From: an uncultured beta proteobacterium
Lineage (GTDB): Bacteria; Pseudomonadota; Gammaproteobacteria; Burkholderiales; Burkholderiaceae_C
DNA: 64,000 nucleotides
Direction: 5' to 3'
Assembly (NCBI GenBank): GCA_903960915.1
Contig: CAJCCO010000107.1
Coordinates: 26,894 to 90,893, forward strand
In this document: positions 1 to 64,000 of the stretch, piece after piece
How the letters are laid out: each line of letters opens with the position of its first letter
Numbering within the stretch: position 1 is the first letter of the stretch
Program-made: the position numbers and the translations under genes
Notes under the pieces: generated by a model
The model's database searches: none
Seen by the model: only the letters and a program-made list of their open reading frames with translations
Told to the model about the DNA's origin: nothing

Positions 1-475
1 CCAACTCGCCGCCCAGCACCACGCCAAAGTTGCCGGGCGTGAGCTGATTCAGCACGCTGTCTTTAAGGTTCACGGCCAGATCGGTCACCTCAGGCTCGCG
101 GGCCGGGTCAATGCCGCGCACCACCGTGCCCTTCATGTCTTCGCCCCGCGCCAGCAAGGCCTGGGTGGCAATAAAAGGCGCCGCGCCCACCACCTGCGGG
201 TGGGCCTTGACCTGGGCCAGCGTGCCCGCCAGGTCAGGCAGGGCGGCGCCGTCGGCGGCAAAAATTTCGATATGCGAGACCACGCCCAGCATGCGGTCGC
301 GCACCTCTTTCTGAAACCCATTCATCACGCTCAGCACAATGATCAACGCCGCCACACCCAGCCCAATTCCCAGCATGGACACGCCCGAAATAAACGAGAT
401 GAAGCCATTGCGCCGCGTGGCCCGCCCCGCCCGCGTATAGCGCCAGCCAAGTAGGAGTTCGAAAGGTAGTTGCAT
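1..475 (-). CDS. Lipoprotein-releasing ABC transporter permease LolC/LolE family (5' part; runs off left edge)
   Basis: Minus-strand translation MQLPFELLLGWRYTRAGRATRRNGFISFISGVSMLGIGLGVAALIIVLSVMNGFQKEVRDRMLGV... is typical of LolC/E N-termini. Confidence 0.85.
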   Translation of the reverse strand, partial: MQLPFELLLGWRYTRAGRATRRNGFISFISGVSMLGIGLGVAALIIVLSVMNGFQKEVRDRMLGVVSHIEIFAADGAALPDLAGTLAQVKAHPQVVGAAPFIATQALLARGEDMKGTVVRGIDPAREPEVTDLAVNLKDSVLNQLTPGNFGVVLGGEL

Positions 476-613
476 GCACCAAGCCGTGAAAGAGGAGCCG
501 ACATTGTGGCACCAGGCTCGGGCTGTGGTTTTGCGCCTGTTTCGCCTCACCGTGGTTTGAAGGCTCAGTCCATCTCAGTCCATCTCAAACCATATATCCC
601 GGACAATCACGCC

Positions 614-1537
614 ATGCACCTTTTGATTCCCTTTGCGTTTTGCAGTGCCGAGGCTTGCGGGCAAGCCCTGCGCCGTCTGGATTTGCCCCATGTGCAGCAA
701 CTGCTGTCGCGCCTGACGCCCCAGGCGCTGGACGTCGGCGATGTTTTCAGTCTGTCGCCGCCGCACGAGCGGGCCTTGGCGCGCGCCAGCGGGCTGCCGG
801 CGTCCGACGGCCTGATTCCCTGGGCCGCCCTGCAAGCCGGCGACAGCCAAGGCCACTGGGGCTTCATCACCCCGTGCCACTGGCAAATTGGCGCGCACCA
901 CATTGCCATGGGCAGCCGCGAGTTGCCTGATTTTTCACCCGCCGAATCGCAGGCCTTGCTGGCGGCCATGCGCCCGTATTTTGAGGAAGACGGCCTGCAT
1001 CTGCAGGAGGACACGCCCGGGCGCTGGTTGGCGCAAGGCCCCATGCTGGCTGACCTGGCCACCGCGTCGCTGGACCGCATCGTGGGCCGCAACCTGGAAA
1101 ATTGGATGCCGCGCACAGGCCAGGCTGCGCCCTTGCGCCGCCTGCAAAGCGAGATGCAAATGCTGCTCTATACCCATCCGGTGAACGAGGCGCGCCTGCA
1201 ACGGGGCCTGCCGGCGGTCAATTCGTTCTGGCTCAGCGGAACCGGCGCCCTGCCGGCTTCACCTAGCCAAATTGCAACCCCGCCCGAAGTGGACCAGCGC
1301 CTGCGCGACGCCGCCTTGCAAGACGACTGGGCCGCCTGGGCCAGCGCTTGGCAGCAGCTCGATGCGCAGGCATGCGCCGCACTTCTGGCACGCTTGAATA
1401 ACGGTGAAGACGTGACGCTCACTTTGTGCGGCGAGCGGCACGCCCAGACCTTCACACGCCAGCCCCGCGGGCTGGGTCAAACCTTGAAACGCTGGTTGAA
1501 CCGCCAGCCCGCGTTCCCCCTGATTGAGAACTTATGA
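614..1537 (+). CDS. Hypothetical protein (cofactor-independent phosphoglycerate mutase-like family often found upstream of recJ in beta-proteobacteria)
   Basis: ORF 470..1537; likely start at MHLLIPFAFCSAEACG (614); stop overlaps recJ start. Confidence 0.6.
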   Translation: MHLLIPFAFCSAEACGQALRRLDLPHVQQLLSRLTPQALDVGDVFSLSPPHERALARASGLPASDGLIPWAALQAGDSQGHWGFITPCHWQIGAHHIAMGSRELPDFSPAESQALLAAMRPYFEEDGLHLQEDTPGRWLAQGPMLADLATASLDRIVGRNLENWMPRTGQAAPLRRLQSEMQMLLYTHPVNEARLQRGLPAVNSFWLSGTGALPASPSQIATPPEVDQRLRDAALQDDWAAWASAWQQLDAQACAALLARLNNGEDVTLTLCGERHAQTFTRQPRGLGQTLKRWLNRQPAFPLIENL

Positions 1538-3258
1538 AAATTTTTGCCCGAGACATTCCTCCCCGCAGCGCCTGGACGCTGGAGCAAGCTGGCGTTCACC
1601 CGCTGTTGGCCCAGTTGTATGCCGCGCGGGGCGTGCAAGGCATGCAAGAGCTCGACGATGGTCTGGCGCACCTGCTGCCGCCCAGCGACATGCTGGGCCT
1701 GAGCGCTGCGGCCCAGTTGCTGGCCAATGCCATGGGCGAGAACAAAAAACTCTGCATCGTGGCCGATTACGACTGCGACGGCGCCACCGCCTGTGCCGTG
1801 GCGGTGCGCGGCCTGCGGCTGTTGGGGGCGCGCCAGGTCAGCTACATCGTGCCCGACCGTGTGGTGGACGGCTATGGCCTGACGTCGCCGATTTCGCAAC
1901 GTGTCAAAGCCAGCGGCGCCGACGTGCTGATCACCGTGGACAACGGCATTGCCAGCCTGGAAGGCGTGGCCACCGCGCGTGCCTTGGGCTTGCAGGTGCT
2001 GGTGACCGACCACCACTTGCCGGCCATGGTGCAAGGCCACATCGTGCTGCCCGAGGCCGACGTCATCGTCAACCCGAACCAGCCAGGTTGCGGCTTTGCC
2101 AGCAAATCGATCGCCGGGGTGGGCGTGATGTTTTATGTGCTGCTGGCCCTCCGCGCCGAGCTGCGCCAACGCGGCGCCTTTGAGGCCAAAGAGCAACCCA
2201 AGCTCGACGCCCTGCTGCCCCTGGTCGCGCTGGGCACCGTGGCCGACGTGGTGCGGCTGGACCCCAACAACCGCCGCCTGGTGGCCCAGGGCCTCAAACG
2301 CGTACGCGCCGGCGCCATGCCCGCGGGCATGGCCGGCCTGTTTGAGGCCAGTGGCCGCAGTGCGCCGGTGGCCACCACCTTTGATTTTGGTTTTGCCCTG
2401 GGGCCACGTATCAATGCTGCCGGCCGCTTGTCGGACATGACACTGGGCATTGAATGCCTGCTGACCGACGACACCACACGGGCCCAGGAATTGGCCAAAA
2501 TGCTGGACGGCATCAACCGCGAACGCCGCGAAATTGAGGGCGACATGCGCGAGCAGGCCTTTGCCATTGCCGAGTCGCTGTTTGACGAAGACGAGGAGCC
2601 GCCCCCCGCGCTGTGCGTGTTTGACCCCGATTTTCATGAAGGCGTGGTGGGCATCGTGGCCTCGCGCTTGAAGGACAAGTTGCACCGCCCCACCTTTGTG
2701 TTTGCGGCCAGCAGCGCGCCGGGCAAAGAGCACGAGCTCAAAGGCTCGGGCCGCTCTATTCCCGGCTTTCACCTGCGCGATGCGCTGGACTTGGTGGCCA
2801 AGCGCTACCCCGGCGTGCTGCTGCGTTTTGGCGGCCACGCCATGGCGGCGGGCTGCACCATCCCGGAAGAGCACTTTGACACCTTCGAGCAGGGCTTGAA
2901 CGAAGTAGCGCACGAATGGCTGGACGCCGCCACGCTGGAGCGCCGCCTGGACACCGACGGCCCGCTCAAACCCGAGTACCGCCGGGTGGAGTTGGTGGAC
3001 GTGCTGCAAAAAGAAGTGTGGGGCCAGGGCTTTGCCGCCCCCACCTTCAGCGAAGAAGTGGAAGTGGTGTCGCAACGCCTGATTGGCGAGAAACACCTGG
3101 CACTCAAGCTCAAGCACCAGGGCCAACCGGTGGACGGCATCTGGTTTGGCCACACCGAACAGTTACCGGCGCGCGTCAAGCTGGCGTTCCGGCTCGACGC
3201 TGACGCCTGGAACGGCATACGCCGCGTGCGCTTTCTGGTGGAAGCGGCTGAACTTTAA
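1534..3258 (+). CDS. recJ: Single-stranded-DNA-specific exonuclease RecJ
   Basis: DHH motif region VADYDCDGATACA, VTDHHLP, full-length 574 aa. Confidence 0.95.
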   Translation: MKIFARDIPPRSAWTLEQAGVHPLLAQLYAARGVQGMQELDDGLAHLLPPSDMLGLSAAAQLLANAMGENKKLCIVADYDCDGATACAVAVRGLRLLGARQVSYIVPDRVVDGYGLTSPISQRVKASGADVLITVDNGIASLEGVATARALGLQVLVTDHHLPAMVQGHIVLPEADVIVNPNQPGCGFASKSIAGVGVMFYVLLALRAELRQRGAFEAKEQPKLDALLPLVALGTVADVVRLDPNNRRLVAQGLKRVRAGAMPAGMAGLFEASGRSAPVATTFDFGFALGPRINAAGRLSDMTLGIECLLTDDTTRAQELAKMLDGINRERREIEGDMREQAFAIAESLFDEDEEPPPALCVFDPDFHEGVVGIVASRLKDKLHRPTFVFAASSAPGKEHELKGSGRSIPGFHLRDALDLVAKRYPGVLLRFGGHAMAAGCTIPEEHFDTFEQGLNEVAHEWLDAATLERRLDTDGPLKPEYRRVELVDVLQKEVWGQGFAAPTFSEEVEVVSQRLIGEKHLALKLKHQGQPVDGIWFGHTEQLPARVKLAFRLDADAWNGIRRVRFLVEAAEL

Positions 3259-3307
3259 GGGCCGCCCCAGGTCCTTGAATGGCCGCTTTGACCCCTTTCC
3301 CCCTTTT

Positions 3308-3337
3308 GTTCCGCTTTGTTCCGCTTTGTTCCGCTTT
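3308..3337. repeat. Three perfect tandem copies of 10-bp unit gttccgcttt
   Basis: gttccgctttgttccgctttgttccgcttt read directly, in the recJ-PHP intergenic region. Confidence 0.95.
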
Positions 3338-3384
3338 GACCCGCATTCGCGCCGGGTTGCAGCGCTGCCCCTAAAATCGCGTCC

Positions 3385-4320
3385 GTGACTTCCCTACTCA
3401 ACGCCGACCTGCACTGCCACTCTGTGGTCTCCGATGGCACGCTAACGCCCGAGGCACTGGCGGCCCGGGCCAAGGCCAACGGCGTCGAGCTGTGGGCTTT
3501 GACCGACCATGACGAAATTGGCGGCCAACAGCGTGCCGCCGCCGCCGCGCGCGCCGTGGGCCTGCATTACCTGACCGGGGTTGAGATTTCGGTCACCTTC
3601 ATTCACCAGACGGTTCACATCGTGGGCTTGGGCTTTGACCCAGAAGACCCGGCGCTGCAACTCGGGCTGATCCAGACCCGGGGCGGCCGTGGCCAACGCG
3701 CCATGGAAATGGCCGACGGCCTGGCCAAGGTCGGCATCACCGGGGCCTTTGAAGGCGCCCTGAAGTTTGCGGGCAACCATGAGCTGATCTCGCGCACCCA
3801 CTTTGCCCGCTTTCTGGTGGACAGTGGCGTCTGCAAGGACACCCAGGAGGTGTTTCGCAAGTACCTGATTGAAGGCAAACCCGGCTACGTGGCGCACCGC
3901 TGGGCCAGCTTGAAAGATGCCGTGACCTGGATCACCCAGGCCGGCGGCATGGCGGTTATTGCGCACCCGGCGCGGTACAAATTCAGCACCAACGAAGAAT
4001 TCGCCCTGTTCACCGAGTTCAAGGGCCACGGTGGCCAAGGCGTGGAGGTGGTGACCGGCAGCCACACCGCCGCCGAGTACGTGACCTATGCCGCCACCGC
4101 GCAGGAATTTGGCTTGCTGGCGTCCCGGGGCAGCGACTTTCACAGCCCCACCGAAAGCCACACCGAGCTGGGCACCCTGCCCTTTCTGCCGGGTCAGTTG
4201 ACCCCAGTGTGGGAAGCCCTGGCGCACCGCATTCAATTGGCCCCGGCCCTGAAACCTGCCCTGAACTCGACCCTAACTCCAGCCGTAGAACCGGGCGCAG
4301 CGCGCTCCAGCGCGTCTTGA
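3385..4320 (+). CDS. PHP-domain phosphoesterase (YciV/TrpH-like, 3',5'-nucleoside bisphosphate phosphatase/RNase AM family)
   Basis: DLHCHSVVSDGTLTPEALAARAKANGVELWALTDHDEIGG; SRGSDFHSPTE; GTG start. Confidence 0.85.
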   Translation: MTSLLNADLHCHSVVSDGTLTPEALAARAKANGVELWALTDHDEIGGQQRAAAAARAVGLHYLTGVEISVTFIHQTVHIVGLGFDPEDPALQLGLIQTRGGRGQRAMEMADGLAKVGITGAFEGALKFAGNHELISRTHFARFLVDSGVCKDTQEVFRKYLIEGKPGYVAHRWASLKDAVTWITQAGGMAVIAHPARYKFSTNEEFALFTEFKGHGGQGVEVVTGSHTAAEYVTYAATAQEFGLLASRGSDFHSPTESHTELGTLPFLPGQLTPVWEALAHRIQLAPALKPALNSTLTPAVEPGAARSSAS

Positions 4321-4328
4321 ACCCCGCC

Positions 4329-5219
4329 GTGCCGTTTTGGCGCACCACACAAGGCACCTCCGTGCTGCTGATTCTGCAGGCCACGCTGGGTTTTGCCGTC
4401 ATGGACACCACGGTCAAATACAGCGCCGCGCTGGTGCCGCTGCTGATGCTGCTGTCCTTGCGCTATATCTTGCAGACCGTGCTGACCTTGGCCTGGCGTT
4501 TTCCCCTTCAGAGACGGCAACTGTTTGTCACCGCCAACCCCCGCTTTCAGTTGCTGCGCGGCACGCTGTTGCTGACCAGCAGCACCTGCATGTTTTTTGC
4601 CTTACGCCACCTTCCAGTGGGCGAGTTCACCGCCATGGCGGCCCTCACGCCGCTGGTGGCCACGGCCATGTCAGCCTGGGCTTTCAAGCACCGGGTTACA
4701 CCGGCGCATTGGCTGCTGCTGCTGTTTGGCTTGGTAGGGGTGGTGCTGGTGGCCCATCCCAACGGGCAGGTGTTCAGCTGGGCGCTGGTGTTTCCGCTGC
4801 TGCTGATTTTCTCCAACGCCGGTTTTCAAGTGCTGTCGAGCCACATGAGCGGGGCCGAAGACCCCTACACCACCCACTTTTATACCGGCCTGATGGGCTC
4901 GCTGATCACCGCGCCCCTGCTGTTTTTTGTCTGGGACACCGCCGCCCTGCTGCAATATTGGTATTTGTTTATTGCAGTCGCCCTGATGGGCAACTTTGGC
5001 CACCTGAAACTCATACGCGCCTACAGGCAGGCGCCCGCCCTGGCGCTCATGCCCTATCTGTACTCGCAAATTGCCTTTGCCACAGTTTGCGGCATCTTGG
5101 TGTTTGGCCATTTGCCTGACCAGGCAGCGATAGTCGGCATCGTCATCATTGCGGTCAGCGGTGTTTGCAATGCGCTGCTCAGCCAATACGAAGCCAAGAA
5201 AAAGGGCGTCTTGGCCTGA
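4329..5219 (+). CDS. DMT/EamA family transporter
   Basis: Ten-TM-like hydrophobic protein; likely GTG start at 4329 (MPFWRTTQGTSVLLILQATLGFAVMDTTVKY). Confidence 0.85.
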   Translation: MPFWRTTQGTSVLLILQATLGFAVMDTTVKYSAALVPLLMLLSLRYILQTVLTLAWRFPLQRRQLFVTANPRFQLLRGTLLLTSSTCMFFALRHLPVGEFTAMAALTPLVATAMSAWAFKHRVTPAHWLLLLFGLVGVVLVAHPNGQVFSWALVFPLLLIFSNAGFQVLSSHMSGAEDPYTTHFYTGLMGSLITAPLLFFVWDTAALLQYWYLFIAVALMGNFGHLKLIRAYRQAPALALMPYLYSQIAFATVCGILVFGHLPDQAAIVGIVIIAVSGVCNALLSQYEAKKKGVLA

Positions 5220-5237
5220 TTCACCGACAATCACCCC

Positions 5238-5861
5238 ATGGCCCAAATTTTTGAAGTTCATCCCGACAACCCGCAACCGCGCTTGCTCAAGCAGGCCGTC
5301 GCCCTGCTGCAAAAAGGCGAAGTGCTGGCCGTGCCGACTGACTCCAGCTACGCGCTGGTTTGCCACCTGGACGACAAGGCAGCAGCCGACAAAATGCGGC
5401 GCATCCGTGGCGTGGACGACAAACACCACCTGACCCTGCTGTGCCGTGACCTGTCCGAACTGGCCAACTTTGCCCGGGTGGACAACCGGCAGTTCCGGCT
5501 CATCAAATCGGTCACGCCGGGGCCGTACACCTTCATTCTGGAAGCCAGCAAGGAAGTGCCGCGGCGCGTCAGCCACCCCACGCGCAAAACCATTGGCCTT
5601 CGCGTACCCGACCACAAAGCCCTGCAAGAACTGCTGGCCCTGCACGGTGCGCCGCTGCTGGCCACCACCCTGATTCCCCCCGGCGAGTCCGAGCCGCTCA
5701 ATGATGCGGCCGAGATTCGTGCGCGCTTTGAACACCAGATAGCCGCCGTCTTAGACGCTGGCGCCTGCGCCATGGCGCCCACCACCGTGGTTGATCTAAG
5801 CGAAGAAGAGCCGCAAATTTTGCGTGAAGGACGTGGCGACCTGGCCGCCCTGGGCCTTTGA
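5238..5861 (+). CDS. L-threonylcarbamoyladenylate synthase-like protein (Sua5/YciO/YrdC family)
   Basis: LLQKGEVLAVPTDSSYALVCHLDDKAA, KHHLTLLCRDLSELANFARVDN, PGPYTFILEASKEVPRR. Confidence 0.9.
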   Translation: MAQIFEVHPDNPQPRLLKQAVALLQKGEVLAVPTDSSYALVCHLDDKAAADKMRRIRGVDDKHHLTLLCRDLSELANFARVDNRQFRLIKSVTPGPYTFILEASKEVPRRVSHPTRKTIGLRVPDHKALQELLALHGAPLLATTLIPPGESEPLNDAAEIRARFEHQIAAVLDAGACAMAPTTVVDLSEEEPQILREGRGDLAALGL

Positions 5862-5907
5862 CGCGTCTTCCCCCTTCAACCTCCACCCTGTTGAGACCCC
5901 TACCCCG

Positions 5908-6576
5908 ATGGACCTTGCCCACCTGATTCAAACCGTTGCCATTTACGCGCTGCCGGTGTTGTTTGCCATCACCGCACACGAAGCCGCGCACGGTATCGTG
6001 GCACGGCATTTTGGTGACAGCACGGCGTTCATGATGGGACGCACCACGCTCAACCCCGTCAAGCACATTGACCCAGTCGGCACGATCCTGATGCCACTGA
6101 TCTTGTACTTCGCCACCTCGGGCGCTTTTTTGTTTGGCTATGCCAAACCGGTACCCGTGCGCTTTGACCGGCTGCGCAACCCCAAACGCGACATGATCTG
6201 GGTCGCCCTGGCCGGCCCCGGCGCCAACCTGCTTCAGGCCGTGCTGTGGGGCGCCTTGATGATTCTGCTGCAAGGCAGCGGGGTCAATGAATACTTCTTT
6301 TTGAAAATGTGCGAAGGCGGCGTACTGGTCAACATCGTGATGTTTGCCTTCAACCTGTTTCCACTTCCGCCGCTGGACGGTGGGCGCATTCTGGTGGGGC
6401 TGCTGCCTTACCGGCAAGCGCTCATGGTGTCGCGCATTGAACCCTATGGCTTTTTCATTGTGATGGCACTGGTTATTACCGGCGTGATCAGCAGCCTGTG
6501 GATGCAACCCACCATGGCGTTGACGCTGTCGCTGGTGAAACTGATGCTGAAGCCGCTGGTGATGCTGTTCAGTTGA
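5908..6576 (+). CDS. Site-2 protease family (M50) membrane metalloprotease
   Basis: ITAHEAAHGIVARHFGD (HExxH) and PLPPLDGGRILVGLLP motifs. Confidence 0.88.
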   Translation: MDLAHLIQTVAIYALPVLFAITAHEAAHGIVARHFGDSTAFMMGRTTLNPVKHIDPVGTILMPLILYFATSGAFLFGYAKPVPVRFDRLRNPKRDMIWVALAGPGANLLQAVLWGALMILLQGSGVNEYFFLKMCEGGVLVNIVMFAFNLFPLPPLDGGRILVGLLPYRQALMVSRIEPYGFFIVMALVITGVISSLWMQPTMALTLSLVKLMLKPLVMLFS

Positions 6577-6652
6577 ACGGTTATTCCGTAGCCTAAGCGC
6601 AATTTACATTTTTTTGGCCACTCTTCTTTCTTCCAACCTCTTTGTTTCACCC

Positions 6653-7948
6653 ATGAGCACCCAGCGCTTTTTAACAGGTATCACCACCTCTGGCACCCCC
6701 CATCTGGGCAACTACGTGGGGTCCATCCGGCCCTCGGTGCAAGCCAGCCGCCGCGCCGATGTCGAGAGCTTTTACTTTTTAGCCGACTACCACGCGCTGA
6801 TCAAGATTGACGAGCCCGCGCGCATCCAGCGCTCCACGCTGGAGATTGCCGCGAGCTGGTTGGCCGCCGGCCTCGACCCCGAACGCGTGGTGTTTTACCG
6901 CCAGTCTGACGTGCCCGAAATCCCCGAGCTCACCTGGTTTTTGACCTGCGTGATTGGCAAGGGCGTGCTCAACCGGGCCCACGCCTACAAGGCCGCCGTC
7001 GACAAAAACACCGCCGCAGGAACCGACCCGGACTCGGACGTGACCGCCGGGCTCTTCATGTACCCGGTGTTGATGGGCGCCGACATTTTGATGTTCAACG
7101 CCCACCAGGTGCCGGTGGGGCGCGACCAGATTCAGCACATTGAGATGGCGCGCGACATGGCGCACAGCTTCAACCACCGCTACGGCGAACACTTTGTGCC
7201 GCCTGAGGCCGCCATTGACGAGCACGTGGCCACCCTGCCCGGGCTGGACGGCCGCAAAATGAGCAAGAGCTACGACAACACCATTCCCTTGTTTGCCAGC
7301 CGTGCCGAACTGAAGAAACTCATTGGCGGCATCGTCACCGACTCCAAGGCACCGCAAGAGCCCAAGAGCACCGAAGGCTCGGCCCTGTTCCAGATTTACC
7401 AGGCCTTTGCCAGCACGCAGGAAACGGCTGCCATGCGCCAGGCCTACGCGGACGGCATTGCCTGGGGCGACGCCAAGCAGCTGGTGTTTGAGCGCATTGA
7501 CCAGGAAATTGCGCCCATGCGCGAAGCCTACCTGGCCCTGATCAACAACCCCGCCAAGATAGAAGCTATTTTGCGGGCTGGCGCGACCCGCGCCCGCGCC
7601 ATTGCCACGCCCTTCATGGGCCGCTTGCGCCATGCAGTTGGCCTGCGCGACCTGAGCGCACAAGACAACGCCCGGGCCGCTAAAACGGGCAAGGTTGCCA
7701 AGCCCCTGTTCAAGCAATACCGCGAAAGTGATGGCCAGTTTTACTTCAAACTGGTGGGAACCGATGGCACCCTGTTGCTGCAAAGCCTGGGCTTCGAGTC
7801 GCCTAAAGACGCGGGGCAAGCCATTGGTTTGCTGCAAAAACAAGGCGCTGCCGCGCTGCCTGAATTGAGCGCAAAGTTGCAAGCCATTGACCCGGCCAGC
7901 GTTGCGCTGGTCAACGCCGCCTTGCAAGGGATGCTGGAGGCGGATTGA
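6653..7948 (+). CDS. trpS: Tryptophanyl-tRNA synthetase
   Basis: TGITTSGTPHLGNYVGSIRPS (HIGH-like), GRKMSKSYDNTI (KMSKS). Confidence 0.95.
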   Translation: MSTQRFLTGITTSGTPHLGNYVGSIRPSVQASRRADVESFYFLADYHALIKIDEPARIQRSTLEIAASWLAAGLDPERVVFYRQSDVPEIPELTWFLTCVIGKGVLNRAHAYKAAVDKNTAAGTDPDSDVTAGLFMYPVLMGADILMFNAHQVPVGRDQIQHIEMARDMAHSFNHRYGEHFVPPEAAIDEHVATLPGLDGRKMSKSYDNTIPLFASRAELKKLIGGIVTDSKAPQEPKSTEGSALFQIYQAFASTQETAAMRQAYADGIAWGDAKQLVFERIDQEIAPMREAYLALINNPAKIEAILRAGATRARAIATPFMGRLRHAVGLRDLSAQDNARAAKTGKVAKPLFKQYRESDGQFYFKLVGTDGTLLLQSLGFESPKDAGQAIGLLQKQGAAALPELSAKLQAIDPASVALVNAALQGMLEAD

Positions 7949-8057
7949 ATCGGATGTGCGATAACTGGCGCCCAGCAGGGGCCGATATGGACAGCGCCGA
8001 GCGCCGCATAATCAGCACACAATCAAGCTCAACTTTGGGTATGCCACGGAGTCTTCC

Positions 8058-8654
8058 ATGAATCGATTGTTACAAGTTGCCGCTCTCACCAGTTGGCTGC
8101 TCTGCGCGCAGCTGGCGCAGGCGGGCGAGTGGGAAGACGGCTACGACGCCTACAAACGCCGTGACTACGTCACCGCAGTGAAGCTTTGGCGCATCGTGGC
8201 CGAAAGAGGCGATGCGGCCGGCCAGTCCATCATGGGAAAAATGTATGCCTTTGGGCAAGGCGTGCCGCAAAGCTACCCTGAGGCCCTGAAGTGGTACCGA
8301 CTGGCAGCCGCCCAGGGCGAGGCCAGGGCGCAGTTCAGCCTGGGCTTCATGAACCTCAACGGCCAGGGCCTGCCGCAAAACAATGCCGAAGCCGTGAAAT
8401 GGTTTCGCCTGGCCGCCGCGCAGGACAACGCCGATGCCCAGCACAACCTGAGCCAGATGTATGCCAAGGGCTTGAGCGTGGATCAAAGCGCTTTTCGCGC
8501 CTACATGTGGGGGTTTTTAGCCGCCGCCTCGGGCCACACGCTGGCCAAGCAGGGGCTCAAGGATTTGCGCGAGCCATTGACACCCAAACAAATCGCCCAG
8601 GCCAAAACTGCGGCCCGCGAGTGTCAGTTGAACGCGTTCAAAGGCTGTCAGTAA
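8058..8654 (+). CDS. Sel1-like repeat (TPR) secreted/periplasmic protein
   Basis: Signal peptide; repeats AAGQSIMGKMYAFGQGVPQSYPEALKWYRLAA / ARAQFSLGFMNLNGQGLPQNNAEAVKWFRLAA. Confidence 0.88.
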   Translation: MNRLLQVAALTSWLLCAQLAQAGEWEDGYDAYKRRDYVTAVKLWRIVAERGDAAGQSIMGKMYAFGQGVPQSYPEALKWYRLAAAQGEARAQFSLGFMNLNGQGLPQNNAEAVKWFRLAAAQDNADAQHNLSQMYAKGLSVDQSAFRAYMWGFLAAASGHTLAKQGLKDLREPLTPKQIAQAKTAARECQLNAFKGCQ

Positions 8655-8663
8655 GCCCCCAAC

Positions 8664-10202
8664 CTACATCACCGCGCCCACTTGCCAGGGCACAAACTCA
8701 TTTTGTCCATAGCCGTGCTGCTCGCTCTGGGTCAACTGCCCTGACGCAGTGGCCAGCACCTGCTCAAAAATGCGTTGCCCCATCTCGGCAATGGAACACA
8801 AGCCGTCAATGATTTCGCCGCAGTTGATGTCCATGTCTTCTTGCTGGCGGCGCCATAACTCGGAATTGGTGGCCAGCTTCAGCGAGGGCGCAGGCGCGCA
8901 GCCGTACGCCGAGCCGCGCCCGGTGGTAAAGCAAATGAGGTTGGCACCGCCGGCCACCTGGCCGGTGGCGCTGACCGGGTCATAGCCCGGCGTGTCCATG
9001 TACACCAAGCCCTTTTCAGTCACCGCCTGCGCGTACTCGTACACCGCCTGCAGATTGCTGGTGCCGCCCTTGGCCACCGCCCCTAACGATTTTTCCAAAA
9101 TGGTGGTGAGGCCGCCGGCCTTGTTGCCGGGCGAGGGGTTGTTGTTCATCTCGCCGTTATTGATACGGGTGTAGTGCTCCCACCAGGTAATGCGTTCCAG
9201 CAACTTGTCGGCCACCGCAGGGCGCACGGCGCGACGGGTGAGCAAATGTTCGGCGCCATAGATTTCAGGGGTTTCGCTCAGGATGGCGGTGCCGCCATGC
9301 GCCACCAAGAGGTCAACAGCCGCGCCCAGCGCCGGGTTGGCACTGATGCCGGAGTAGCCGTCCGAGCCGCCGCATTGCAGGCCCAGCGTGAGGTGCGACA
9401 CATCGCAGGGCACACGTTGCACAGCGTTGGCCTGGGGCAGCATGGCCTGAACCAGGGCAATGCCCTGCTGCACGGTCTGGCGCGTGCCCCCGCTGTCCTG
9501 AATGTTCAAGACCCTGAAATTTTTGCCCTCGGCCAGGCCGCTGTGCGCCAGCCAGGTGCTGACCTGGTTGGCCTCGCAGCCCAGGCCCACCACCAGCACG
9601 GCCGCAAAATTGGCATGGGTGGCGTAGCCGGCCAGCGTGCGCTCCAGAATCTGCATGCCCAGGCCTTCGCTGTCCATGCCGCAGCCGGTGCCGTGGGTCA
9701 ACGCCACCACCCCGTCCACTTGGGCAAAGGCTTCCAGAGCAGTGGGATGCTGCTGCCTGGAGAAATGGTCGGCAATAGCGCGCGCCACGGTGGCCGAGCA
9801 ATTGACGCTGGACAAAATACCTACGTAATTGCGGGTGCCCACCCGCCCATCGGCCCGCTGGATGCCCATGAAACTGGCTGTACGGCGCGGCGCGGGTTCT
9901 TTGACATCAGCCCCCACCGCGTAGTCCCGGCTGAAATGGCCCCGGTTGTCACCCAGGTCCAGGTTGTGCGTGTGTACATGCTCGCCGGCGGCAATGGCGC
10001 GGCTGGCAAAACCAATGATCTGGTTGTAGCGGCGCACCGCCTCGCCGGTGGCCAAAGCACGTGCGGCCACCTTGTGCCCTGGCGGAATCAGGCCGCGAAG
10101 CGTCAAGCCGTCCACCACCGAACCGCCCACTAACTGGGCGCGGGCGATCAGCACATCGTCATCGGGATGCAGGCGGATGCAGGGCGTCATTGGGGCGTCC
10201 AT
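8664..10202 (-). CDS. UxaA/GarD family dehydratase (altronate dehydratase-like; SAF domain + catalytic domain)
   Basis: VGTRNYVGILSSVNCSATVARAIADHF, HGTGCGMDSEG, GLGCEANQVS, GLQCGGSDGYSGISANPALG. Confidence 0.88.
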   Translation of the reverse strand: MDAPMTPCIRLHPDDDVLIARAQLVGGSVVDGLTLRGLIPPGHKVAARALATGEAVRRYNQIIGFASRAIAAGEHVHTHNLDLGDNRGHFSRDYAVGADVKEPAPRRTASFMGIQRADGRVGTRNYVGILSSVNCSATVARAIADHFSRQQHPTALEAFAQVDGVVALTHGTGCGMDSEGLGMQILERTLAGYATHANFAAVLVVGLGCEANQVSTWLAHSGLAEGKNFRVLNIQDSGGTRQTVQQGIALVQAMLPQANAVQRVPCDVSHLTLGLQCGGSDGYSGISANPALGAAVDLLVAHGGTAILSETPEIYGAEHLLTRRAVRPAVADKLLERITWWEHYTRINNGEMNNNPSPGNKAGGLTTILEKSLGAVAKGGTSNLQAVYEYAQAVTEKGLVYMDTPGYDPVSATGQVAGGANLICFTTGRGSAYGCAPAPSLKLATNSELWRRQQEDMDINCGEIIDGLCSIAEMGQRIFEQVLATASGQLTQSEQHGYGQNEFVPWQVGAVM

Positions 10203-10205
10203 TCT

Positions 10206-11375
10206 TCAAAGCCAGCCACGCCGGGCCAGGTGGCGCATCAGGTCGGCCAGGCCAAAGGTCCAGGGCGCACAGTCGCCCGAGCGTTGCATGCGGTTAACCA
10301 GGCTGCCCAACTTGGGCGCGGAGATGGTGACGATGTCGCCCACCTTGTGTGTGAAACCACCCCCCACGGTGTCACGGTCTTTCACTGGGGCAAACATGCA
10401 GCCCAGGTACAACAAGGCCCCATCGGGGTACTGGTGGTTTGGCCCCATCAGTTGGGCCACCAGTTCCTGCGGATCGCGGCTTATTTTCGACAGCGATGAC
10501 GAACCCTCCAGACTAAAACCATCCTCGCCCTGCACCTGCAACATGACGGTGGTCTGGCGCACATCGTCGAGGCTGAAGCTGGCGTCAAAAAAGCGCAGCA
10601 AGGGGCCAATAACGGCCGAGGCGTTGTTGTCCTTGGCTTTACCCAAGAGCAGGGCTGAGCGGCCCTCAATATCGCGCAAGTTCACGTCGTTGCCCAGCGC
10701 GGCGCCCACGATGCGGCCTTTTGAATTGATGGCCAGCACCACTTCAGGCTCGGGGTTGTTCCACTGCGAGTCGGCGTGCAAGCCTGCGTCAAAGCCCGTC
10801 CCCACGGCCGACATGGCGCTGGCCTTGGTGAATATTTCAGCATCCGGACCAATGCCCACTTCTAGGTATTGGCTCCAGGCGCCTTGTGCAATCAGCACCG
10901 CCTTAAGCGCCATGGCTTGCGCAGAGCCGGGCTTGAGGCGACTCAAATCGTCCCCCACCAGGGCCACAATTTCGGTCCGAATCGCCTCGGCCGCAGCCGG
11001 GTTGCCGCGGGCTTTTTCTTCAATCACCCGCTCCAACATGGACACGGCAAAGGTCACGCCCGCAGCCTTGACCGGTTGCAGGTCAGCCGGCGCCAGCAGC
11101 CAGGGCTGCGCCGGGTTGCGGCTGTCTGGCGGGGTATTGGCCAGCAGGTCGGCAATGGAGGCAAAGGCTTCGCCGGGGGCGGCTTTCAGGGCGGCTGCTG
11201 GGTCGGGCGCTTCGCACAGGTCACGCAGGGTGGGGAAACTGGCCGAGATGTCCACCGCTTGGTCGCCGCGCAAGGCCACCACCGAGGGGCCACCGAGTTC
11301 TGGACGCCATACGCGCCCCGCCAGGGCGCCCACCGTACCGTCTTGCGGCAGGGTGTTGTGAGTCGTGAGTTGCAT
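10206..11375 (-). CDS. Fumarylacetoacetate hydrolase (FAH) family protein, about 390 aa
   Basis: Real start MQLTTHNTLPQDG at 11375; NPEPEVVLAINSKGRIVGAALGNDVNLRDIEGRSALLLGKAKDNNASAVIGP, typical FAH-fold metal-binding region. Confidence 0.85.
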   Translation of the reverse strand: MQLTTHNTLPQDGTVGALAGRVWRPELGGPSVVALRGDQAVDISASFPTLRDLCEAPDPAAALKAAPGEAFASIADLLANTPPDSRNPAQPWLLAPADLQPVKAAGVTFAVSMLERVIEEKARGNPAAAEAIRTEIVALVGDDLSRLKPGSAQAMALKAVLIAQGAWSQYLEVGIGPDAEIFTKASAMSAVGTGFDAGLHADSQWNNPEPEVVLAINSKGRIVGAALGNDVNLRDIEGRSALLLGKAKDNNASAVIGPLLRFFDASFSLDDVRQTTVMLQVQGEDGFSLEGSSSLSKISRDPQELVAQLMGPNHQYPDGALLYLGCMFAPVKDRDTVGGGFTHKVGDIVTISAPKLGSLVNRMQRSGDCAPWTFGLADLMRHLARRGWL

Positions 11376-11407
11376 GCGATCCACCTGAAAGAAAAAAATG
11401 AAAAAGG

Positions 11408-12706
11408 TCAGCGGGTGACGTAGCCCATGGTCTGGGGCAGCCACAACACAATTTGTGGAAACACGGTGATGGCGACCAGCAGCAGCAGCAACATGATGAA
11501 GAAGGGCCAGCCCTCTTTCATCATCTCGCCAATCGGAATGCCAGTGAGCGCTTTGGTGACAAACAGCAGCATGCCAAACGGCGGGTGAATCAAGCCAATC
11601 ATCATGTTGAGCACCACCAGCACCCCAAAGTGCACCAGGTCGACGTTGAGCAGCTTGGCCGCCGGCAGCAACATGGGCACAAACACCAGCAGCAGCACCG
11701 ACACATCCAGAAAACAGCCCAACACCAGAAACAGCACGTTGACCAGCAGCAAGAACTTGAGCTGCGACAGGTGCATGCTGTCGACCCACTGGGCCATGGC
11801 TTGCGGCACGCCTTCGGCGGTGAAGGCATAGTTCAGCATGAAGGAGCCCGCCAAAATGATGGTGATCACCGCACTGCCGCGCGTGGACTCCATCACCACA
11901 CCCCAGAAGGTGCGCCAGGTGAGGGCGCGGTACACCACGCCAGCCAGAATCAGCGCATGAAACGCGGCCACCGCAGCGGCTTCTGTGGGTGTGAAAGCGC
12001 CAGAATAAATACCGCCAAGCAGCACGATGGGCATGGACAGCGGCAAGGCACCGCGGTACAAAATGGCGGGCCACTCACGCCAGGGAATAGGCGCTTCACG
12101 CGGCATGTTGCGCCGCGTGGCAATGACGTGCACCACGCCCATCATGAGCAGGGCCATCAGCACGCCAGGCACCACCCCGCCTAAAAACAAAGCGCCCACC
12201 GAAGCCCCTGACACCAGGGCGTAAATCACCATCGGAATAGAGGGCGGAATGATGGGGCCCAAGGTGGCACTGGCCACCACCACGGCGCCGGCAAAGCCGC
12301 GCGGGTACTCGGGTTTTTTCAGCATCTGGCGAATGGTGACCAGGCCGGGGCCGGCTGCATCGGCAATGGCGCTGCCGCTCATGCCCGAGAAAATCACGCT
12401 GACCAGAATGTCCACCTGCGCCAACCCGCCGCGCATGCGCCCCACCAAAATGCGGCAAAAATCAAAGATGCGCTCACTCACGGTGCCAGCGTTCATGATG
12501 TTGGCAGCAAACACAAACAGCGGCACGGCCAGCAGCACGTAGCTGTTGTACAGGCCGTTGCCCACCTGCTCGGCCACCAGTCCCAGGTCTTGCCGCTTGA
12601 CCAGCAAATAGGCAATACCGGAGGCCAGCATGGTGAAGCCAATGGGCATACGCAGCAGCAAGCCCGCCACCATCACGCAGATAAGAATTCCAATGCCGAG
12701 AGTCAT
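11408..12706 (-). CDS. TRAP transporter large permease (DctM family)
   Basis: VFSGMSGSAIADAAGPGLVTIRQMLKKPEYPRGFAGAVVVASATLGPIIPPSIPMVIY. Confidence 0.93.
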   Translation of the reverse strand: MTLGIGILICVMVAGLLLRMPIGFTMLASGIAYLLVKRQDLGLVAEQVGNGLYNSYVLLAVPLFVFAANIMNAGTVSERIFDFCRILVGRMRGGLAQVDILVSVIFSGMSGSAIADAAGPGLVTIRQMLKKPEYPRGFAGAVVVASATLGPIIPPSIPMVIYALVSGASVGALFLGGVVPGVLMALLMMGVVHVIATRRNMPREAPIPWREWPAILYRGALPLSMPIVLLGGIYSGAFTPTEAAAVAAFHALILAGVVYRALTWRTFWGVVMESTRGSAVITIILAGSFMLNYAFTAEGVPQAMAQWVDSMHLSQLKFLLLVNVLFLVLGCFLDVSVLLLVFVPMLLPAAKLLNVDLVHFGVLVVLNMMIGLIHPPFGMLLFVTKALTGIPIGEMMKEGWPFFIMLLLLLVAITVFPQIVLWLPQTMGYVTR

Positions 12707-12760
12707 GAAAGTTGCCAGTTAAGGCAGCGGGTGAGCTGCCGTGAAAAGTTGTTGCACATG

Positions 12761-13240
12761 TCAGAGCCGCAACTCGGCCTGCAGCCCCTCGCCCTTGAAC
12801 GCGTTCCAGATGGCATAGCCACTGCGCAGCACCAAAGCCAGCAGCAAAATCACCAGCGGGAGAAAAATCCACATGAAAGAAATGCCCAGCACCGGCGAGT
12901 TTTCACGCCGCATGAAATGCACATAGTCCCAGGTGGCGGGCAAGGCCACCAAGGCCAAGCCACCCACCAGCAGATTGCCTGCAATTTGCATGGCGCGTCG
13001 CCACGGCAAACTGACACTGTTCCAGATCAGGTCAAACACCACCTGCTCGCGCTCGGGCACGATGGTGGCCGCAGCCCAAAGAATGACCCAGACGTACAGA
13101 ATCACGGCGGCCTCGTCGGTCCAGGGCAGGGGTTTGCCAAAACCGAATCGGGCCGCGATCTGGACCAAAAAGACCACGAACATTGTCAGGAACAAACCGC
13201 CACCCAGCACCTGGGCAGCCGTTCTTAACCAGCGCACCAT
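12761..13240 (-). CDS. TRAP transporter small permease (DctQ family)
   Basis: Four-TM protein with FGKPLPWTDEAAVILYVWVILWAAATIV, adjacent to dctM. Confidence 0.9.
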   Translation of the reverse strand: MVRWLRTAAQVLGGGLFLTMFVVFLVQIAARFGFGKPLPWTDEAAVILYVWVILWAAATIVPEREQVVFDLIWNSVSLPWRRAMQIAGNLLVGGLALVALPATWDYVHFMRRENSPVLGISFMWIFLPLVILLLALVLRSGYAIWNAFKGEGLQAELRL

Positions 13241-13243
13241 GGC

Positions 13244-14266
13244 TTACTTGGTGGCGTTGATGCGGTCCAGCAGGCCTTTGGGCCACAACTTGGCGTACTC
13301 GGAGTTCTGGTACGTGGTTTGCACCGATTTCTGGAAGGCCGCCTGGTCGGGCGTGGTGACCTGCAAGCCTTCTTTCTTGAAGTAGTCCACCAGCTGCGAC
13401 TCTTCCTTCAGGCGGTTTTCGTTGTTGTAGGCGGCAGCGGCTTGGGCTGCTGCGGTGACCTTTTGCTTTTGCGCTGCGCTCAGGGCGTTGAAGCTCTTGT
13501 TGGAAATGGCGATGAAGATGCCGTCCACCAGGTGGTTGGTCAGCACGATCTGCTTGGTCACTTCGTAGAACTTGGCCGCGCGCACCGAAGGCAACGGGTT
13601 GTCCTGGCCGTCGATGGTGCCGGTTTTCAGGCCCAGGTAAACCTCGCCAAAGGCCAGCGGCGTGGCCGTGGCGCCCAGCGCTTCACCCAGGAACAACCAC
13701 TCTTTGGAGCCGGGCATGCGCAGCTTCACACCTTTGAGGTCGGCCGGGGTTTTGACGTTGCGCACATCGCGCAGGTTGACCTGGCGGGTGCCCAGGTAGA
13801 CGGTCGCCAGCGGGGTGACCTCCATTTTTTCAGACACGGTTTTGAACAGCTCGGCGCCAATCGGGCCGTTGAACACTTTTTGCTGTTGCGCGGGGTCGCG
13901 GATCACGTAGCCGGCGGTAAAGATGGAGAACTCGGGCACCAGTTTGGCAATGTCAAATGCCGAGATCGACGACAGCTCCAGGTTGCCCCGCGCCATGGCG
14001 GCAGGCTCGGCACCCTGTTTGAAGAGCGAGGCGTTCAGGTTGATCTGCACGTCAAATTCGCCTGGCGCAGTTTTTTCCAGTGCGTCCTTGAACACGGTCC
14101 ACATTTTGGCGTGCCAGTCGTCTGGCACGGCGGGGGTGGAAATGCGCAGCACGGTTTTGGTTTGCGCCAGCGCGGGCAGGCCCAGCGTGCCCAAGGCAGC
14201 TGTGGCGGCCGTAGCGCCGGTAGCGCCCAAGAGGGAACGGCGGCTGATGGATGTTGGTGTTGTCAT
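13244..14266 (-). CDS. TRAP transporter substrate-binding protein (DctP family)
   Basis: Tat-like signal SRRSLLGATGATAA; GVKLRMPGSKEWLFLGEALGATATPLAFGEVYLGLKTGTIDGQDNPLPSV. Confidence 0.93.
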   Translation of the reverse strand: MTTPTSISRRSLLGATGATAATAALGTLGLPALAQTKTVLRISTPAVPDDWHAKMWTVFKDALEKTAPGEFDVQINLNASLFKQGAEPAAMARGNLELSSISAFDIAKLVPEFSIFTAGYVIRDPAQQQKVFNGPIGAELFKTVSEKMEVTPLATVYLGTRQVNLRDVRNVKTPADLKGVKLRMPGSKEWLFLGEALGATATPLAFGEVYLGLKTGTIDGQDNPLPSVRAAKFYEVTKQIVLTNHLVDGIFIAISNKSFNALSAAQKQKVTAAAQAAAAYNNENRLKEESQLVDYFKKEGLQVTTPDQAAFQKSVQTTYQNSEYAKLWPKGLLDRINATK

Positions 14267-14303
14267 GGTGTTGTCTCCTGTTAGAAATTTTTGAAAGTTA
14301 AAT

Positions 14304-15218
14304 TTAAATATTAGCCAAGGCTGCCCCGATGGCCCGATACCCCGAACGCACGGCCTGCGCTTGTGCCCCCGCCAGTGCGCACAGCGGCAAGCGTACCTGC
14401 ATCCAGGCCTCGTCACCGGTTTGCTCCGCCAGCATGGCTTTGTAGACCGCCACAAACGGCATGCCAGGCTGAATGCTGAGCAGGGCCAGCAGGTCCAGCA
14501 TGAGTTTTTTGTCTGCGGCGCTGACCGTGGCCGGGTCGCGAATGACGCGGCACATCAGGCCAGGCGCCACATTGCCCAGCCCGTTGATGGAGCCTGAGCC
14601 ACCGACCAGCATCACCGGCGCCACGTCGGGCTCAGCCCCCACCAGAATGGACAAACCGGGGAAGGCCTGCGCCAAGGCCTTGGAATGTGCCAAGTCGCCA
14701 CTGCTGTCCTTCACCCCCACCACTTGGGCAGGATGGCGGCGCACCAACTCGGCAATGGCCGCGTGCGAAAACGCGTAGGTGCTCATGGCGGGGAAGTGGT
14801 AAAGCAAGAGCTTCAAGGCATCGTCGCCAATGCCGCGCACCAGTGCTGAAATGGTTTCAACCACACCTGCATCGCTGGGCTGGTTGAAATAAAACGGCGG
14901 CAGGTACATCTGGCGGTGCACGCCCAGACCGGACGCATGGCGCCCCAGTTCAATGGCGTCAGCCAGCGCAATAGCCGAGGTGGTGACGAGGCACTGGTCA
15001 GCCCGAATGCCACTGGCCAGCAAAGCCTGCAGCAAGGCCTTGCGCTCGGCCACCGTGAAGGCCGGGCCTTCGCCCGTGGTGCCAAAAACCGTGACGCCAT
15101 CGCAGCCCGCTGCGAGCATGCGCTGGGCATGGGCAATGGCGCGCGGCGTGTCCAGGGCGCCATCGGCGCCTACCGGCATCAGCAAGGCCGGCCACAGGCC
15201 GTGAATATCTGGGTGCAA
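14304..15218 (-). CDS. Dihydrodipicolinate synthase (DapA) family aldolase
   Basis: GVTVFGTTGEGPAFTVAERKALLQALL, YHFPAMS, VVGVKDSSGD (Schiff-base Lys). Confidence 0.9.
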   Translation of the reverse strand: MHPDIHGLWPALLMPVGADGALDTPRAIAHAQRMLAAGCDGVTVFGTTGEGPAFTVAERKALLQALLASGIRADQCLVTTSAIALADAIELGRHASGLGVHRQMYLPPFYFNQPSDAGVVETISALVRGIGDDALKLLLYHFPAMSTYAFSHAAIAELVRRHPAQVVGVKDSSGDLAHSKALAQAFPGLSILVGAEPDVAPVMLVGGSGSINGLGNVAPGLMCRVIRDPATVSAADKKLMLDLLALLSIQPGMPFVAVYKAMLAEQTGDEAWMQVRLPLCALAGAQAQAVRSGYRAIGAALANI

Positions 15219-15239
15219 GTTCAGTTCTCCTAAAGGGGG

Positions 15240-16040
15240 TTAATTCAATTCAACCGGTGGCAGCGTCCATTCGCTGCGCACCTGTTCCATGGGTTCGGTC
15301 AGCACCCGGTTGCGGGCACTGTTGATGTGGGCCATCAGCAGCTCCACGGCCCGTGCGCCGTCGCGCTGGCGCAATGCGGCGATGAATCGCAGGTGCTCCT
15401 GCATGGCGGGCATCAGGCGGGTCGGAGTGATCACGCTGTGCTCGAGTTTGATGAGGCGCACGCGTAAGCTGTTGACCCGGTACATGTCAGACACGATGTC
15501 ATTGCCCATCGCGTCAACCATGCGGTCATGCAGGCCCCAGTCAATGGCCTGGGCGTCTTCCAGCAAGCGCTCGTCATACACCTGGGCGCTGGCGCGGGCC
15601 AGAATATTGTTGTGGCTGGCCTCAATGGCGTCGAGTTCCTCGGTGCTGGCGGTTTGCACAAAATGCAGCACTGCCTCGCGCTCAATCATGTGGCGCACCT
15701 GAAAGGCGTTGCGGATGAGCTTCAAGTCCACCGGCACAATTTGCAGGCCGCGCTGCGGCACGGTCTTGATCAAACCACCCGCCTCCAGGCGCGGAATCAT
15801 CTCGCGCACGGCGCCCAGGGGCATGTTCAGGAGCAGCATCAGCTCGCGCTGCGAAATAAACTGCCCCGGCCGAATGCCGCCGCTCAAGATCTGCCGGGTA
15901 AAGCCGTCGTAAGCGCGGGCACGCTGGCTGACAGGCTCAGCCACCGCAACCGCCGCGAGTTGCACACCCCCAGCGCGTGAAGCGCCGGCGTGGGGCGCTT
16001 TCTTGACGGCTGGAATTTTGGCAGTGGGCATGGCGAGCAT
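15240..16040 (-). CDS. GntR family transcriptional regulator (FCD/FadR-type)
   Basis: FTRQILSGGIRPGQFISQRELMLLLNMPLGAVREMIPRLEAGGLIKTVPQRGLQIVP. Confidence 0.9.
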   Translation of the reverse strand: MLAMPTAKIPAVKKAPHAGASRAGGVQLAAVAVAEPVSQRARAYDGFTRQILSGGIRPGQFISQRELMLLLNMPLGAVREMIPRLEAGGLIKTVPQRGLQIVPVDLKLIRNAFQVRHMIEREAVLHFVQTASTEELDAIEASHNNILARASAQVYDERLLEDAQAIDWGLHDRMVDAMGNDIVSDMYRVNSLRVRLIKLEHSVITPTRLMPAMQEHLRFIAALRQRDGARAVELLMAHINSARNRVLTEPMEQVRSEWTLPPVELN

Positions 16041-16132
16041 CAGGGTTTCAACTAGGACAGGACTGACATGTTAGCGCTACCATCAGCCCATGCTTACTGT
16101 CGTAAACCCCTAGAAAACCCACTTTCAGCCCC

Positions 16133-17032
16133 ATGAAAATAGACGCCCACCAGCACTATTGGCACTACCAGGCGGAAGACTTGCCCTGGATAGACCCGTC
16201 CATGACCGTGCTGCGCCAGGACCGCCTGCCCCACGACATTGCGCCGGCGCTGGCAGCCTGTGGCATAGACGCCGTGGTAGCCGTTCAGGCCCGGGGCAGC
16301 CTCAAGGAAACCGAATTTTTGCTCCAGTTGGCCGCCCAGCACCCGCATATAGCGGGCGTGGTGGGCTGGGTCGATTTGAAAAGCAGTGCGCTGGAAAAAA
16401 CCTTGGAAAGCTGGACGGCACACGCCGTGCTTTGCGGACTGCGCCATCAATTGCAGGACGAGTCCCAGCTGGCAGATTTTCTGGCCCAAGCCGCCTTCAA
16501 CCGGGGGGTCGCGCTGCTGCAAAGCCGCAGCCTGGTGTACGACCTGCTGGTGCTGCCAGCGCAACTGCCTTTGCTCTTGAAGTTTTGCGCCGCACATGAC
16601 CGCCACTGGCTGGTGCTGGACCACCTGGCTAAGCCCGATTTACGTGCCCCTGGCGCCGCCCAGGCCATCAACCCCGCTTGGGCCGCGCAACTGCGCGCCC
16701 TGGGGCAACTGCCGCATGTGGTGTGCAAGCTGTCCGGCCTGGTGACCGAAACCAGTGCCGCCCACACGGGTTTGACAGCGGGTTTGACAGCGGGTCTGAC
16801 GGCGGCCGATGAGCAGGCGATCTTGGCGTGTTACGACCTGGCACTGGAAGCCTTTGGGCCACAGCGTTTGCTGTTTGGCTCGGACTGGCCGGTGTGCGCG
16901 CTGGCGGCCCCGTTTGAAGTCGTGCATGGCTTGGCCCAGCGTTGGGCGCAGTCGCGCCTGAGTGACACCGAGCAAGCAGACTTCTGGGGCGGCAACGCCC
17001 AGCGCTGCTATGGTTTGAAGCTGGCCGCTTGA
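16133..17032 (+). CDS. Amidohydrolase_2 family sugar lactonase (fuconolactonase/rhamnonolactonase-like)
   Basis: MKIDAHQHYWHYQAEDLPWIDPSM, LVLDHLAKPDLR, PQRLLFGSDWPVCALAAPFEVV. Confidence 0.88.
   Translation: MKIDAHQHYWHYQAEDLPWIDPSMTVLRQDRLPHDIAPALAACGIDAVVAVQARGSLKETEFLLQLAAQHPHIAGVVGWVDLKSSALEKTLESWTAHAVLCGLRHQLQDESQLADFLAQAAFNRGVALLQSRSLVYDLLVLPAQLPLLLKFCAAHDRHWLVLDHLAKPDLRAPGAAQAINPAWAAQLRALGQLPHVVCKLSGLVTETSAAHTGLTAGLTAGLTAADEQAILACYDLALEAFGPQRLLFGSDWPVCALAAPFEVVHGLAQRWAQSRLSDTEQADFWGGNAQRCYGLKLAA
16768..16803. repeat. In-frame 12-bp tandem repeat (gggtttgacagc x2 + gggtctgacggc) encoding GLTAGLTAGLTA
   Basis: Read directly inside the lactonase gene. Confidence 0.95.
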
Positions 17033-17061
17033 AACAAAACCGAACCGACCCCAGAAAGTAA

Positions 17062-17850
<789 letters not shown>

Positions 17851-17861
17851 CCTGAAGGCGC

Positions 17862-18875
17862 TCAGCCCGTCAAGCCATCGACCACCGTGGGATAACGCAG
17901 TCGCAGCCCCAACTCAGACAGCAAGCGCGTGTTGTCCATGCGGCGCGACTCACTCATGAAGCTCAAAAGCATCAGCGGCAACTGGTCTTTGGCGGTGCTG
18001 CGCGGCAGCCGCGGCGGGTGCGCCAGACCGTAGAGGTCAGCGGCCAGATCAAAGTAATCGCCCATCTTGAGCCGGGTGTTGTCGTTCACGTTGTAAATGC
18101 GCTGCGGCCCCGCATGCCACAAAGCGGCCACGCAAGCGCGCGCCAGGTCGTCGGCATGAATATGGTTGGTGTACACATCGTCGGCTGCCAGCAGCACCGG
18201 CGTGCCTTTTTCCAGCCGGGCGCGCGGCGTGCCGCCTTCACGGTTGGGCGCGTAAATACCGGGAATGCGCAAAATGCTGCTGCGCACCCCGGCGCTTCGG
18301 CCCAAAAAGCGCACCGCCTGCTCTGCGTCGACACGCCGAATAGCGCGCGGCGAGTCGGCGTGGGTGCCGCGCGTCTCGCTCACCACCGCCCCCTGGCAGT
18401 CGCCATACACCCCACTGGTGGAGCCATACACCAGCGCTCGCGGCAGCGTGCCCAAACGCAGGGCCCGCGTGAGCGCCTGCGTGCGGGGGTCGCGCCAGCC
18501 TTGGCCCGGAGGGGGTGCCAGGTGCAACACCGCATGGGCCAGCCCCGCCAGACGACGCAGCGTGGCGGGTTCATCCAAATTACCCACCAGGGGCGTGATG
18601 CCGAGCGCACGCAGGGCCGGCGTACGCGCCGGGCTGGAGGTCAGCGCCAGCAGGCGTACGCGACCTTGCAGGGCTTGCGCCACACGTTGACCAATATCGC
18701 CACAGCCAACGATCAAGACACGCGAACGGCGAAAACGCGCCGGCAAGGTGCCGGGGTGGGTGGCATACAGGCTGCGCGAGGGGTTTTGTTTTAAAGGCAA
18801 AATTGGGACCCTACTGAAAAATGAAACTTCGCCAAGGATACAAAGAAATATGAGCAGCAGCAGCAGCGCCGCCAA
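17862..18875 (-). CDS. NAD-dependent epimerase/dehydratase (SDR) family protein; start codon uncertain
   Basis: VLIVGCGDIGQRVAQALQGRVRLLALT; YGSTSGVYGD; upstream extension MAALLLLL overlaps the next gene's start and is probably not translated. Confidence 0.75.
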   Translation of the reverse strand: MAALLLLLIFLCILGEVSFFSRVPILPLKQNPSRSLYATHPGTLPARFRRSRVLIVGCGDIGQRVAQALQGRVRLLALTSSPARTPALRALGITPLVGNLDEPATLRRLAGLAHAVLHLAPPPGQGWRDPRTQALTRALRLGTLPRALVYGSTSGVYGDCQGAVVSETRGTHADSPRAIRRVDAEQAVRFLGRSAGVRSSILRIPGIYAPNREGGTPRARLEKGTPVLLAADDVYTNHIHADDLARACVAALWHAGPQRIYNVNDNTRLKMGDYFDLAADLYGLAHPPRLPRSTAKDQLPLMLLSFMSESRRMDNTRLLSELGLRLRYPTVVDGLTG

Positions 18876-19914
18876 CGGCTTTCAGATCACCGTGCAGCCC
18901 AGCGGTCGCCATTTCACCGCCGGCCAGGATGAAACCATTCTTGCCGCCGGCATTCGCCAGGGTATCGGCATGCCCTATGGCTGCAAGGACGGCGCATGCG
19001 GCTCCTGCAAATGCAAGAAGCTTGAAGGGGTGGTGGTGCACGGCGCGCACCAGAGCAAAGCCTTGAGCCCCGAGGAAGAAGCCAACGGTTTTATTCTGAC
19101 CTGCTGCGGCGTGGCGCACAGCGATGTGGTGCTGGAGTCGCGCCAGGTGACGCAGGAGGGCGCGTTCCCCATCAAGAAAATGCCCACGCGCGTTGCGCTC
19201 ATGGAGAAAAAATCTGCCGACGTCATGCTCATCAAGCTGCAATTACCAGCCAACGACACCTTCACCTACCACGCAGGCCAGTACGTCGAGTTCATCTTGC
19301 GCGACGGGGCGCGGCGCAGCTACTCCATGGCCAATGCGCCGCACACCCTGGCCGACAGCGCCACGCTGGAGCTGCACCTTCGCCACATGCCCGGCGGCAA
19401 GTTCACCGACCATGTGTTCAACATCATGAAGGAGAAAGAAATTTTGCGCATTGAAGGCCCCTACGGCAGCTTCTACCTGCGTGAAGACAGCGACAAACCC
19501 CTGGTGCTGCTGGCCTCTGGCACCGGTTTTGCGCCCATCAAGGCGCTCATTGAGCACATGCAACACAAGGGCATCACACGCCCAGCCACCTTGTACTGGG
19601 GGGGTCGCCGTCCGGCAGACCTGTACATGAACGACTGGGTACAAGCCAAGTTGGCCGAGATGCCCCACTTGTCCTACGTGCCCGTGGTGTCCAACGCCCT
19701 GCCCGAAGACGCCTGGACCGGCCGTACCGGCTTTGTGCACCAGGCCGTTCTGGAGGACTTTCCAGACTTGCACAACCACCAAGTCTATGCCTGCGGCGCG
19801 CCCATTGTGGTGGAGTCTGCCCAGAGCGATTTCTCACACCTGGCCGGCTTGCCAGAAGAAGAATTCTTTGCCGACTCGTTCACCACCGAGGCCGACAAGG
19901 CCCGCAACGCTTAA
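18850..19914 (+). CDS. CDP-6-deoxy-delta-3,4-glucoseen reductase-like 2Fe-2S/FAD oxidoreductase
   Basis: PYGCKDGACGSCKCKKLEG (2Fe-2S), RSYSMANAP (FAD), LLASGTGFAPIKALIEH (NAD). Confidence 0.9.
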   Translation: MSSSSSAANGFQITVQPSGRHFTAGQDETILAAGIRQGIGMPYGCKDGACGSCKCKKLEGVVVHGAHQSKALSPEEEANGFILTCCGVAHSDVVLESRQVTQEGAFPIKKMPTRVALMEKKSADVMLIKLQLPANDTFTYHAGQYVEFILRDGARRSYSMANAPHTLADSATLELHLRHMPGGKFTDHVFNIMKEKEILRIEGPYGSFYLREDSDKPLVLLASGTGFAPIKALIEHMQHKGITRPATLYWGGRRPADLYMNDWVQAKLAEMPHLSYVPVVSNALPEDAWTGRTGFVHQAVLEDFPDLHNHQVYACGAPIVVESAQSDFSHLAGLPEEEFFADSFTTEADKARNA

Positions 19915-19926
19915 GAACACCCTGCC

Positions 19927-20892
19927 ATGAAACCTGTCCACACGCTGCTGATTTCTCTACTGGCCCTGCTGGGCTGCGCCACCGTACAGGCCCAGGGCAA
20001 GCCCATTCGGCTGGTGGTGCCCTACGCCGCGGGGGGTCCGATTGACGTGACGGCACGCGCGCTGGCCGAGCGCGTGAAGGACTCGCTGGGCACCGTCATC
20101 ATTGACAACAAGCCTGGCGCGGGCGGCAACATTGGTGCCGATGCGGTGGCCAAAGCAGCCCCGGATGGTTTGACCATTGGCATTGCCGCCACGGCCACGC
20201 ATGCGGTTAACCCCTGGCTGTACGCCAAGATGCCCTACCAGGCCGCCACCGACTTTGCGCCCATCACCCAGATGGTCCGCGTGCCCAATGTGCTGGTGAT
20301 AAACGCCGAGACAGCGCAGCGCCTGAAAATCAACAGCCTGGCCGACCTGGTGGCCTACGCGAAGGCACACCCGGCGCAACTCAACTACGGCAGTGGCGGC
20401 AATGGCAGCGCCGGTCATTTGGCGGGTGAAATGTTCAAGAAAGCCGCAGGTATTTTTGCCGTGCACATTCCTTACAACGGCGGCAACCCGGCGCAACTGG
20501 CCCTGCTGGCCGGCCAGGTGGATTTCAACTTTGACAACCTCGCCACCGCCGCGCCCAACATCCGCTCCGGCAAGCTCAAGGCGCTGGCCGTGACCACCCT
20601 GAACCGCTCGCCCGCCTTGCCCGACACGCCGCCTGTGGCCGACACCTTCAAAGGGTTTTCAATTGATACCTGGTGGGGTTTGGTGGCACCCGCGGGCACG
20701 CCCAAAGACGTGCTGGCGCGCCTGAACCAGGCCTTTGTGGCTGCCCTGAACACGCCTGAAACCAAGACCCGTTTTGGCACGCTGCTGGCCGAGCCCGTGG
20801 GCGGCAGTGCCGAAGAGTTTGGCGCTTTCATGAAAGCTGAACTGGCCAAGTACGAAGGCCTGGTGAAAGCCTCGGGCGCGAAGGTGGACTGA
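19927..20892 (+). CDS. Bug-family tripartite tricarboxylate transporter substrate-binding protein
   Basis: KPIRLVVPYAAGGPIDVTARALAERVKDSLGTVIIDNKPGAGGNIGADAVAKAAPDG. Confidence 0.93.
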   Translation: MKPVHTLLISLLALLGCATVQAQGKPIRLVVPYAAGGPIDVTARALAERVKDSLGTVIIDNKPGAGGNIGADAVAKAAPDGLTIGIAATATHAVNPWLYAKMPYQAATDFAPITQMVRVPNVLVINAETAQRLKINSLADLVAYAKAHPAQLNYGSGGNGSAGHLAGEMFKKAAGIFAVHIPYNGGNPAQLALLAGQVDFNFDNLATAAPNIRSGKLKALAVTTLNRSPALPDTPPVADTFKGFSIDTWWGLVAPAGTPKDVLARLNQAFVAALNTPETKTRFGTLLAEPVGGSAEEFGAFMKAELAKYEGLVKASGAKVD

Positions 20893-20987
20893 GCTGCTTG
20901 GTTGACTACTTGGCGCCTTGACGAAGGGCCGCGCTTTAGCCAGGAGGTTTCTCGATCATCACGGGCCTCACCCCAAAAATTCGGCGC

Positions 20988-21266
20988 TCAGTGGCTGTGC
21001 AACTTCTCTTGCAGCCACACTTTGATGAGCGACTGTTAGGGCACATCCCGCGCATGGGCGGCCACCTTGATGCTGTCCAACAAGTGCTGGGGCAGTCGCA
21101 GTGAAATGGTCTTGGTCGTAGGTCGCAAGTTGGGCAGCTTGATCTTTTGTGCGTTCGTCCAGTCCACATGTGCGGTGGAGTCGTGCGATTCCCAATAGGC
21201 GCGTTCTTGCGCCTCAGTCTTGAACTTAGGAATAAGTTTTTTAACGGTCTGCTTGTTCATAGACAC
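20988..21266 (-). pseudogene. brnA: BrnA/CopG-type antitoxin with in-frame nonsense codon (TAA at 21036..21038)
   Basis: MSMNKQTVKKLIPKFKTEAQERAYWESHDSTAHVDWTNAQKIKLPNLRPTTKTISLRLPQHLLDSIKVAAHARDVP* then in the same frame QSLIKVWLQEKLHSH*. Confidence 0.8.
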
Positions 21267-21543
21267 TACGCTCCTTTTTGTGCGCGTCCCTGGCCGAGAT
21301 CACGCGAATCAACTCACCTGAACGGCGCAAAGTGAAGGTGATGTGCAATGGCCGCCTCTCATCAGTTTGGTCCAACGCATGAAACCGAACCTCGTCCTGG
21401 CTATGCGCCACATCGTCCAGCAAGAGCAGCGGGGCATTAAAGAAAATCTGTTCAGCCTCGGCCATACTGACACCGTGCTTATGGTTCTTGCGATCGTTGC
21501 CTGCATCCCACTCAAAGCCAATGATGGTTGAAAGATCAAACAT
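21241..21543 (-). CDS. brnT: BrnT family toxin (type II toxin-antitoxin)
   Basis: IIGFEWDAGNDRKNHKHGVSMAEAEQIFFN...RRPLHITFTLRRSGELIRVISARDAHKKERSVYEQ, classic BrnT pattern. Confidence 0.92.
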   Translation of the reverse strand: MFDLSTIIGFEWDAGNDRKNHKHGVSMAEAEQIFFNAPLLLLDDVAHSQDEVRFHALDQTDERRPLHITFTLRRSGELIRVISARDAHKKERSVYEQADR

Positions 21544-21674
21544 GATTTGTATATTACCGTCGTCTACATTTGGGCGGGGACTTGCCACCTGAAGTTTGAC
21601 TTAAGACAGGGAGGCATCAATCTTGAACAATACCCAGCCGCGGTGTTAAAAGCAAAAATCAAGTCATCCCTATT

Positions 21675-21815
21675 GAGGAGCGGAGGACAGAAGTACAGAT
21701 CATTGTTTTCCTACACGAAGCAGAAGCAGGCCTGGCTACGGCCGATCTGTGTCACAGGCATGGCCTCTCTGATACCAACTACGTGGCCTGGAAAATTATG
21801 CTCAACCTAAATTAG
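21675..21815 (+). pseudogene. Relic of IS3-family transposase OrfA (N-terminal HTH region)
   Basis: Frame +: EERRTEVQIIVFLHEAEAGLATADLCHRHGLSDTNYVAWKIMLNLN*, matching the IS3 OrfA pattern (EEQIIxFLxEAEAGxxxxxLCRxHGxSxxxYxxWKxK). Confidence 0.72.
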
Positions 21816-21831
21816 CGCAAAGAAAAATGGT

Positions 21832-23034
21832 TCAAGGCGTCGCCGCACCCGCTTCAAACCAGCGCTTGATTAACAGACGTTCGTCAGCGGTTATGGCCGT
21901 GGAATTGCTCATGGGCATCGCCTGGCTCACCACCACCTGCTGGTAAATATTTTGCGCGTGAAGTTTGACGTTGTCGGCTGAATCCAGCCGCACGTTTTTC
22001 ATTTGCACCTGCTCGCCGTGGCACAGGTAGCAGCGCTGCGCCAGCACCACCTGCACCTGGGCGTAATCAGGCGGCGAAGACGCCGAAGCCTTGGTGAGTG
22101 CCACATCGGCCGGCTTGAGCCAGACAATCATGGCCACGATCACCAGCACGCCCACCAGCGCATACGGCCAGGGGTGCGCATTGCGGCCGAGCTTGTAGCC
22201 GTGTCGCATCACAAAAAACTGGCGAATGGCGGCGCCGGCAAACATCATGGCGATCAGCACCAGCCAGTTGTAGGGGTGGTTGTAGGTAAAGCTGTAGTGG
22301 CCGCTGAGCATGGCAAACAGCACCGGCAGGGTGAAGTAGGTGTTGTGCACGCTGCGCTGCTTGCCGCGCTTGCCGTGAATTGGGTCGACCGGCTCACCCG
22401 CCTTGATGGCAGCCAGCACTTTTTTCTGCCCCGGAATAATCCAGAAGAACACGCTGGCACTCATGCTGGTGGCCAACATGGCACCCACCAGCAGGAAGGC
22501 GGCCCGCCCCGCAAACCAGTGGCAGGCCAACCAGGACGCCACGCACACCAGCACCAACACCAAGGCGCCAACGATGGCGTCGCCATGCTTGCGCTGGCCA
22601 AACACCCGGCAAATCAGGTCATACAAAAGCCAGAACACCACCAAAAAAGCAAGCGCCACGGCAATGGCGGTGGCAGGGGCCCAGTCCATGCGCGATTTGT
22701 CGATCAGGTAGGTGCTGGCGTTCCACAAATACGACACCGTGAACAGCGAAAAGCCCGACAACCAGGTGCTGTAGCTCTCCCAATAAAACCAGTGCAGGTG
22801 GCTGGGCAGCTTGGGTGGCGACACATTGAATTTGACCGGGTGGTAAAACCCGCCCCCGTGCACGGCCCAAAGCTCGCCGCTGACACCCTGTTGCTTCAGG
22901 TCTTCATCCACCGGCGGCGTCAAGCTGCTGTCGAGGAAGACAAAATAAAACGAGGAGCCAATCCAGGCAATGGCGGTGATGACATGAACCCAGCGAAGCA
23001 GCAGGTTGGCCCAGTCGAGGTAGTAACTTTCCAT
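21832..23034 (-). CDS. puuD: Membrane urate hydroxylase/urate oxidase PuuD with C-terminal cytochrome c domain
   Basis: MESYYLDWANLLLRWVHVITAIAWIGSSFYFVFLDSSLTPP..., C-terminal CYLCHGE haem motif; purine gene context. Confidence 0.9.
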   Translation of the reverse strand: MESYYLDWANLLLRWVHVITAIAWIGSSFYFVFLDSSLTPPVDEDLKQQGVSGELWAVHGGGFYHPVKFNVSPPKLPSHLHWFYWESYSTWLSGFSLFTVSYLWNASTYLIDKSRMDWAPATAIAVALAFLVVFWLLYDLICRVFGQRKHGDAIVGALVLVLVCVASWLACHWFAGRAAFLLVGAMLATSMSASVFFWIIPGQKKVLAAIKAGEPVDPIHGKRGKQRSVHNTYFTLPVLFAMLSGHYSFTYNHPYNWLVLIAMMFAGAAIRQFFVMRHGYKLGRNAHPWPYALVGVLVIVAMIVWLKPADVALTKASASSPPDYAQVQVVLAQRCYLCHGEQVQMKNVRLDSADNVKLHAQNIYQQVVVSQAMPMSNSTAITADERLLIKRWFEAGAATP

Positions 23035-23226
23035 CAGTCTCTTCCTTGGCGGCGCGCACACGGCGCTCCGCTGTCAAGCAGACTGCTCACCACTGCGGGC
23101 GCTGTAAGCAGAAAAAGGGTCGCGAACTTAGGCAGGGGACCTGCCTCGCTCCGCTGCGACTCAAGGGGCAAAGTGTAGGGGTTTTTTGAGCAGGGCCGAG
23201 TGCCGTTTCATGCGGGCGCCTTGGGG

Positions 23227-24069
23227 CTATCCCTGAGTTAAGCCTTGCAACAACTGGGCCGCCACGGCTACCGCAATCACTTCGGGCGCTTTACCTGAGA
23301 TACCGGGCACGCCAATGGGGCAGGTGATGCGAGCCAACTCTTGTTCACTGAACCCGCGCGCCTGCAGGCGGTGCCTGAACGTGGCCCATTTGGTTTTACT
23401 GCCAATCAACCCAACGAAGGGCAGGTCATCCTGCACACGCAGACGAAGCAGGCAGGCCGCCACCACGTCCAGGTCTTCGGCATGGCTAAAACTCATGATC
23501 AGCACCTGCGAGCCCGCCGGCAAAGTGGGCACGGCGGCCTGCACCGGGTCGGAGTGTTCAACCGTGGTGTTGGCGGGCAGTTGCGTGGGGAATATTTCAT
23601 GGCGGCTGTCAAACCAGTTCACCCGAACCGGCAAATGGCCCAGCACCTGCACCAGCGCGTGACCCACGTGGCCGCCGCCAAACAAGGCCACCGGCATTTG
23701 GTGGGCGGTCAACCGGGCCTGCAGCCGCGGTAAGTCGGCGCGCGTGACGCGCTCCAACTGCAATTGCACCTCGCCCCCGCAGCACTGCCCCAGGCTGGGG
23801 CCCAAGGCAAAACGCAGCAGGCCCTCGCCAGGTGCGTGGAGCGCTGCGGGTACCGCGGCGCCCTGTGGATCGGCGTCCAGGCGCAGACGGGCTTGCGCCA
23901 TGGCGGCAAACTCCAGATGCCCGCCGCCCACGGTGCCGACGGCGCCTTCCTTGAAGACACCCATCCAGGCACCGGCTTCACGCGGCACCGAGCCGCGCGA
24001 GGAATGCACCGTGATCAACACGGCGTCTTCCACCGCGAGCCGGGCTAAAAATAATTCAGTAGTACTCAC
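23227..24069 (-). CDS. xdhC: Xanthine dehydrogenase accessory protein XdhC
   Basis: VHSSRGSVPREAGAWMGVF, GTVGGGHLEF, LFGGGHVGHALVQVL. Confidence 0.92.
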   Translation of the reverse strand: MSTTELFLARLAVEDAVLITVHSSRGSVPREAGAWMGVFKEGAVGTVGGGHLEFAAMAQARLRLDADPQGAAVPAALHAPGEGLLRFALGPSLGQCCGGEVQLQLERVTRADLPRLQARLTAHQMPVALFGGGHVGHALVQVLGHLPVRVNWFDSRHEIFPTQLPANTTVEHSDPVQAAVPTLPAGSQVLIMSFSHAEDLDVVAACLLRLRVQDDLPFVGLIGSKTKWATFRHRLQARGFSEQELARITCPIGVPGISGKAPEVIAVAVAAQLLQGLTQG

Positions 24070-24116
24070 AAACCCTTAGTTTTTGCTCACAAAAAGGGGG
24101 GCACAACGCCGCCAAT

Positions 24117-24737
24117 TTGGGGCAAAGTATGCCCATGAAACCCATTCAACCTGTTTTACGTCCATTTTTCGGGGCTTTTTTCAGCACGGTTTGTGTCGCC
24201 GTCGCCGCCTTCGTCACAGGCTGCGCCACGCCGCCGCCGCCGGTTCAAAGCGCGCCAGAGGTCAAGCCTGCACCCGCCTTGCCCCCTGTAGCTACCAGCC
24301 CTGTGCCCATTAAAGCGCCGGTTGAAGAAACAGCTGGCGTCCCTGTGCCTGTCCCTGTGCCTGTCCCTGCACCCGCCCCTGAAACGGCGAGCGCCAGGTC
24401 CAACGCCGCCACACCCAAAGACTACCGGCGCGATGCCGCCCAGCACCTGTACGCCCGCAACCCCAACCGCATTTTCAAAGGTAAATTGCCGCCCATGCTT
24501 TACGCCATTGGCGTGTTGCAAGTGGAGGTGGACAGCCGGGGCATGGTCACCAGCACCCATTGGATGCGCTCGCCCAAACACGCCCCCGAGGTGGTGGCCG
24601 AGATTGAACGCACCGTGCGCCTAGCGGCGCCCTATCCGGCCCCGGTGCGCCTGGGCCGCGTCACCTACACCGACACCTGGCTGTGGCACAAAAGCGGACT
24701 GTTTCAACTCGACACCCTGACGGAAGGCCAGCACTAG
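24117..24737 (+). CDS. TonB-like C-terminal domain lipoprotein with proline-rich linker
   Basis: Lipobox-like FVTGCATPPPP, PVPVPVPVPAPAP linker, C-terminal TonB-like LQVEVDSRGMVTSTHWMRSPKH. Confidence 0.65.
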   Translation: MGQSMPMKPIQPVLRPFFGAFFSTVCVAVAAFVTGCATPPPPVQSAPEVKPAPALPPVATSPVPIKAPVEETAGVPVPVPVPVPAPAPETASARSNAATPKDYRRDAAQHLYARNPNRIFKGKLPPMLYAIGVLQVEVDSRGMVTSTHWMRSPKHAPEVVAEIERTVRLAAPYPAPVRLGRVTYTDTWLWHKSGLFQLDTLTEGQH

Positions 24738-24830
24738 GTTAGGCCCTGGTGCCAGAAACGCTGGGGAAGTAAGGCATTTTGGAAACTATCAGGACCTAGG
24801 AAGCGCTTGCAGCGCAGCGTGCAACCCCTC

Positions 24831-25184
24831 TCAGGACCCGCGGTAGGTGGAATAGCTCCAGGGGCTCACCAGCAGCGGCACATGGTAGTGCTGTTGCGGA
24901 TCGGCAATACCGAAATCCAGGCTCACGCGGTTAAGAAAATTGGGCTCGGGCAGCGCCACGCCCCGGGCCTTGAAGTAGGCTGCCACATCAAACACCAGTC
25001 GGTAGGTGCCGCGCTTGAGGCTGGCGTTGTCAAACAGAAGGCCATCGGGGTTGCGCCCATCGGCGTTCAGGGTGAACTGCTTGACCAACGTGGCGGCTTC
25101 GCCCTCGGTGGTAAACAGCGACACCTGCATGCCGGCAGCCGGCGTGCCGTGCATGGTGTCCAACACGTGTGTACTCAAACCCAT
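24831..25184 (-). CDS. uraH: 5-hydroxyisourate hydrolase
   Basis: STHVLDTMHGTPAAGMQVSLF ... HYHVPLLVSPWSYSTYRGS C-terminal signature. Confidence 0.96.
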   Translation of the reverse strand: MGLSTHVLDTMHGTPAAGMQVSLFTTEGEAATLVKQFTLNADGRNPDGLLFDNASLKRGTYRLVFDVAAYFKARGVALPEPNFLNRVSLDFGIADPQQHYHVPLLVSPWSYSTYRGS

Positions 25185-25307
25185 AGGAGCATCCTTTCGG
25201 TAGTCGGCCAGAAACCAGGGACAGACCGGGGCAGACCGGGCGTCAAATTAAGCCGATGAAAAACAAAAAGTGTATACAATTTTTAAAGTCGCCGCTATCA
25301 TAACTGC

Positions 25308-25973
25308 ATGGAAAACTCCAGCACCAGCCAGATTGTTGACAGCCTCACCAAGGCCATCATCGAACATCGCCTGAACCCCGGCGCCAAATTGGCCGAGCAA
25401 AAGGTGGCAGATCATTTTGGCGTGTCGCGTACGCTGGTGCGCCAGGCTTTCTTCCTGCTGGCACAGAACCGGCTCATTCGCCTGGAGCCTGCTCGGGGTG
25501 CTTTTGTAGCCACCCCTTCGGCCGATGAGGCTCGGCAGGTGTTTGCCGTGCGCCGCATGCTGGAGCTGGAAATGACGCGCGCCTTTGTGCGCACCGTGAC
25601 GCCGGCCATGATCAAGTCGCTGAAAGCGCACGTGGCCCGCGAAAAGCTGGCCGTGCAGAATGAAGACGTACCCGGGCGCACCGAGTTGCTGGGCGACTTT
25701 CATGTCTGTATGGCCGAGCTCACGGGCAACCTGGTGCTGGCGCAAATGCTCGGAGACCTGATCTCGCGCTGCTCGCTGATCACGCTGATGTACCAGTCCG
25801 CCAGTGCTGCCGAGCATTCCAACACCGAGCACGCCACTATTGTGAAAGCCCTGGCCGCCAAAGACGAAGCCCTGGCGGTGCGCTTGATGGACGAACACCT
25901 GCACCACGTTGAAGCCAACCTGACCTTCGAGCGCGAACAACCCCTCAACGACATTTCACAGGCCTTGTCCTGA
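25308..25973 (+). CDS. GntR family transcriptional regulator (FCD)
   Basis: IVDSLTKAIIEHRLNPGAKLAEQKVADHFGVSRTLVRQAFFLLAQNRLI. Confidence 0.92.
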   Translation: MENSSTSQIVDSLTKAIIEHRLNPGAKLAEQKVADHFGVSRTLVRQAFFLLAQNRLIRLEPARGAFVATPSADEARQVFAVRRMLELEMTRAFVRTVTPAMIKSLKAHVAREKLAVQNEDVPGRTELLGDFHVCMAELTGNLVLAQMLGDLISRCSLITLMYQSASAAEHSNTEHATIVKALAAKDEALAVRLMDEHLHHVEANLTFEREQPLNDISQALS

Positions 25974-26013
25974 CGCTGCCCCCAACACTGACAAAGACAC
26001 TGAAACTATTCAC

Positions 26014-26964
26014 ATGAAAAATTACGACACCACCCTGCCCTACCCGCGCGACCTGATGGGCTACGGCCCCCAGGTACCGCATGCGCAATGGCCCGGCCAG
26101 GCCCGTGTGGCGGTGCAATTTGTGCTGAACTATGAAGAAGGTGGCGAGAACAGCGTGCTGCATGGCGACGCCGGTTCTGAGCAATTTTTGTCAGAGATGT
26201 TCAACCCGGCCAGCTACCCCGAGCGCCACATCAGCATGGAGGGCATTTACGAATACGGCTCGCGCGCGGGCGTGTGGCGCATCCTGCGCGAATTTGAGTC
26301 ACGCCGCTTGCCGCTGACCGTGTTTGGCGTGGCCACCGCGCTGCAAAAACACCCCGAGCTGACCGCAGCCCTGCAAGCACTGGGGCACGACATCGCCTGC
26401 CACGGCCTGAAGTGGATTCACTACCAGCACATTGACGAAGCGACTGAGCGCGCCCATATGGCACAGGCCATGCAGATCCTGCAGGAGCTGACCGGTGAGC
26501 GCGCGCTGGGCTGGTACACCGGGCGCGACAGCCCCAACACGCGCCGCCTGGTGGCCGACTTTGGGGGCTTTGAGTACGACAGCGATTACTACGGTGACGA
26601 CCTGCCGTTCTGGATGAAGGTACAAAAGACCGACGGCAGCGTGGCGCCTCAACTCATCGTGCCATACACCCTGGACTGCAACGACATGCGCTTTGCCCTG
26701 CCGCAAGGCTATTCGCACGCCGACCCGTTCTTTCAATACCTGAAAGACACGTTTGATGCGCTGTATGCAGAAGGCGACCCCAACGGCCTGAACGCCCCCA
26801 AGATGATGAGCATTGGTATGCACTGTCGCCTGCTGGGCCGCCCTGGGCGCATCACCGCCCTGCAACGGTTTTTGGACCACATCCAGTCTCACGACCAGGT
26901 CTGGGTGGCGCGCCGCTTGGACATTGCGCGGCACTGGAAAACCGTGCACCCGTTCACGGCATAA
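26014..26964 (+). CDS. puuE: Allantoinase PuuE (polysaccharide-deacetylase fold)
   Basis: YPRDLMGYGPQVPHAQWPGQARVAVQFVLNYEEGGENSVLHGD; GWYTGRDSPNTRRLV. Confidence 0.94.
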   Translation: MKNYDTTLPYPRDLMGYGPQVPHAQWPGQARVAVQFVLNYEEGGENSVLHGDAGSEQFLSEMFNPASYPERHISMEGIYEYGSRAGVWRILREFESRRLPLTVFGVATALQKHPELTAALQALGHDIACHGLKWIHYQHIDEATERAHMAQAMQILQELTGERALGWYTGRDSPNTRRLVADFGGFEYDSDYYGDDLPFWMKVQKTDGSVAPQLIVPYTLDCNDMRFALPQGYSHADPFFQYLKDTFDALYAEGDPNGLNAPKMMSIGMHCRLLGRPGRITALQRFLDHIQSHDQVWVARRLDIARHWKTVHPFTA

Positions 26965-27000
26965 GCCCAAAAAAGCCAAAGCACAAGCGAGCACATCCCC

Positions 27001-28779
27001 ATGTCCCTGACCCTGAACCAACTCAATGCCGCCAGCCAGGCCGAGGCCGCGCAGCTGCTCGATGGCCTGTACGAACACTCGCCATGGATTGCCGAGCGCG
27101 CCCTGGCGCAACGCCCCTTCACATCCCTGGCGCACCTGAAGCACGCCATGACAGAGGTACTGGCCCAGGCCGGGGTGGAAGCACAGCTCGGTCTGATTCG
27201 CGCCCACCCCGAGTTGGCGGGCAAGGCCATGGTGAGCCAAACTCTCACCGCCGAATCGACCAACGAGCAGAACAAGGCGGGGCTGACCCAATGCACGCCC
27301 GAAGAATTGACGCACATCGGGCAACTCAACGCCGAGTACAAGGCCAAATTCGGCTGGCCCTTCATTCTGGCGGTACGCGGCCCGCGCGGCGTGGGCCTGA
27401 GCAAGCAACAAATTCTTGCGGCCTATGCGCGCCGCTTGCACGGTCACCCCGACTTTGAACGGCAGGAATGCCTGCGGCAGATTCACCGCATCGTAGAAAT
27501 TCGTCTGAACGACAAATTTGGCGTGCAACCCACGCAGGGCCAACAGGTGTGGGACTGGCAAGAGCAACTGGCCGTTCACAGCGACCCCGGTTTTGCCGAG
27601 CAAGGACAGCTGACCGTGACCTACCTCACCGATGCCCACCGCGCCTGCGCCCGAGATCTGGCGCAGGGGATGCGCGACTGCGGCTTTGACTCGGTAGAGA
27701 CCGACGCGGTAGGCAACGTGGTGGGGCGCTACCACCCCGCCACGGCTGAGGGCCGCTACCTGCTGACCGGCAGCCACTACGACACCGTGCGCAATGGCGG
27801 CAAGTACGACGGGCGCCTGGGCATCTTTGTGCCCATGGCCTGCGTGCAGCAATTGCACCGCAAGGGCCAACGTCTGCCTTTCGGCATCGAAGTGGTGGGT
27901 TTTGCCGAAGAAGAAGGTCAGCGCTACAAAGCCACTTTTCTGGGCTCTGGCGCCTTGATTGGCCAATTCAATCCGGCCTGGCTGGACCAGAAGGACGCAG
28001 ACGGCATCGCCATGCGCGAGGCCATGCAGCACGCCAATCTGCGGGTGCAAGACATCGCCCAGATTACGCGCAACCCGGCTCGCTACCTGGGCTTTGTTGA
28101 GGTGCACATTGAACAGGGCCCAGTGCTCAACGAGCTCAACATGCCGCTGGGCATCGTCACCTCTATCAACGGCAGCGTGCGCTACCTTTGCGAGGTGATT
28201 GGCACGGCCAGCCATGCGGGCACCACACCCATGAACCGCCGCCGCGACGCCGCCTGTGCCGTGGCCGAGCTGGCCTTGTACCTGGAGCAACGCGCCGCCC
28301 AGGACGGTGACAGCGTGGCCACCATCGGGCAGTGGCACGTGCCCAACGGCTCCATCAACGTGGTGCCGGGCCGCTGCCTGTTCAGCCTGGACCTGCGCGC
28401 CCCCACCGATGCCCAGCGTGACGCGCTGGCAACTGATGTGCTGCGTGAGCTGCAGCACATTTGCCAGCGCCGCGGCGTGCGCCACAGCGCCGAGGTCACG
28501 ATGTCAGCCGCCGCCGCCCCCAGTGCCCCGGCCTGGCAGGCCCGCTGGGAACGCGCGGTACAAGCCCTGGGCGTTCCGCTGTTCAAGCTGCCCAGTGGCG
28601 CCGGCCACGACGCCATGAAGCTGCACGAGGTAATGCCGCAAGCCATGCTGTTTGTGCGCGGTGAAAACGCCGGCATCAGCCACAACCCGCTAGAGAGCAC
28701 GACCTGCGATGACATGCAACTCGCTGTCGAGGCCTTTGAGAACTTGCTGGCCGAACTGGCCCAAGACCACACGATTTAA
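27001..28779 (+). CDS. Fusion protein: N-terminal OHCU decarboxylase (UraD) + C-terminal allantoate amidohydrolase/carbamoylase (AllC-like M20)
   Basis: N-term LLDGLYEHSPWIAERALAQRPF...IRAHPELAGKA...RLHGHPDFERQECLRQIHRIVEIRLNDKFG; C-term GSHYDTVRNGGKYDGRLGIFVPMA, EEEGQRYKATFLGSGAL, HIEQGPVLNELNMPLGIVTSING. Confidence 0.93.
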   Translation: MSLTLNQLNAASQAEAAQLLDGLYEHSPWIAERALAQRPFTSLAHLKHAMTEVLAQAGVEAQLGLIRAHPELAGKAMVSQTLTAESTNEQNKAGLTQCTPEELTHIGQLNAEYKAKFGWPFILAVRGPRGVGLSKQQILAAYARRLHGHPDFERQECLRQIHRIVEIRLNDKFGVQPTQGQQVWDWQEQLAVHSDPGFAEQGQLTVTYLTDAHRACARDLAQGMRDCGFDSVETDAVGNVVGRYHPATAEGRYLLTGSHYDTVRNGGKYDGRLGIFVPMACVQQLHRKGQRLPFGIEVVGFAEEEGQRYKATFLGSGALIGQFNPAWLDQKDADGIAMREAMQHANLRVQDIAQITRNPARYLGFVEVHIEQGPVLNELNMPLGIVTSINGSVRYLCEVIGTASHAGTTPMNRRRDAACAVAELALYLEQRAAQDGDSVATIGQWHVPNGSINVVPGRCLFSLDLRAPTDAQRDALATDVLRELQHICQRRGVRHSAEVTMSAAAAPSAPAWQARWERAVQALGVPLFKLPSGAGHDAMKLHEVMPQAMLFVRGENAGISHNPLESTTCDDMQLAVEAFENLLAELAQDHTI

Positions 28780-28796
28780 CTTGAAAGAACTGAGCC

Positions 28797-30023
28797 ATGA
28801 GCACCCCTTACGAACAACTCGACACCTGGATCGACGCCCACTTTGATGAACAAGTGAAGTTCTTGCAAGAACTCATACGCGTCCCCACCGACACCCCGCC
28901 CGGCAACAACGCACCGCACGCCCAACGCACCGCCGAGCTGCTGCACGGCATGGGTCTGGAGGCCGAACAATACGCCGTGCCTGAATCCGAAGTGCACGCC
29001 ATCGGTATGCAAAGCGTGACCAACTTGCTGGTACGGCGCGCCTATGGCCCTGGCAAAACCGTGCTGCTCAATGCCCACGGCGACGTGGTGCCGCCTGGCG
29101 AAGGATGGACCAAAAACCCCTACGGCGGCGAGATTGAAGACGGCAAGCTGTATGGCCGTGCCGCAGCGGTCAGCAAGTGCGACTTCTCCAGCTACACCTT
29201 TGCCGTGCGCGCCCTGGAGGCCGTGGCCAAACCCAGCAGCGGCAGTGTCGAGCTGCTGTTCACGTACGACGAAGAGTTTGGCGGCGAAGTGGGACCGGGC
29301 TGGCTGCTGAAGAAAAAAATCATCAAACCCGACCTGATGATTGCCGCCGGTTTCAGTTACCAAGTTATTACTGCGCACAACGGCTGTCTGCAAATGGAAG
29401 TCACCGTGCACGGCAAGATGGCCCACGCCGCCATTCCCGATTCAGGCGTGGACGCCTTGCAGGCCGCAGTAAAAATTCTCAACGTGCTGTACGCACAGAA
29501 CACGCTCTACCAACAAATCACCTCGCAGGTCGAAGGCATCAACCACCCTTACCTCAATGTCGGCATGATCGAAGGCGGCACCAACACCAACGTGGTGCCT
29601 GGGCGCGTGAGCTTCAAGCTGGACCGGCGCATGATCCCGGAAGAAAATCCGGTGCACGTGGAAGCCACCCTGCGCCAGCTCATCACCGACACTGCTGCGC
29701 AGCAGCCCGGTGTCAGCGTCGACATCAAACGCCTGCTGCTGGCCAACGCCATGCGGCCGCTCCCGGGTAACCAGCCCTTGGTGGATGCCCTGCAGAAACA
29801 CGGGCAAGCCGTTTTTGGTGAACCCATTCCCGCCCTGGGCACCCCGCTGTATACCGACGTTCGGCTGTTCTGCGAGGCTGGTATTCCCGGTGTCATTTAC
29901 GGCGCTGGCCCGCGCACCGTGCTCGAATCGCACGCCAAACGCGCCGACGAACGGCTCGACCTGGAAGACCTGCGCCGCGCCACCAAAGTGGTGGCACGCA
30001 GCCTGCTGGACCTGTTGGCCTGA
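28797..30023 (+). CDS. M20 family metallohydrolase (ArgE/DapE/acylase-like)
   Basis: NAHGDVVPPGEGWTKNPYGGEIEDGKLYGRAA; YDEEFGGEVGPGWLL; NVGMIEGGTNTNVVPGRVSFKLDRRMIPEE. Confidence 0.9.
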   Translation: MSTPYEQLDTWIDAHFDEQVKFLQELIRVPTDTPPGNNAPHAQRTAELLHGMGLEAEQYAVPESEVHAIGMQSVTNLLVRRAYGPGKTVLLNAHGDVVPPGEGWTKNPYGGEIEDGKLYGRAAAVSKCDFSSYTFAVRALEAVAKPSSGSVELLFTYDEEFGGEVGPGWLLKKKIIKPDLMIAAGFSYQVITAHNGCLQMEVTVHGKMAHAAIPDSGVDALQAAVKILNVLYAQNTLYQQITSQVEGINHPYLNVGMIEGGTNTNVVPGRVSFKLDRRMIPEENPVHVEATLRQLITDTAAQQPGVSVDIKRLLLANAMRPLPGNQPLVDALQKHGQAVFGEPIPALGTPLYTDVRLFCEAGIPGVIYGAGPRTVLESHAKRADERLDLEDLRRATKVVARSLLDLLA

Positions 30024-30865
30024 TGCACAGCGCAGACCTGCCAACGCTGCGCGAGCGCGTGCGGGCGCACATGAACGACACGCTGGTGGCCGACTTCCAG
30101 CGCGACGGTGCTGTCTGCGTGCGCCAATTCTTCACACCGGACGAAGTGGCCCTGCTGGCCCGCGGCATTGAAGCCAACCTGGCTGCGCCCAGCCCCCGTG
30201 CCATGGTGGCCAGTGGCCCGGACGACCCGGGCCGTTTTTTTGAAGACTTCTGCAACTGGCGTGACATTGCGGAGTACGAGCGTTTCATCTTCAACACGCC
30301 ACTGGCCGCCCTGGCCCAAGGCCTGATGCAAAGCCAAACCGTGCGCCTGTACCACGACCACTTGCTGGTTAAAGAACCCGGCACGCGCCAGAAGACGCCC
30401 TGGCACCAGGACCAGCCTTACTACAACGTGGAAGGCTGGCAAAACGTCAGCTTCTGGATTCCGGTCGACCCGGTGTCGCGCGCCAGCACGCTGGAATTTG
30501 TGGCCGGTTCCCACCAGGGGCCCTGGCTCATGCCGCGCACGTTCATGACGCAACAGGCCAAATGGTTTCCAGAAGGTTCGCTGGCCGATCTGCCCGACAT
30601 TGAGCGGCACCGCGAGGACTTCCCCATTCTTGGCTGGGACTTGCAACCCGGCGACCTGGTGTGCTTTCACATGCTCAGCCTGCACGCCTCCGCTGGCGTG
30701 GACGGCGCCCACCGGCGGCGTGTTTTCTCCGTGCGTTTTTTAGGCGATGACATGACCCACGCGCCACGCCCCTGGGTCACCTCACCGCCCTTTCCTGGCC
30801 TGGCCGATGAACTGCCTGCAGGTCACGCCATGGACCACCCTTTGTTTCCGCTGATGGCGGTTTAA
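30023..30865 (+). CDS. Phytanoyl-CoA dioxygenase (PhyH) family Fe(II)/2-oxoglutarate oxygenase
   Basis: RLYHDHLLVKEPGTRQKTPWHQDQPYYNVEGWQNVSFWIPVDPVSRASTLEFVAGSHQGPWLMPRTF (HxD); overlaps previous stop. Confidence 0.9.
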   Translation: MHSADLPTLRERVRAHMNDTLVADFQRDGAVCVRQFFTPDEVALLARGIEANLAAPSPRAMVASGPDDPGRFFEDFCNWRDIAEYERFIFNTPLAALAQGLMQSQTVRLYHDHLLVKEPGTRQKTPWHQDQPYYNVEGWQNVSFWIPVDPVSRASTLEFVAGSHQGPWLMPRTFMTQQAKWFPEGSLADLPDIERHREDFPILGWDLQPGDLVCFHMLSLHASAGVDGAHRRRVFSVRFLGDDMTHAPRPWVTSPPFPGLADELPAGHAMDHPLFPLMAV

Positions 30866-30931
30866 GCCGTGCCCTTCACCCCCCCACACATAGCCTGCTA
30901 ATTTTTTTCGTTAAAACCAAGGAGTTCACCC

Positions 30932-32452
30932 ATGAGCGATACCCTCCACCCTGTCGACGAACGCTTGCCCACCGGGCGACTCGCTGCGCTGGGCTTGCAA
31001 CATGTGCTGGTCATGTACGCCGGCGCTGTGGCAGTGCCTTTGATCATTGGCCGGGCGCTCAAGCTCTCACCAGAGCAGGTGGCTTACCTGATCTCGGCCG
31101 ATCTGTTTTGCTGCGGCATCGTCACGCTGATTCAGTCACTGGGGGCGACGCAATGGTTTGGTATCCGCATGCCAGTGATGATGGGGGTGTCGTTTGCCTC
31201 GGTAGCGCCCATGGTGGCCATGGCCAACACCACACCGGGCGCACCCGGCGCACAGCTTATTTTTGGCGCCATCATTGGCGCGGGTTTCTTATCCATGTTG
31301 TTAGCGCCGCTGATGAGCCGCATGCTGCGCTTCTTCCCGCCGGTGGTCACCGGCACCATCATTGCGGTCATCGGCATCAGCCTGATGCGCATTGGCATCA
31401 ACTGGATTTTTGGCAACCCCTTTGGTCCCACAGCGCCCAATATCGTCAACCCCGAGCACGCCAAATGGCTCACTGAAGTGGGCTCCATGGCCAATGCCAC
31501 AGTTGCCCCTGCTGCAGGCGCCAGCGCACCGCTGGCCGCTGTGGTGCCGGCCATTCCCAAAGGGCTGGCTATTGTGGGTACCGTGCCCAACCCCAATTAC
31601 GCACCCAGCAGCGGCATCTGGGTGGCCAGCATCGTGCTCGTTTCCATCCTGCTGATTGCCAAATTCGCCAAAGGCTTTGTCGGCAACATCTCTGTGCTGC
31701 TGGGCATTGTGATTGGCGGTGTGGTCGCCACGGCCAGCGGCATGATGAATTTCAGCAAGGTGGCCAATGCCAAGTGGTTTGACCTGGTGCTGCCGTTCCA
31801 GTTTGGCATGCCCGTGTTTGACCCGGTGCTGATTCTCACCATGACGCTGGTGATGGTGGTGGTCATGATTGAGTCGACCGGCATGTTCCTCGCGCTGGGC
31901 GACATGACGAATCGCCCTGTCAGCCAGGCTGACCTGACCCGCGGCCTGCGTGCCGATGGCCTGGGCACGCTGATTGGCGGCATCTTCAACACCTTCCCCT
32001 ACACCAGCTTTTCGCAAAACGTCGGGTTGGTGGGCGTGACGGGCGTGAAGAGCCGCTTTGTCTGCGTCGCGGGTGGTTTGATTTTGTTGGCACTGGGCCT
32101 GGTGCCCAAAATGGCGGCGCTGGTGGAAAGCCTGCCCACCGTGGTGCTGGGTGGCGCAGGCCTGGTGATGTTTGGCATGGTGGCCGCCACCGGCATTCGC
32201 ATTCTGGCTGCGGTCGACTTCAAGGGCAACCGGCACAACCTGTTCATCGTGGCGGTGTCGATTGGCATAGGCATGATTCCCTTGATTGCGCCCAACTTCA
32301 AGCAATGGATGCCGCACGGCATTCACCCCCTGATTGAGTCCGGCATTTTGCTGGCCTCTATTTCAGCGGTGGTGCTGAACCTGTTCTTCAACGGCGGCCA
32401 GGGTGATGTGAACGCCAGCGTGGAAGCCGCCAAGGCAGACGGCGGACATTGA
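30932..32452 (+). CDS. Nucleobase:cation symporter-2 family urate/xanthine permease
   Basis: GLQHVLVMYAGAVAVPLIIGRALKLSPEQVAYLISADLFCCGIVTLIQSLG; IFNTFPYTSFSQNVGLVGVTGVKSRFV. Confidence 0.95.
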   Translation: MSDTLHPVDERLPTGRLAALGLQHVLVMYAGAVAVPLIIGRALKLSPEQVAYLISADLFCCGIVTLIQSLGATQWFGIRMPVMMGVSFASVAPMVAMANTTPGAPGAQLIFGAIIGAGFLSMLLAPLMSRMLRFFPPVVTGTIIAVIGISLMRIGINWIFGNPFGPTAPNIVNPEHAKWLTEVGSMANATVAPAAGASAPLAAVVPAIPKGLAIVGTVPNPNYAPSSGIWVASIVLVSILLIAKFAKGFVGNISVLLGIVIGGVVATASGMMNFSKVANAKWFDLVLPFQFGMPVFDPVLILTMTLVMVVVMIESTGMFLALGDMTNRPVSQADLTRGLRADGLGTLIGGIFNTFPYTSFSQNVGLVGVTGVKSRFVCVAGGLILLALGLVPKMAALVESLPTVVLGGAGLVMFGMVAATGIRILAAVDFKGNRHNLFIVAVSIGIGMIPLIAPNFKQWMPHGIHPLIESGILLASISAVVLNLFFNGGQGDVNASVEAAKADGGH

Positions 32453-32497
32453 GTTTGGCGCCGGTTGGGCGCCGGTTGAGCGCTCTAAACTAGGGCC

Positions 32498-33328
32498 ATG
32501 ACCTGGCACGCCCAACTTCAACTCGACTACCGTTTCGAATCTGACCGAACGGTTGCGCGTCACAGCCACACCGGCCCGCTGCGCATTTTGCAAAGTCTCT
32601 ACCCGCAAGGCGATGCGGTGTGCCACAACGTGCTGGTGCATCCGCCCGGCGGCCTGGTGGGGGGCGATACCCTGGCGCTCAACATCAGCGCCAGCGGCTC
32701 GGCACACGGGCTGGTCACCACGCCGGGGGCCACGCGCTTTTACCGCTCTGCCGGCGAAATCGCACTGCAACGTACCCACATTCAACTGCGTGACCAGGCC
32801 CGGCTGGAATGGCTGCCGCTGGAGGCGCTTTGCTACAACCAGTGCCTGGCCGAGAACCACCTGACGCTGGCACTGGAGCCGGGCTGCGAGTTCATGGGCT
32901 GGGACATCACCGCTTTGGGCTTGCCCCACGCCAATTTACCCTTTGAGCGCGGCAGTTTTTTGCAACACATTGAAGTGCCCGGTCTCTGGCTGGAGCGCGG
33001 GCGCATCGCGGCCGATGACCACTTGCTCATGCACAGCCCGGTCGGACTGGCCGGCCAGCGCTGTCTGGCCTCGCTGTTTTTTGTGACTGGCAGCAAGCTC
33101 GACCGCCAGCGCCGTGAATGCGCCTTGGACCTGGCGCGGGAAGTCATGGACAGCCACGCCTTGCGCGACAGCGCGGGCGTGAGCTGCCCCAATGCGCAAG
33201 TGATGGTGCTGCGGGTGCTGGCGCCCGTGGTGGAGCCGGCTGCTGAGTTGCTGCGTCGCGTGTGGGCCGTCTGGCGCCAGCACTTCTGGGCGCTTGATGC
33301 GGTGCCACCGCGCATCTGGTCGACCTGA
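32498..33328 (+). CDS. ureD: Urease accessory protein UreD
   Basis: [51 protein letters not shown]. Confidence 0.95.
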   Translation: [276 protein letters not shown]

Positions 33329-33371
33329 ACGTATCGGGTGTTACGCCGTTGGCGTCAGCGCCACTGGGCCT

Positions 33372-33458
33372 TCACGGCCGAATGGCAATTTCGTTTTTAA
33401 CTTGCTTGACGCCGCTGACCTCGCGGGCAAGCTTTTCGGCCATGGATTTTTCAGTCAG
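33372..33458 (-). pseudogene. C-terminal remnant of a BON-domain protein
   Basis: Minus-strand frame LTEKSMAEKLAREVSGVKQVKNEIAIRP*, typical end of a BON domain; no upstream coding remainder. Confidence 0.6.
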
Positions 33459-33459
33459 G

Positions 33460-34698
33460 TCACGCCACCGTCACCTTCTGCCGCTGGTGCTTGCGAAAGT
33501 ACTGCACCGCCAAGATCAGGGCGCCTACCTGCAACAGTGCGCAAAAGTAGAACGGGGCGCCAATGCGCCAGTCGCCCTTGGGCAGGTGCGACACCATGGC
33601 CAGCAAGGGCGTGGCCAGCATGGGCGCAAAAATGGCGGTCAGGCTGGTGAGGGAGTTCACGGCGCCCAGCGTTTCGCCCTGGCTGCGGCTGTCGGCGGCG
33701 GCGGAGATAAGACTTTGCACCGAGGCGGCCACGGTGCCGCCCAGCAGATTGACGCCGATGACGGCAAACATCATCCAGCCCTCCGAGGCCGCGCCCCACA
33801 GGGCATACGCCAGCGCCGAAGAAACCAGGCCCATGATGGCCAGGCGTTGTGGTGGAAAACGCTTCAGCAGGCGCCCCATCAAAAAGCCCTGCACCACCAC
33901 CGACACCACGCCCACCGCAGCCAGCGACCAGCCGTTTTCCATGGGGCCCCAGCCAAACTTGAACGTGGTGTAGAGCACCCAGCTGGTGTACAACACAAAC
34001 TGCGCCAGTCCGCTGAACGTCACCACGCCGACCAACGGGCCAACGCCCTTGAGCTGCGACAACTTGCGCAAAGAGGTGACCGGGTTAGCCGCACGCCAAC
34101 TGAACGCTTTGCGCTTGGCTGGCGGCAAAGATTCGGGCAAAACCAAATAACCGTACAGCAGGTTGGCCGTGGCCAGGCCACCGGCGGCAAAGAAGGGCAG
34201 GTGCAGGTTGATGGCACCGAGCAAACCACCCATCACCGGGCCGATGATGAAGCCCAGACCCATCATGGCGCCCAGCAAGCCAAAGCGTTTGGCTCGCTTC
34301 TCCGGCTCGGTGATATCGGCCACATAGGCGTTGGCAATCGCGGCATTGGCCTGCATGGCGCCGCCCAGCATGCGCACGGCTATCAAGCCCCACAGCGAGG
34401 TGGTGAGCGCCGTGCCGAAAAAGCTCACCGACAAACCCAGAAAACCCAGCAACAGCACGGGGCGGCGACCAAACCGGTCGGACAAGGCGCCCAGCACCGG
34501 CGAGGCTAAAAAGTTGGCCAGGCCAAAGGTGATCGACACCACGCCATACCAGTACACCTGATCGGCCGGGCTGCTGGAAAAGCTGCCCACCAGAACCGGC
34601 AAGACCGGAATGATCAGGCCGATAGCCAGCATGTCAATGAGCACGGTGAGCATGATGAAGGGCATGGCCGCCTCGCGCGCCCTGAGAGAAGTAAGCAT
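33460..34698 (-). CDS. MFS transporter, TCR/Tet (multidrug/tetracycline resistance-like) family
   Basis: MPFIMLTVLIDMLAIGLIIPVLPVLVGSF; GALSDRFGRRPVLLLGFLG; start MLTSLRAREAA at 34698. Confidence 0.9.
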   Translation of the reverse strand: MLTSLRAREAAMPFIMLTVLIDMLAIGLIIPVLPVLVGSFSSSPADQVYWYGVVSITFGLANFLASPVLGALSDRFGRRPVLLLGFLGLSVSFFGTALTTSLWGLIAVRMLGGAMQANAAIANAYVADITEPEKRAKRFGLLGAMMGLGFIIGPVMGGLLGAINLHLPFFAAGGLATANLLYGYLVLPESLPPAKRKAFSWRAANPVTSLRKLSQLKGVGPLVGVVTFSGLAQFVLYTSWVLYTTFKFGWGPMENGWSLAAVGVVSVVVQGFLMGRLLKRFPPQRLAIMGLVSSALAYALWGAASEGWMMFAVIGVNLLGGTVAASVQSLISAAADSRSQGETLGAVNSLTSLTAIFAPMLATPLLAMVSHLPKGDWRIGAPFYFCALLQVGALILAVQYFRKHQRQKVTVA

Positions 34699-34909
34699 GA
34701 ATGGGGTCCGGTAAATCAAAGTCAGCGGCGAGGGGCCGCAGGGGCCTAGTGTCGCAAATTGCCCTGGGCCTAGTGCGCTCACGCAAGAAACCTGCAAAAC
34801 CGCTTGGCTTGCCGCCCACAACGCTGAAAAACTGCGTCCCCTTTGGCCCATGATTTGCCACACCAACCCCGCCCGCATTCGCCTTCTCTTTTTGAAAGAA
34901 TCCTGCCCC

Positions 34910-36016
34910 ATGACCGACTTGTTTGACAACCCAATGGGCCTGATGGGCTTTGAATTCGTCGAGTTCGCCTCGCCCACCCCGGGCTTGCTGGAGCCTATTT
35001 TTGAGCGCATGGGCTTCTCGCTGGTGGCCCGGCACCGCTCCAAAGACGTGGTGCTGTACCGCCAGGGGCATATCAACTTCATCGTCAACCGCGAACCCCA
35101 CAGCGAGGCGGCTTACTTTGCCGCTGAGCACGGACCGTGCGCATGCGGCATGGCGTTTCGGGTCAAGGATTCGCACCTGGCCTACGAGCGTGCGCTGGCG
35201 CTTGGCGCGCAGCCTATTGAGATCAAGACCGGACCGATGGAGCTGAATCTGCCCGCCATCAAAGGCATTGGCGGGGCGCCGCTGTACCTGATTGACCGCT
35301 TTGAAGATGGCAAATCGATTTACGACATCGACTTTCTGTTTCTCGACGGCGTAGACCGCCATCCGGTGGGCCACGGCCTGCAACTGATTGACCACCTCAC
35401 GCACAACGTGTACCGCGGACGCATGGCATTTTGGGGGGCGTTTTACGAGAAGCTTTTCAACTTCCGCGAGATCCGTTACTTTGATATTCAAGGCGAGTAC
35501 ACCGGCCTGACCTCGCGCGCCATGACCGCGCCTGACGGAAAAATCCGCATTCCCCTGAACGAAGAGTCCAAGCAGGGCGGCGGCCAGATTGAAGAGTTCT
35601 TGATGCAGTTCAACGGCGAAGGCATTCAGCACATTGCGCTGATTTGCGACGACCTGGTGGCCACTGTGGACCGGTTGCAACTGGCCGGTGTACCGCTGAT
35701 GACCGCCCCCAACGAGGTTTACTACGAGATGCTCGACGGCCGCCTGCCCGGCCATGGCCAGCCCGTGGCCGAGCTGCAAACGCGGGGCATTTTGCTGGAC
35801 GGCAGCACTGACGATCTGCAACACGGCGTGCAGCACAGCGGCAGCCCGCGGTTGCTGCTGCAAATCTTTTCGCAAACTCAGCTTGGGCCAGTGTTCTTTG
35901 AATTCATCCAGCGCAAGGGCGACGAAGGCTTTGGCGAAGGTAACTTCAAAGCCTTGTTCGAATCGCTGGAACGCGACCAGGTTCGCCGTGGCGCCATTGC
36001 TGCTGCCACCGCGTAA
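34910..36016 (+). CDS. hppD: 4-hydroxyphenylpyruvate dioxygenase
   Basis: [22 protein letters not shown]...; [50 protein letters not shown]. Confidence 0.95.
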
Positions 36017-36042
36017 ATAGCCCGCGCCAAAAGGAAGCCCCG

Positions 36043-36582
36043 ATGAAGATAGACCGCATTCACCACGTTGCCTACCGCTGCAAAGACGCCAAGGAAACCG
36101 TGCTTTGGTACCAGCACATGCTCAAGATGGACTTTGTGCTGGCCATTGCTGAAAACCACGTGCCGTCCACCAAAGCGCCCGACCCCTACATGCACGTTTT
36201 CTTGGACGCGGGCCAGGGCAATGTGCTGGCTTTTTTTGAACTGCCCACCCAGCCGCCCATGGGGCGCGACCCCAACACCCCGGCCTGGGTGCAGCACATC
36301 GCGTTTCGGGTGAAGGACCGCGCCGAGTTGCTGGCCTTCAAAGCACACCTGGAGGCCAACGGGGTGGACGTGCTGGGCGTGACCGACCACGGCGCCTTTC
36401 ACTCCATCTACTTTTTTGACCCCAACGGACACCGCCTGGAACTGGCCTGCCCGGACCCCGAGGAAGCGGCCATGCTGCAACGCCTGGACGCCGTGAAGTG
36501 GGAGATGCTTGAAGAATGGTCCAAGACCAAACGCGCGCCCCAGCATGCGGCCTTTTTGCATGCGCGCGAGTTCAAGGCATGA
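36043..36582 (+). CDS. VOC (vicinal oxygen chelate) family protein
   Basis: IDRIHHVAYRCKDAKETVLWYQHMLKMD ... WVQHIAFRV ... HSIYFFDPNGHRLELACP. Confidence 0.9.
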   Translation: MKIDRIHHVAYRCKDAKETVLWYQHMLKMDFVLAIAENHVPSTKAPDPYMHVFLDAGQGNVLAFFELPTQPPMGRDPNTPAWVQHIAFRVKDRAELLAFKAHLEANGVDVLGVTDHGAFHSIYFFDPNGHRLELACPDPEEAAMLQRLDAVKWEMLEEWSKTKRAPQHAAFLHAREFKA

Positions 36583-37865
36583 GCCGTCCATTGCACCCGG
36601 CGCCGGACGAAACCCACCACCCGGCGCTGCAAAGCTGGGTGGCTTCGGCCAACGACCCGGCCACCGACTTTCCGATTCAAAACCTGCCGTTTGGCCGCTA
36701 CAAAAGTGCGCGTGACGCTGACTGGCAAATTGGCGTGGCCATTGGCGACCAGGTCCTCAATCTGCACGCCACCGGGCTGATTGAGCACAACAATATCCAG
36801 GCGCTGATGCGTCTGCTGCCATCAGAGCGTCGCCGCCTGCGACTGGCCCTGTCGCAAGGCTTGCGTGTGGGCAGCCCCCAGCAGACGGTGTTTCAAGCCG
36901 CCCTGCTGGCACAGGCCGAGGTGCGCATGGGCTTGCCCTGCGAGATTGGCGACTACACCGACTTCTACACCAGCATTCACCACGCCACCACGGTGGGCAA
37001 GCAGTTCAGACCCGACAGCCCGCTCTTGCCCAATTACCAATGGGTGCCTATTGGCTACCATGGCCGTGCCTCCAGCATTCTGCCCAGCGGTGACAGCTTT
37101 GCCCGCCCCCGGGGGCAAACCAAGGCGCCGGACCCAGCTGCGCCCGTGCTCAGCGCCTGCCGTCGGCTGGACTACGAGCTGGAACTCGGCGTGCTGGTGG
37201 CGCGAGAGAACCGGCTGGGTGAGCCCATTGACATGGCGCAAGCCGAAGACCATGTGTGGGGTGTGAGCTTGTTCAACGACTGGAGCGCACGCGACATCCA
37301 GGCTTGGGAGTACCAACCCCTGGGGCCGTTTCTTTCCAAAAACTTTGCCAGCACCCTGGCGCCCTGGGTCGTCACGCTGGAGGCGCTGGCACCGTTTCGC
37401 GAGCCCTTCAGCCGCCCGCCCGGCCACCCCGCCCCACTGCCCTACCTCGACGCTGCAGCCAACCAAACGCAGGGTGCCTTCAACATCGAACTGGAGGTGT
37501 GGCTGCAAACCGCCGCCATGCGCCAGGCCGGCCATGCGGGCGATTGCTTGTCCCGCTCCAACTACCGCGACGCCTACTGGACGCTGGCCCAACTGGTGGC
37601 GCACCACACGGTCAACGGCTGCAACCTGCGCGCCGGCGACTTGCTCGGTACCGGCACGCTGTCAGGCCCCCTGCCGAACCAAGGCGGCTCCTTGCTGGAA
37701 CTCAGCCAAGGTGGCAAGCAAACCCTGCCTTTGTCCAACGGTGAGACCCGTACTTTTCTGGAAGACGGCGACACCGTGGTGCTGCGCGGCTATTGCCAAG
37801 CCGAGGGCTTCAGACGCATCGGTCTGGGCGAATGCCGCGGTACGGTGGCGCCGGCCCGAACCTGA
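36579..37865 (+). CDS. fahA: Fumarylacetoacetase
   Basis: FPIQNLPFGRYK; DFYTSIHHATTVGKQFRPDSPLLPNYQWVPIGYHGRASSI; ATGA overlap with the VOC gene. Confidence 0.95.
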   Translation: MSRPLHPAPDETHHPALQSWVASANDPATDFPIQNLPFGRYKSARDADWQIGVAIGDQVLNLHATGLIEHNNIQALMRLLPSERRRLRLALSQGLRVGSPQQTVFQAALLAQAEVRMGLPCEIGDYTDFYTSIHHATTVGKQFRPDSPLLPNYQWVPIGYHGRASSILPSGDSFARPRGQTKAPDPAAPVLSACRRLDYELELGVLVARENRLGEPIDMAQAEDHVWGVSLFNDWSARDIQAWEYQPLGPFLSKNFASTLAPWVVTLEALAPFREPFSRPPGHPAPLPYLDAAANQTQGAFNIELEVWLQTAAMRQAGHAGDCLSRSNYRDAYWTLAQLVAHHTVNGCNLRAGDLLGTGTLSGPLPNQGGSLLELSQGGKQTLPLSNGETRTFLEDGDTVVLRGYCQAEGFRRIGLGECRGTVAPART

Positions 37866-37872
37866 CCTGCCC

Positions 37873-38763
37873 ATGCCTACCTCCCTACCACTTCCCCTGC
37901 CCACCCTACACGGTCTGGCCGCTGCTAACACCCAGCCCCCAGAGCGCGCCGACTGGACCATAGACCAAGGCTGGCAGCATTACACGGCGCAAGACCACGG
38001 CGTCTGGAAAACCCTGTTTGAGCGGCAAAGCCGCTTGCTGCAAGGGCGCGCCTGCGATGCTTTTGTGCAAGGCATGGCCGAGTTGCCGATGGCGCCCGAC
38101 CAGATTCCAGACTTTCGCCGGCTGTCTGATGTTTTATACGCCCGCACCGGCTGGCAAATTGTGGCGGTGCCCGGCCTGGTGCCAGACGACGTGTTTTTTG
38201 AGCACCTGGCCAACCGGCGCTTTCCCGCCGGGCACTTTATCCGCCAGCCCCATGCGCTGGACTATCTGGAAGAGCCCGATGTGTTCCATGACGTGTTTGG
38301 CCATGTGCCCATGCTGATGCACCCGGTGCTGGCCGACTTCATTCAGGCCTATGGCGCGGGCGGTTTGCGCGCGCAGGCTCTGGGCCGGCTGGCGCAACTG
38401 GCACGGGTTTACTGGTACACGGTGGAGTTTGGCCTGGTGCAGCAAAAAGACGGTTTGCGCATTTATGGCGCAGGCATTGCGTCATCGGCTACCGAGAGCG
38501 TTTTTGCGCTGCAATCGCCCTCGCCCAACCGGCTCGGCTTTGCGCTGGAGCGGGTAATGCGCACGCGCTACCGCATTGACGATTTTCAGGAAAGCTACTT
38601 TGTCTTGGACAGTCTGGACGACTTATTGGCGCTGGCACACATTGACTTTGCGCCCCTGTACGAGCGGGTGCTGGGACAGTCTGAACTGACACCCGCCAGC
38701 GTGCTACCAACAGACCGGGTCCTGACACAGGGAATGGGCGACTACCACGCAGGCCGCCGCTAA
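37873..38763 (+). CDS. phhA: Phenylalanine 4-monooxygenase
   Basis: FIRQPHALDYLEEPDVFHDVFGHVPMLMHPVLADF; YWYTVEFGLVQQKDGLRIYGAGIASS. Confidence 0.95.
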   Translation: MPTSLPLPLPTLHGLAAANTQPPERADWTIDQGWQHYTAQDHGVWKTLFERQSRLLQGRACDAFVQGMAELPMAPDQIPDFRRLSDVLYARTGWQIVAVPGLVPDDVFFEHLANRRFPAGHFIRQPHALDYLEEPDVFHDVFGHVPMLMHPVLADFIQAYGAGGLRAQALGRLAQLARVYWYTVEFGLVQQKDGLRIYGAGIASSATESVFALQSPSPNRLGFALERVMRTRYRIDDFQESYFVLDSLDDLLALAHIDFAPLYERVLGQSELTPASVLPTDRVLTQGMGDYHAGRR

Positions 38764-38788
38764 GCCCTAACCCAGAAAAAAGCCTGCC

Positions 38789-39079
38789 TTAGCCACGCCG
38801 CTTTTGCTCGCGCAGCATAAACAGGTAAAGCCCTTCTACCTTTTCGCGCGCCCACGGCGTCTTGCGCAAAAACTTCAGACTTGACGACACGCTGGGCTCC
38901 AGGGTGAAGCAGCGAATGGGGACGAGCCGACCCAGCTCATCCCAACCGTAATGCGCCTGCAGCGCAATCAGAATAGCCTCCAGCGTCAGGCCATGCAAAG
39001 GGTTGCGGGCTTGCTGGGGTTTTTGAGGTGGTTGATCGGTTTGGTCGGGTTGGTCGGGTTGATCTTGTGTGTCTGACAT
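38789..39079 (-). CDS. VF530/DUF2132 family DNA-binding protein
   Basis: [61 protein letters not shown]. Confidence 0.9.
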
Positions 39080-39121
39080 GGGGCGATTTTCTCAGGGTTG
39101 GCAGCCAAGCGTGCAGCCTGG

Positions 39122-39730
39122 TTACTCGGGCAGCAGATCTGCCGCAGGCTCGGCCGTTGGCGCCGGGTCGCTTGGCATGGGCACCAGCTCGTCGTAGTAG
39201 TAAAACTGGTGGCAACTGCTCGCCCAGTGCCGGTTGGTAGAGCGCTGCGTGCCCACGCCCACCAGCGTGCGCCCGCTGGCTTTTATTTTTTGCGCCAAGG
39301 GCAAGAAGTCGCTGTCGCCCCCCACCACCATCACCGTACCGAGGTGGCTCAAATGGCCCAGGTCTTCCATGGCGTCCAGGCACAGCCGAATATCGGCCCC
39401 GTTCTTGGCCGCACCACCCGGTGGAAAAAGTTGGATTAATTCCATGCCTGCTTGCAGCAAGGCATCGCGGTAGCGGCCCATGAACTGCCAGTTGCAGTAA
39501 GCACGGTTAATGGCCAGTGGCCCCAGCGAGGCGGCCAGGTCTACCACGGCCTGCACGTCTATCAAGGGCTCCTGCAACTTGAAGCGCCCATCGGGCCGCC
39601 CATAAGAACCCTCGCCCCAGCGCGCCTCCGACAGGCTGGCGTGCAGGTTTTCAAAATCCCAATACAAGGCCACTGACGAGGCCAGTGACGGGGCAACGGG
39701 CAGACTGAGGTCTGGGGCAAAACGATTCAA
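39122..39730 (-). CDS. NYN-domain (PIN-like ribonuclease) protein
   Basis: VALYWDFENLHASL; AKNGADIRLCLDAMEDL; VMVVGGDSDFLPLAQKIKASGRTLVGVG. Confidence 0.9.
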   Translation of the reverse strand: MNRFAPDLSLPVAPSLASSVALYWDFENLHASLSEARWGEGSYGRPDGRFKLQEPLIDVQAVVDLAASLGPLAINRAYCNWQFMGRYRDALLQAGMELIQLFPPGGAAKNGADIRLCLDAMEDLGHLSHLGTVMVVGGDSDFLPLAQKIKASGRTLVGVGTQRSTNRHWASSCHQFYYYDELVPMPSDPAPTAEPAADLLPE

Positions 39731-39785
39731 AGGCGGTTCTCCAGCGGCGGGGAGGTGATGCTAACTGATGGTATGGTCCCTCTCC

Positions 39786-40493
39786 ATGAAAACACAAATC
39801 GATCACCTGGTCATCGTGGCCAACAACCTGGAACAAGGCGTGCAGTGGTGTGAGGCCACGCTGGGCGTCACGCCTGGCCCCGGCGGCGAGCATGTGCTGT
39901 ACGGCACGCACAACCGCTTGTTCAAAATAGCCACCCCCAGCTACCCGCTGGCTTACCTGGAAATCATTGCCATCGACCCCAACGCCAAGCGTGCCGCTAG
40001 CGCGCCCAATCGCCGCTGGTTTGACATGGACGATGCGAACCTGCAAGCCGCCGTGGCTACCGCACCTCGCTTGGTGCACTTTGTGGCGCAGACCGAAGAT
40101 ATTCACCTGTCGCGCAACGCGCTCAAGGCCCAGGGCATAGACCTGGGGCCGGCCATGCAAGCCAGCCGCCACTCACGCCGCGGCGTGCTGCAATGGCAAA
40201 TCACCGTGCGTGAAGACGGGCAGCGCCTGTTCAACGGCACACTGCCCAGCCTGATTCAGTGGGGCAAGCCCGATGCGGCCGAACCGCTGCGCCTGCACCC
40301 CAGAAACAGCTTGCCCCGCTCGGGTGTGTCGCTGCAAAGCCTGGCCGTCTTGCACCCGACCGCCGCCAAAGTACAAGCGGCGTATGACGAAATCGGGCTT
40401 GCAGGGGTTGCCGTGGAGACCGGTCCAGCCCGTATCGTGGCCACTTTGAACACGCCCAAAGGCGTGGTGCAGTTAGACAGCCACGGGGTGTAG
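39786..40493 (+). CDS. VOC family (glyoxalase-like domain) protein
   Basis: MKTQIDHLVIVANNLEQGVQWCEATLGVTPGPGGEHVLYGTHNRLFKI. Confidence 0.85.
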   Translation: MKTQIDHLVIVANNLEQGVQWCEATLGVTPGPGGEHVLYGTHNRLFKIATPSYPLAYLEIIAIDPNAKRAASAPNRRWFDMDDANLQAAVATAPRLVHFVAQTEDIHLSRNALKAQGIDLGPAMQASRHSRRGVLQWQITVREDGQRLFNGTLPSLIQWGKPDAAEPLRLHPRNSLPRSGVSLQSLAVLHPTAAKVQAAYDEIGLAGVAVETGPARIVATLNTPKGVVQLDSHGV

Positions 40494-41270
40494 CGCGCCC
40501 GGCGCGCCTTGGGCTACGACGCAGTTCACGCCCTGCTCGCGCAGGCGTTGCTCGAAGCCGGGCTCGGGCGGCAGGTCGGTGAACAGGGTGTGGACCACTT
40601 TGAGGGGCGCCATTTCAATCATGGCGGTGCGGCCAAATTTGCTGTGATCCGCCACCAACCAGACCTGGCTGGATTGCTCAACAATGGCCCGGGCCACCAT
40701 GACTTCACGCATGTCGTAGTCGCGCAAGGTGCCGTCGGCGTCCACCCCGCTGATGCCAATCAGGCCAATGTCTACCCTGAATTGCCGGATGAATGCCAAC
40801 GCCGCTTCGCCCACCACGCCCAGGTCTTCATGGCGCACCGTGCCCCCGGCCACCACCACCTCGCACTGGGGGTTGGCGGCCAAGATGCGGGCCACATGCA
40901 GGTTATTGGTCACCACCCGCAGGCCCTGGTGGTGCAAGAGCTCAGCGGCCACCGCCTCAACGGTCGTGCCAATGTTCATGAACAGACTGGCGCCAGGGGG
41001 AATGGCTGCAGCCACCTGCCGGGCAATGTCTTGCTTGGCTTGTGCCTGGGTGCGTTGCCGCTCGGCGTAGGCGATGTTGCGGCTCGAGGAGTCCTTCGCC
41101 CGTACGCCCCCGTGAAACCGCTCCAGCATGGCGGCCTCAGTCAGGCGCTGGATATCGCGCCGGGTAGTTTGCAAGGTGATGCCGAACTGCTCGGCCAGCG
41201 CTTCGGTCTTGACGCTGCCTTGCTCACGCACGGCTTGCAGAATCGCGAGTTGTCGGGGATTGATGGCCAT
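40473..41270 (-). CDS. DeoR/GlpR family transcriptional regulator
   Basis: MAINPRQLAILQAVREQGSVKTEALAEQFGITLQTTRRDIQRLTEAAMLERFHGGV; divergent from glpD. Confidence 0.93.
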   Translation of the reverse strand: MAINPRQLAILQAVREQGSVKTEALAEQFGITLQTTRRDIQRLTEAAMLERFHGGVRAKDSSSRNIAYAERQRTQAQAKQDIARQVAAAIPPGASLFMNIGTTVEAVAAELLHHQGLRVVTNNLHVARILAANPQCEVVVAGGTVRHEDLGVVGEAALAFIRQFRVDIGLIGISGVDADGTLRDYDMREVMVARAIVEQSSQVWLVADHSKFGRTAMIEMAPLKVVHTLFTDLPPEPGFEQRLREQGVNCVVAQGAPGALHPVAV

Positions 41271-41404
41271 TTTTTTAGGCTGTGAAATCTAGGATAGGGG
41301 TCTTCACTGAGAAGCCCCAAGAATACCCGAAAGGTCTGAATCCACTCTATACAATCAAAAAAGAACAATTTAAATCATTAATTTTTGACTTTTTAAGATC
41401 TATT

Positions 41405-42988
41405 GTGAAATTTCCCGAGCTGAACGACGCATCCCCTTCTGCGACTTGTGACCTGTTGGTCATAGGGGGCGGGGCCACGGGCCTGGGGGTGGCCTTGCAG
41501 GCCGCGCTGGAGGGGCGCCGCGTCGTGCTGGTTGAAGCGCGCGACTTTGCCAGCGGCACCTCGTCTCGCTCCACCAAGCTACTGCACGGGGGCGTGCGTT
41601 ACCTGGCGCAGGGTCGCTTGCGTCTGGTGCGGGAAGCGTTGCGGGAACGGGCCACCGTGCTGGGCTTAGCGCCGCACCTGGCGCAGCCCCTGTCTTTTGT
41701 GGTGCCCGCAAGCGGCTGGTTGTCGTGGGCTTGGACGGGCATGGGTTTGAAGGTTTACGAGTGGTTGTCGGGGCGCCTGAGCCTGGGGGCAACGGTGGCC
41801 TTGTCGCGCCAGGCTTTGACGCGCTGCTTGCCCGGCTTGCCGCGGATGGTGGCGCGTTCTGTGGGCGGCATGCGGTATTGGGATGGCCAATTTGAAGACG
41901 CCCGGCTGGCCCTGGCGCTGGCTAAAACCGCCCGACAGGCGGGTGCCAGTCTGCACAACCACACCCGTGTGACCGCCTTGACGCCTTCGCAGCAGTGCTG
42001 GCAAGTCAGCTTGCTCGATGAGCACTCGGGAGAGGCGCTGACGGTGAAGGCGCTTTGCGTGGTCAATGCCGCCGGTGTTTGGGTAGACGCTTTACGCCGC
42101 ATGGCTCTGTCGCATGGGGCCGGTGCGCAACCGGTGAAGGCGCTGGTCAAGCCCAGCCAAGGCGTGCACATCGTTGTCTCGCGGACGTGTTTACCCCTTG
42201 ATGAAGCCGTGCTGATTCCCCGCACCAGCGATGGCCGTGTGTTGTTTGCCGTGCCCTGGTTGGGCTCTACCGTGATTGGAACAACCGACACGCCGCGCAA
42301 CGATGCCCCGCAAGACCCCTTGCCGTTGCAGGAAGAGCTTGATTTCTTGTTTCGGGAAAGCCACAAGTCCTTAGGTATCTCGCTGCAGCCAGCCGACGTA
42401 CGCAGCGTTTGGGTTGGGCTGAGGCCCTTGGTAGATGCCAGCGATGCGGGCGCCACCAGCCAAATTTCGCGCGAACACCTGATTTGTCGCGAGGCCCGCG
42501 GGCTGTTCACCGTGACCGGTGGCAAGTGGACCACCTACCGCGTCATGGCCGAAGAGGTCATGCAGGCGATTCAATCGCATGCTGATTTGCCGCCCGCGCC
42601 ACCAGGCTCCGGGGACACGCCACACCACCGGTTGGTGGGCGCGCCAGAGGCAAATGACATTCAGCAGCCCATCAGCGCGGCGCCCGGACTTCATTTGTGG
42701 GGCACTGAAGCCGGGCAAGTACTGGCGCTGCCGGGCGCACTCCATGTTTTGGGCATGGGACTGACCGAGGCCATGGTGCGTTTTGCGGCTCGCCACGAGT
42801 GGGCTGTCACGGTTGAGGATATGCTTGCGCGTCGTTGGCGAGCGTTGTTTCTGGATGCGCGGCAGGCCGCCCTCATGGCCCCCGCAGTGGCCACCTTGTT
42901 GCAAGCGGAAACCGGCATAGACCCAAGGCTGGATGATTTTCTTGAACTGTGCAAGCGCTATACGCTGACGGACTCCCAGATAGGCTGA
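41405..42988 (+). CDS. glpD: Glycerol-3-phosphate dehydrogenase (FAD)
   Basis: CDLLVIGGGATGLGVALQAALEGRRVVLVEARDFASGTSSRSTKLLHGGVRYL; GGKWTTYRVMAEE. ORF opens at 41282; GTG start at 41405 favoured. Confidence 0.92.
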   Translation: MKFPELNDASPSATCDLLVIGGGATGLGVALQAALEGRRVVLVEARDFASGTSSRSTKLLHGGVRYLAQGRLRLVREALRERATVLGLAPHLAQPLSFVVPASGWLSWAWTGMGLKVYEWLSGRLSLGATVALSRQALTRCLPGLPRMVARSVGGMRYWDGQFEDARLALALAKTARQAGASLHNHTRVTALTPSQQCWQVSLLDEHSGEALTVKALCVVNAAGVWVDALRRMALSHGAGAQPVKALVKPSQGVHIVVSRTCLPLDEAVLIPRTSDGRVLFAVPWLGSTVIGTTDTPRNDAPQDPLPLQEELDFLFRESHKSLGISLQPADVRSVWVGLRPLVDASDAGATSQISREHLICREARGLFTVTGGKWTTYRVMAEEVMQAIQSHADLPPAPPGSGDTPHHRLVGAPEANDIQQPISAAPGLHLWGTEAGQVLALPGALHVLGMGLTEAMVRFAARHEWAVTVEDMLARRWRALFLDARQAALMAPAVATLLQAETGIDPRLDDFLELCKRYTLTDSQIG

Positions 42989-43012
42989 TTTTTCAGACTA
43001 TTTTTCAGACTA
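42989..43012. repeat. Two tandem copies of tttttcagacta between glpD and the Gfo/Idh/MocA gene
   Basis: Read directly immediately after the glpD stop. Confidence 0.9.
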
Positions 43013-43037
43013 TTTTTTAACCACGACACTTCGAAAG

Positions 43038-44195
43038 TTGGCTTTGAACACCACCACATCTGCCCCTGCCACCACACGCTACGGCATCATTGGCTGCGGC
43101 ATGATGGGTCAAGAGCATTTGCGCAACATCGCCTTGTTGCCCGGTGCACAGGTCACGCGCATTTTTGAGCCCGATGCGGCCATGCTGGCCAGCAGTCTGG
43201 CGCTGGCCCCCGGCGCGCAAAGCGCAGCCAGTCTGGCTGAAGTGGTGCTGTCCCCCGACGTGGATTGCCTGCTCATCACCAGCCCCAACTTTTGCCACGC
43301 GGACCAGTTGCGCGAAATTGCCCGCTTGCGCCCGCTGCCGCTGCTGCTAGAAAAACCTGCCTGCACCCAGCTCGACGATGTGCACAGCCTGGCCGCCTTG
43401 CAGGCCAGCTACCCGGCACCCATTTGGGTGGCCATGGAATACCGCTACATGCCACCCGTTGCGCTGCTGGCGCAAGAGGTGCATGGCCAGCGCCATACCG
43501 GGCCCCTCAAGATGCTCACCATCCGTGAGCACCGCTTTCCCTTCTTGGTCAAAGTGGGCGACTGGAACCGTTTCAACCGGTACACCGGCGGCACGCTGGT
43601 TGAAAAGTGCTGCCACTTTTTTGACCTGATGCGCCACCTGACCCAAAGTGAGCCGGTGCGTGTGTACGCCTCGGCCGGGGTGGACCACAACCACCGGGAT
43701 GAAACCTACCCCGAGGGCACGCCTGACATTCTGGACAACGCCTACGTGATGGTGGATTTCGCCTCTGGTCAGCGTGCCATGCTGGAGCTCTGCATGTTTG
43801 CCGAAGGGGCCCGCTATCAGGAAGAAATTACAGGGGTGGGCCCTTTGGGCAAGGTCGAATGCTTTGTACCCGGCCCCGGGCGCTTTTGGCCCCCGCATTT
43901 GGGCGAGGCCCCGGTGCCTAAAGTGGTCATCAGTCCACGCCATCCCAAAGGCCCGCGTGAGCTGGAGGTGCCGGTTGACCCGGTGGCCCTGGCCGCTGGC
44001 GACCACAATGGTTCGACTTTGTACCAACACCAAAAATTCAATGCCGTGGTGCGGGGCCAAGGCACGGTCGAGGTGGGTTTGCGCGACGGACTGATCGCTG
44101 TGGTCATGGGTTTGGCTGCGCAGGAATCAGCCCGCACCGGGCAGGCGATTGACCTGACCAGCGGTCATTACGCCTTGTCTGAGCTGATGGGCTGA
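43038..44195 (+). CDS. Gfo/Idh/MocA family NAD(P)-dependent oxidoreductase or NAD-dependent glycosidase
   Basis: YGIIGCGMMGQEHLRNIALLPGAQVTRIFEPD; LLLEKPACT; MEYRYMPP; YTGGTLVEKCCHFFDLM. Confidence 0.88.
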   Translation: MALNTTTSAPATTRYGIIGCGMMGQEHLRNIALLPGAQVTRIFEPDAAMLASSLALAPGAQSAASLAEVVLSPDVDCLLITSPNFCHADQLREIARLRPLPLLLEKPACTQLDDVHSLAALQASYPAPIWVAMEYRYMPPVALLAQEVHGQRHTGPLKMLTIREHRFPFLVKVGDWNRFNRYTGGTLVEKCCHFFDLMRHLTQSEPVRVYASAGVDHNHRDETYPEGTPDILDNAYVMVDFASGQRAMLELCMFAEGARYQEEITGVGPLGKVECFVPGPGRFWPPHLGEAPVPKVVISPRHPKGPRELEVPVDPVALAAGDHNGSTLYQHQKFNAVVRGQGTVEVGLRDGLIAVVMGLAAQESARTGQAIDLTSGHYALSELMG

Positions 44196-44412
44196 GCATG
44201 TTGCCCCTTCCATCTTCAGGCTATGCTTATCACACGGCGGGCAGCGAGCTCTCCAAACTTGGCATAAGCCCTCAGAAAGAGGGGCTAGCGTATTTGTATC
44301 CAGGTTGCTGGTTAGAAAAGCCCATAGGGCACGGTGTTTATTCTTGGCAAATAGTCCAAGGATGACGAGATTTATTTCTGTATTTTTATCACGCTAAAAA
44401 AGAGGAGTCATC

Positions 44413-45690
44413 ATGAAAGTTTTCCGAATTCTTCCACTGGCCTTGGCCTTGGGTTCTGTCCTGTCGTTAGGCCATAACCTGGCGCAGGCTGGAGAAATAC
44501 GTGTCATGTGCTACCAGGACGGCATCGAGTGCGAGGTCACCTCCGATTTGGCCAAACGCTTTGAAGCGCAGAACCCCGGCACCAAAGTCATCGTCGACAC
44601 CGTGCCCTACAAAACCATCGTGGAACAGTTGCCCGTGCAACTCGCTGCAGGCCAAGGCCCGGATATTGCCCGCGTGACCGACCTGGGCGGCATGTCGAAG
44701 TTCTACATGGACATTTCAGCCCACGTGAAAGACCGTAAATATTGGGATGCCAACTTTGGCACCACCGCCCCCTGGCTGCGCCCCGCACCCGCCGACCGTG
44801 GCATTTACGGTTTCATGTCCCAATTGACCATGACCGGCCCTTACGTCAACAAGACTTTGTTTGAGCAGGCCAAAGTGCCCATGCCTGGCGCCAAAGCCTC
44901 ATGGGACGAGTGGATGGACGCCGCCCGCAAAGTGGCCAAAGCCACCCAGACCAAAGCCGCTGTGGCGTGGGACCGTTCGGGTCACCGCTTTGCTGGTCCA
45001 GCCATCAGCTACGGCGCCAAACTATTTGATGCACAGGGCAACCCTGTCATTGATGAAGGTTACAAATCTACCGTCAGCAAATTCGTGGCCTGGCACAAAG
45101 ACGGCACCATGCTGCGCGAAGTCTGGGCTGGCTCGGGTGGCTCCACCTATGCCGACTCCATCGGCGAGTTCATTAACGGCAACGTGGTGATGGTGTTGTC
45201 GGGTAGCTGGCAGATCAACCGCTTGCAAAAAGACGTGGGCAACAAGTTTGACTGGCTGGCGGTGCCCAACCCCTGCGGCCCAGCGGCTTGCACCGGCATT
45301 CCTGGAGGCGCCGCCTGGGTGGCACTGAAGACCAGCAAGTCGCCCAAAGAGGTGGGTGCCTTTCTCGACTTCATGGCTTCTGAAGCGGCTTACACAGAGT
45401 TCAGTGCGCGCACCAACAACATTCCCGCACATGCCGGTCTGGCCAAAAAAGGCGTGAACTACGCCAGCGCCTTACCCAGTGCCAAGGCGGCTCTGGGGGT
45501 ATTTGGCAGCGGCGTGGCCAACTTGGCGCCTGTTGCCTACCAATTCCAGGGCTACAAGTTCAACCGCGCCATCATGCTGCCCACGGTGGCGCGGGTGACC
45601 CAGGCCATCGTGGGTGAGATGGGAACGGACGAAGCGGTCAGCAAGATCAGTGCGGACATGCAAGATGCCGTGAAACAAGCACAAAAGTAA
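44413..45690 (+). CDS. Carbohydrate ABC transporter substrate-binding protein
   Basis: Signal peptide, AGQGPDIARVTDLGGMSKFYMDIS, MSQLTMTGPYVNKTLFEQA; adjacent permeases. Confidence 0.92.
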   Translation: MKVFRILPLALALGSVLSLGHNLAQAGEIRVMCYQDGIECEVTSDLAKRFEAQNPGTKVIVDTVPYKTIVEQLPVQLAAGQGPDIARVTDLGGMSKFYMDISAHVKDRKYWDANFGTTAPWLRPAPADRGIYGFMSQLTMTGPYVNKTLFEQAKVPMPGAKASWDEWMDAARKVAKATQTKAAVAWDRSGHRFAGPAISYGAKLFDAQGNPVIDEGYKSTVSKFVAWHKDGTMLREVWAGSGGSTYADSIGEFINGNVVMVLSGSWQINRLQKDVGNKFDWLAVPNPCGPAACTGIPGGAAWVALKTSKSPKEVGAFLDFMASEAAYTEFSARTNNIPAHAGLAKKGVNYASALPSAKAALGVFGSGVANLAPVAYQFQGYKFNRAIMLPTVARVTQAIVGEMGTDEAVSKISADMQDAVKQAQK

Positions 45691-45698
45691 GGCGCCCG

Positions 45699-45742
45699 GT
45701 CTGGAGGCGATGCTGCCCGCGCGGGTGGCGTTGTCTCCAGAC
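45699..45742 (+). other. Intercistronic 20-bp stem-loop between the substrate-binding protein and first permease genes
   Basis: gtctggaggcgatgctgcccg cg-centred cgcgggtggcgttgtctccagac: continuous stem allowing G-U pairs, GCGC tetraloop at 45719..45722. Confidence 0.85.
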
Positions 45743-45800
45743 GTTCTTTCGCAGCCCTACCTTGGTGCTGTCTTCTCCTGTCTGTGTCTAAAGGCCGCTC

Positions 45801-46778
45801 GTGCAAGTTTTGTCGATTTTTTTCAATGGACTGGAGCCCCTTTTCAGGCTCGCGCAGCGTTGGCTGGGGCCGTCCCGGCTGGGGTGGTTGTTTGTGGCCC
45901 CCAATTTGATCGTGTTTGGCCTGTTCACTTTTTTGCCCATTCTGATCAATCTGGTTTACGCCACCACCGGCGGTGTCAACCTCATGCCGGCACAGCGGCC
46001 CTACACGGGCGCTGAAAACTTCCAGATTCTGTTTGAATGCCGCGATTATTTTGACCTGTCGACCTGCCGGAAAGACGTTTTCTGGCGTGCCATGTTCAAC
46101 ACCGTCAAGTTCAGTTTGTTCCAAGTCGGGTTGATGGTTTTGTTTTCCCTGCTGACCGCGCTGGTGCTCAACCGCAAGATCATCGGGCGCGGGTTTTGGC
46201 GTGGCGTGTACTTTTATCCGGTCTTGCTGTCCCCCGTGGTGGTGGCCCTGATCTGGAAGTGGCTGCTGCAAAGCCAAGGCGCTTTCAACGCGGGCTTGCT
46301 CGCGCTGGACCTGCCCGTGGTCGAGTGGCTGACTGATGCAGGCTGGGCTTTTTTCTGGACTGTTTTTGTGTCGATCTGGGCGCACATGGGTTTTTACACC
46401 CTGATTCTGCTGGCCGGACTGCAGGCTATTCCCGGCGACCTTTATGAGGCCGCTCAGCTGGACCGTGCCAGCCCCATGCGCACGTTGACGCGCATCACCC
46501 TGCCCTTGCTGATGCCCAATTTGATTGTGGTGCTGGTGCTGGCCGCCATCCGTGCGGTTCAGGTATTTGACGAGGTGTTTGTGCTGACCGGTGGCGGGCC
46601 GGGTTCGGCCACCACCTTCATCGTGCAATTCATCTACCAGACCGGTTTTTCCGAGCAAATCCATTTATACGGTCTGGCCGCCGCCGCCTCTTTGGCCCTG
46701 GCATTTTTCCTGATTGTGCTGACGCTGGCGCAACTGCGCCTGACCCGGGCCAGCCAGGCTGGACACAAGGTGAAATGA
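45801..46778 (+). CDS. Sugar ABC transporter permease (UgpA/MalF-like)
   Basis: GDLYEAAQLDRASPMRTLTRITLPLLMPNLIVVLVLAAIRAVQVFDEVFVLTGGGPGSATTF (EAA loop). Confidence 0.93.
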   Translation: MQVLSIFFNGLEPLFRLAQRWLGPSRLGWLFVAPNLIVFGLFTFLPILINLVYATTGGVNLMPAQRPYTGAENFQILFECRDYFDLSTCRKDVFWRAMFNTVKFSLFQVGLMVLFSLLTALVLNRKIIGRGFWRGVYFYPVLLSPVVVALIWKWLLQSQGAFNAGLLALDLPVVEWLTDAGWAFFWTVFVSIWAHMGFYTLILLAGLQAIPGDLYEAAQLDRASPMRTLTRITLPLLMPNLIVVLVLAAIRAVQVFDEVFVLTGGGPGSATTFIVQFIYQTGFSEQIHLYGLAAAASLALAFFLIVLTLAQLRLTRASQAGHKVK

Positions 46779-46779
46779 C

Positions 46780-47829
46780 ATGAAGTCGCTCAGTTTTTTC
46801 TGGCTCACACGGGGCCGCCAACGCTTGCACTGGACCGATGTGCTCAGCTACGCCTACCTGCTGGTTGGCTTGTTCGTGATGTTCGCGCCCGTCTTGTGGC
46901 TGGTCATGTCCTCGTTCAAGACCGAGTCCGCCATTGGCCAGTTTCCACCCACTTTTTTGCCCTACAGCCAGAAAACCGTGGTGGTGGCCGGCCATGACAA
47001 GCCGCTGCCTTTGTTCAAGGTGGCCGTTGCAGGGGGCGCACCCAAAGAGTTGGCCCAGATCAGCCGCATCGGCATCATGGCCAACATGGTGGATCCAGCC
47101 CAACCGGGCGAGTCGGTGCAGGTCAATATTCGGGACCGCGTGCCGGTGAATGAATTGAAGTTTGCCACCAACAACTATTCCGATTTATTTGGCAAATTCA
47201 CCTTTGGCACCTACCTCTGGAACAGTGTGTTCATCACCGTGGTGGCCACGCTGCTGACCTTGCTGTTTAACTCGATGGCGGCATTTGCCCTGTCCAAATT
47301 TCAGTTCAAGGGCCAGAAGGCGGTGTTCCTGCTGATTATTGCCACCCTGATGATTCCGCCCACCATCATCCTCGTGCCGGTGTTTCTGGTTATCAACTCG
47401 GTCAACCTGCTGAACAGTCTTTGGGGCGTCATTTTGCCGGCTGTGGCCACGCCCACCGGGGTGTTTTTGCTTCGGCAATACATGCTGACCATTCCCGATG
47501 AGCTGATTGAAGCGGCCCGAATGGACCACGCCAGCGAGTGGCGCATTTATTGGCGCATTGTCTTGCCTTTGTCAGCGCCAGCGCTGGCGGTGCTGGCCAT
47601 TTTTTCGGTAATGTGGCGCTGGAACGATTTCCTGCTGCCTTTGATTGTCTTGTCCAAAAGTGAATTTTTTACCCTGCAACTTGCGCTCAACGCCTTCCAG
47701 GGTGAACTCAATACCCAGTGGCACTACCTGCTGGCAATGACTGTGATCACGCTGCTGCCCATCACGCTGGTGTTTGCCTTCTTGCAACGTTACATCACCA
47801 CCGGCATTGCCAGTGCGGGTGTGAAGTAA
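46780..47829 (+). CDS. Carbohydrate ABC transporter permease (UgpE/MalG-like)
   Basis: DELIEAARMDHASEWRIYWRIVLPLSAPALAVLAIFSVMWRWNDFLLPLIVL. Confidence 0.93.
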   Translation: MKSLSFFWLTRGRQRLHWTDVLSYAYLLVGLFVMFAPVLWLVMSSFKTESAIGQFPPTFLPYSQKTVVVAGHDKPLPLFKVAVAGGAPKELAQISRIGIMANMVDPAQPGESVQVNIRDRVPVNELKFATNNYSDLFGKFTFGTYLWNSVFITVVATLLTLLFNSMAAFALSKFQFKGQKAVFLLIIATLMIPPTIILVPVFLVINSVNLLNSLWGVILPAVATPTGVFLLRQYMLTIPDELIEAARMDHASEWRIYWRIVLPLSAPALAVLAIFSVMWRWNDFLLPLIVLSKSEFFTLQLALNAFQGELNTQWHYLLAMTVITLLPITLVFAFLQRYITTGIASAGVK

Positions 47830-47864
47830 CCCCTCCCTACAGACCTGATTGAATTGAGCCCACT

Positions 47865-48905
47865 GTGTCCACTTTAGAACTACGCGCCATCGAAAAATCG
47901 TTCGACCAGACCCACGTTATCCACGGCGTCGACTTGCAAGTGGCGCACGGCGAATTTGTGGTGTTCGTCGGCCCCTCGGGTTGCGGAAAGTCCACGCTGC
48001 TGCGGATGATCGCGGGCCTTGACACACCGACCCGAGGTGATCTGCTGATAGACGGCGTGCGTGTGAATGATATTGGTGCGGCAGACCGCGGCTGCGCCAT
48101 GGTGTTCCAGTCTTACGCGCTCTACCCGCACATGACGGTGTACGCCAACATGGCCTTCGGCCTCGAAAACGCCCACGTTCCCAAGGCTGAAATTGCCCAG
48201 AAGGTCAACGATGCGGCCGCCCTGCTGCGCCTGGACGCCATGCTCCAGCGCAAGCCCACCCAGCTGTCTGGCGGGCAGCGGCAGCGGGTGGCCATTGGCC
48301 GTGCGATTGTGCGCAACCCGAAAATATTCTTGTTTGATGAACCCTTGTCCAACCTGGACGCGGAACTGCGCGTTTCCATGCGTGCCGAGTTGCGTGAACT
48401 ACACCAGCGCCTGGGTGCAACCATGGTGTACGTGACCCACGACCAGGTGGAAGCCATGACCATGGCCGACAAAATTGTGGTGCTCAGAGCCGGGCGCATT
48501 GAGCAAATGGGCACCCCCCGGGCACTCTATGAGGCGCCCGCCAATGTCTTTGTGGCAGGCTTCATGGGCAGCCCCCGAATGAACTTCATCCCTGCGAGCA
48601 CAGCACGAACAGCGTCGTCACTGCTACCCTGGGTGCCGGCCCAGGCCCAGCAGGTGGGCATACGCCCCGAGCATTGGATGACTTGCAGCCAGGGCGATGG
48701 ACTGGCCCTGCAGGTTAAAGGAACCGAGTACCTGGGGGCGCAACGTTTGTTGCATGGTTTGCTGGCAGATGGCACCCGCGTCGAGGTGTTGATCGAAGGC
48801 GAGAGCGCCCCGCAGCCGGGTGATCTGATGTACTTCACCACCCGCCCCGACCGCTTGCATGCTTTTGATGCCAATGAACAACGCATGACGCAGGTGATGG
48901 CATGA
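47865..48905 (+). CDS. ABC transporter ATP-binding protein, UgpC/MalK family
   Basis: GPSGCGKSTLLRMIAGLD, QLSGGQRQRVAIGRAIVRNPKIFLFDEPLSNLDAELRVSMRAEL. Confidence 0.95.
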   Translation: MSTLELRAIEKSFDQTHVIHGVDLQVAHGEFVVFVGPSGCGKSTLLRMIAGLDTPTRGDLLIDGVRVNDIGAADRGCAMVFQSYALYPHMTVYANMAFGLENAHVPKAEIAQKVNDAAALLRLDAMLQRKPTQLSGGQRQRVAIGRAIVRNPKIFLFDEPLSNLDAELRVSMRAELRELHQRLGATMVYVTHDQVEAMTMADKIVVLRAGRIEQMGTPRALYEAPANVFVAGFMGSPRMNFIPASTARTASSLLPWVPAQAQQVGIRPEHWMTCSQGDGLALQVKGTEYLGAQRLLHGLLADGTRVEVLIEGESAPQPGDLMYFTTRPDRLHAFDANEQRMTQVMA

Positions 48906-51073
48906 AACCGCTGATGATCGAAGCCTGGACACTGGCCTCCAACGTCACCGCCCCAGACCGCTTTGGGCCCGATGCGAGCGCTGACTTGACCACGGGAGGG
49001 GCATTGCAGCTGTCTTTTTTGTCGCCCACCCTGGCGCGCGTCACGCTGTTGCCCGCACAAGGGTTTCGTGAGCCGCACACGTGGGCCATTGCCCCAGGCG
49101 CCGGTACCGACGTGCCCTGGAGCGGGCGCAAGCGCGAGGAGACACAGGGCTTTGAGCGCCCGGTCTGGCAACACAGCCAAGATGCGCAGGGCACGCTCAA
49201 ACTGTCCACCACCGGCTTGTCGGTGCGCCTGCTGGGCGGTGGCAGTGCGCCTTTGCGCCTGCAGTGGGTAGATGAAGCCACGGGCAAAACGCTGATGGAA
49301 GACCGCAGCACCAGTGCTTATTTGCACGAACGCCGAACCGGGTTGGTACGGCACTGCGTGGTGCGTCACCCCCAAGAGCATTACTTTGGCCTGGGCGACA
49401 AAACCGGCCCCTTGAATCTGCATGGCCGGCGTCTGCGCTGCCTCGGACAAGACGCCTTGGGCTATGACCCGCAAAACGGCGACCCGCTTTACAAACACTG
49501 GCCATTTTTGATGTCGCGCACGGTCGACGGACTGTGGCTGGGCGTGTACTACGACACCTTGGCCACCAGCACCTTTGACCTAGGGTGTGAGCACGACAAC
49601 TACCACGGTTTTTTTAGAACTGTGGACATCGACGACGGCGACCTCGACTACTACCTGATGGTGGGGCGCACCCCAGCCGAGGTGCTGCGTCAGTTTGTGT
49701 CGCTGATAGGTGGCACCCACTTGCCACCGCGCTGGAGTCTGGGTTTTGCCCAGACCGCCATGGGGCTGGCCGATGCCCCGGATGCCCAACAACAGCTGGA
49801 TAGTTTCATTGATGAATGTGCCCGCCAGCGCATCCCCATTTCGTCCTTTCACTACGGCTCAGGCTATTCCAGCCGAGGCAAGCAGCGCTATGTATTCACC
49901 TGGAACCGCGACAAATTTCCAGAGCCACAAGCCATCAACCGTAAATTTCAGCAACACGGCATGCGCCTGGTCGCCAACATCAAACCTTGCTTGCTGGACG
50001 ACCACCCGTCCTACCAAGCCTTGAACCAGAACCACGCCTTCATTGAGGACCAGACTACCGGTCACGCCGTGGTTGAACCTTTTTGGGACGGCCAAGGCTC
50101 GCACCTGGACTTCACCCGCCCGCAAGCAGTGGCCTGGTGGCAAGAACAACTGAAGCAACAGGTGCTTGAACAGGGCATTGACGCCGGTTGGAACGACAAC
50201 AACGAATACGCCATACAGAACGAAGACGCCTACAGCGAGGCGTGGGGCGCTGCCTTGCCCATGCACCGCAGCAGACCCCTGCATGCCCTGCTCATGACGC
50301 GCGCCACTTTTGAAGCGCAGCAAGCCCATGCCGGGGCCACGAACGAACCCACCTTCACGGTGACCCGAGCAGGCCCCCCGGGCTTGCAGCGTTATGCGCA
50401 AACCTGGTCTGGCGACAACACCACCAGTTGGGCCACGCTCAAATGGAATGTGCGCACCGGGCTGCAAATGAGTTTGTCAGGCATGTTCAATATTGGCCAC
50501 GATGTGGGCGGCTTTTACGGCCCCCTGCCAGAGCCAGAGCTTTTCTTGCGCTGGGTGCAAGCCTGCTGCCTCAACCCGCGCATGGTCATGAATTCCTGGA
50601 AAGAAGGTGGCATCAGCAACTTACCCTGGATGCACCCTGAAGTAACCGATGCCGTGCGCGATGCCATTGCCCTGCGTTACCGGCTGATGCCTTACCTTTG
50701 GGCTTGTTTTGAGCAGGCCACCCAGCAGCATGTGCCCATCATCCGGCCCACCTTCTTCAATTTTCCGGATGACCTGCAATGCCTGGCAGATGCAGACGAG
50801 TTCATGCTGGGCGAGTCTTTATTGGTTTCACCCGTGCTCAACCAGGGGCAACGCATCAAGCACATTTATTTGCCGCAGCTCAGCGATGGCCAACACTGGC
50901 TCGACTTTGAAACCCGCCAGGCATACCGCGCCGGTGAGTGGCATGACATTCAAGCCCCCATGACGCGGCTGCCAATCTTTGTCGTGCAAGGGGCGCAGAT
51001 TCCAGTCGCCCAGCCAGCCGCAGGCGCGGTGCCAAGGCATGACGATCCGGTGGTGGAAACGCTGCAGTTTTAA
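48902..51073 (+). CDS. Glycoside hydrolase family 31 alpha-glycosidase
   Basis: GLGDKTGPLNLHGRRLRCLGQDALGYDPQNGDPLYKHWPFLMS; DAGWNDNNEY nucleophile region; QTWSGDNTTSW acid/base region; ATGA overlap with upstream ATPase gene. Confidence 0.92.
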   Translation: MKPLMIEAWTLASNVTAPDRFGPDASADLTTGGALQLSFLSPTLARVTLLPAQGFREPHTWAIAPGAGTDVPWSGRKREETQGFERPVWQHSQDAQGTLKLSTTGLSVRLLGGGSAPLRLQWVDEATGKTLMEDRSTSAYLHERRTGLVRHCVVRHPQEHYFGLGDKTGPLNLHGRRLRCLGQDALGYDPQNGDPLYKHWPFLMSRTVDGLWLGVYYDTLATSTFDLGCEHDNYHGFFRTVDIDDGDLDYYLMVGRTPAEVLRQFVSLIGGTHLPPRWSLGFAQTAMGLADAPDAQQQLDSFIDECARQRIPISSFHYGSGYSSRGKQRYVFTWNRDKFPEPQAINRKFQQHGMRLVANIKPCLLDDHPSYQALNQNHAFIEDQTTGHAVVEPFWDGQGSHLDFTRPQAVAWWQEQLKQQVLEQGIDAGWNDNNEYAIQNEDAYSEAWGAALPMHRSRPLHALLMTRATFEAQQAHAGATNEPTFTVTRAGPPGLQRYAQTWSGDNTTSWATLKWNVRTGLQMSLSGMFNIGHDVGGFYGPLPEPELFLRWVQACCLNPRMVMNSWKEGGISNLPWMHPEVTDAVRDAIALRYRLMPYLWACFEQATQQHVPIIRPTFFNFPDDLQCLADADEFMLGESLLVSPVLNQGQRIKHIYLPQLSDGQHWLDFETRQAYRAGEWHDIQAPMTRLPIFVVQGAQIPVAQPAAGAVPRHDDPVVETLQF

Positions 51074-51153
51074 GCGGATCTAGAACTTAGATCAAGGGCA
51101 GTTTGGACGCGCCTTGAACGTGCGAGGGCGGTCTCGGTAAGCGCGTGCCCGGC

Positions 51154-52080
51154 TCAGGGCACCTCGTGGCCGTTGGCCAACTCATAGAGTTCATACCAAG
51201 TCTGGCGGTCCATCGGCACGCGGGCGGCATCGCCAAAGCGGGCAATGCGATCGGGCTGGTTGGTACCCATGACGGGCAGGATGCGCACGGGGTGGTGCAT
51301 CAGCCAGGCCATGGCCACGGCCGTGGTGTCGGTGCCTGCCGCGTGGGCCAGCGCAGCCAGTTTGGGGGCCAGTCTTGCCGCTGCCGTACCTGGCGTGTGC
51401 GCTTGTGAATGCAGGCGGCCACCACCCAAAGGCGACCAGGCCATCACCGGCATGCGGTGCTGTTGCGCATGGGCCAGTTGACCATTGATGAAGGGCGCGG
51501 TGTGCAGCAGGCTCAGCTCCAGCTGGTTGGTTTGCAGCGTGTGCCGCATGCACGACTGCAGCAAATCCACCTCCCAGGGCATGAAGTTGGAAACACCTGC
51601 GCCGCGCAACTTGCCGCTGTCGATCAGACCATCCAGGCAGCGGCCCAGGGCTTGCGCGTCCATCAGCGGATCGGGGCGGTGAATCAACAACAGGTCGATC
51701 ACATCCACCCCCATGCGCGACAGCGAGCGCTCGACGCTGGCAGTGACGTGCGCGGGGCTGGTGTCGTAATGCTTGACCCGCGTGTCGGGCCAGTGGGACG
51801 ACAGCAGCATGATGTCGGTCTTGGTGACGATCTCGATGCGGTCTTTCAGGCCGGGTTGGGCCTTGATGGCTTCGCCAAACAGCGCTTCACAGCTGTAATC
51901 GCCATAAATATCTGCATGGTCAAAGGTGGTGATGCCTTGCGCCAGACACGCTTCGATGCGCGCCAGGTTGGCGCTGACCGAACAGTCTTGCGCTTCAGAC
52001 AGGCGCCACACGCCATAGGCCATGCGGCTCAGACTGCGCCCGTTGGGCAGCGTGATGCGGCCGATGTCGTTGGAACTCAT
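51154..52080 (-). CDS. Aldo/keto reductase (YdhF/SmoB-like)
   Basis: ITTFDHADIYGDYSCEALFGEAIKAQPGLKDRIEIVTKTDIM; RVKHYDTSPAHVTASVERSL; DLLLIHRPDPLMDA. Confidence 0.92.
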   Translation of the reverse strand: MSSNDIGRITLPNGRSLSRMAYGVWRLSEAQDCSVSANLARIEACLAQGITTFDHADIYGDYSCEALFGEAIKAQPGLKDRIEIVTKTDIMLLSSHWPDTRVKHYDTSPAHVTASVERSLSRMGVDVIDLLLIHRPDPLMDAQALGRCLDGLIDSGKLRGAGVSNFMPWEVDLLQSCMRHTLQTNQLELSLLHTAPFINGQLAHAQQHRMPVMAWSPLGGGRLHSQAHTPGTAAARLAPKLAALAHAAGTDTTAVAMAWLMHHPVRILPVMGTNQPDRIARFGDAARVPMDRQTWYELYELANGHEVP

Positions 52081-53234
52081 TTGCGTACTCCTGTGCCCAG
52101 AGGGGTGGGCGGTGTTTGGGCCGGTACACGGCCATATGCTTGGGCGAGGGACACGGTTTTGAGCTGCGGCAACACTTTGGTGCCGAAGATCTCGCATTCC
52201 TGCAAGTGAGGGTAACCAGAAAAGATGAAAGCCCGGATGCCCATTTTTTGGTAGGCCTCAATTTCACTGAGCACCTGGTCCACACTGCCCACCAAGGCAG
52301 CACCGCAGCCGCTGCGGGCACGGCCTACGCCGGTCCACAGGTGCGGCTCTATGTAGCCGGCAGCGTCTGCACGCTCGCGGTTGGCACTTTGCAGGGACAC
52401 CCCGAAACTGGTTGCATCGAGCGCGCGTTGGCGAATTTCGCGGCCCTTTTCATCGTCGAGTTGCGACACCAACTCGGCCGCATAGTCACGCGCCTCGGCT
52501 TCGGTGTCACGCACGATCATGTGCACCCGCAGGCCGTAGTCCAGCAAGCGGCCATGCTTTTCGGCCTGGGCATGCACGTCGCGCATGCGCTGGGCCAGCA
52601 TCTCTTTGGGTTCGGGCCACATCAGGTAGGTGTCGCAGTGCGCACCGCACAGCGCCAGTGCGTCAGGGCTGTAGCCGCCAAAGTAAAGCAAGGGGCCGCC
52701 ATTGGTTTGGTAAGGCCGCACGGGGTCGGTGGACAAGCCCTTGAGTTGGTAAATTTGGCCGTCGTAATTGATCTCGTCCTGTGTCCAGGCCTGTTTGAGA
52801 ATTTCGACCACCTCCCAGGAACGGCGGTAGCGGTAGGCGCTGTCTTCTTGCTGACCTGGAAAGTCCGATGAAATGATATTCAGGGTCAGGCGCCCCTCCA
52901 AGATATGGTCCAGGGTGGCCACGGTGCGGGCCAGCATGGCCGGGTGGGTTTCGCCACAGCGAATGGCGGCCAGCAGGTTCATGCGCTTTGTTTTATGCGC
53001 CACGGCCGCTGCAAAAGTCAGGGTGTCTTGTCCGACCTGGTAGGACGAGGGGCACAGAATATTGCGAAACCCCAGTTCATCAGCTCTTTGCACAATGCGG
53101 CTGGTGTTGGCCCAGTTGCTGCGCAAATCGCTCTCGGGTACACCAAGGTGGCGAAAATCATCTGAGCACAAAGGCGCAAACCAGGCGACCTCGGCCCCCT
53201 GAATGTCTTCTCCTCTGACCGGAACGATGCTCAT
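52077..53234 (-). CDS. LLM-class FMNH2-dependent monooxygenase, alkanesulfonate monooxygenase (SsuD/SmoC)-like
   Basis: GPLLYFGGYSPDALALCGAHCDTYLMWPEPKEMLAQRMRDV; YIEPHLWTGVGRARSGCGAALVGSVDQV; AFIFSGYPHLQEC; stop overlaps AKR start (ATGA). Confidence 0.92.
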   Translation of the reverse strand: MSIVPVRGEDIQGAEVAWFAPLCSDDFRHLGVPESDLRSNWANTSRIVQRADELGFRNILCPSSYQVGQDTLTFAAAVAHKTKRMNLLAAIRCGETHPAMLARTVATLDHILEGRLTLNIISSDFPGQQEDSAYRYRRSWEVVEILKQAWTQDEINYDGQIYQLKGLSTDPVRPYQTNGGPLLYFGGYSPDALALCGAHCDTYLMWPEPKEMLAQRMRDVHAQAEKHGRLLDYGLRVHMIVRDTEAEARDYAAELVSQLDDEKGREIRQRALDATSFGVSLQSANRERADAAGYIEPHLWTGVGRARSGCGAALVGSVDQVLSEIEAYQKMGIRAFIFSGYPHLQECEIFGTKVLPQLKTVSLAQAYGRVPAQTPPTPLGTGVRK

Positions 53235-53323
53235 GAAGGACTCCTCACTAAAAGTAAATGAATAATATATGAATTCGCGGGCGTGAGGATTCGTATTCCT
53301 CCTGATTTGTCATACTGTGGCCT

Positions 53324-54040
53324 ATGAAAGCTGCTCATCCTGCCAAACCGCTGCCCGTTTATTTGCAAATTGCCGAGTTGCTGGCGCGTCAAATCAAGGC
53401 GGGGTATTGGCACAGCGGCGAGCGTTTGCCCACCGAGGCCGAGCTGGCGCAGACCTTGTCCGTCGCCGTGGGTACTCTGCGCAAATCCTTGGCCTTGCTG
53501 GCGCAGCAAGCGGTGCTGGAGCGTATTCAGGGTTCTGGCACTTACGTGCGCAAAACACCAGGCACGCCACAAATTTACGAGTTGTTTCGCCTGGAGCTGG
53601 CTGATGGCCCAGGCTTACCGACCGCACATATTCTTGATGTGCGCAAGCTCGCCCGGCCCGCCCACCTGGCGGCCATTACCGGCAGGGGGGAGCCTTGTTG
53701 GCGCGTGCGCCGCCTGCGGTTTTTAAGCCAGCAGCCGGTAGCCCTGGAGGAAATATGGTTCTCGGCCAGCGCCTGCCCTGCGTTGAAAGCGGACGAACTG
53801 GGGGACTCGATGTACTTGTTTTATCAACAACGCCTGGGGGTCTGGATAGCGAGGGTGGAAGACCAAATCAGCGCTGCTGCAGCGCCCACATGGGTCACCC
53901 CGCCTCTGGCGCTTCAAGTCGGCGACTGTTCGGGCTACATCGAACGCATTTCGTGGACAGCGACCAACCAGATCGCTGAGTTTTCAAAAACCTGGTTTGA
54001 CCCCGCAGTGTGCCGGTATTCCTCCCGAATGAGCCAATAA
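53324..54040 (+). CDS. GntR family transcriptional regulator with UTRA-type effector domain
   Basis: PLPVYLQIAELLARQIKAGYWHSGERLPTEAELAQTLSVAVGTLRKSLALLAQQAVLERIQGSGTYVRK; divergent from the LLM gene. Confidence 0.92.
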   Translation: MKAAHPAKPLPVYLQIAELLARQIKAGYWHSGERLPTEAELAQTLSVAVGTLRKSLALLAQQAVLERIQGSGTYVRKTPGTPQIYELFRLELADGPGLPTAHILDVRKLARPAHLAAITGRGEPCWRVRRLRFLSQQPVALEEIWFSASACPALKADELGDSMYLFYQQRLGVWIARVEDQISAAAAPTWVTPPLALQVGDCSGYIERISWTATNQIAEFSKTWFDPAVCRYSSRMSQ

Positions 54041-54179
54041 GTCAACGCACCTAACATCGCCAACTCATGTCACACTTGAATTTGCGCGCTGGCGTTTCTA
54101 GACTGAAAACCCAGCATGACAAAAGCGACACGAAAAATTTGATTCAACCCGATGCGCTTACTTAATAAAGGACCGCCCC

Positions 54180-54485
54180 ATGGCAACCCAAGTCATCATT
54201 CAGCACCCCGTTAACGGGCTCACCAAAAAAGGTTACTTTGGCTACAGCTGGACCTACCTGTTTTTTGGCTGGTTTGTACCCCTGATCAGGGGCGAGCTGG
54301 GCGTCGCCGCCCTGCATTTGCTCTTCACCATGTTCACGTTTGGCCTGTGGCAATTGATCGTGAGCTTTCTCTACAACAAGCAATTCATGACCCGCATGTT
54401 GGAAAAAGGCTACGTGCTCAAAGACACTGAAGAAGTCATGGCCCAGGCGCGGATGAAATTGGGCATTGCAGATTTGTCAAAGTAA
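54180..54485 (+). CDS. Small membrane protein, two predicted TM segments, unknown function
   Basis: GYFGYSWTYLFFGWFVPLIRGELGVAALHLLFTMFTFGLWQLIVSFLYNKQFMTRMLEKGYV. Confidence 0.75.
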   Translation: MATQVIIQHPVNGLTKKGYFGYSWTYLFFGWFVPLIRGELGVAALHLLFTMFTFGLWQLIVSFLYNKQFMTRMLEKGYVLKDTEEVMAQARMKLGIADLSK

Positions 54486-54555
54486 GTATTTGGCCGGGGA
54501 CGGCCTACGTATGACGAGCATGGGACTGCTGCCCACAACATGGGAGTCCAGCAGC

Positions 54556-55521
54556 TTAGTTGTCTGAAAAATAGGCAATGGTTTTTTGTAAACCGGCTTC
54601 TAGGGAGATCGATGGCGTCCAGCCAAGTTTGTTTTGTGCCAAAGTGATGTCAGGCTTGCGTTGCAGCGGATCATCGGTCGGCAATGGCATGAACACCAAC
54701 TGAGAAGAAGAATTGGTTAATCGAATCACAGTTTGTGCTAACTCGAGCATGGTGAACTCTACGGGGTTACCCAGATTGATCGGCCCAGGTTCACCCGGCT
54801 GTCCATCAGGCCCTGATGGCAGATCCATGAACCGTATCATGCCGTCGATCAAGTCATCCACGTAACAAAAACTGCGCGTTTGCATACCGTCACCAAAAAT
54901 GGTGATGTCGTCCCCACGCAATGCTTGCGTGATGAAGTTACTCACCACGCGCCCATCGTTAGGATGCATGCGAGGACCATAGGTATTGAAAATTCGGGCG
55001 ACCCGAATATCCAGTCGATGCTGCCGATGGTAGTCAAAAAACAAGGTTTCAGCGCACCGTTTGCCCTCGTCATAACAACTGCGCGGACCAATCGGGTTGA
55101 CGTTTCCCCAATAAGATTCCACCTGAGGATGCACCACCGGATCGCCGTAAACCTCACTGGTACTGGCTTGAAAAATTCTCGCTTTCACCCGCTTGGCCAA
55201 GCCCAACATATTGATGGCCCCATGCACACTGGTTTTGGTGGTTTGCACAGGGTCGTGCTGGTAATGCACAGGGCTGGCCGGGCAGGCCAAGTTGTAAATG
55301 TGATCCACCTCGATATAGAGCGGAAAAGTCACGTCGTGCCGAATCAGTTCAAACCGAGGATGCCCTAGTAAATGCGCCACATTGCGCTTGCCACCGGTGA
55401 AATAGTTGTCCACGCAGACCACATCATCACCACGCGCAATCAATCGGTCGATCAAATGTGAACCCAGAAAACCAGCACCGCCAGTGACCAGTACCTTCAA
55501 ATGAGCGTTATAACTTCGCAT
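54556..55521 (-). CDS. UDP-glucuronate decarboxylase (UDP-xylose synthase) SDR family
   Basis: [80 protein letters not shown]. Confidence 0.93.
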
Positions 55522-55530
55522 GCTGCGTCC

Positions 55531-56853
55531 TTAAGGGCGTCCAATGGACACATAGGTAAAGCCACGCTGACGCATGCGCTTAGGGTCGAATAAATTCCGG
55601 CCATCAAAAATTACCGGCGCTTTTAAATGGCTTTGAACAACATCAAAATCAGGGGCTTTAAATTGGCTCCACTCCGTCACGATGGCCAAAGCATCCGCCC
55701 CTTTCAGCGCCGCCTCTTTGGTACCACACAGCACCAAGCCCGGTTGGTCGCCATAAAGCCTTTGCGCCTCACCCATTGCCACAGGGTCGTAGGCTTGCAC
55801 TGTGGCGCCAGCGGCCCATAAAGCCTCCATCAACACACGACTCGGGGCTTCACGCATGTCATCGGTATTGGGTTTGAATGACAAGCCCCATAGGGCGATG
55901 ACACTGCCTTGCAAATGATCGCCGAAATGTTGTTTTATTTTTTCGAACAACACGTTCTTTTGGGAATGGTTGCGCGCTTGAACTGCCAGCAGTACATGCG
56001 GCTCAAAATTGAGCTGCTGCGCAACATGCACCAAGGCACTGACATCTTTAGGAAAACAACTACCCCCGTAACCTGCGCCGGGGTAAATAAAGTGATAGCC
56101 AATGCGCTGATCACTGCCAATGCCGTTGCGCACGGCCTCAATGTCGGCGCCCAGTAGCTCAGATAAATTAGCCAATTCATTCATCAAGCTGATTTTTGTC
56201 GCCAGCATGCAGTTGGCAGCGTATTTCGTCATTTCAGCACTGCGCGGACTCATCATGATGATGCGATCGTGATTGCGGTTGAACGGCTCAAACAACTCCC
56301 GCAGCAAGCCTTCAGCCCTTGCACTGTCAGTGCCAATCACGATCCTGTCGGGGCGCTTGCAATCGGCCACTGCTGCGCCTTCTTTTAGAAACTCTGGATT
56401 TGAAACTACGTCAAATGGAAAATCGACGGCCCGGGCGTGAAGCGCTTGAGCGATGACTTGGGTCACCGCGTCTGCTGTGCCCACGGGCACGGTAGATTTA
56501 TTGACGACTACCTTGTAGCCCGACATATGCCCGCCGATAGATTGGGCCGCCGCCATCACCTGCGTCAAATCAGCAGCCCCTTTTTCGTGAGCAGGGGTAC
56601 CTACTGCAATGAACAGAATATCGCCATGCGCCACCCCTTCGCGCGCATCAGTTGAAAATTTTAGACGCCCGTCGGACAGCGTTTCTTGAACAATAAAACT
56701 TAAACCAGGCTCATAAACTGAAATCTCACCACGGTTCAAAGAGTTTATTTTGGCCAGGTCGGTATCAATGCAAAGGACATGGTGCCCGGCATCGGCCAAG
56801 ACCGCACCTTGCACCAGTCCCACATAGCCGGTTCCAAAAATTGTGATTTTCAT
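55531..56853 (-). CDS. UDP-glucose 6-dehydrogenase
   Basis: [54 protein letters not shown]. Confidence 0.96.
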
Positions 56854-56968
56854 GCTGTTTTGTTAGGGACAAAGATTCAAATTTCGTCTGAAATTGTCCT
56901 AGTATCGTACCTTGCGGATTGGCCGTTGATCAGGACTCTGAGTGAGCCTATTTTTTGACGAAGCACCT

Positions 56969-58120
56969 ATGGCACAAAGAATCCTATTTTTAGAATACCA
57001 CCTCGTATTGCAGGATGTCGTGGACTGCCTCGGGCAGCGAGGACATCAGCTGTTGGGCTTGGCGCCGCGAAGCCTCACGGTAGAACTGTTTGACCAAACT
57101 TGCGCCGCTTTTAAGCCCGACTGGGTTTTTAGCATTAACTTTTCGCCTGCCATTGCGTCGCTTTGCGGTAGATTGGGCTTGCCGTATTTAAGTTGGACTA
57201 TTGATCCCTTGCCCGCAAGCCGCGTAACACTTCTGGACGGTACACAAGCTGCAATGTGTTTGGCCCTGGCGCATGATCAACACATGGTGGCGCAATTTCA
57301 AAATTTAGGACTGCCGGCGCAACACATGTTGCTGGCCGCCCCCGCGCAGCGGCGAAACCCTGTACAAGATGACCACATGTTGGCCCCTTACCGATGCGAT
57401 GCGAGTTTTGCTGGCAGTTCTTTGATCGACGAATTACTTTCACTAGATCGCTTTCTGGCCACTCTGGAAGTCGACACCCTTTCCGAACAAGCCCTGTCAT
57501 GGGCACAGGCCATCACCGAATCTTGTGCCCACGAACCTGCCTACGTGGGGCTCGCCAGTCTGGGTGGATGGACCGCATTACCCACACTGCTTCAACAACA
57601 CTGTTCAGCCCCAGCCGATCGCCAACAGCTAATGCAACTGATGGACGGGGCCCTGACCGCGCTTTACAGGCAGCGTGTCATCACCCGTTTGAAGCCCTGG
57701 AAAGGAGACCTGCATATTTGGGGGGATGCAGGTTGGAGCGCTGTCCATCCTGGATTCAAAGGCCAGGCACATCATGACGAGGAGCTCACGCGAATTTACT
57801 GTGCCAGCGCTGTCAACCTGGACATTGCCCGGCTCTACCAACGCCAAACTATCACCATGCGGGTTTTTGATATTTTGGCTGCTGGTGGTTTTTTATTGAC
57901 TGAAAGCAACTCTGCCTTGGCAAATATTTTTGAAGATGGCCAGCATTTAGCTTTTTACGATTCGCAAGAAGACTTGGGTGACAAAATTTCCGAGTGGGTT
58001 GCCAGGCCGGATGAAAGAATAGCCATTGCACGCGCAGGCAGAACAGAAGTAATGAACAAGCATCTGATATCGCACCGGGTCGATGCCATCTTGCAATTGA
58101 TAACGCAAAAAAGTTGGTGA
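56969..58120 (+). CDS. Glycosyltransferase family protein (CgeB-like)
   Basis: IYCASAVNLDIARLYQRQTITMRVFDILAAGGFLLTESNSALANIFEDGQHLAFYDSQEDLGDKISEWV. Confidence 0.75.
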   Translation: MAQRILFLEYHLVLQDVVDCLGQRGHQLLGLAPRSLTVELFDQTCAAFKPDWVFSINFSPAIASLCGRLGLPYLSWTIDPLPASRVTLLDGTQAAMCLALAHDQHMVAQFQNLGLPAQHMLLAAPAQRRNPVQDDHMLAPYRCDASFAGSSLIDELLSLDRFLATLEVDTLSEQALSWAQAITESCAHEPAYVGLASLGGWTALPTLLQQHCSAPADRQQLMQLMDGALTALYRQRVITRLKPWKGDLHIWGDAGWSAVHPGFKGQAHHDEELTRIYCASAVNLDIARLYQRQTITMRVFDILAAGGFLLTESNSALANIFEDGQHLAFYDSQEDLGDKISEWVARPDERIAIARAGRTEVMNKHLISHRVDAILQLITQKSW

Positions 58121-58529
58121 AGCTGCAGTAATCCCGCGGAACTCCCCTGTCCTCGGCGTTACCTTGCAAAGGACTTGGCCGCAGTTGATCTTGCCTTTGA
58201 GCACCTTTCACAGCCCCTCGCCTTCCTGGGGCAGTTAACTTGAGTGCCGCTTGGACAATGCCTGTAGCACCAGAATTCTCACGGTCAAAACTGCACCAAA
58301 CAGGGGAAAACAGAAGCCCGCCTTATCGCCCAACTCCCCTTTGTAGTGCAACACCCCGGCAAACGCACCTGGATCGCGCATGAATTAACGCCATTGGGGG
58401 TGTTTAGCGCCAGCCCCAGCAAAGGCCCTATCGGGGCTTGGAGTCGCAGGGATGGCAAAGCAAGGTCAGGGGTCACGCCCGGAGGGTGCAGTTTTCATGC
58501 CGCGGCACGGGTATTGCATATCGATGCGC

Positions 58530-58832
58530 ATGGAACTCACACCCCGCGAAAAAGACAAGCTCCTGCTATTTACCGCCGGCCTGCTGGCCGAGCGGCGCAA
58601 AGCCCGTGGCCTGAAGCTCAACTACCCCGAAGCCATGGCGCTGATCAGCTGCGCCGTGATGGAAGGCGCGCGCGACGGCAAGACCGTGGCGCAACTCATG
58701 AGCGAAGGGCGCACCGTGCTGACCCGCGCCGAGGTGATGGACGGCATCGCCGAGATGATTCCAGACATTCAGGTTGAAGCCACATTCCCCGACGGTACCA
58801 AGCTGGTAACGGTGCACCAACCTATTGTTTAA
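58530..58832 (+). CDS. ureA: Urease subunit gamma
   Basis: [60 protein letters not shown]. Confidence 0.97.
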
Positions 58833-58934
58833 CTGGGTGCCAACAGATTGATTTTTAAATTGACTGACACGGTAGCGCGAGTAAAAAGAACGGCCACGGC
58901 CCCTCCCCTAACACTCCACTTGAAGGAAAACACC

Positions 58935-59117
58935 ATGGTCTTCAAACTGCTTCAAATCCCGGCGCTGGCCGCCCTGGCGCTGTTGTCTGCAGAAGCTGGC
59001 GCCCATGAGGGCCATGGCTTGCAAGGCGCCCACTGGCACGCCACGGATGCCTGGGGCTTTGTGGCGCTGGTCTCGGCCGTTGCCGTGGCGCTGTGGCTGT
59101 CACGCGGCGGCAAGTGA
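58935..59117 (+). CDS. Small His-rich membrane protein inside the urease operon
   Basis: [60 protein letters not shown], between ureA and ureB. Confidence 0.75.
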
Positions 59118-59122
59118 GCGCA

Positions 59123-59434
59123 ACCATGTCGCCTGGCGAAATCATCACCGCTGACGGCCCCGACCATGTGCTGAACCCGGGCCGGCGCACCCTCACCCTG
59201 GTGGTGCAAAACACCTCAGAGCGGCCGATTCAAGTGGGCTCGCACTACCACTTTGCCGAAACCAATGGTGCCCTGGGCTTTGACCGGGCCGCCGCCCAAG
59301 GCATGCGGCTCAACATCGCCTCCGGCTTAGCGGTGCGCTTTGAGCCGGGCCAGCAACGCACGGTGGAACTGGTGGACTACGCGGGTGAACGCGTGGTGTA
59401 CGGCTTTCGCGGCATGACACAAGGAAAACTTTGA
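59123..59434 (+). CDS. ureB: Urease subunit beta
   Basis: [64 protein letters not shown]. Confidence 0.97.
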
Positions 59435-61152
59435 TGGCTACGATGGGACGCCGCGCCTATGCGGAAATTTTTGGCCCTACCGTGGGCGACCGGGTGCGCC
59501 TGGCCGACACCGATTTGCTGATCGAAGTCGAACACGACTTGACCCTGGGCGCTGGCGGCTACGGTGAAGAGGTGAAGTTTGGCGGCGGCAAGACCATTCG
59601 CGACGGTATGGCGCAATCGCAACGCACCCGGGCCGAGGGTGCCATGGACTGCGTGATGACCAACGCCCTCATTCTGGACCACAGCGGCATTTTCAAGGCC
59701 GACATTGGGCTCAAGGGCGGCCGCATAGTCGCCATTGGCAAGGCCGGTAACCCCGACGTACAGCCTGGCGTGGACATCATCATTGGCCCGGGCACCGAGA
59801 TCATCAGTTGTGAGGGCAACATCGTCACCGCCGGCGGCATTGACTCCCACATTCACTTCATTTGCCCGCAACAGATTGAAGAGGCGCTGGCCAGTGGCGT
59901 GACCACCATGTTGGGAGGCGGCACCGGCCCGGCCACCGGCACCTTTGCCACCACCTGCACACCCGGGCCGTGGAACATGGAACGCATGCTACAAGCTGCC
60001 GATGCCTTCCCCATGAACCTGGGCTTTCTGGGCAAGGGCAACGCCAGCCTGCCCGCGGCGCTGCACGAGCAGGTTAACGCCGGTGCCATTGGCCTGAAAC
60101 TGCACGAAGACTGGGGCACCACGCCGGCGGCCATCAGCAACTGCCTGGACGTGGCCGAAGCAACCGATGTGCAGGTGGCCATTCACTCGGACACACTCAA
60201 CGAGAGCGGCTTTGTAGAGAACACCATTGCCGCCACCAAGGGCCGCAGCTTGTGCGCTTTTCATACCGAAGGCGCAGGTGGCGGCCACGCGCCAGATATC
60301 TTGCGCGTGGTGGGCGAGGCCAACTTCTTGCCCAGCTCCACCAACCCCACCATGCCCTACACCGTGAACACGCTGGACGAGCACGTGGACATGCTGATGG
60401 TGTGCCACCACCTGGACGCCGGCATTGCCGAAGACCTGGCGTTTGCAGAAAGCCGGATTCGCAAAGAAACCATTGCCGCCGAAGACGTGCTGCACGACCT
60501 GGGCGCCATCAGCATGATGAGCAGCGACAGCCAGGCCATGGGCCGGGTCGGCGAGGTCATCATCCGCACCTGGCAGAACGCGCACAAGATGAAACAGCAG
60601 CGTGGCAAACTGCCTGAAGACACCGAGCGCAACGACAACTTCCGCGCCAAACGCTACGTGGCCAAGTACACCATCAACCCGGCTATTGCCCATGGCATCA
60701 GCCATGAGGTGGGCAGTATTGAAGTTGGCAAATGGGCCGATGTGGTGGTGTGGAAACCGGCCTTCTTTGGCATCAAGCCGGCCTTGATTCTTAAAGGCGG
60801 TTTCATCGCCATGGCCGCCATGGGCGACCCCAACGCCAGCATTCCCACACCACAGCCGGTGCACTACAGGCCCATGTTTGGCGCTTATGGCGGCGCACTG
60901 GCGCGCGGCTCGCTGACCTTTGTGTCGCAAGCCGGCCTGAATGCCGGTATCAAGGAGCGCTTTGGCCTGACCAAAACCCTCAGCGCCGTGAAGAACATTC
61001 GCGCCGTGCGCAAGCAGCACATGGTGCACAACCATTACCTGCCCACCATGGAAATAGACGCCCAGACCTACGCAGTGCGTGCTGACGGCCAACTGCTGAC
61101 CTGCGAACCCGCGGTAAGCTTGCCGATGTCGCAACGTTATTTTTTATTCTGA
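59431..61152 (+). CDS. ureC: Urease subunit alpha
   Basis: [56 protein letters not shown] (carbamylated Lys); MVCHHLD. Confidence 0.98.
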
Positions 61153-61817
61153 TGCTCCAAATCTCCAAACTCATGCCTCAGGGCGCTGGCCTCGCCCCGG
61201 TCCTTATCAAACGCGCCGCCACGGTGGAGCTGGATTGGGACGTGCGCCAAAAAAGCCGCTTCGAGGCGAGCGATTCACAAGGCCGCACACTGGGCATCTT
61301 CTTGCCGCGCGGCACTGTTGCCCGTGGTGGCGACGTGCTGGTGGCCGAAGACGGCTCACTGGTTCGGGTGCTGGCGGCCCCGCAAGCCATTCTCAAAATA
61401 ACGGCCTGCCCCCAGCATGGCAGCGCGTTTGACCTGATTCGCGCGGCCTACCACCTGGGCAACCGCCATGTGCCCATTGAGCTTCAACCCGATCACCTCA
61501 AGATAGAGCCCGACCACGTGCTGGCCGACATGCTGCGCGCCATGCACTTGATCGTCTCTGCGGTGGAGGAACCGTTCGAGCCCGAGAACGGCGCTTACGC
61601 CACCGGCGGCCATACCGGCGGTCACCGCCATAGCCATGACGATGCGGCTGAGCACGCCCTGGCGCACAGCCATGACCATGAGCATGGCCATTCCCACGCG
61701 AACGCCCACACGCCCTCACCTGCCCCAGCCGTCCTTAAACGCACCGCCATACCCATTGCGGTGGCCGCCACGCCCACACCGCATGTACACGGCCCAGGCT
61801 GTGGCCACAAACACTGA
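61152..61817 (+). CDS. ureE: Urease accessory protein UreE (His-rich C-terminus)
   Basis: Position between ureC and ureF; C-term HTGGHRHSHDDAAEHALAHSHDHEHGHSHANAH...HVHGPGCGHKH. Confidence 0.95.
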   Translation: MLQISKLMPQGAGLAPVLIKRAATVELDWDVRQKSRFEASDSQGRTLGIFLPRGTVARGGDVLVAEDGSLVRVLAAPQAILKITACPQHGSAFDLIRAAYHLGNRHVPIELQPDHLKIEPDHVLADMLRAMHLIVSAVEEPFEPENGAYATGGHTGGHRHSHDDAAEHALAHSHDHEHGHSHANAHTPSPAPAVLKRTAIPIAVAATPTPHVHGPGCGHKH

Positions 61818-61829
61818 GACCGCAGGCCC

Positions 61830-62507
61830 ATGCACGACAGCAGCCTGATGCAGCTGATGTGGCTGGCCTCACCCGCCCTGCCCATTGGTGGCTTCTCCTA
61901 TTCCGAGGGCCTGGAAGCCGCAGTAGATACCGGGCGCGTGACCTGTGAAGCCGATGCCACCAGCTGGCTGCTGGACCAACTGCAGTTGAGCCTGGCCCGC
62001 GCTGACCTGCACGCCGTGGCCCAGGCCATTGCGGCCTGGCGCGAAGCCGACCACCTGCGTATTGCCGAGCTCAACGCCTGGGTGCTGCAAACCCGCGAGA
62101 GCAGCGAACTGCGGGCGCAATCCGAACAGATGGGCCGCTCGTTGCTGGAATGGCTGCGCAACCACACCACGGCCCAGCCCAGGCAAATCGACGTGCTGGC
62201 CGCTTTGCAACCCACCTACCCCCTCGCGTTTGCACTGGCGGCCTCTGCCACCCAGGCGCCAGTGCGGGACTGTCTGCTGGCCTATGCTTTTGGTTGGGCC
62301 GAGAACATGGTGCAGGCGGCCATCAAGTCGGTGCCGCTGGGCCAGAGCGCCGGGCAACGCATTTTGTCGGCACTGACCGCCCAGATTCCTGCCGCCGTGG
62401 ATACCGCGCTGACCCAAGACGACGCACAACGTCAGGCTTTTTCGCCCATGCTGGCCATTCTGAGCGCCCGGCATGAAACCCAATACTCCCGACTTTTTCG
62501 GTCTTAA
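61830..62507 (+). CDS. ureF: Urease accessory protein UreF
   Basis: [29 protein letters not shown]. Confidence 0.95.
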
Positions 62508-62511
62508 GCCC

Positions 62512-63171
62512 ATGAGCACTCTGCACCACATCGCCAACCGCACCAAAACTCTTCCACCCCTGCGCGTGGGCATTGGCGGCCCGGTGGGCTCCGGCAAAAC
62601 AACGCTGCTGGAGATGCTGTGCAAAGGCATGCGCGATCAGTACGACCTGGTGGCCATCACCAACGACATTTACACCAAGGAAGACCAACGCCTGTTGACC
62701 GTGAGCGGCGCCTTAGCCGCCGAGCGCATCATGGGCGTGGAGACCGGCGGCTGCCCACACACGGCCATCCGCGAAGACGCCTCCATCAACCTTGAAGCCA
62801 TTGACCGCATGCTGGTGGACTTTCCAGATGCTGACATCGTCTTCATCGAAAGCGGTGGCGACAACTTGGCAGCCACCTTCAGCCCTGAACTCAGCGACCT
62901 GACTATTTACGTCATTGACGTGGCCGCCGGCGAAAAAATTCCCCGCAAGGGCGGCCCGGGCATCACCAAGAGCGACTTGTTTGTCATCAACAAAACCGAC
63001 CTGGCGCCCTACGTGGACGCCAACCTGGAGGTCATGCGCGAAGACACGGTTCGCATGCGCAGCACCGCCAAAGGGCTCAAACCCTTCGTCATGACCAATC
63101 TCAAGACCAACACTGGGTTAGCCGAAGTGATGGCCTTCATAGAAAGCAAGGGCATGTTGCGAGCCGGGTAG
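62512..63171 (+). CDS. ureG: Urease accessory GTPase UreG
   Basis: [57 protein letters not shown]. Confidence 0.98.
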
Positions 63172-63183
63172 AATCTCGCCCAC

Positions 63184-63271
63184 GGAAGCTTGGCAGAGTG
63201 GTCGATTGCACCGGTCTTGAAAACCGGCAAACCGAAAGGTTTCTAGGGTTCGAATCCCTAAGCTTCCGCCA
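63184..63271 (+). tRNA. tRNA-Ser (anticodon TGA at 63218..63220)
   Basis: ggaagcttggcagagtggtcgattgcaccggtcttgaaaaccgg...ggttcgaatccctaagcttccgcca; acceptor stem ggaagct/agcttcc, class II variable arm, encoded CCA. Confidence 0.95.
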
Positions 63272-63577
63272 AGAAGAAGCCCTAAGTGATTGATTTACTT
63301 ATGTTTTATTCTTTTGTATTTTTCAAAAGATACACTCAAAGATACACTTTTTATTCGCTTTTTTGCTTTAAAAATAGGCAAATTGCGTAGACTAGCATGT
63401 CAAAAGACTGAGGACAATAGCTCTCAGCATCACTTAACGAGTGCGTTCAGACTCAGACTGATTTGCATCAGCAAAAGAGTTACCTGATGCAACTGCAATT
63501 GCCAGTAGCACTCATCAATCAACAACACGTTTGCGCCCATGTGATTGTTGAATCTCACCTGCTGAACAAGTATCTTT

Positions 63578-64000
63578 TCAGCGCACCAACTTTTTCACAG
63601 TCTCATCATTTGCAAGCGGGTACAACTCTTTTTGTGTCTGAGCTACAGATTGCGCTGTAGCAGCGTCTTGAGCAGCAAGACTAGCTGAGCTACTGCTTGG
63701 TTGATTCAGGGGCGCTGCGTTGGATCTAGCTGTGTACGCAGATGGTTTAGGTGGCGACTGCTGCTTCTGAGGCTGAGCTGTCCTGGGCGATGCAGCTTTT
63801 TCTTTGCCCTTTGCAGCAGTCTTCTTTGGCTGAGCTTTTGGCTTTGGACTCGCAGGTAGCGTCACAGACACATGACGAACTGTCTTGGGACGAGCTGCTC
63901 GTTTGGGTTTCGTTGCAGCTTTCTGCGCTGCTGCTCGTGCCTGTTCTGCTCTCTCAGTCTCAATCGCTGCCCACACACTGTCACTGATCAGCTTCCACAG
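63578..64000 (-). CDS. Ala/Lys/Pro/Gln-rich hypothetical protein, open to right edge
   Basis: Continuous minus frame ...LWKLISDSVWAAIETERAEQARAAAQKAATKPKRAARPKTVRHVSVTLPASPKPKAQ..., ending KELYPLANDETVKKLVR*. Confidence 0.55.
   Translation of the reverse strand: MWKLISDSVWAAIETERAEQARAAAQKAATKPKRAARPKTVRHVSVTLPASPKPKAQPKKTAAKGKEKAASPRTAQPQKQQSPPKPSAYTARSNAAPLNQPSSSSASLAAQDAATAQSVAQTQKELYPLANDETVKKLVR

Follow-up and report, generated by a model that had tools for sequence, protein, structure and literature searches.

Conversion of allantoate to ureidoglycine by AllC leaves a last ureide step, for which AllA or UAH, often together with AllE, is needed to form glyoxylate. We analyzed a 64,000-nucleotide stretch of DNA from an uncultured beta proteobacterium of the order Burkholderiales (the whole stretch is referred to as the window) that carries a urate operon in which a UraD-AllC fusion gene is followed by genes for an M20-fold protein and a PhyH-type Fe(II)/2OG oxygenase. 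Which protein acts after AllC in this operon, and do the two genes form a functional unit? The preliminary description of the window proposed that they may constitute an added branch of oxidation plus hydrolysis or else replace the canonical ureidoglycolate step. We found that M20 and PhyH are two unrelated genes with separate histories that do not form a conserved unit. The M20 protein probably is the enzyme that follows AllC in urate breakdown, more likely acting as a lyase, with PhyH standing apart as a gene apparently relocated once.

Organization of the urate operon

The operon and the associated genes of the window are as follows.

21832..23061, minus strand: PuuD-type membrane protein with a C-terminal cytochrome domain, taken as urate oxidase (named from sequence)
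23227..24069, minus strand: XdhC-like protein (named from sequence)
25308..25973, plus strand: GntR/FCD regulator at the operon head (PF07729, PF00392)
26014..26964, plus strand: PuuE allantoinase (TIGR03212, 503.8 bits, cutoff 424.6)
27001..28779, plus strand: UraD-AllC fusion, OHCU decarboxylase and allantoate amidohydrolase (PF09349, 159 bits; NF010373, 1031 bits)
28797..30023, plus strand: M20-fold protein of the ArgE/DapE subfamily, without canonical di-metal ligands, 408 aa (PF01546, 87 bits; M20_dimer, PF07687, 69.8 bits)
30023..30865, plus strand: PhyH-type Fe(II)/2OG oxygenase, MysH-like, 280 aa (PF05721, 86.2 bits, cutoff 22)
30932..32452, plus strand: NCS2 urate/xanthine-type permease (TIGR03173, 522 bits)
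32498..33328, plus strand: UreD urease accessory protein (PF01774, 142.7 bits)
59431..61152, plus strand: UreC urease alpha subunit (TIGR01792, 960 bits; PF00449)

Family searches confirmed the flanking PuuE, UraD-AllC fusion and NCS2 permease named in the preliminary description, and the two open reading frames were recovered at the same coordinates, with the M20 stop codon TGA (30021-30023) and the PhyH start codon ATG (30023-30025) overlapping by 1 nt in a TGATG junction. Alignment of the PhyH N-terminus with that of the ortholog in locus L034, where the two genes are separated by 2 bases, lends credence to this start. The metal ligands of the AllC half of the fusion are intact in the alignment to 3n5f. 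In relatives, homologs of the PuuD-type protein and of the XdhC-like protein are again encoded next to this operon. Genome contexts were called using tblastn with window and hut queries together with a simple ORF caller; the names PuuD, XdhC-like and malic enzyme and those of the tyrosine-degradation genes rest on sequence similarity or reading unless a family match is given.

The ureD gene adjoins the urate operon; ureC, ureE, and a UreG-like gene follow about 26 kb farther downstream (32498-33328 and 59431-63171). The distance between ureD and ureC is just about 8 kb in genome G190, and the urease locus of the window hence looks split by an insertion. Between ureD and the remaining urease genes, the window contains genes read as HPPD, fumarylacetoacetase, and phenylalanine hydroxylase (tyrosine degradation, 34850-38763). 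Upstream of the operon, galactarate/altronate dehydratase, a DctP-type binding protein, and an epimerase-family dehydrogenase (8664-18875) suggest a sugar-acid pathway.

Distribution of the M20 and PhyH genes

Among the 201 genomes of the family, M20 orthologs (E<=1e-80) were detected in 164 and PhyH orthologs (E<=1e-20) in 28, and the two genes adjoin each other in only two genomes. In the set of 80 named loci, PhyH is a neighbor of M20 in a single one (L266, from an uncultured Limnohabitans), with about 0.5 kb between the genes. Given the differing genome distributions, the rare adjacency and the prevalence of PhyH in other contexts, a conserved PhyH-M20 branch was rejected. The model put forward in the preliminary description, in which M20 hydrolyzes what PhyH makes by oxidizing an N- or C-substituted purine or ureido compound, draws on the adjacency and the 1-nt overlap in the window and on the same neighbors in L034 and L266. 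We regard it as very improbable, considering that each gene is generally found without the other (M20 in nearly all genomes, PhyH in most), that the genes in L266 are not tightly spaced, that the PhyH copies of urate loci are one clade inside a wider family, and that the hydrolytic ligands are gone from M20. Conservation of the neighborhood, on which this description was to stand or fall, is nearly nonexistent for the pair and is clear for M20 taken by itself.

The M20 gene is present in 161 of the 166 family genomes that bear puuE. Across the 201 genomes, both genes were found in 161, PuuE only in 5, M20 only in 3, and neither in 32 (Fisher p 1.9e-28, uncorrected for relatedness; the sampled genomes are related, and such values therefore overstate independence). 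In 71 of the 76 named loci with room for it, the gene immediately before M20 encodes AllC, and the order PuuE-UraD/AllC-M20 was observed in all 20 sampled M20 neighborhoods. L147 and L148 lack PuuE and UraD but retain AllC-M20 next to an ABC transporter of the amino-acid type, which suggests that these two proteins make up the functional core; the transporter may import allantoate directly. A GntR-like gene is also present at L147. M20 without AllC nearby was found at L143, L150, and L215. Outside the family, 17 further genomes of the order carry M20 at 50-77% identity, and in 15 of these 17 loci, the gene is located near AllC or PuuE. A search beyond the order, in 274 genomes drawn from the class, yielded matches in the same family only.

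In several loci (L107, L110, L112, L113, and L034), SsuA/NMT1-like ABC transporters are encoded downstream of M20 or NCS2, in some cases joined by a small deaminase-like protein, possibly for purine or ureide uptake.

Absence of canonical ureidoglycolate enzymes and apparent module replacement

The established pathway includes two ureidoglycolate enzymes, AllA and UAH (PMC3793230). As noted in the preliminary description, no ureidoglycolate lyase is apparent: there was no match to AllA (PF04115) anywhere in the genome containing the window, the M20 protein included. AllE was not detected above the cutoff in this genome either, where the sole match was a 20-bit, sub-cutoff cupin, and passed the cutoff in only 1 of the 201 family genomes.

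Of the five genomes with PuuE but without M20, three (L162-L164) have a contig that ends inside or just after AllC. In the other two (G131 and G049), allantoicase is encoded next to AllA, and the UraD gene has no AllC gene after it; this module is confirmed by family matches (allantoicase TIGR02961, 459 bits; AllA PF04115, 198 bits). AllC plus M20 and allantoicase plus AllA thus behave as alternatives, and the former pair appears to replace the latter, a swap that rests on two genomes. AllA homologs are also encoded in 34 genomes with both PuuE and M20; the two that were read closely (L157 and L158) belong to unrelated clusters.

The position after AllC and the missing canonical gene fit, by context, the ureidoglycolate-processing class. 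The absence of AllA from the genome, the near absence of AllE from the family, and the module swap single out M20 as the leading candidate for processing ureidoglycine/ureidoglycolate. Replacement of the canonical step, as suggested in the preliminary description, thus probably holds for M20 alone and does not extend to PhyH. A search of the open literature for M20 together with ureidoglycolate and allantoate amidohydrolase returned nothing relevant; one possible prior report (PMC4016543) was dropped, as its subject is ureidoglycine carbamoyltransferase.

An altered active site in the M20 protein

The M20 fold itself is well supported by the PF01546 and M20_dimer matches and by a Foldseek match to 7uoi (E 5e-27), with both the catalytic and the dimerization domains present. 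Among the best 25 of 58 models for M20, the leading ones were of the ArgE/DapE type, and TIGR01879, a model of the hydantoinase/carbamoylase family that includes plant-type UAH, was listed for the AllC fusion only. For TIGR01910 (cutoff 217.6 bits), the window protein scored 216.4 bits and the orthologs from L143, L149, and L155 scored 222.6, 223.1, and 217.3 bits, respectively. The following positions of the M20 gene correspond to the active site.

29076..29084, plus strand: H94-G95-D96, the retained metal-ligand His and its Asp (invariant in alignment A3)
29169..29177, plus strand: V125-S126-K127 in place of canonical D-M-K, the bridging metal Asp replaced by Val (aligned ungapped opposite the DMK of three PDB relatives)
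29271..29276, plus strand: E159-E160, the retained general base and metal-ligand Glu (invariant in A3)
29346..29348, plus strand: A184, at the place of the canonical GEPT metal Glu (alignment to 7uoi)
29931..29933, plus strand: H379, the C-terminal metal His position (Asn or Gly in many orthologs)

Thus, the five-residue di-metal site (His, bridging Asp, Glu, Glu/Asp, and His) is incomplete in M20, with Asp changed to Val, Glu changed to Ala, and the last His variable. Loss of the bridging Asp was observed in all 40 sequences of the first set, all 17 of the distant set, and all 80 named loci (these sets partly overlap). The label of M20 metallohydrolase used in the preliminary description is accordingly doubtful.

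Alignment A3 consists of 18 M20 sequences, the others being 51-82% identical to the window protein. Its invariant residues include H94, D96, E159, E160, S126, K127, D129, H194, and H210, and further N265, D276-R278, D354, R356, R373, and E377. Few parts of the protein are as conserved as the ancestral pocket, where TYDEE, VSKxD, N265, D276-R278, R373, and E377 are invariant. The combination of ligand loss with strong conservation of the old pocket points to a chemistry that has been retained in changed form, perhaps that of a lyase, rather than to decay.

These observations bear on a reading in which M20 is a non-catalytic partner that stabilizes AllC or channels for it, with ureidoglycine decaying spontaneously. 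Such a role, which we consider improbable, would be compatible with the loss of the metal ligands and with AllC-M20 being the tightest linkage; the conservation of the pocket and the existence of AllA operons that lack both AllC and M20 speak against it.

AlphaFold modeling of M20 (pLDDT 79, with DapE as the best match) supports the fold. The model falls below pLDDT 50 at residues 187-192, 261-266, and 372-382, and metal binding therefore lies beyond what it can decide. D129, H194, and D354 could rebuild a metal site.

Proposed role of M20 and the nature of its product

In the route that we consider most plausible, the intact AllC would convert allantoate to ureidoglycine, NH3, and CO2, and M20 would act on ureidoglycine, or on ureidoglycolate derived from its hydrolysis, yielding glyoxylate in place of AllA/AllE. 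M20 retains the fold, the HxD motif, the Glu-Glu pair, and the pocket Arg, Asn, and His residues and has lost the bridging Asp, the second Glu, and often the His, from which we infer that hydrolysis via a di-zinc center is gone. When ureidoglycolate is split into glyoxylate and urea, the reaction is a retro-addition, which calls for an acid and a base but for no metal-bound water, so a lyase would be chemically reasonable; M20 more likely catalyzes such a step, with urea released for urease.

Genome context offers some clues to the products. Of 118 loci, 12 have a hydroxypyruvate isomerase gene in the vicinity of M20, located 60 bp behind it in L098 (TIGR03234, 392 bits), and 28 have a gene for malic enzyme there. 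These neighbors, present in a minority of loci, fit glyoxylate as the M20 product. In each of the 25 tabulated same-contig pairs (chosen by eye), the distance between UreC and M20 is 16-128 kb, which fits urea release. UreC above the cutoff is missing from 30 of the 164 M20-bearing genomes, which is awkward for urea as the product and would suit ammonia better. In line with the latter, M20 might remain a metal-dependent hydrolase with a rebuilt or mononuclear site and the same pathway position, either a ureidoglycolate amidohydrolase (producing two NH3, CO2, and glyoxylate) or a ureidoglycine aminohydrolase. Retention of H94, E159, and E160, the invariance of D129 and H194, and the presence of an M20-fold 5-nitroanthranilate aminohydrolase among the top fold matches speak for this alternative. 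We nevertheless consider it unlikely, given that no ortholog inspected has the bridging Asp and that many carry Asn or Gly in place of the C-terminal His.

The candidate for the last ureide step is a single gene, recognized by models of ArgE/DapE deacylases. In Burkholderiales that pair AllC with M20 (Rhodoferax, Variovorax, Acidovorax, Polaromonas, Limnohabitans, and others), there is mostly no recognized enzyme for this step. The family also provides a conserved case in which to study the loss of metal ligands from a metallohydrolase fold that remains under strong selection.

Origin of the PhyH gene

The Fe site of PhyH is complete, with H128, D130, H221, R232, and R238 invariant in the 16 sequences of alignment A2, and the protein is probably an active Fe/2OG oxygenase. 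The best structural match of the predicted model (pLDDT 89.6) was MysH (9c9n, TM 0.76/0.81). The 26 other PhyH orthologs (at least 59% identity) comprise 1 in a urate context (L034, G190), 15 in hut operons, and 10 in scattered loci, for example, next to genes reading as DNA ligase or purL. The 15 hut-embedded copies, 64-77% identical to the window protein, occupy various positions among HutC, HutH, HutU, and HutI. Their residence in hut operons is at odds with an oxidative branch of urate breakdown and ties this MysH-like oxygenase subfamily to histidine catabolism. In the phylogenetic tree of PhyH, the copies from the window, L034, and L266 form one clade (support 99/99), with the hut-linked copies located elsewhere in the same family tree. 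Given this single urate-locus clade, one relocation from a hut-associated family into the urate operon is the simplest reading. PhyH is probably co-transcribed in its present location, and we regard it as a passenger or as an added nitrogen-scavenging function.

In the MysH reaction, an amidine-like nitrogen loses its amino-acid substituent. Chemistry of this kind could make N-formimidoylglutamate, or a different intermediate of the hut pathway, an interesting candidate substrate for PhyH. A search of the open literature for PhyH with histidine utilization or methylhistidine returned nothing relevant.

A PhyH paralog (40% identity) is encoded on another contig of the same genome (L061, C2, 5422-9942), about 7 kb beyond hutH, with genes for a HisC-like aminotransferase and an FAD-linked oxidase close by. 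This aminotransferase/oxidase pair recurs in the hut loci L036 and L039, possibly as a side route of histidine breakdown. PhyH relatives from other families of the order (L185-L193, 38-47% identity) are found in mixed contexts; among these, only L190 (45% identity) is hut-linked, adjoining hutU-hutH.

Comparison with known systems

Among solved structures, that of MysH, which takes part in making palythine-type products (PMC11378024), is nearest to PhyH in both sequence (E 4.7e-28) and fold. The two proteins are only 27% identical, and their contexts differ: MysH belongs to mycosporine clusters, whereas the neighbors of PhyH are urate genes and its relatives reside in hut or scattered loci.

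The DapE/ArgE deacylases (7uoi, 5vo3, and 7rsf) share the fold with M20 and are its best sequence relatives, but their bridging Asp and GEPT Glu are Val and Ala in M20, where the C-terminal His position is also variable. The allantoicase-AllA module (EC 4.3.2.3; for AllA, PMC3793230) occupies the equivalent place in the pathway, next to PuuE, PuuD, and UraD in G131 and, with the genes on separate contigs, in G049. Its proteins are, however, unrelated, and its first step is catalyzed by allantoicase, not AllC. Plant UAH (PDB 4pxb and 4pxe) resembles M20 in being an M20-fold enzyme that acts after allantoate amidohydrolase, but its counterpart in alignment is the AllC portion of the fusion protein (hydantoinase/carbamoylase type), whereas M20 is of the ArgE/DapE type and lacks the metal ligands. 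Tentatively, the M20 subfamily that is spread across Burkholderiales might, after loss of the di-zinc site, have taken on a new role as a lyase that cleaves ureidoglycolate or ureidoglycine independently of metal, a previously unassigned third solution to the last ureide step beside AllA and UAH.
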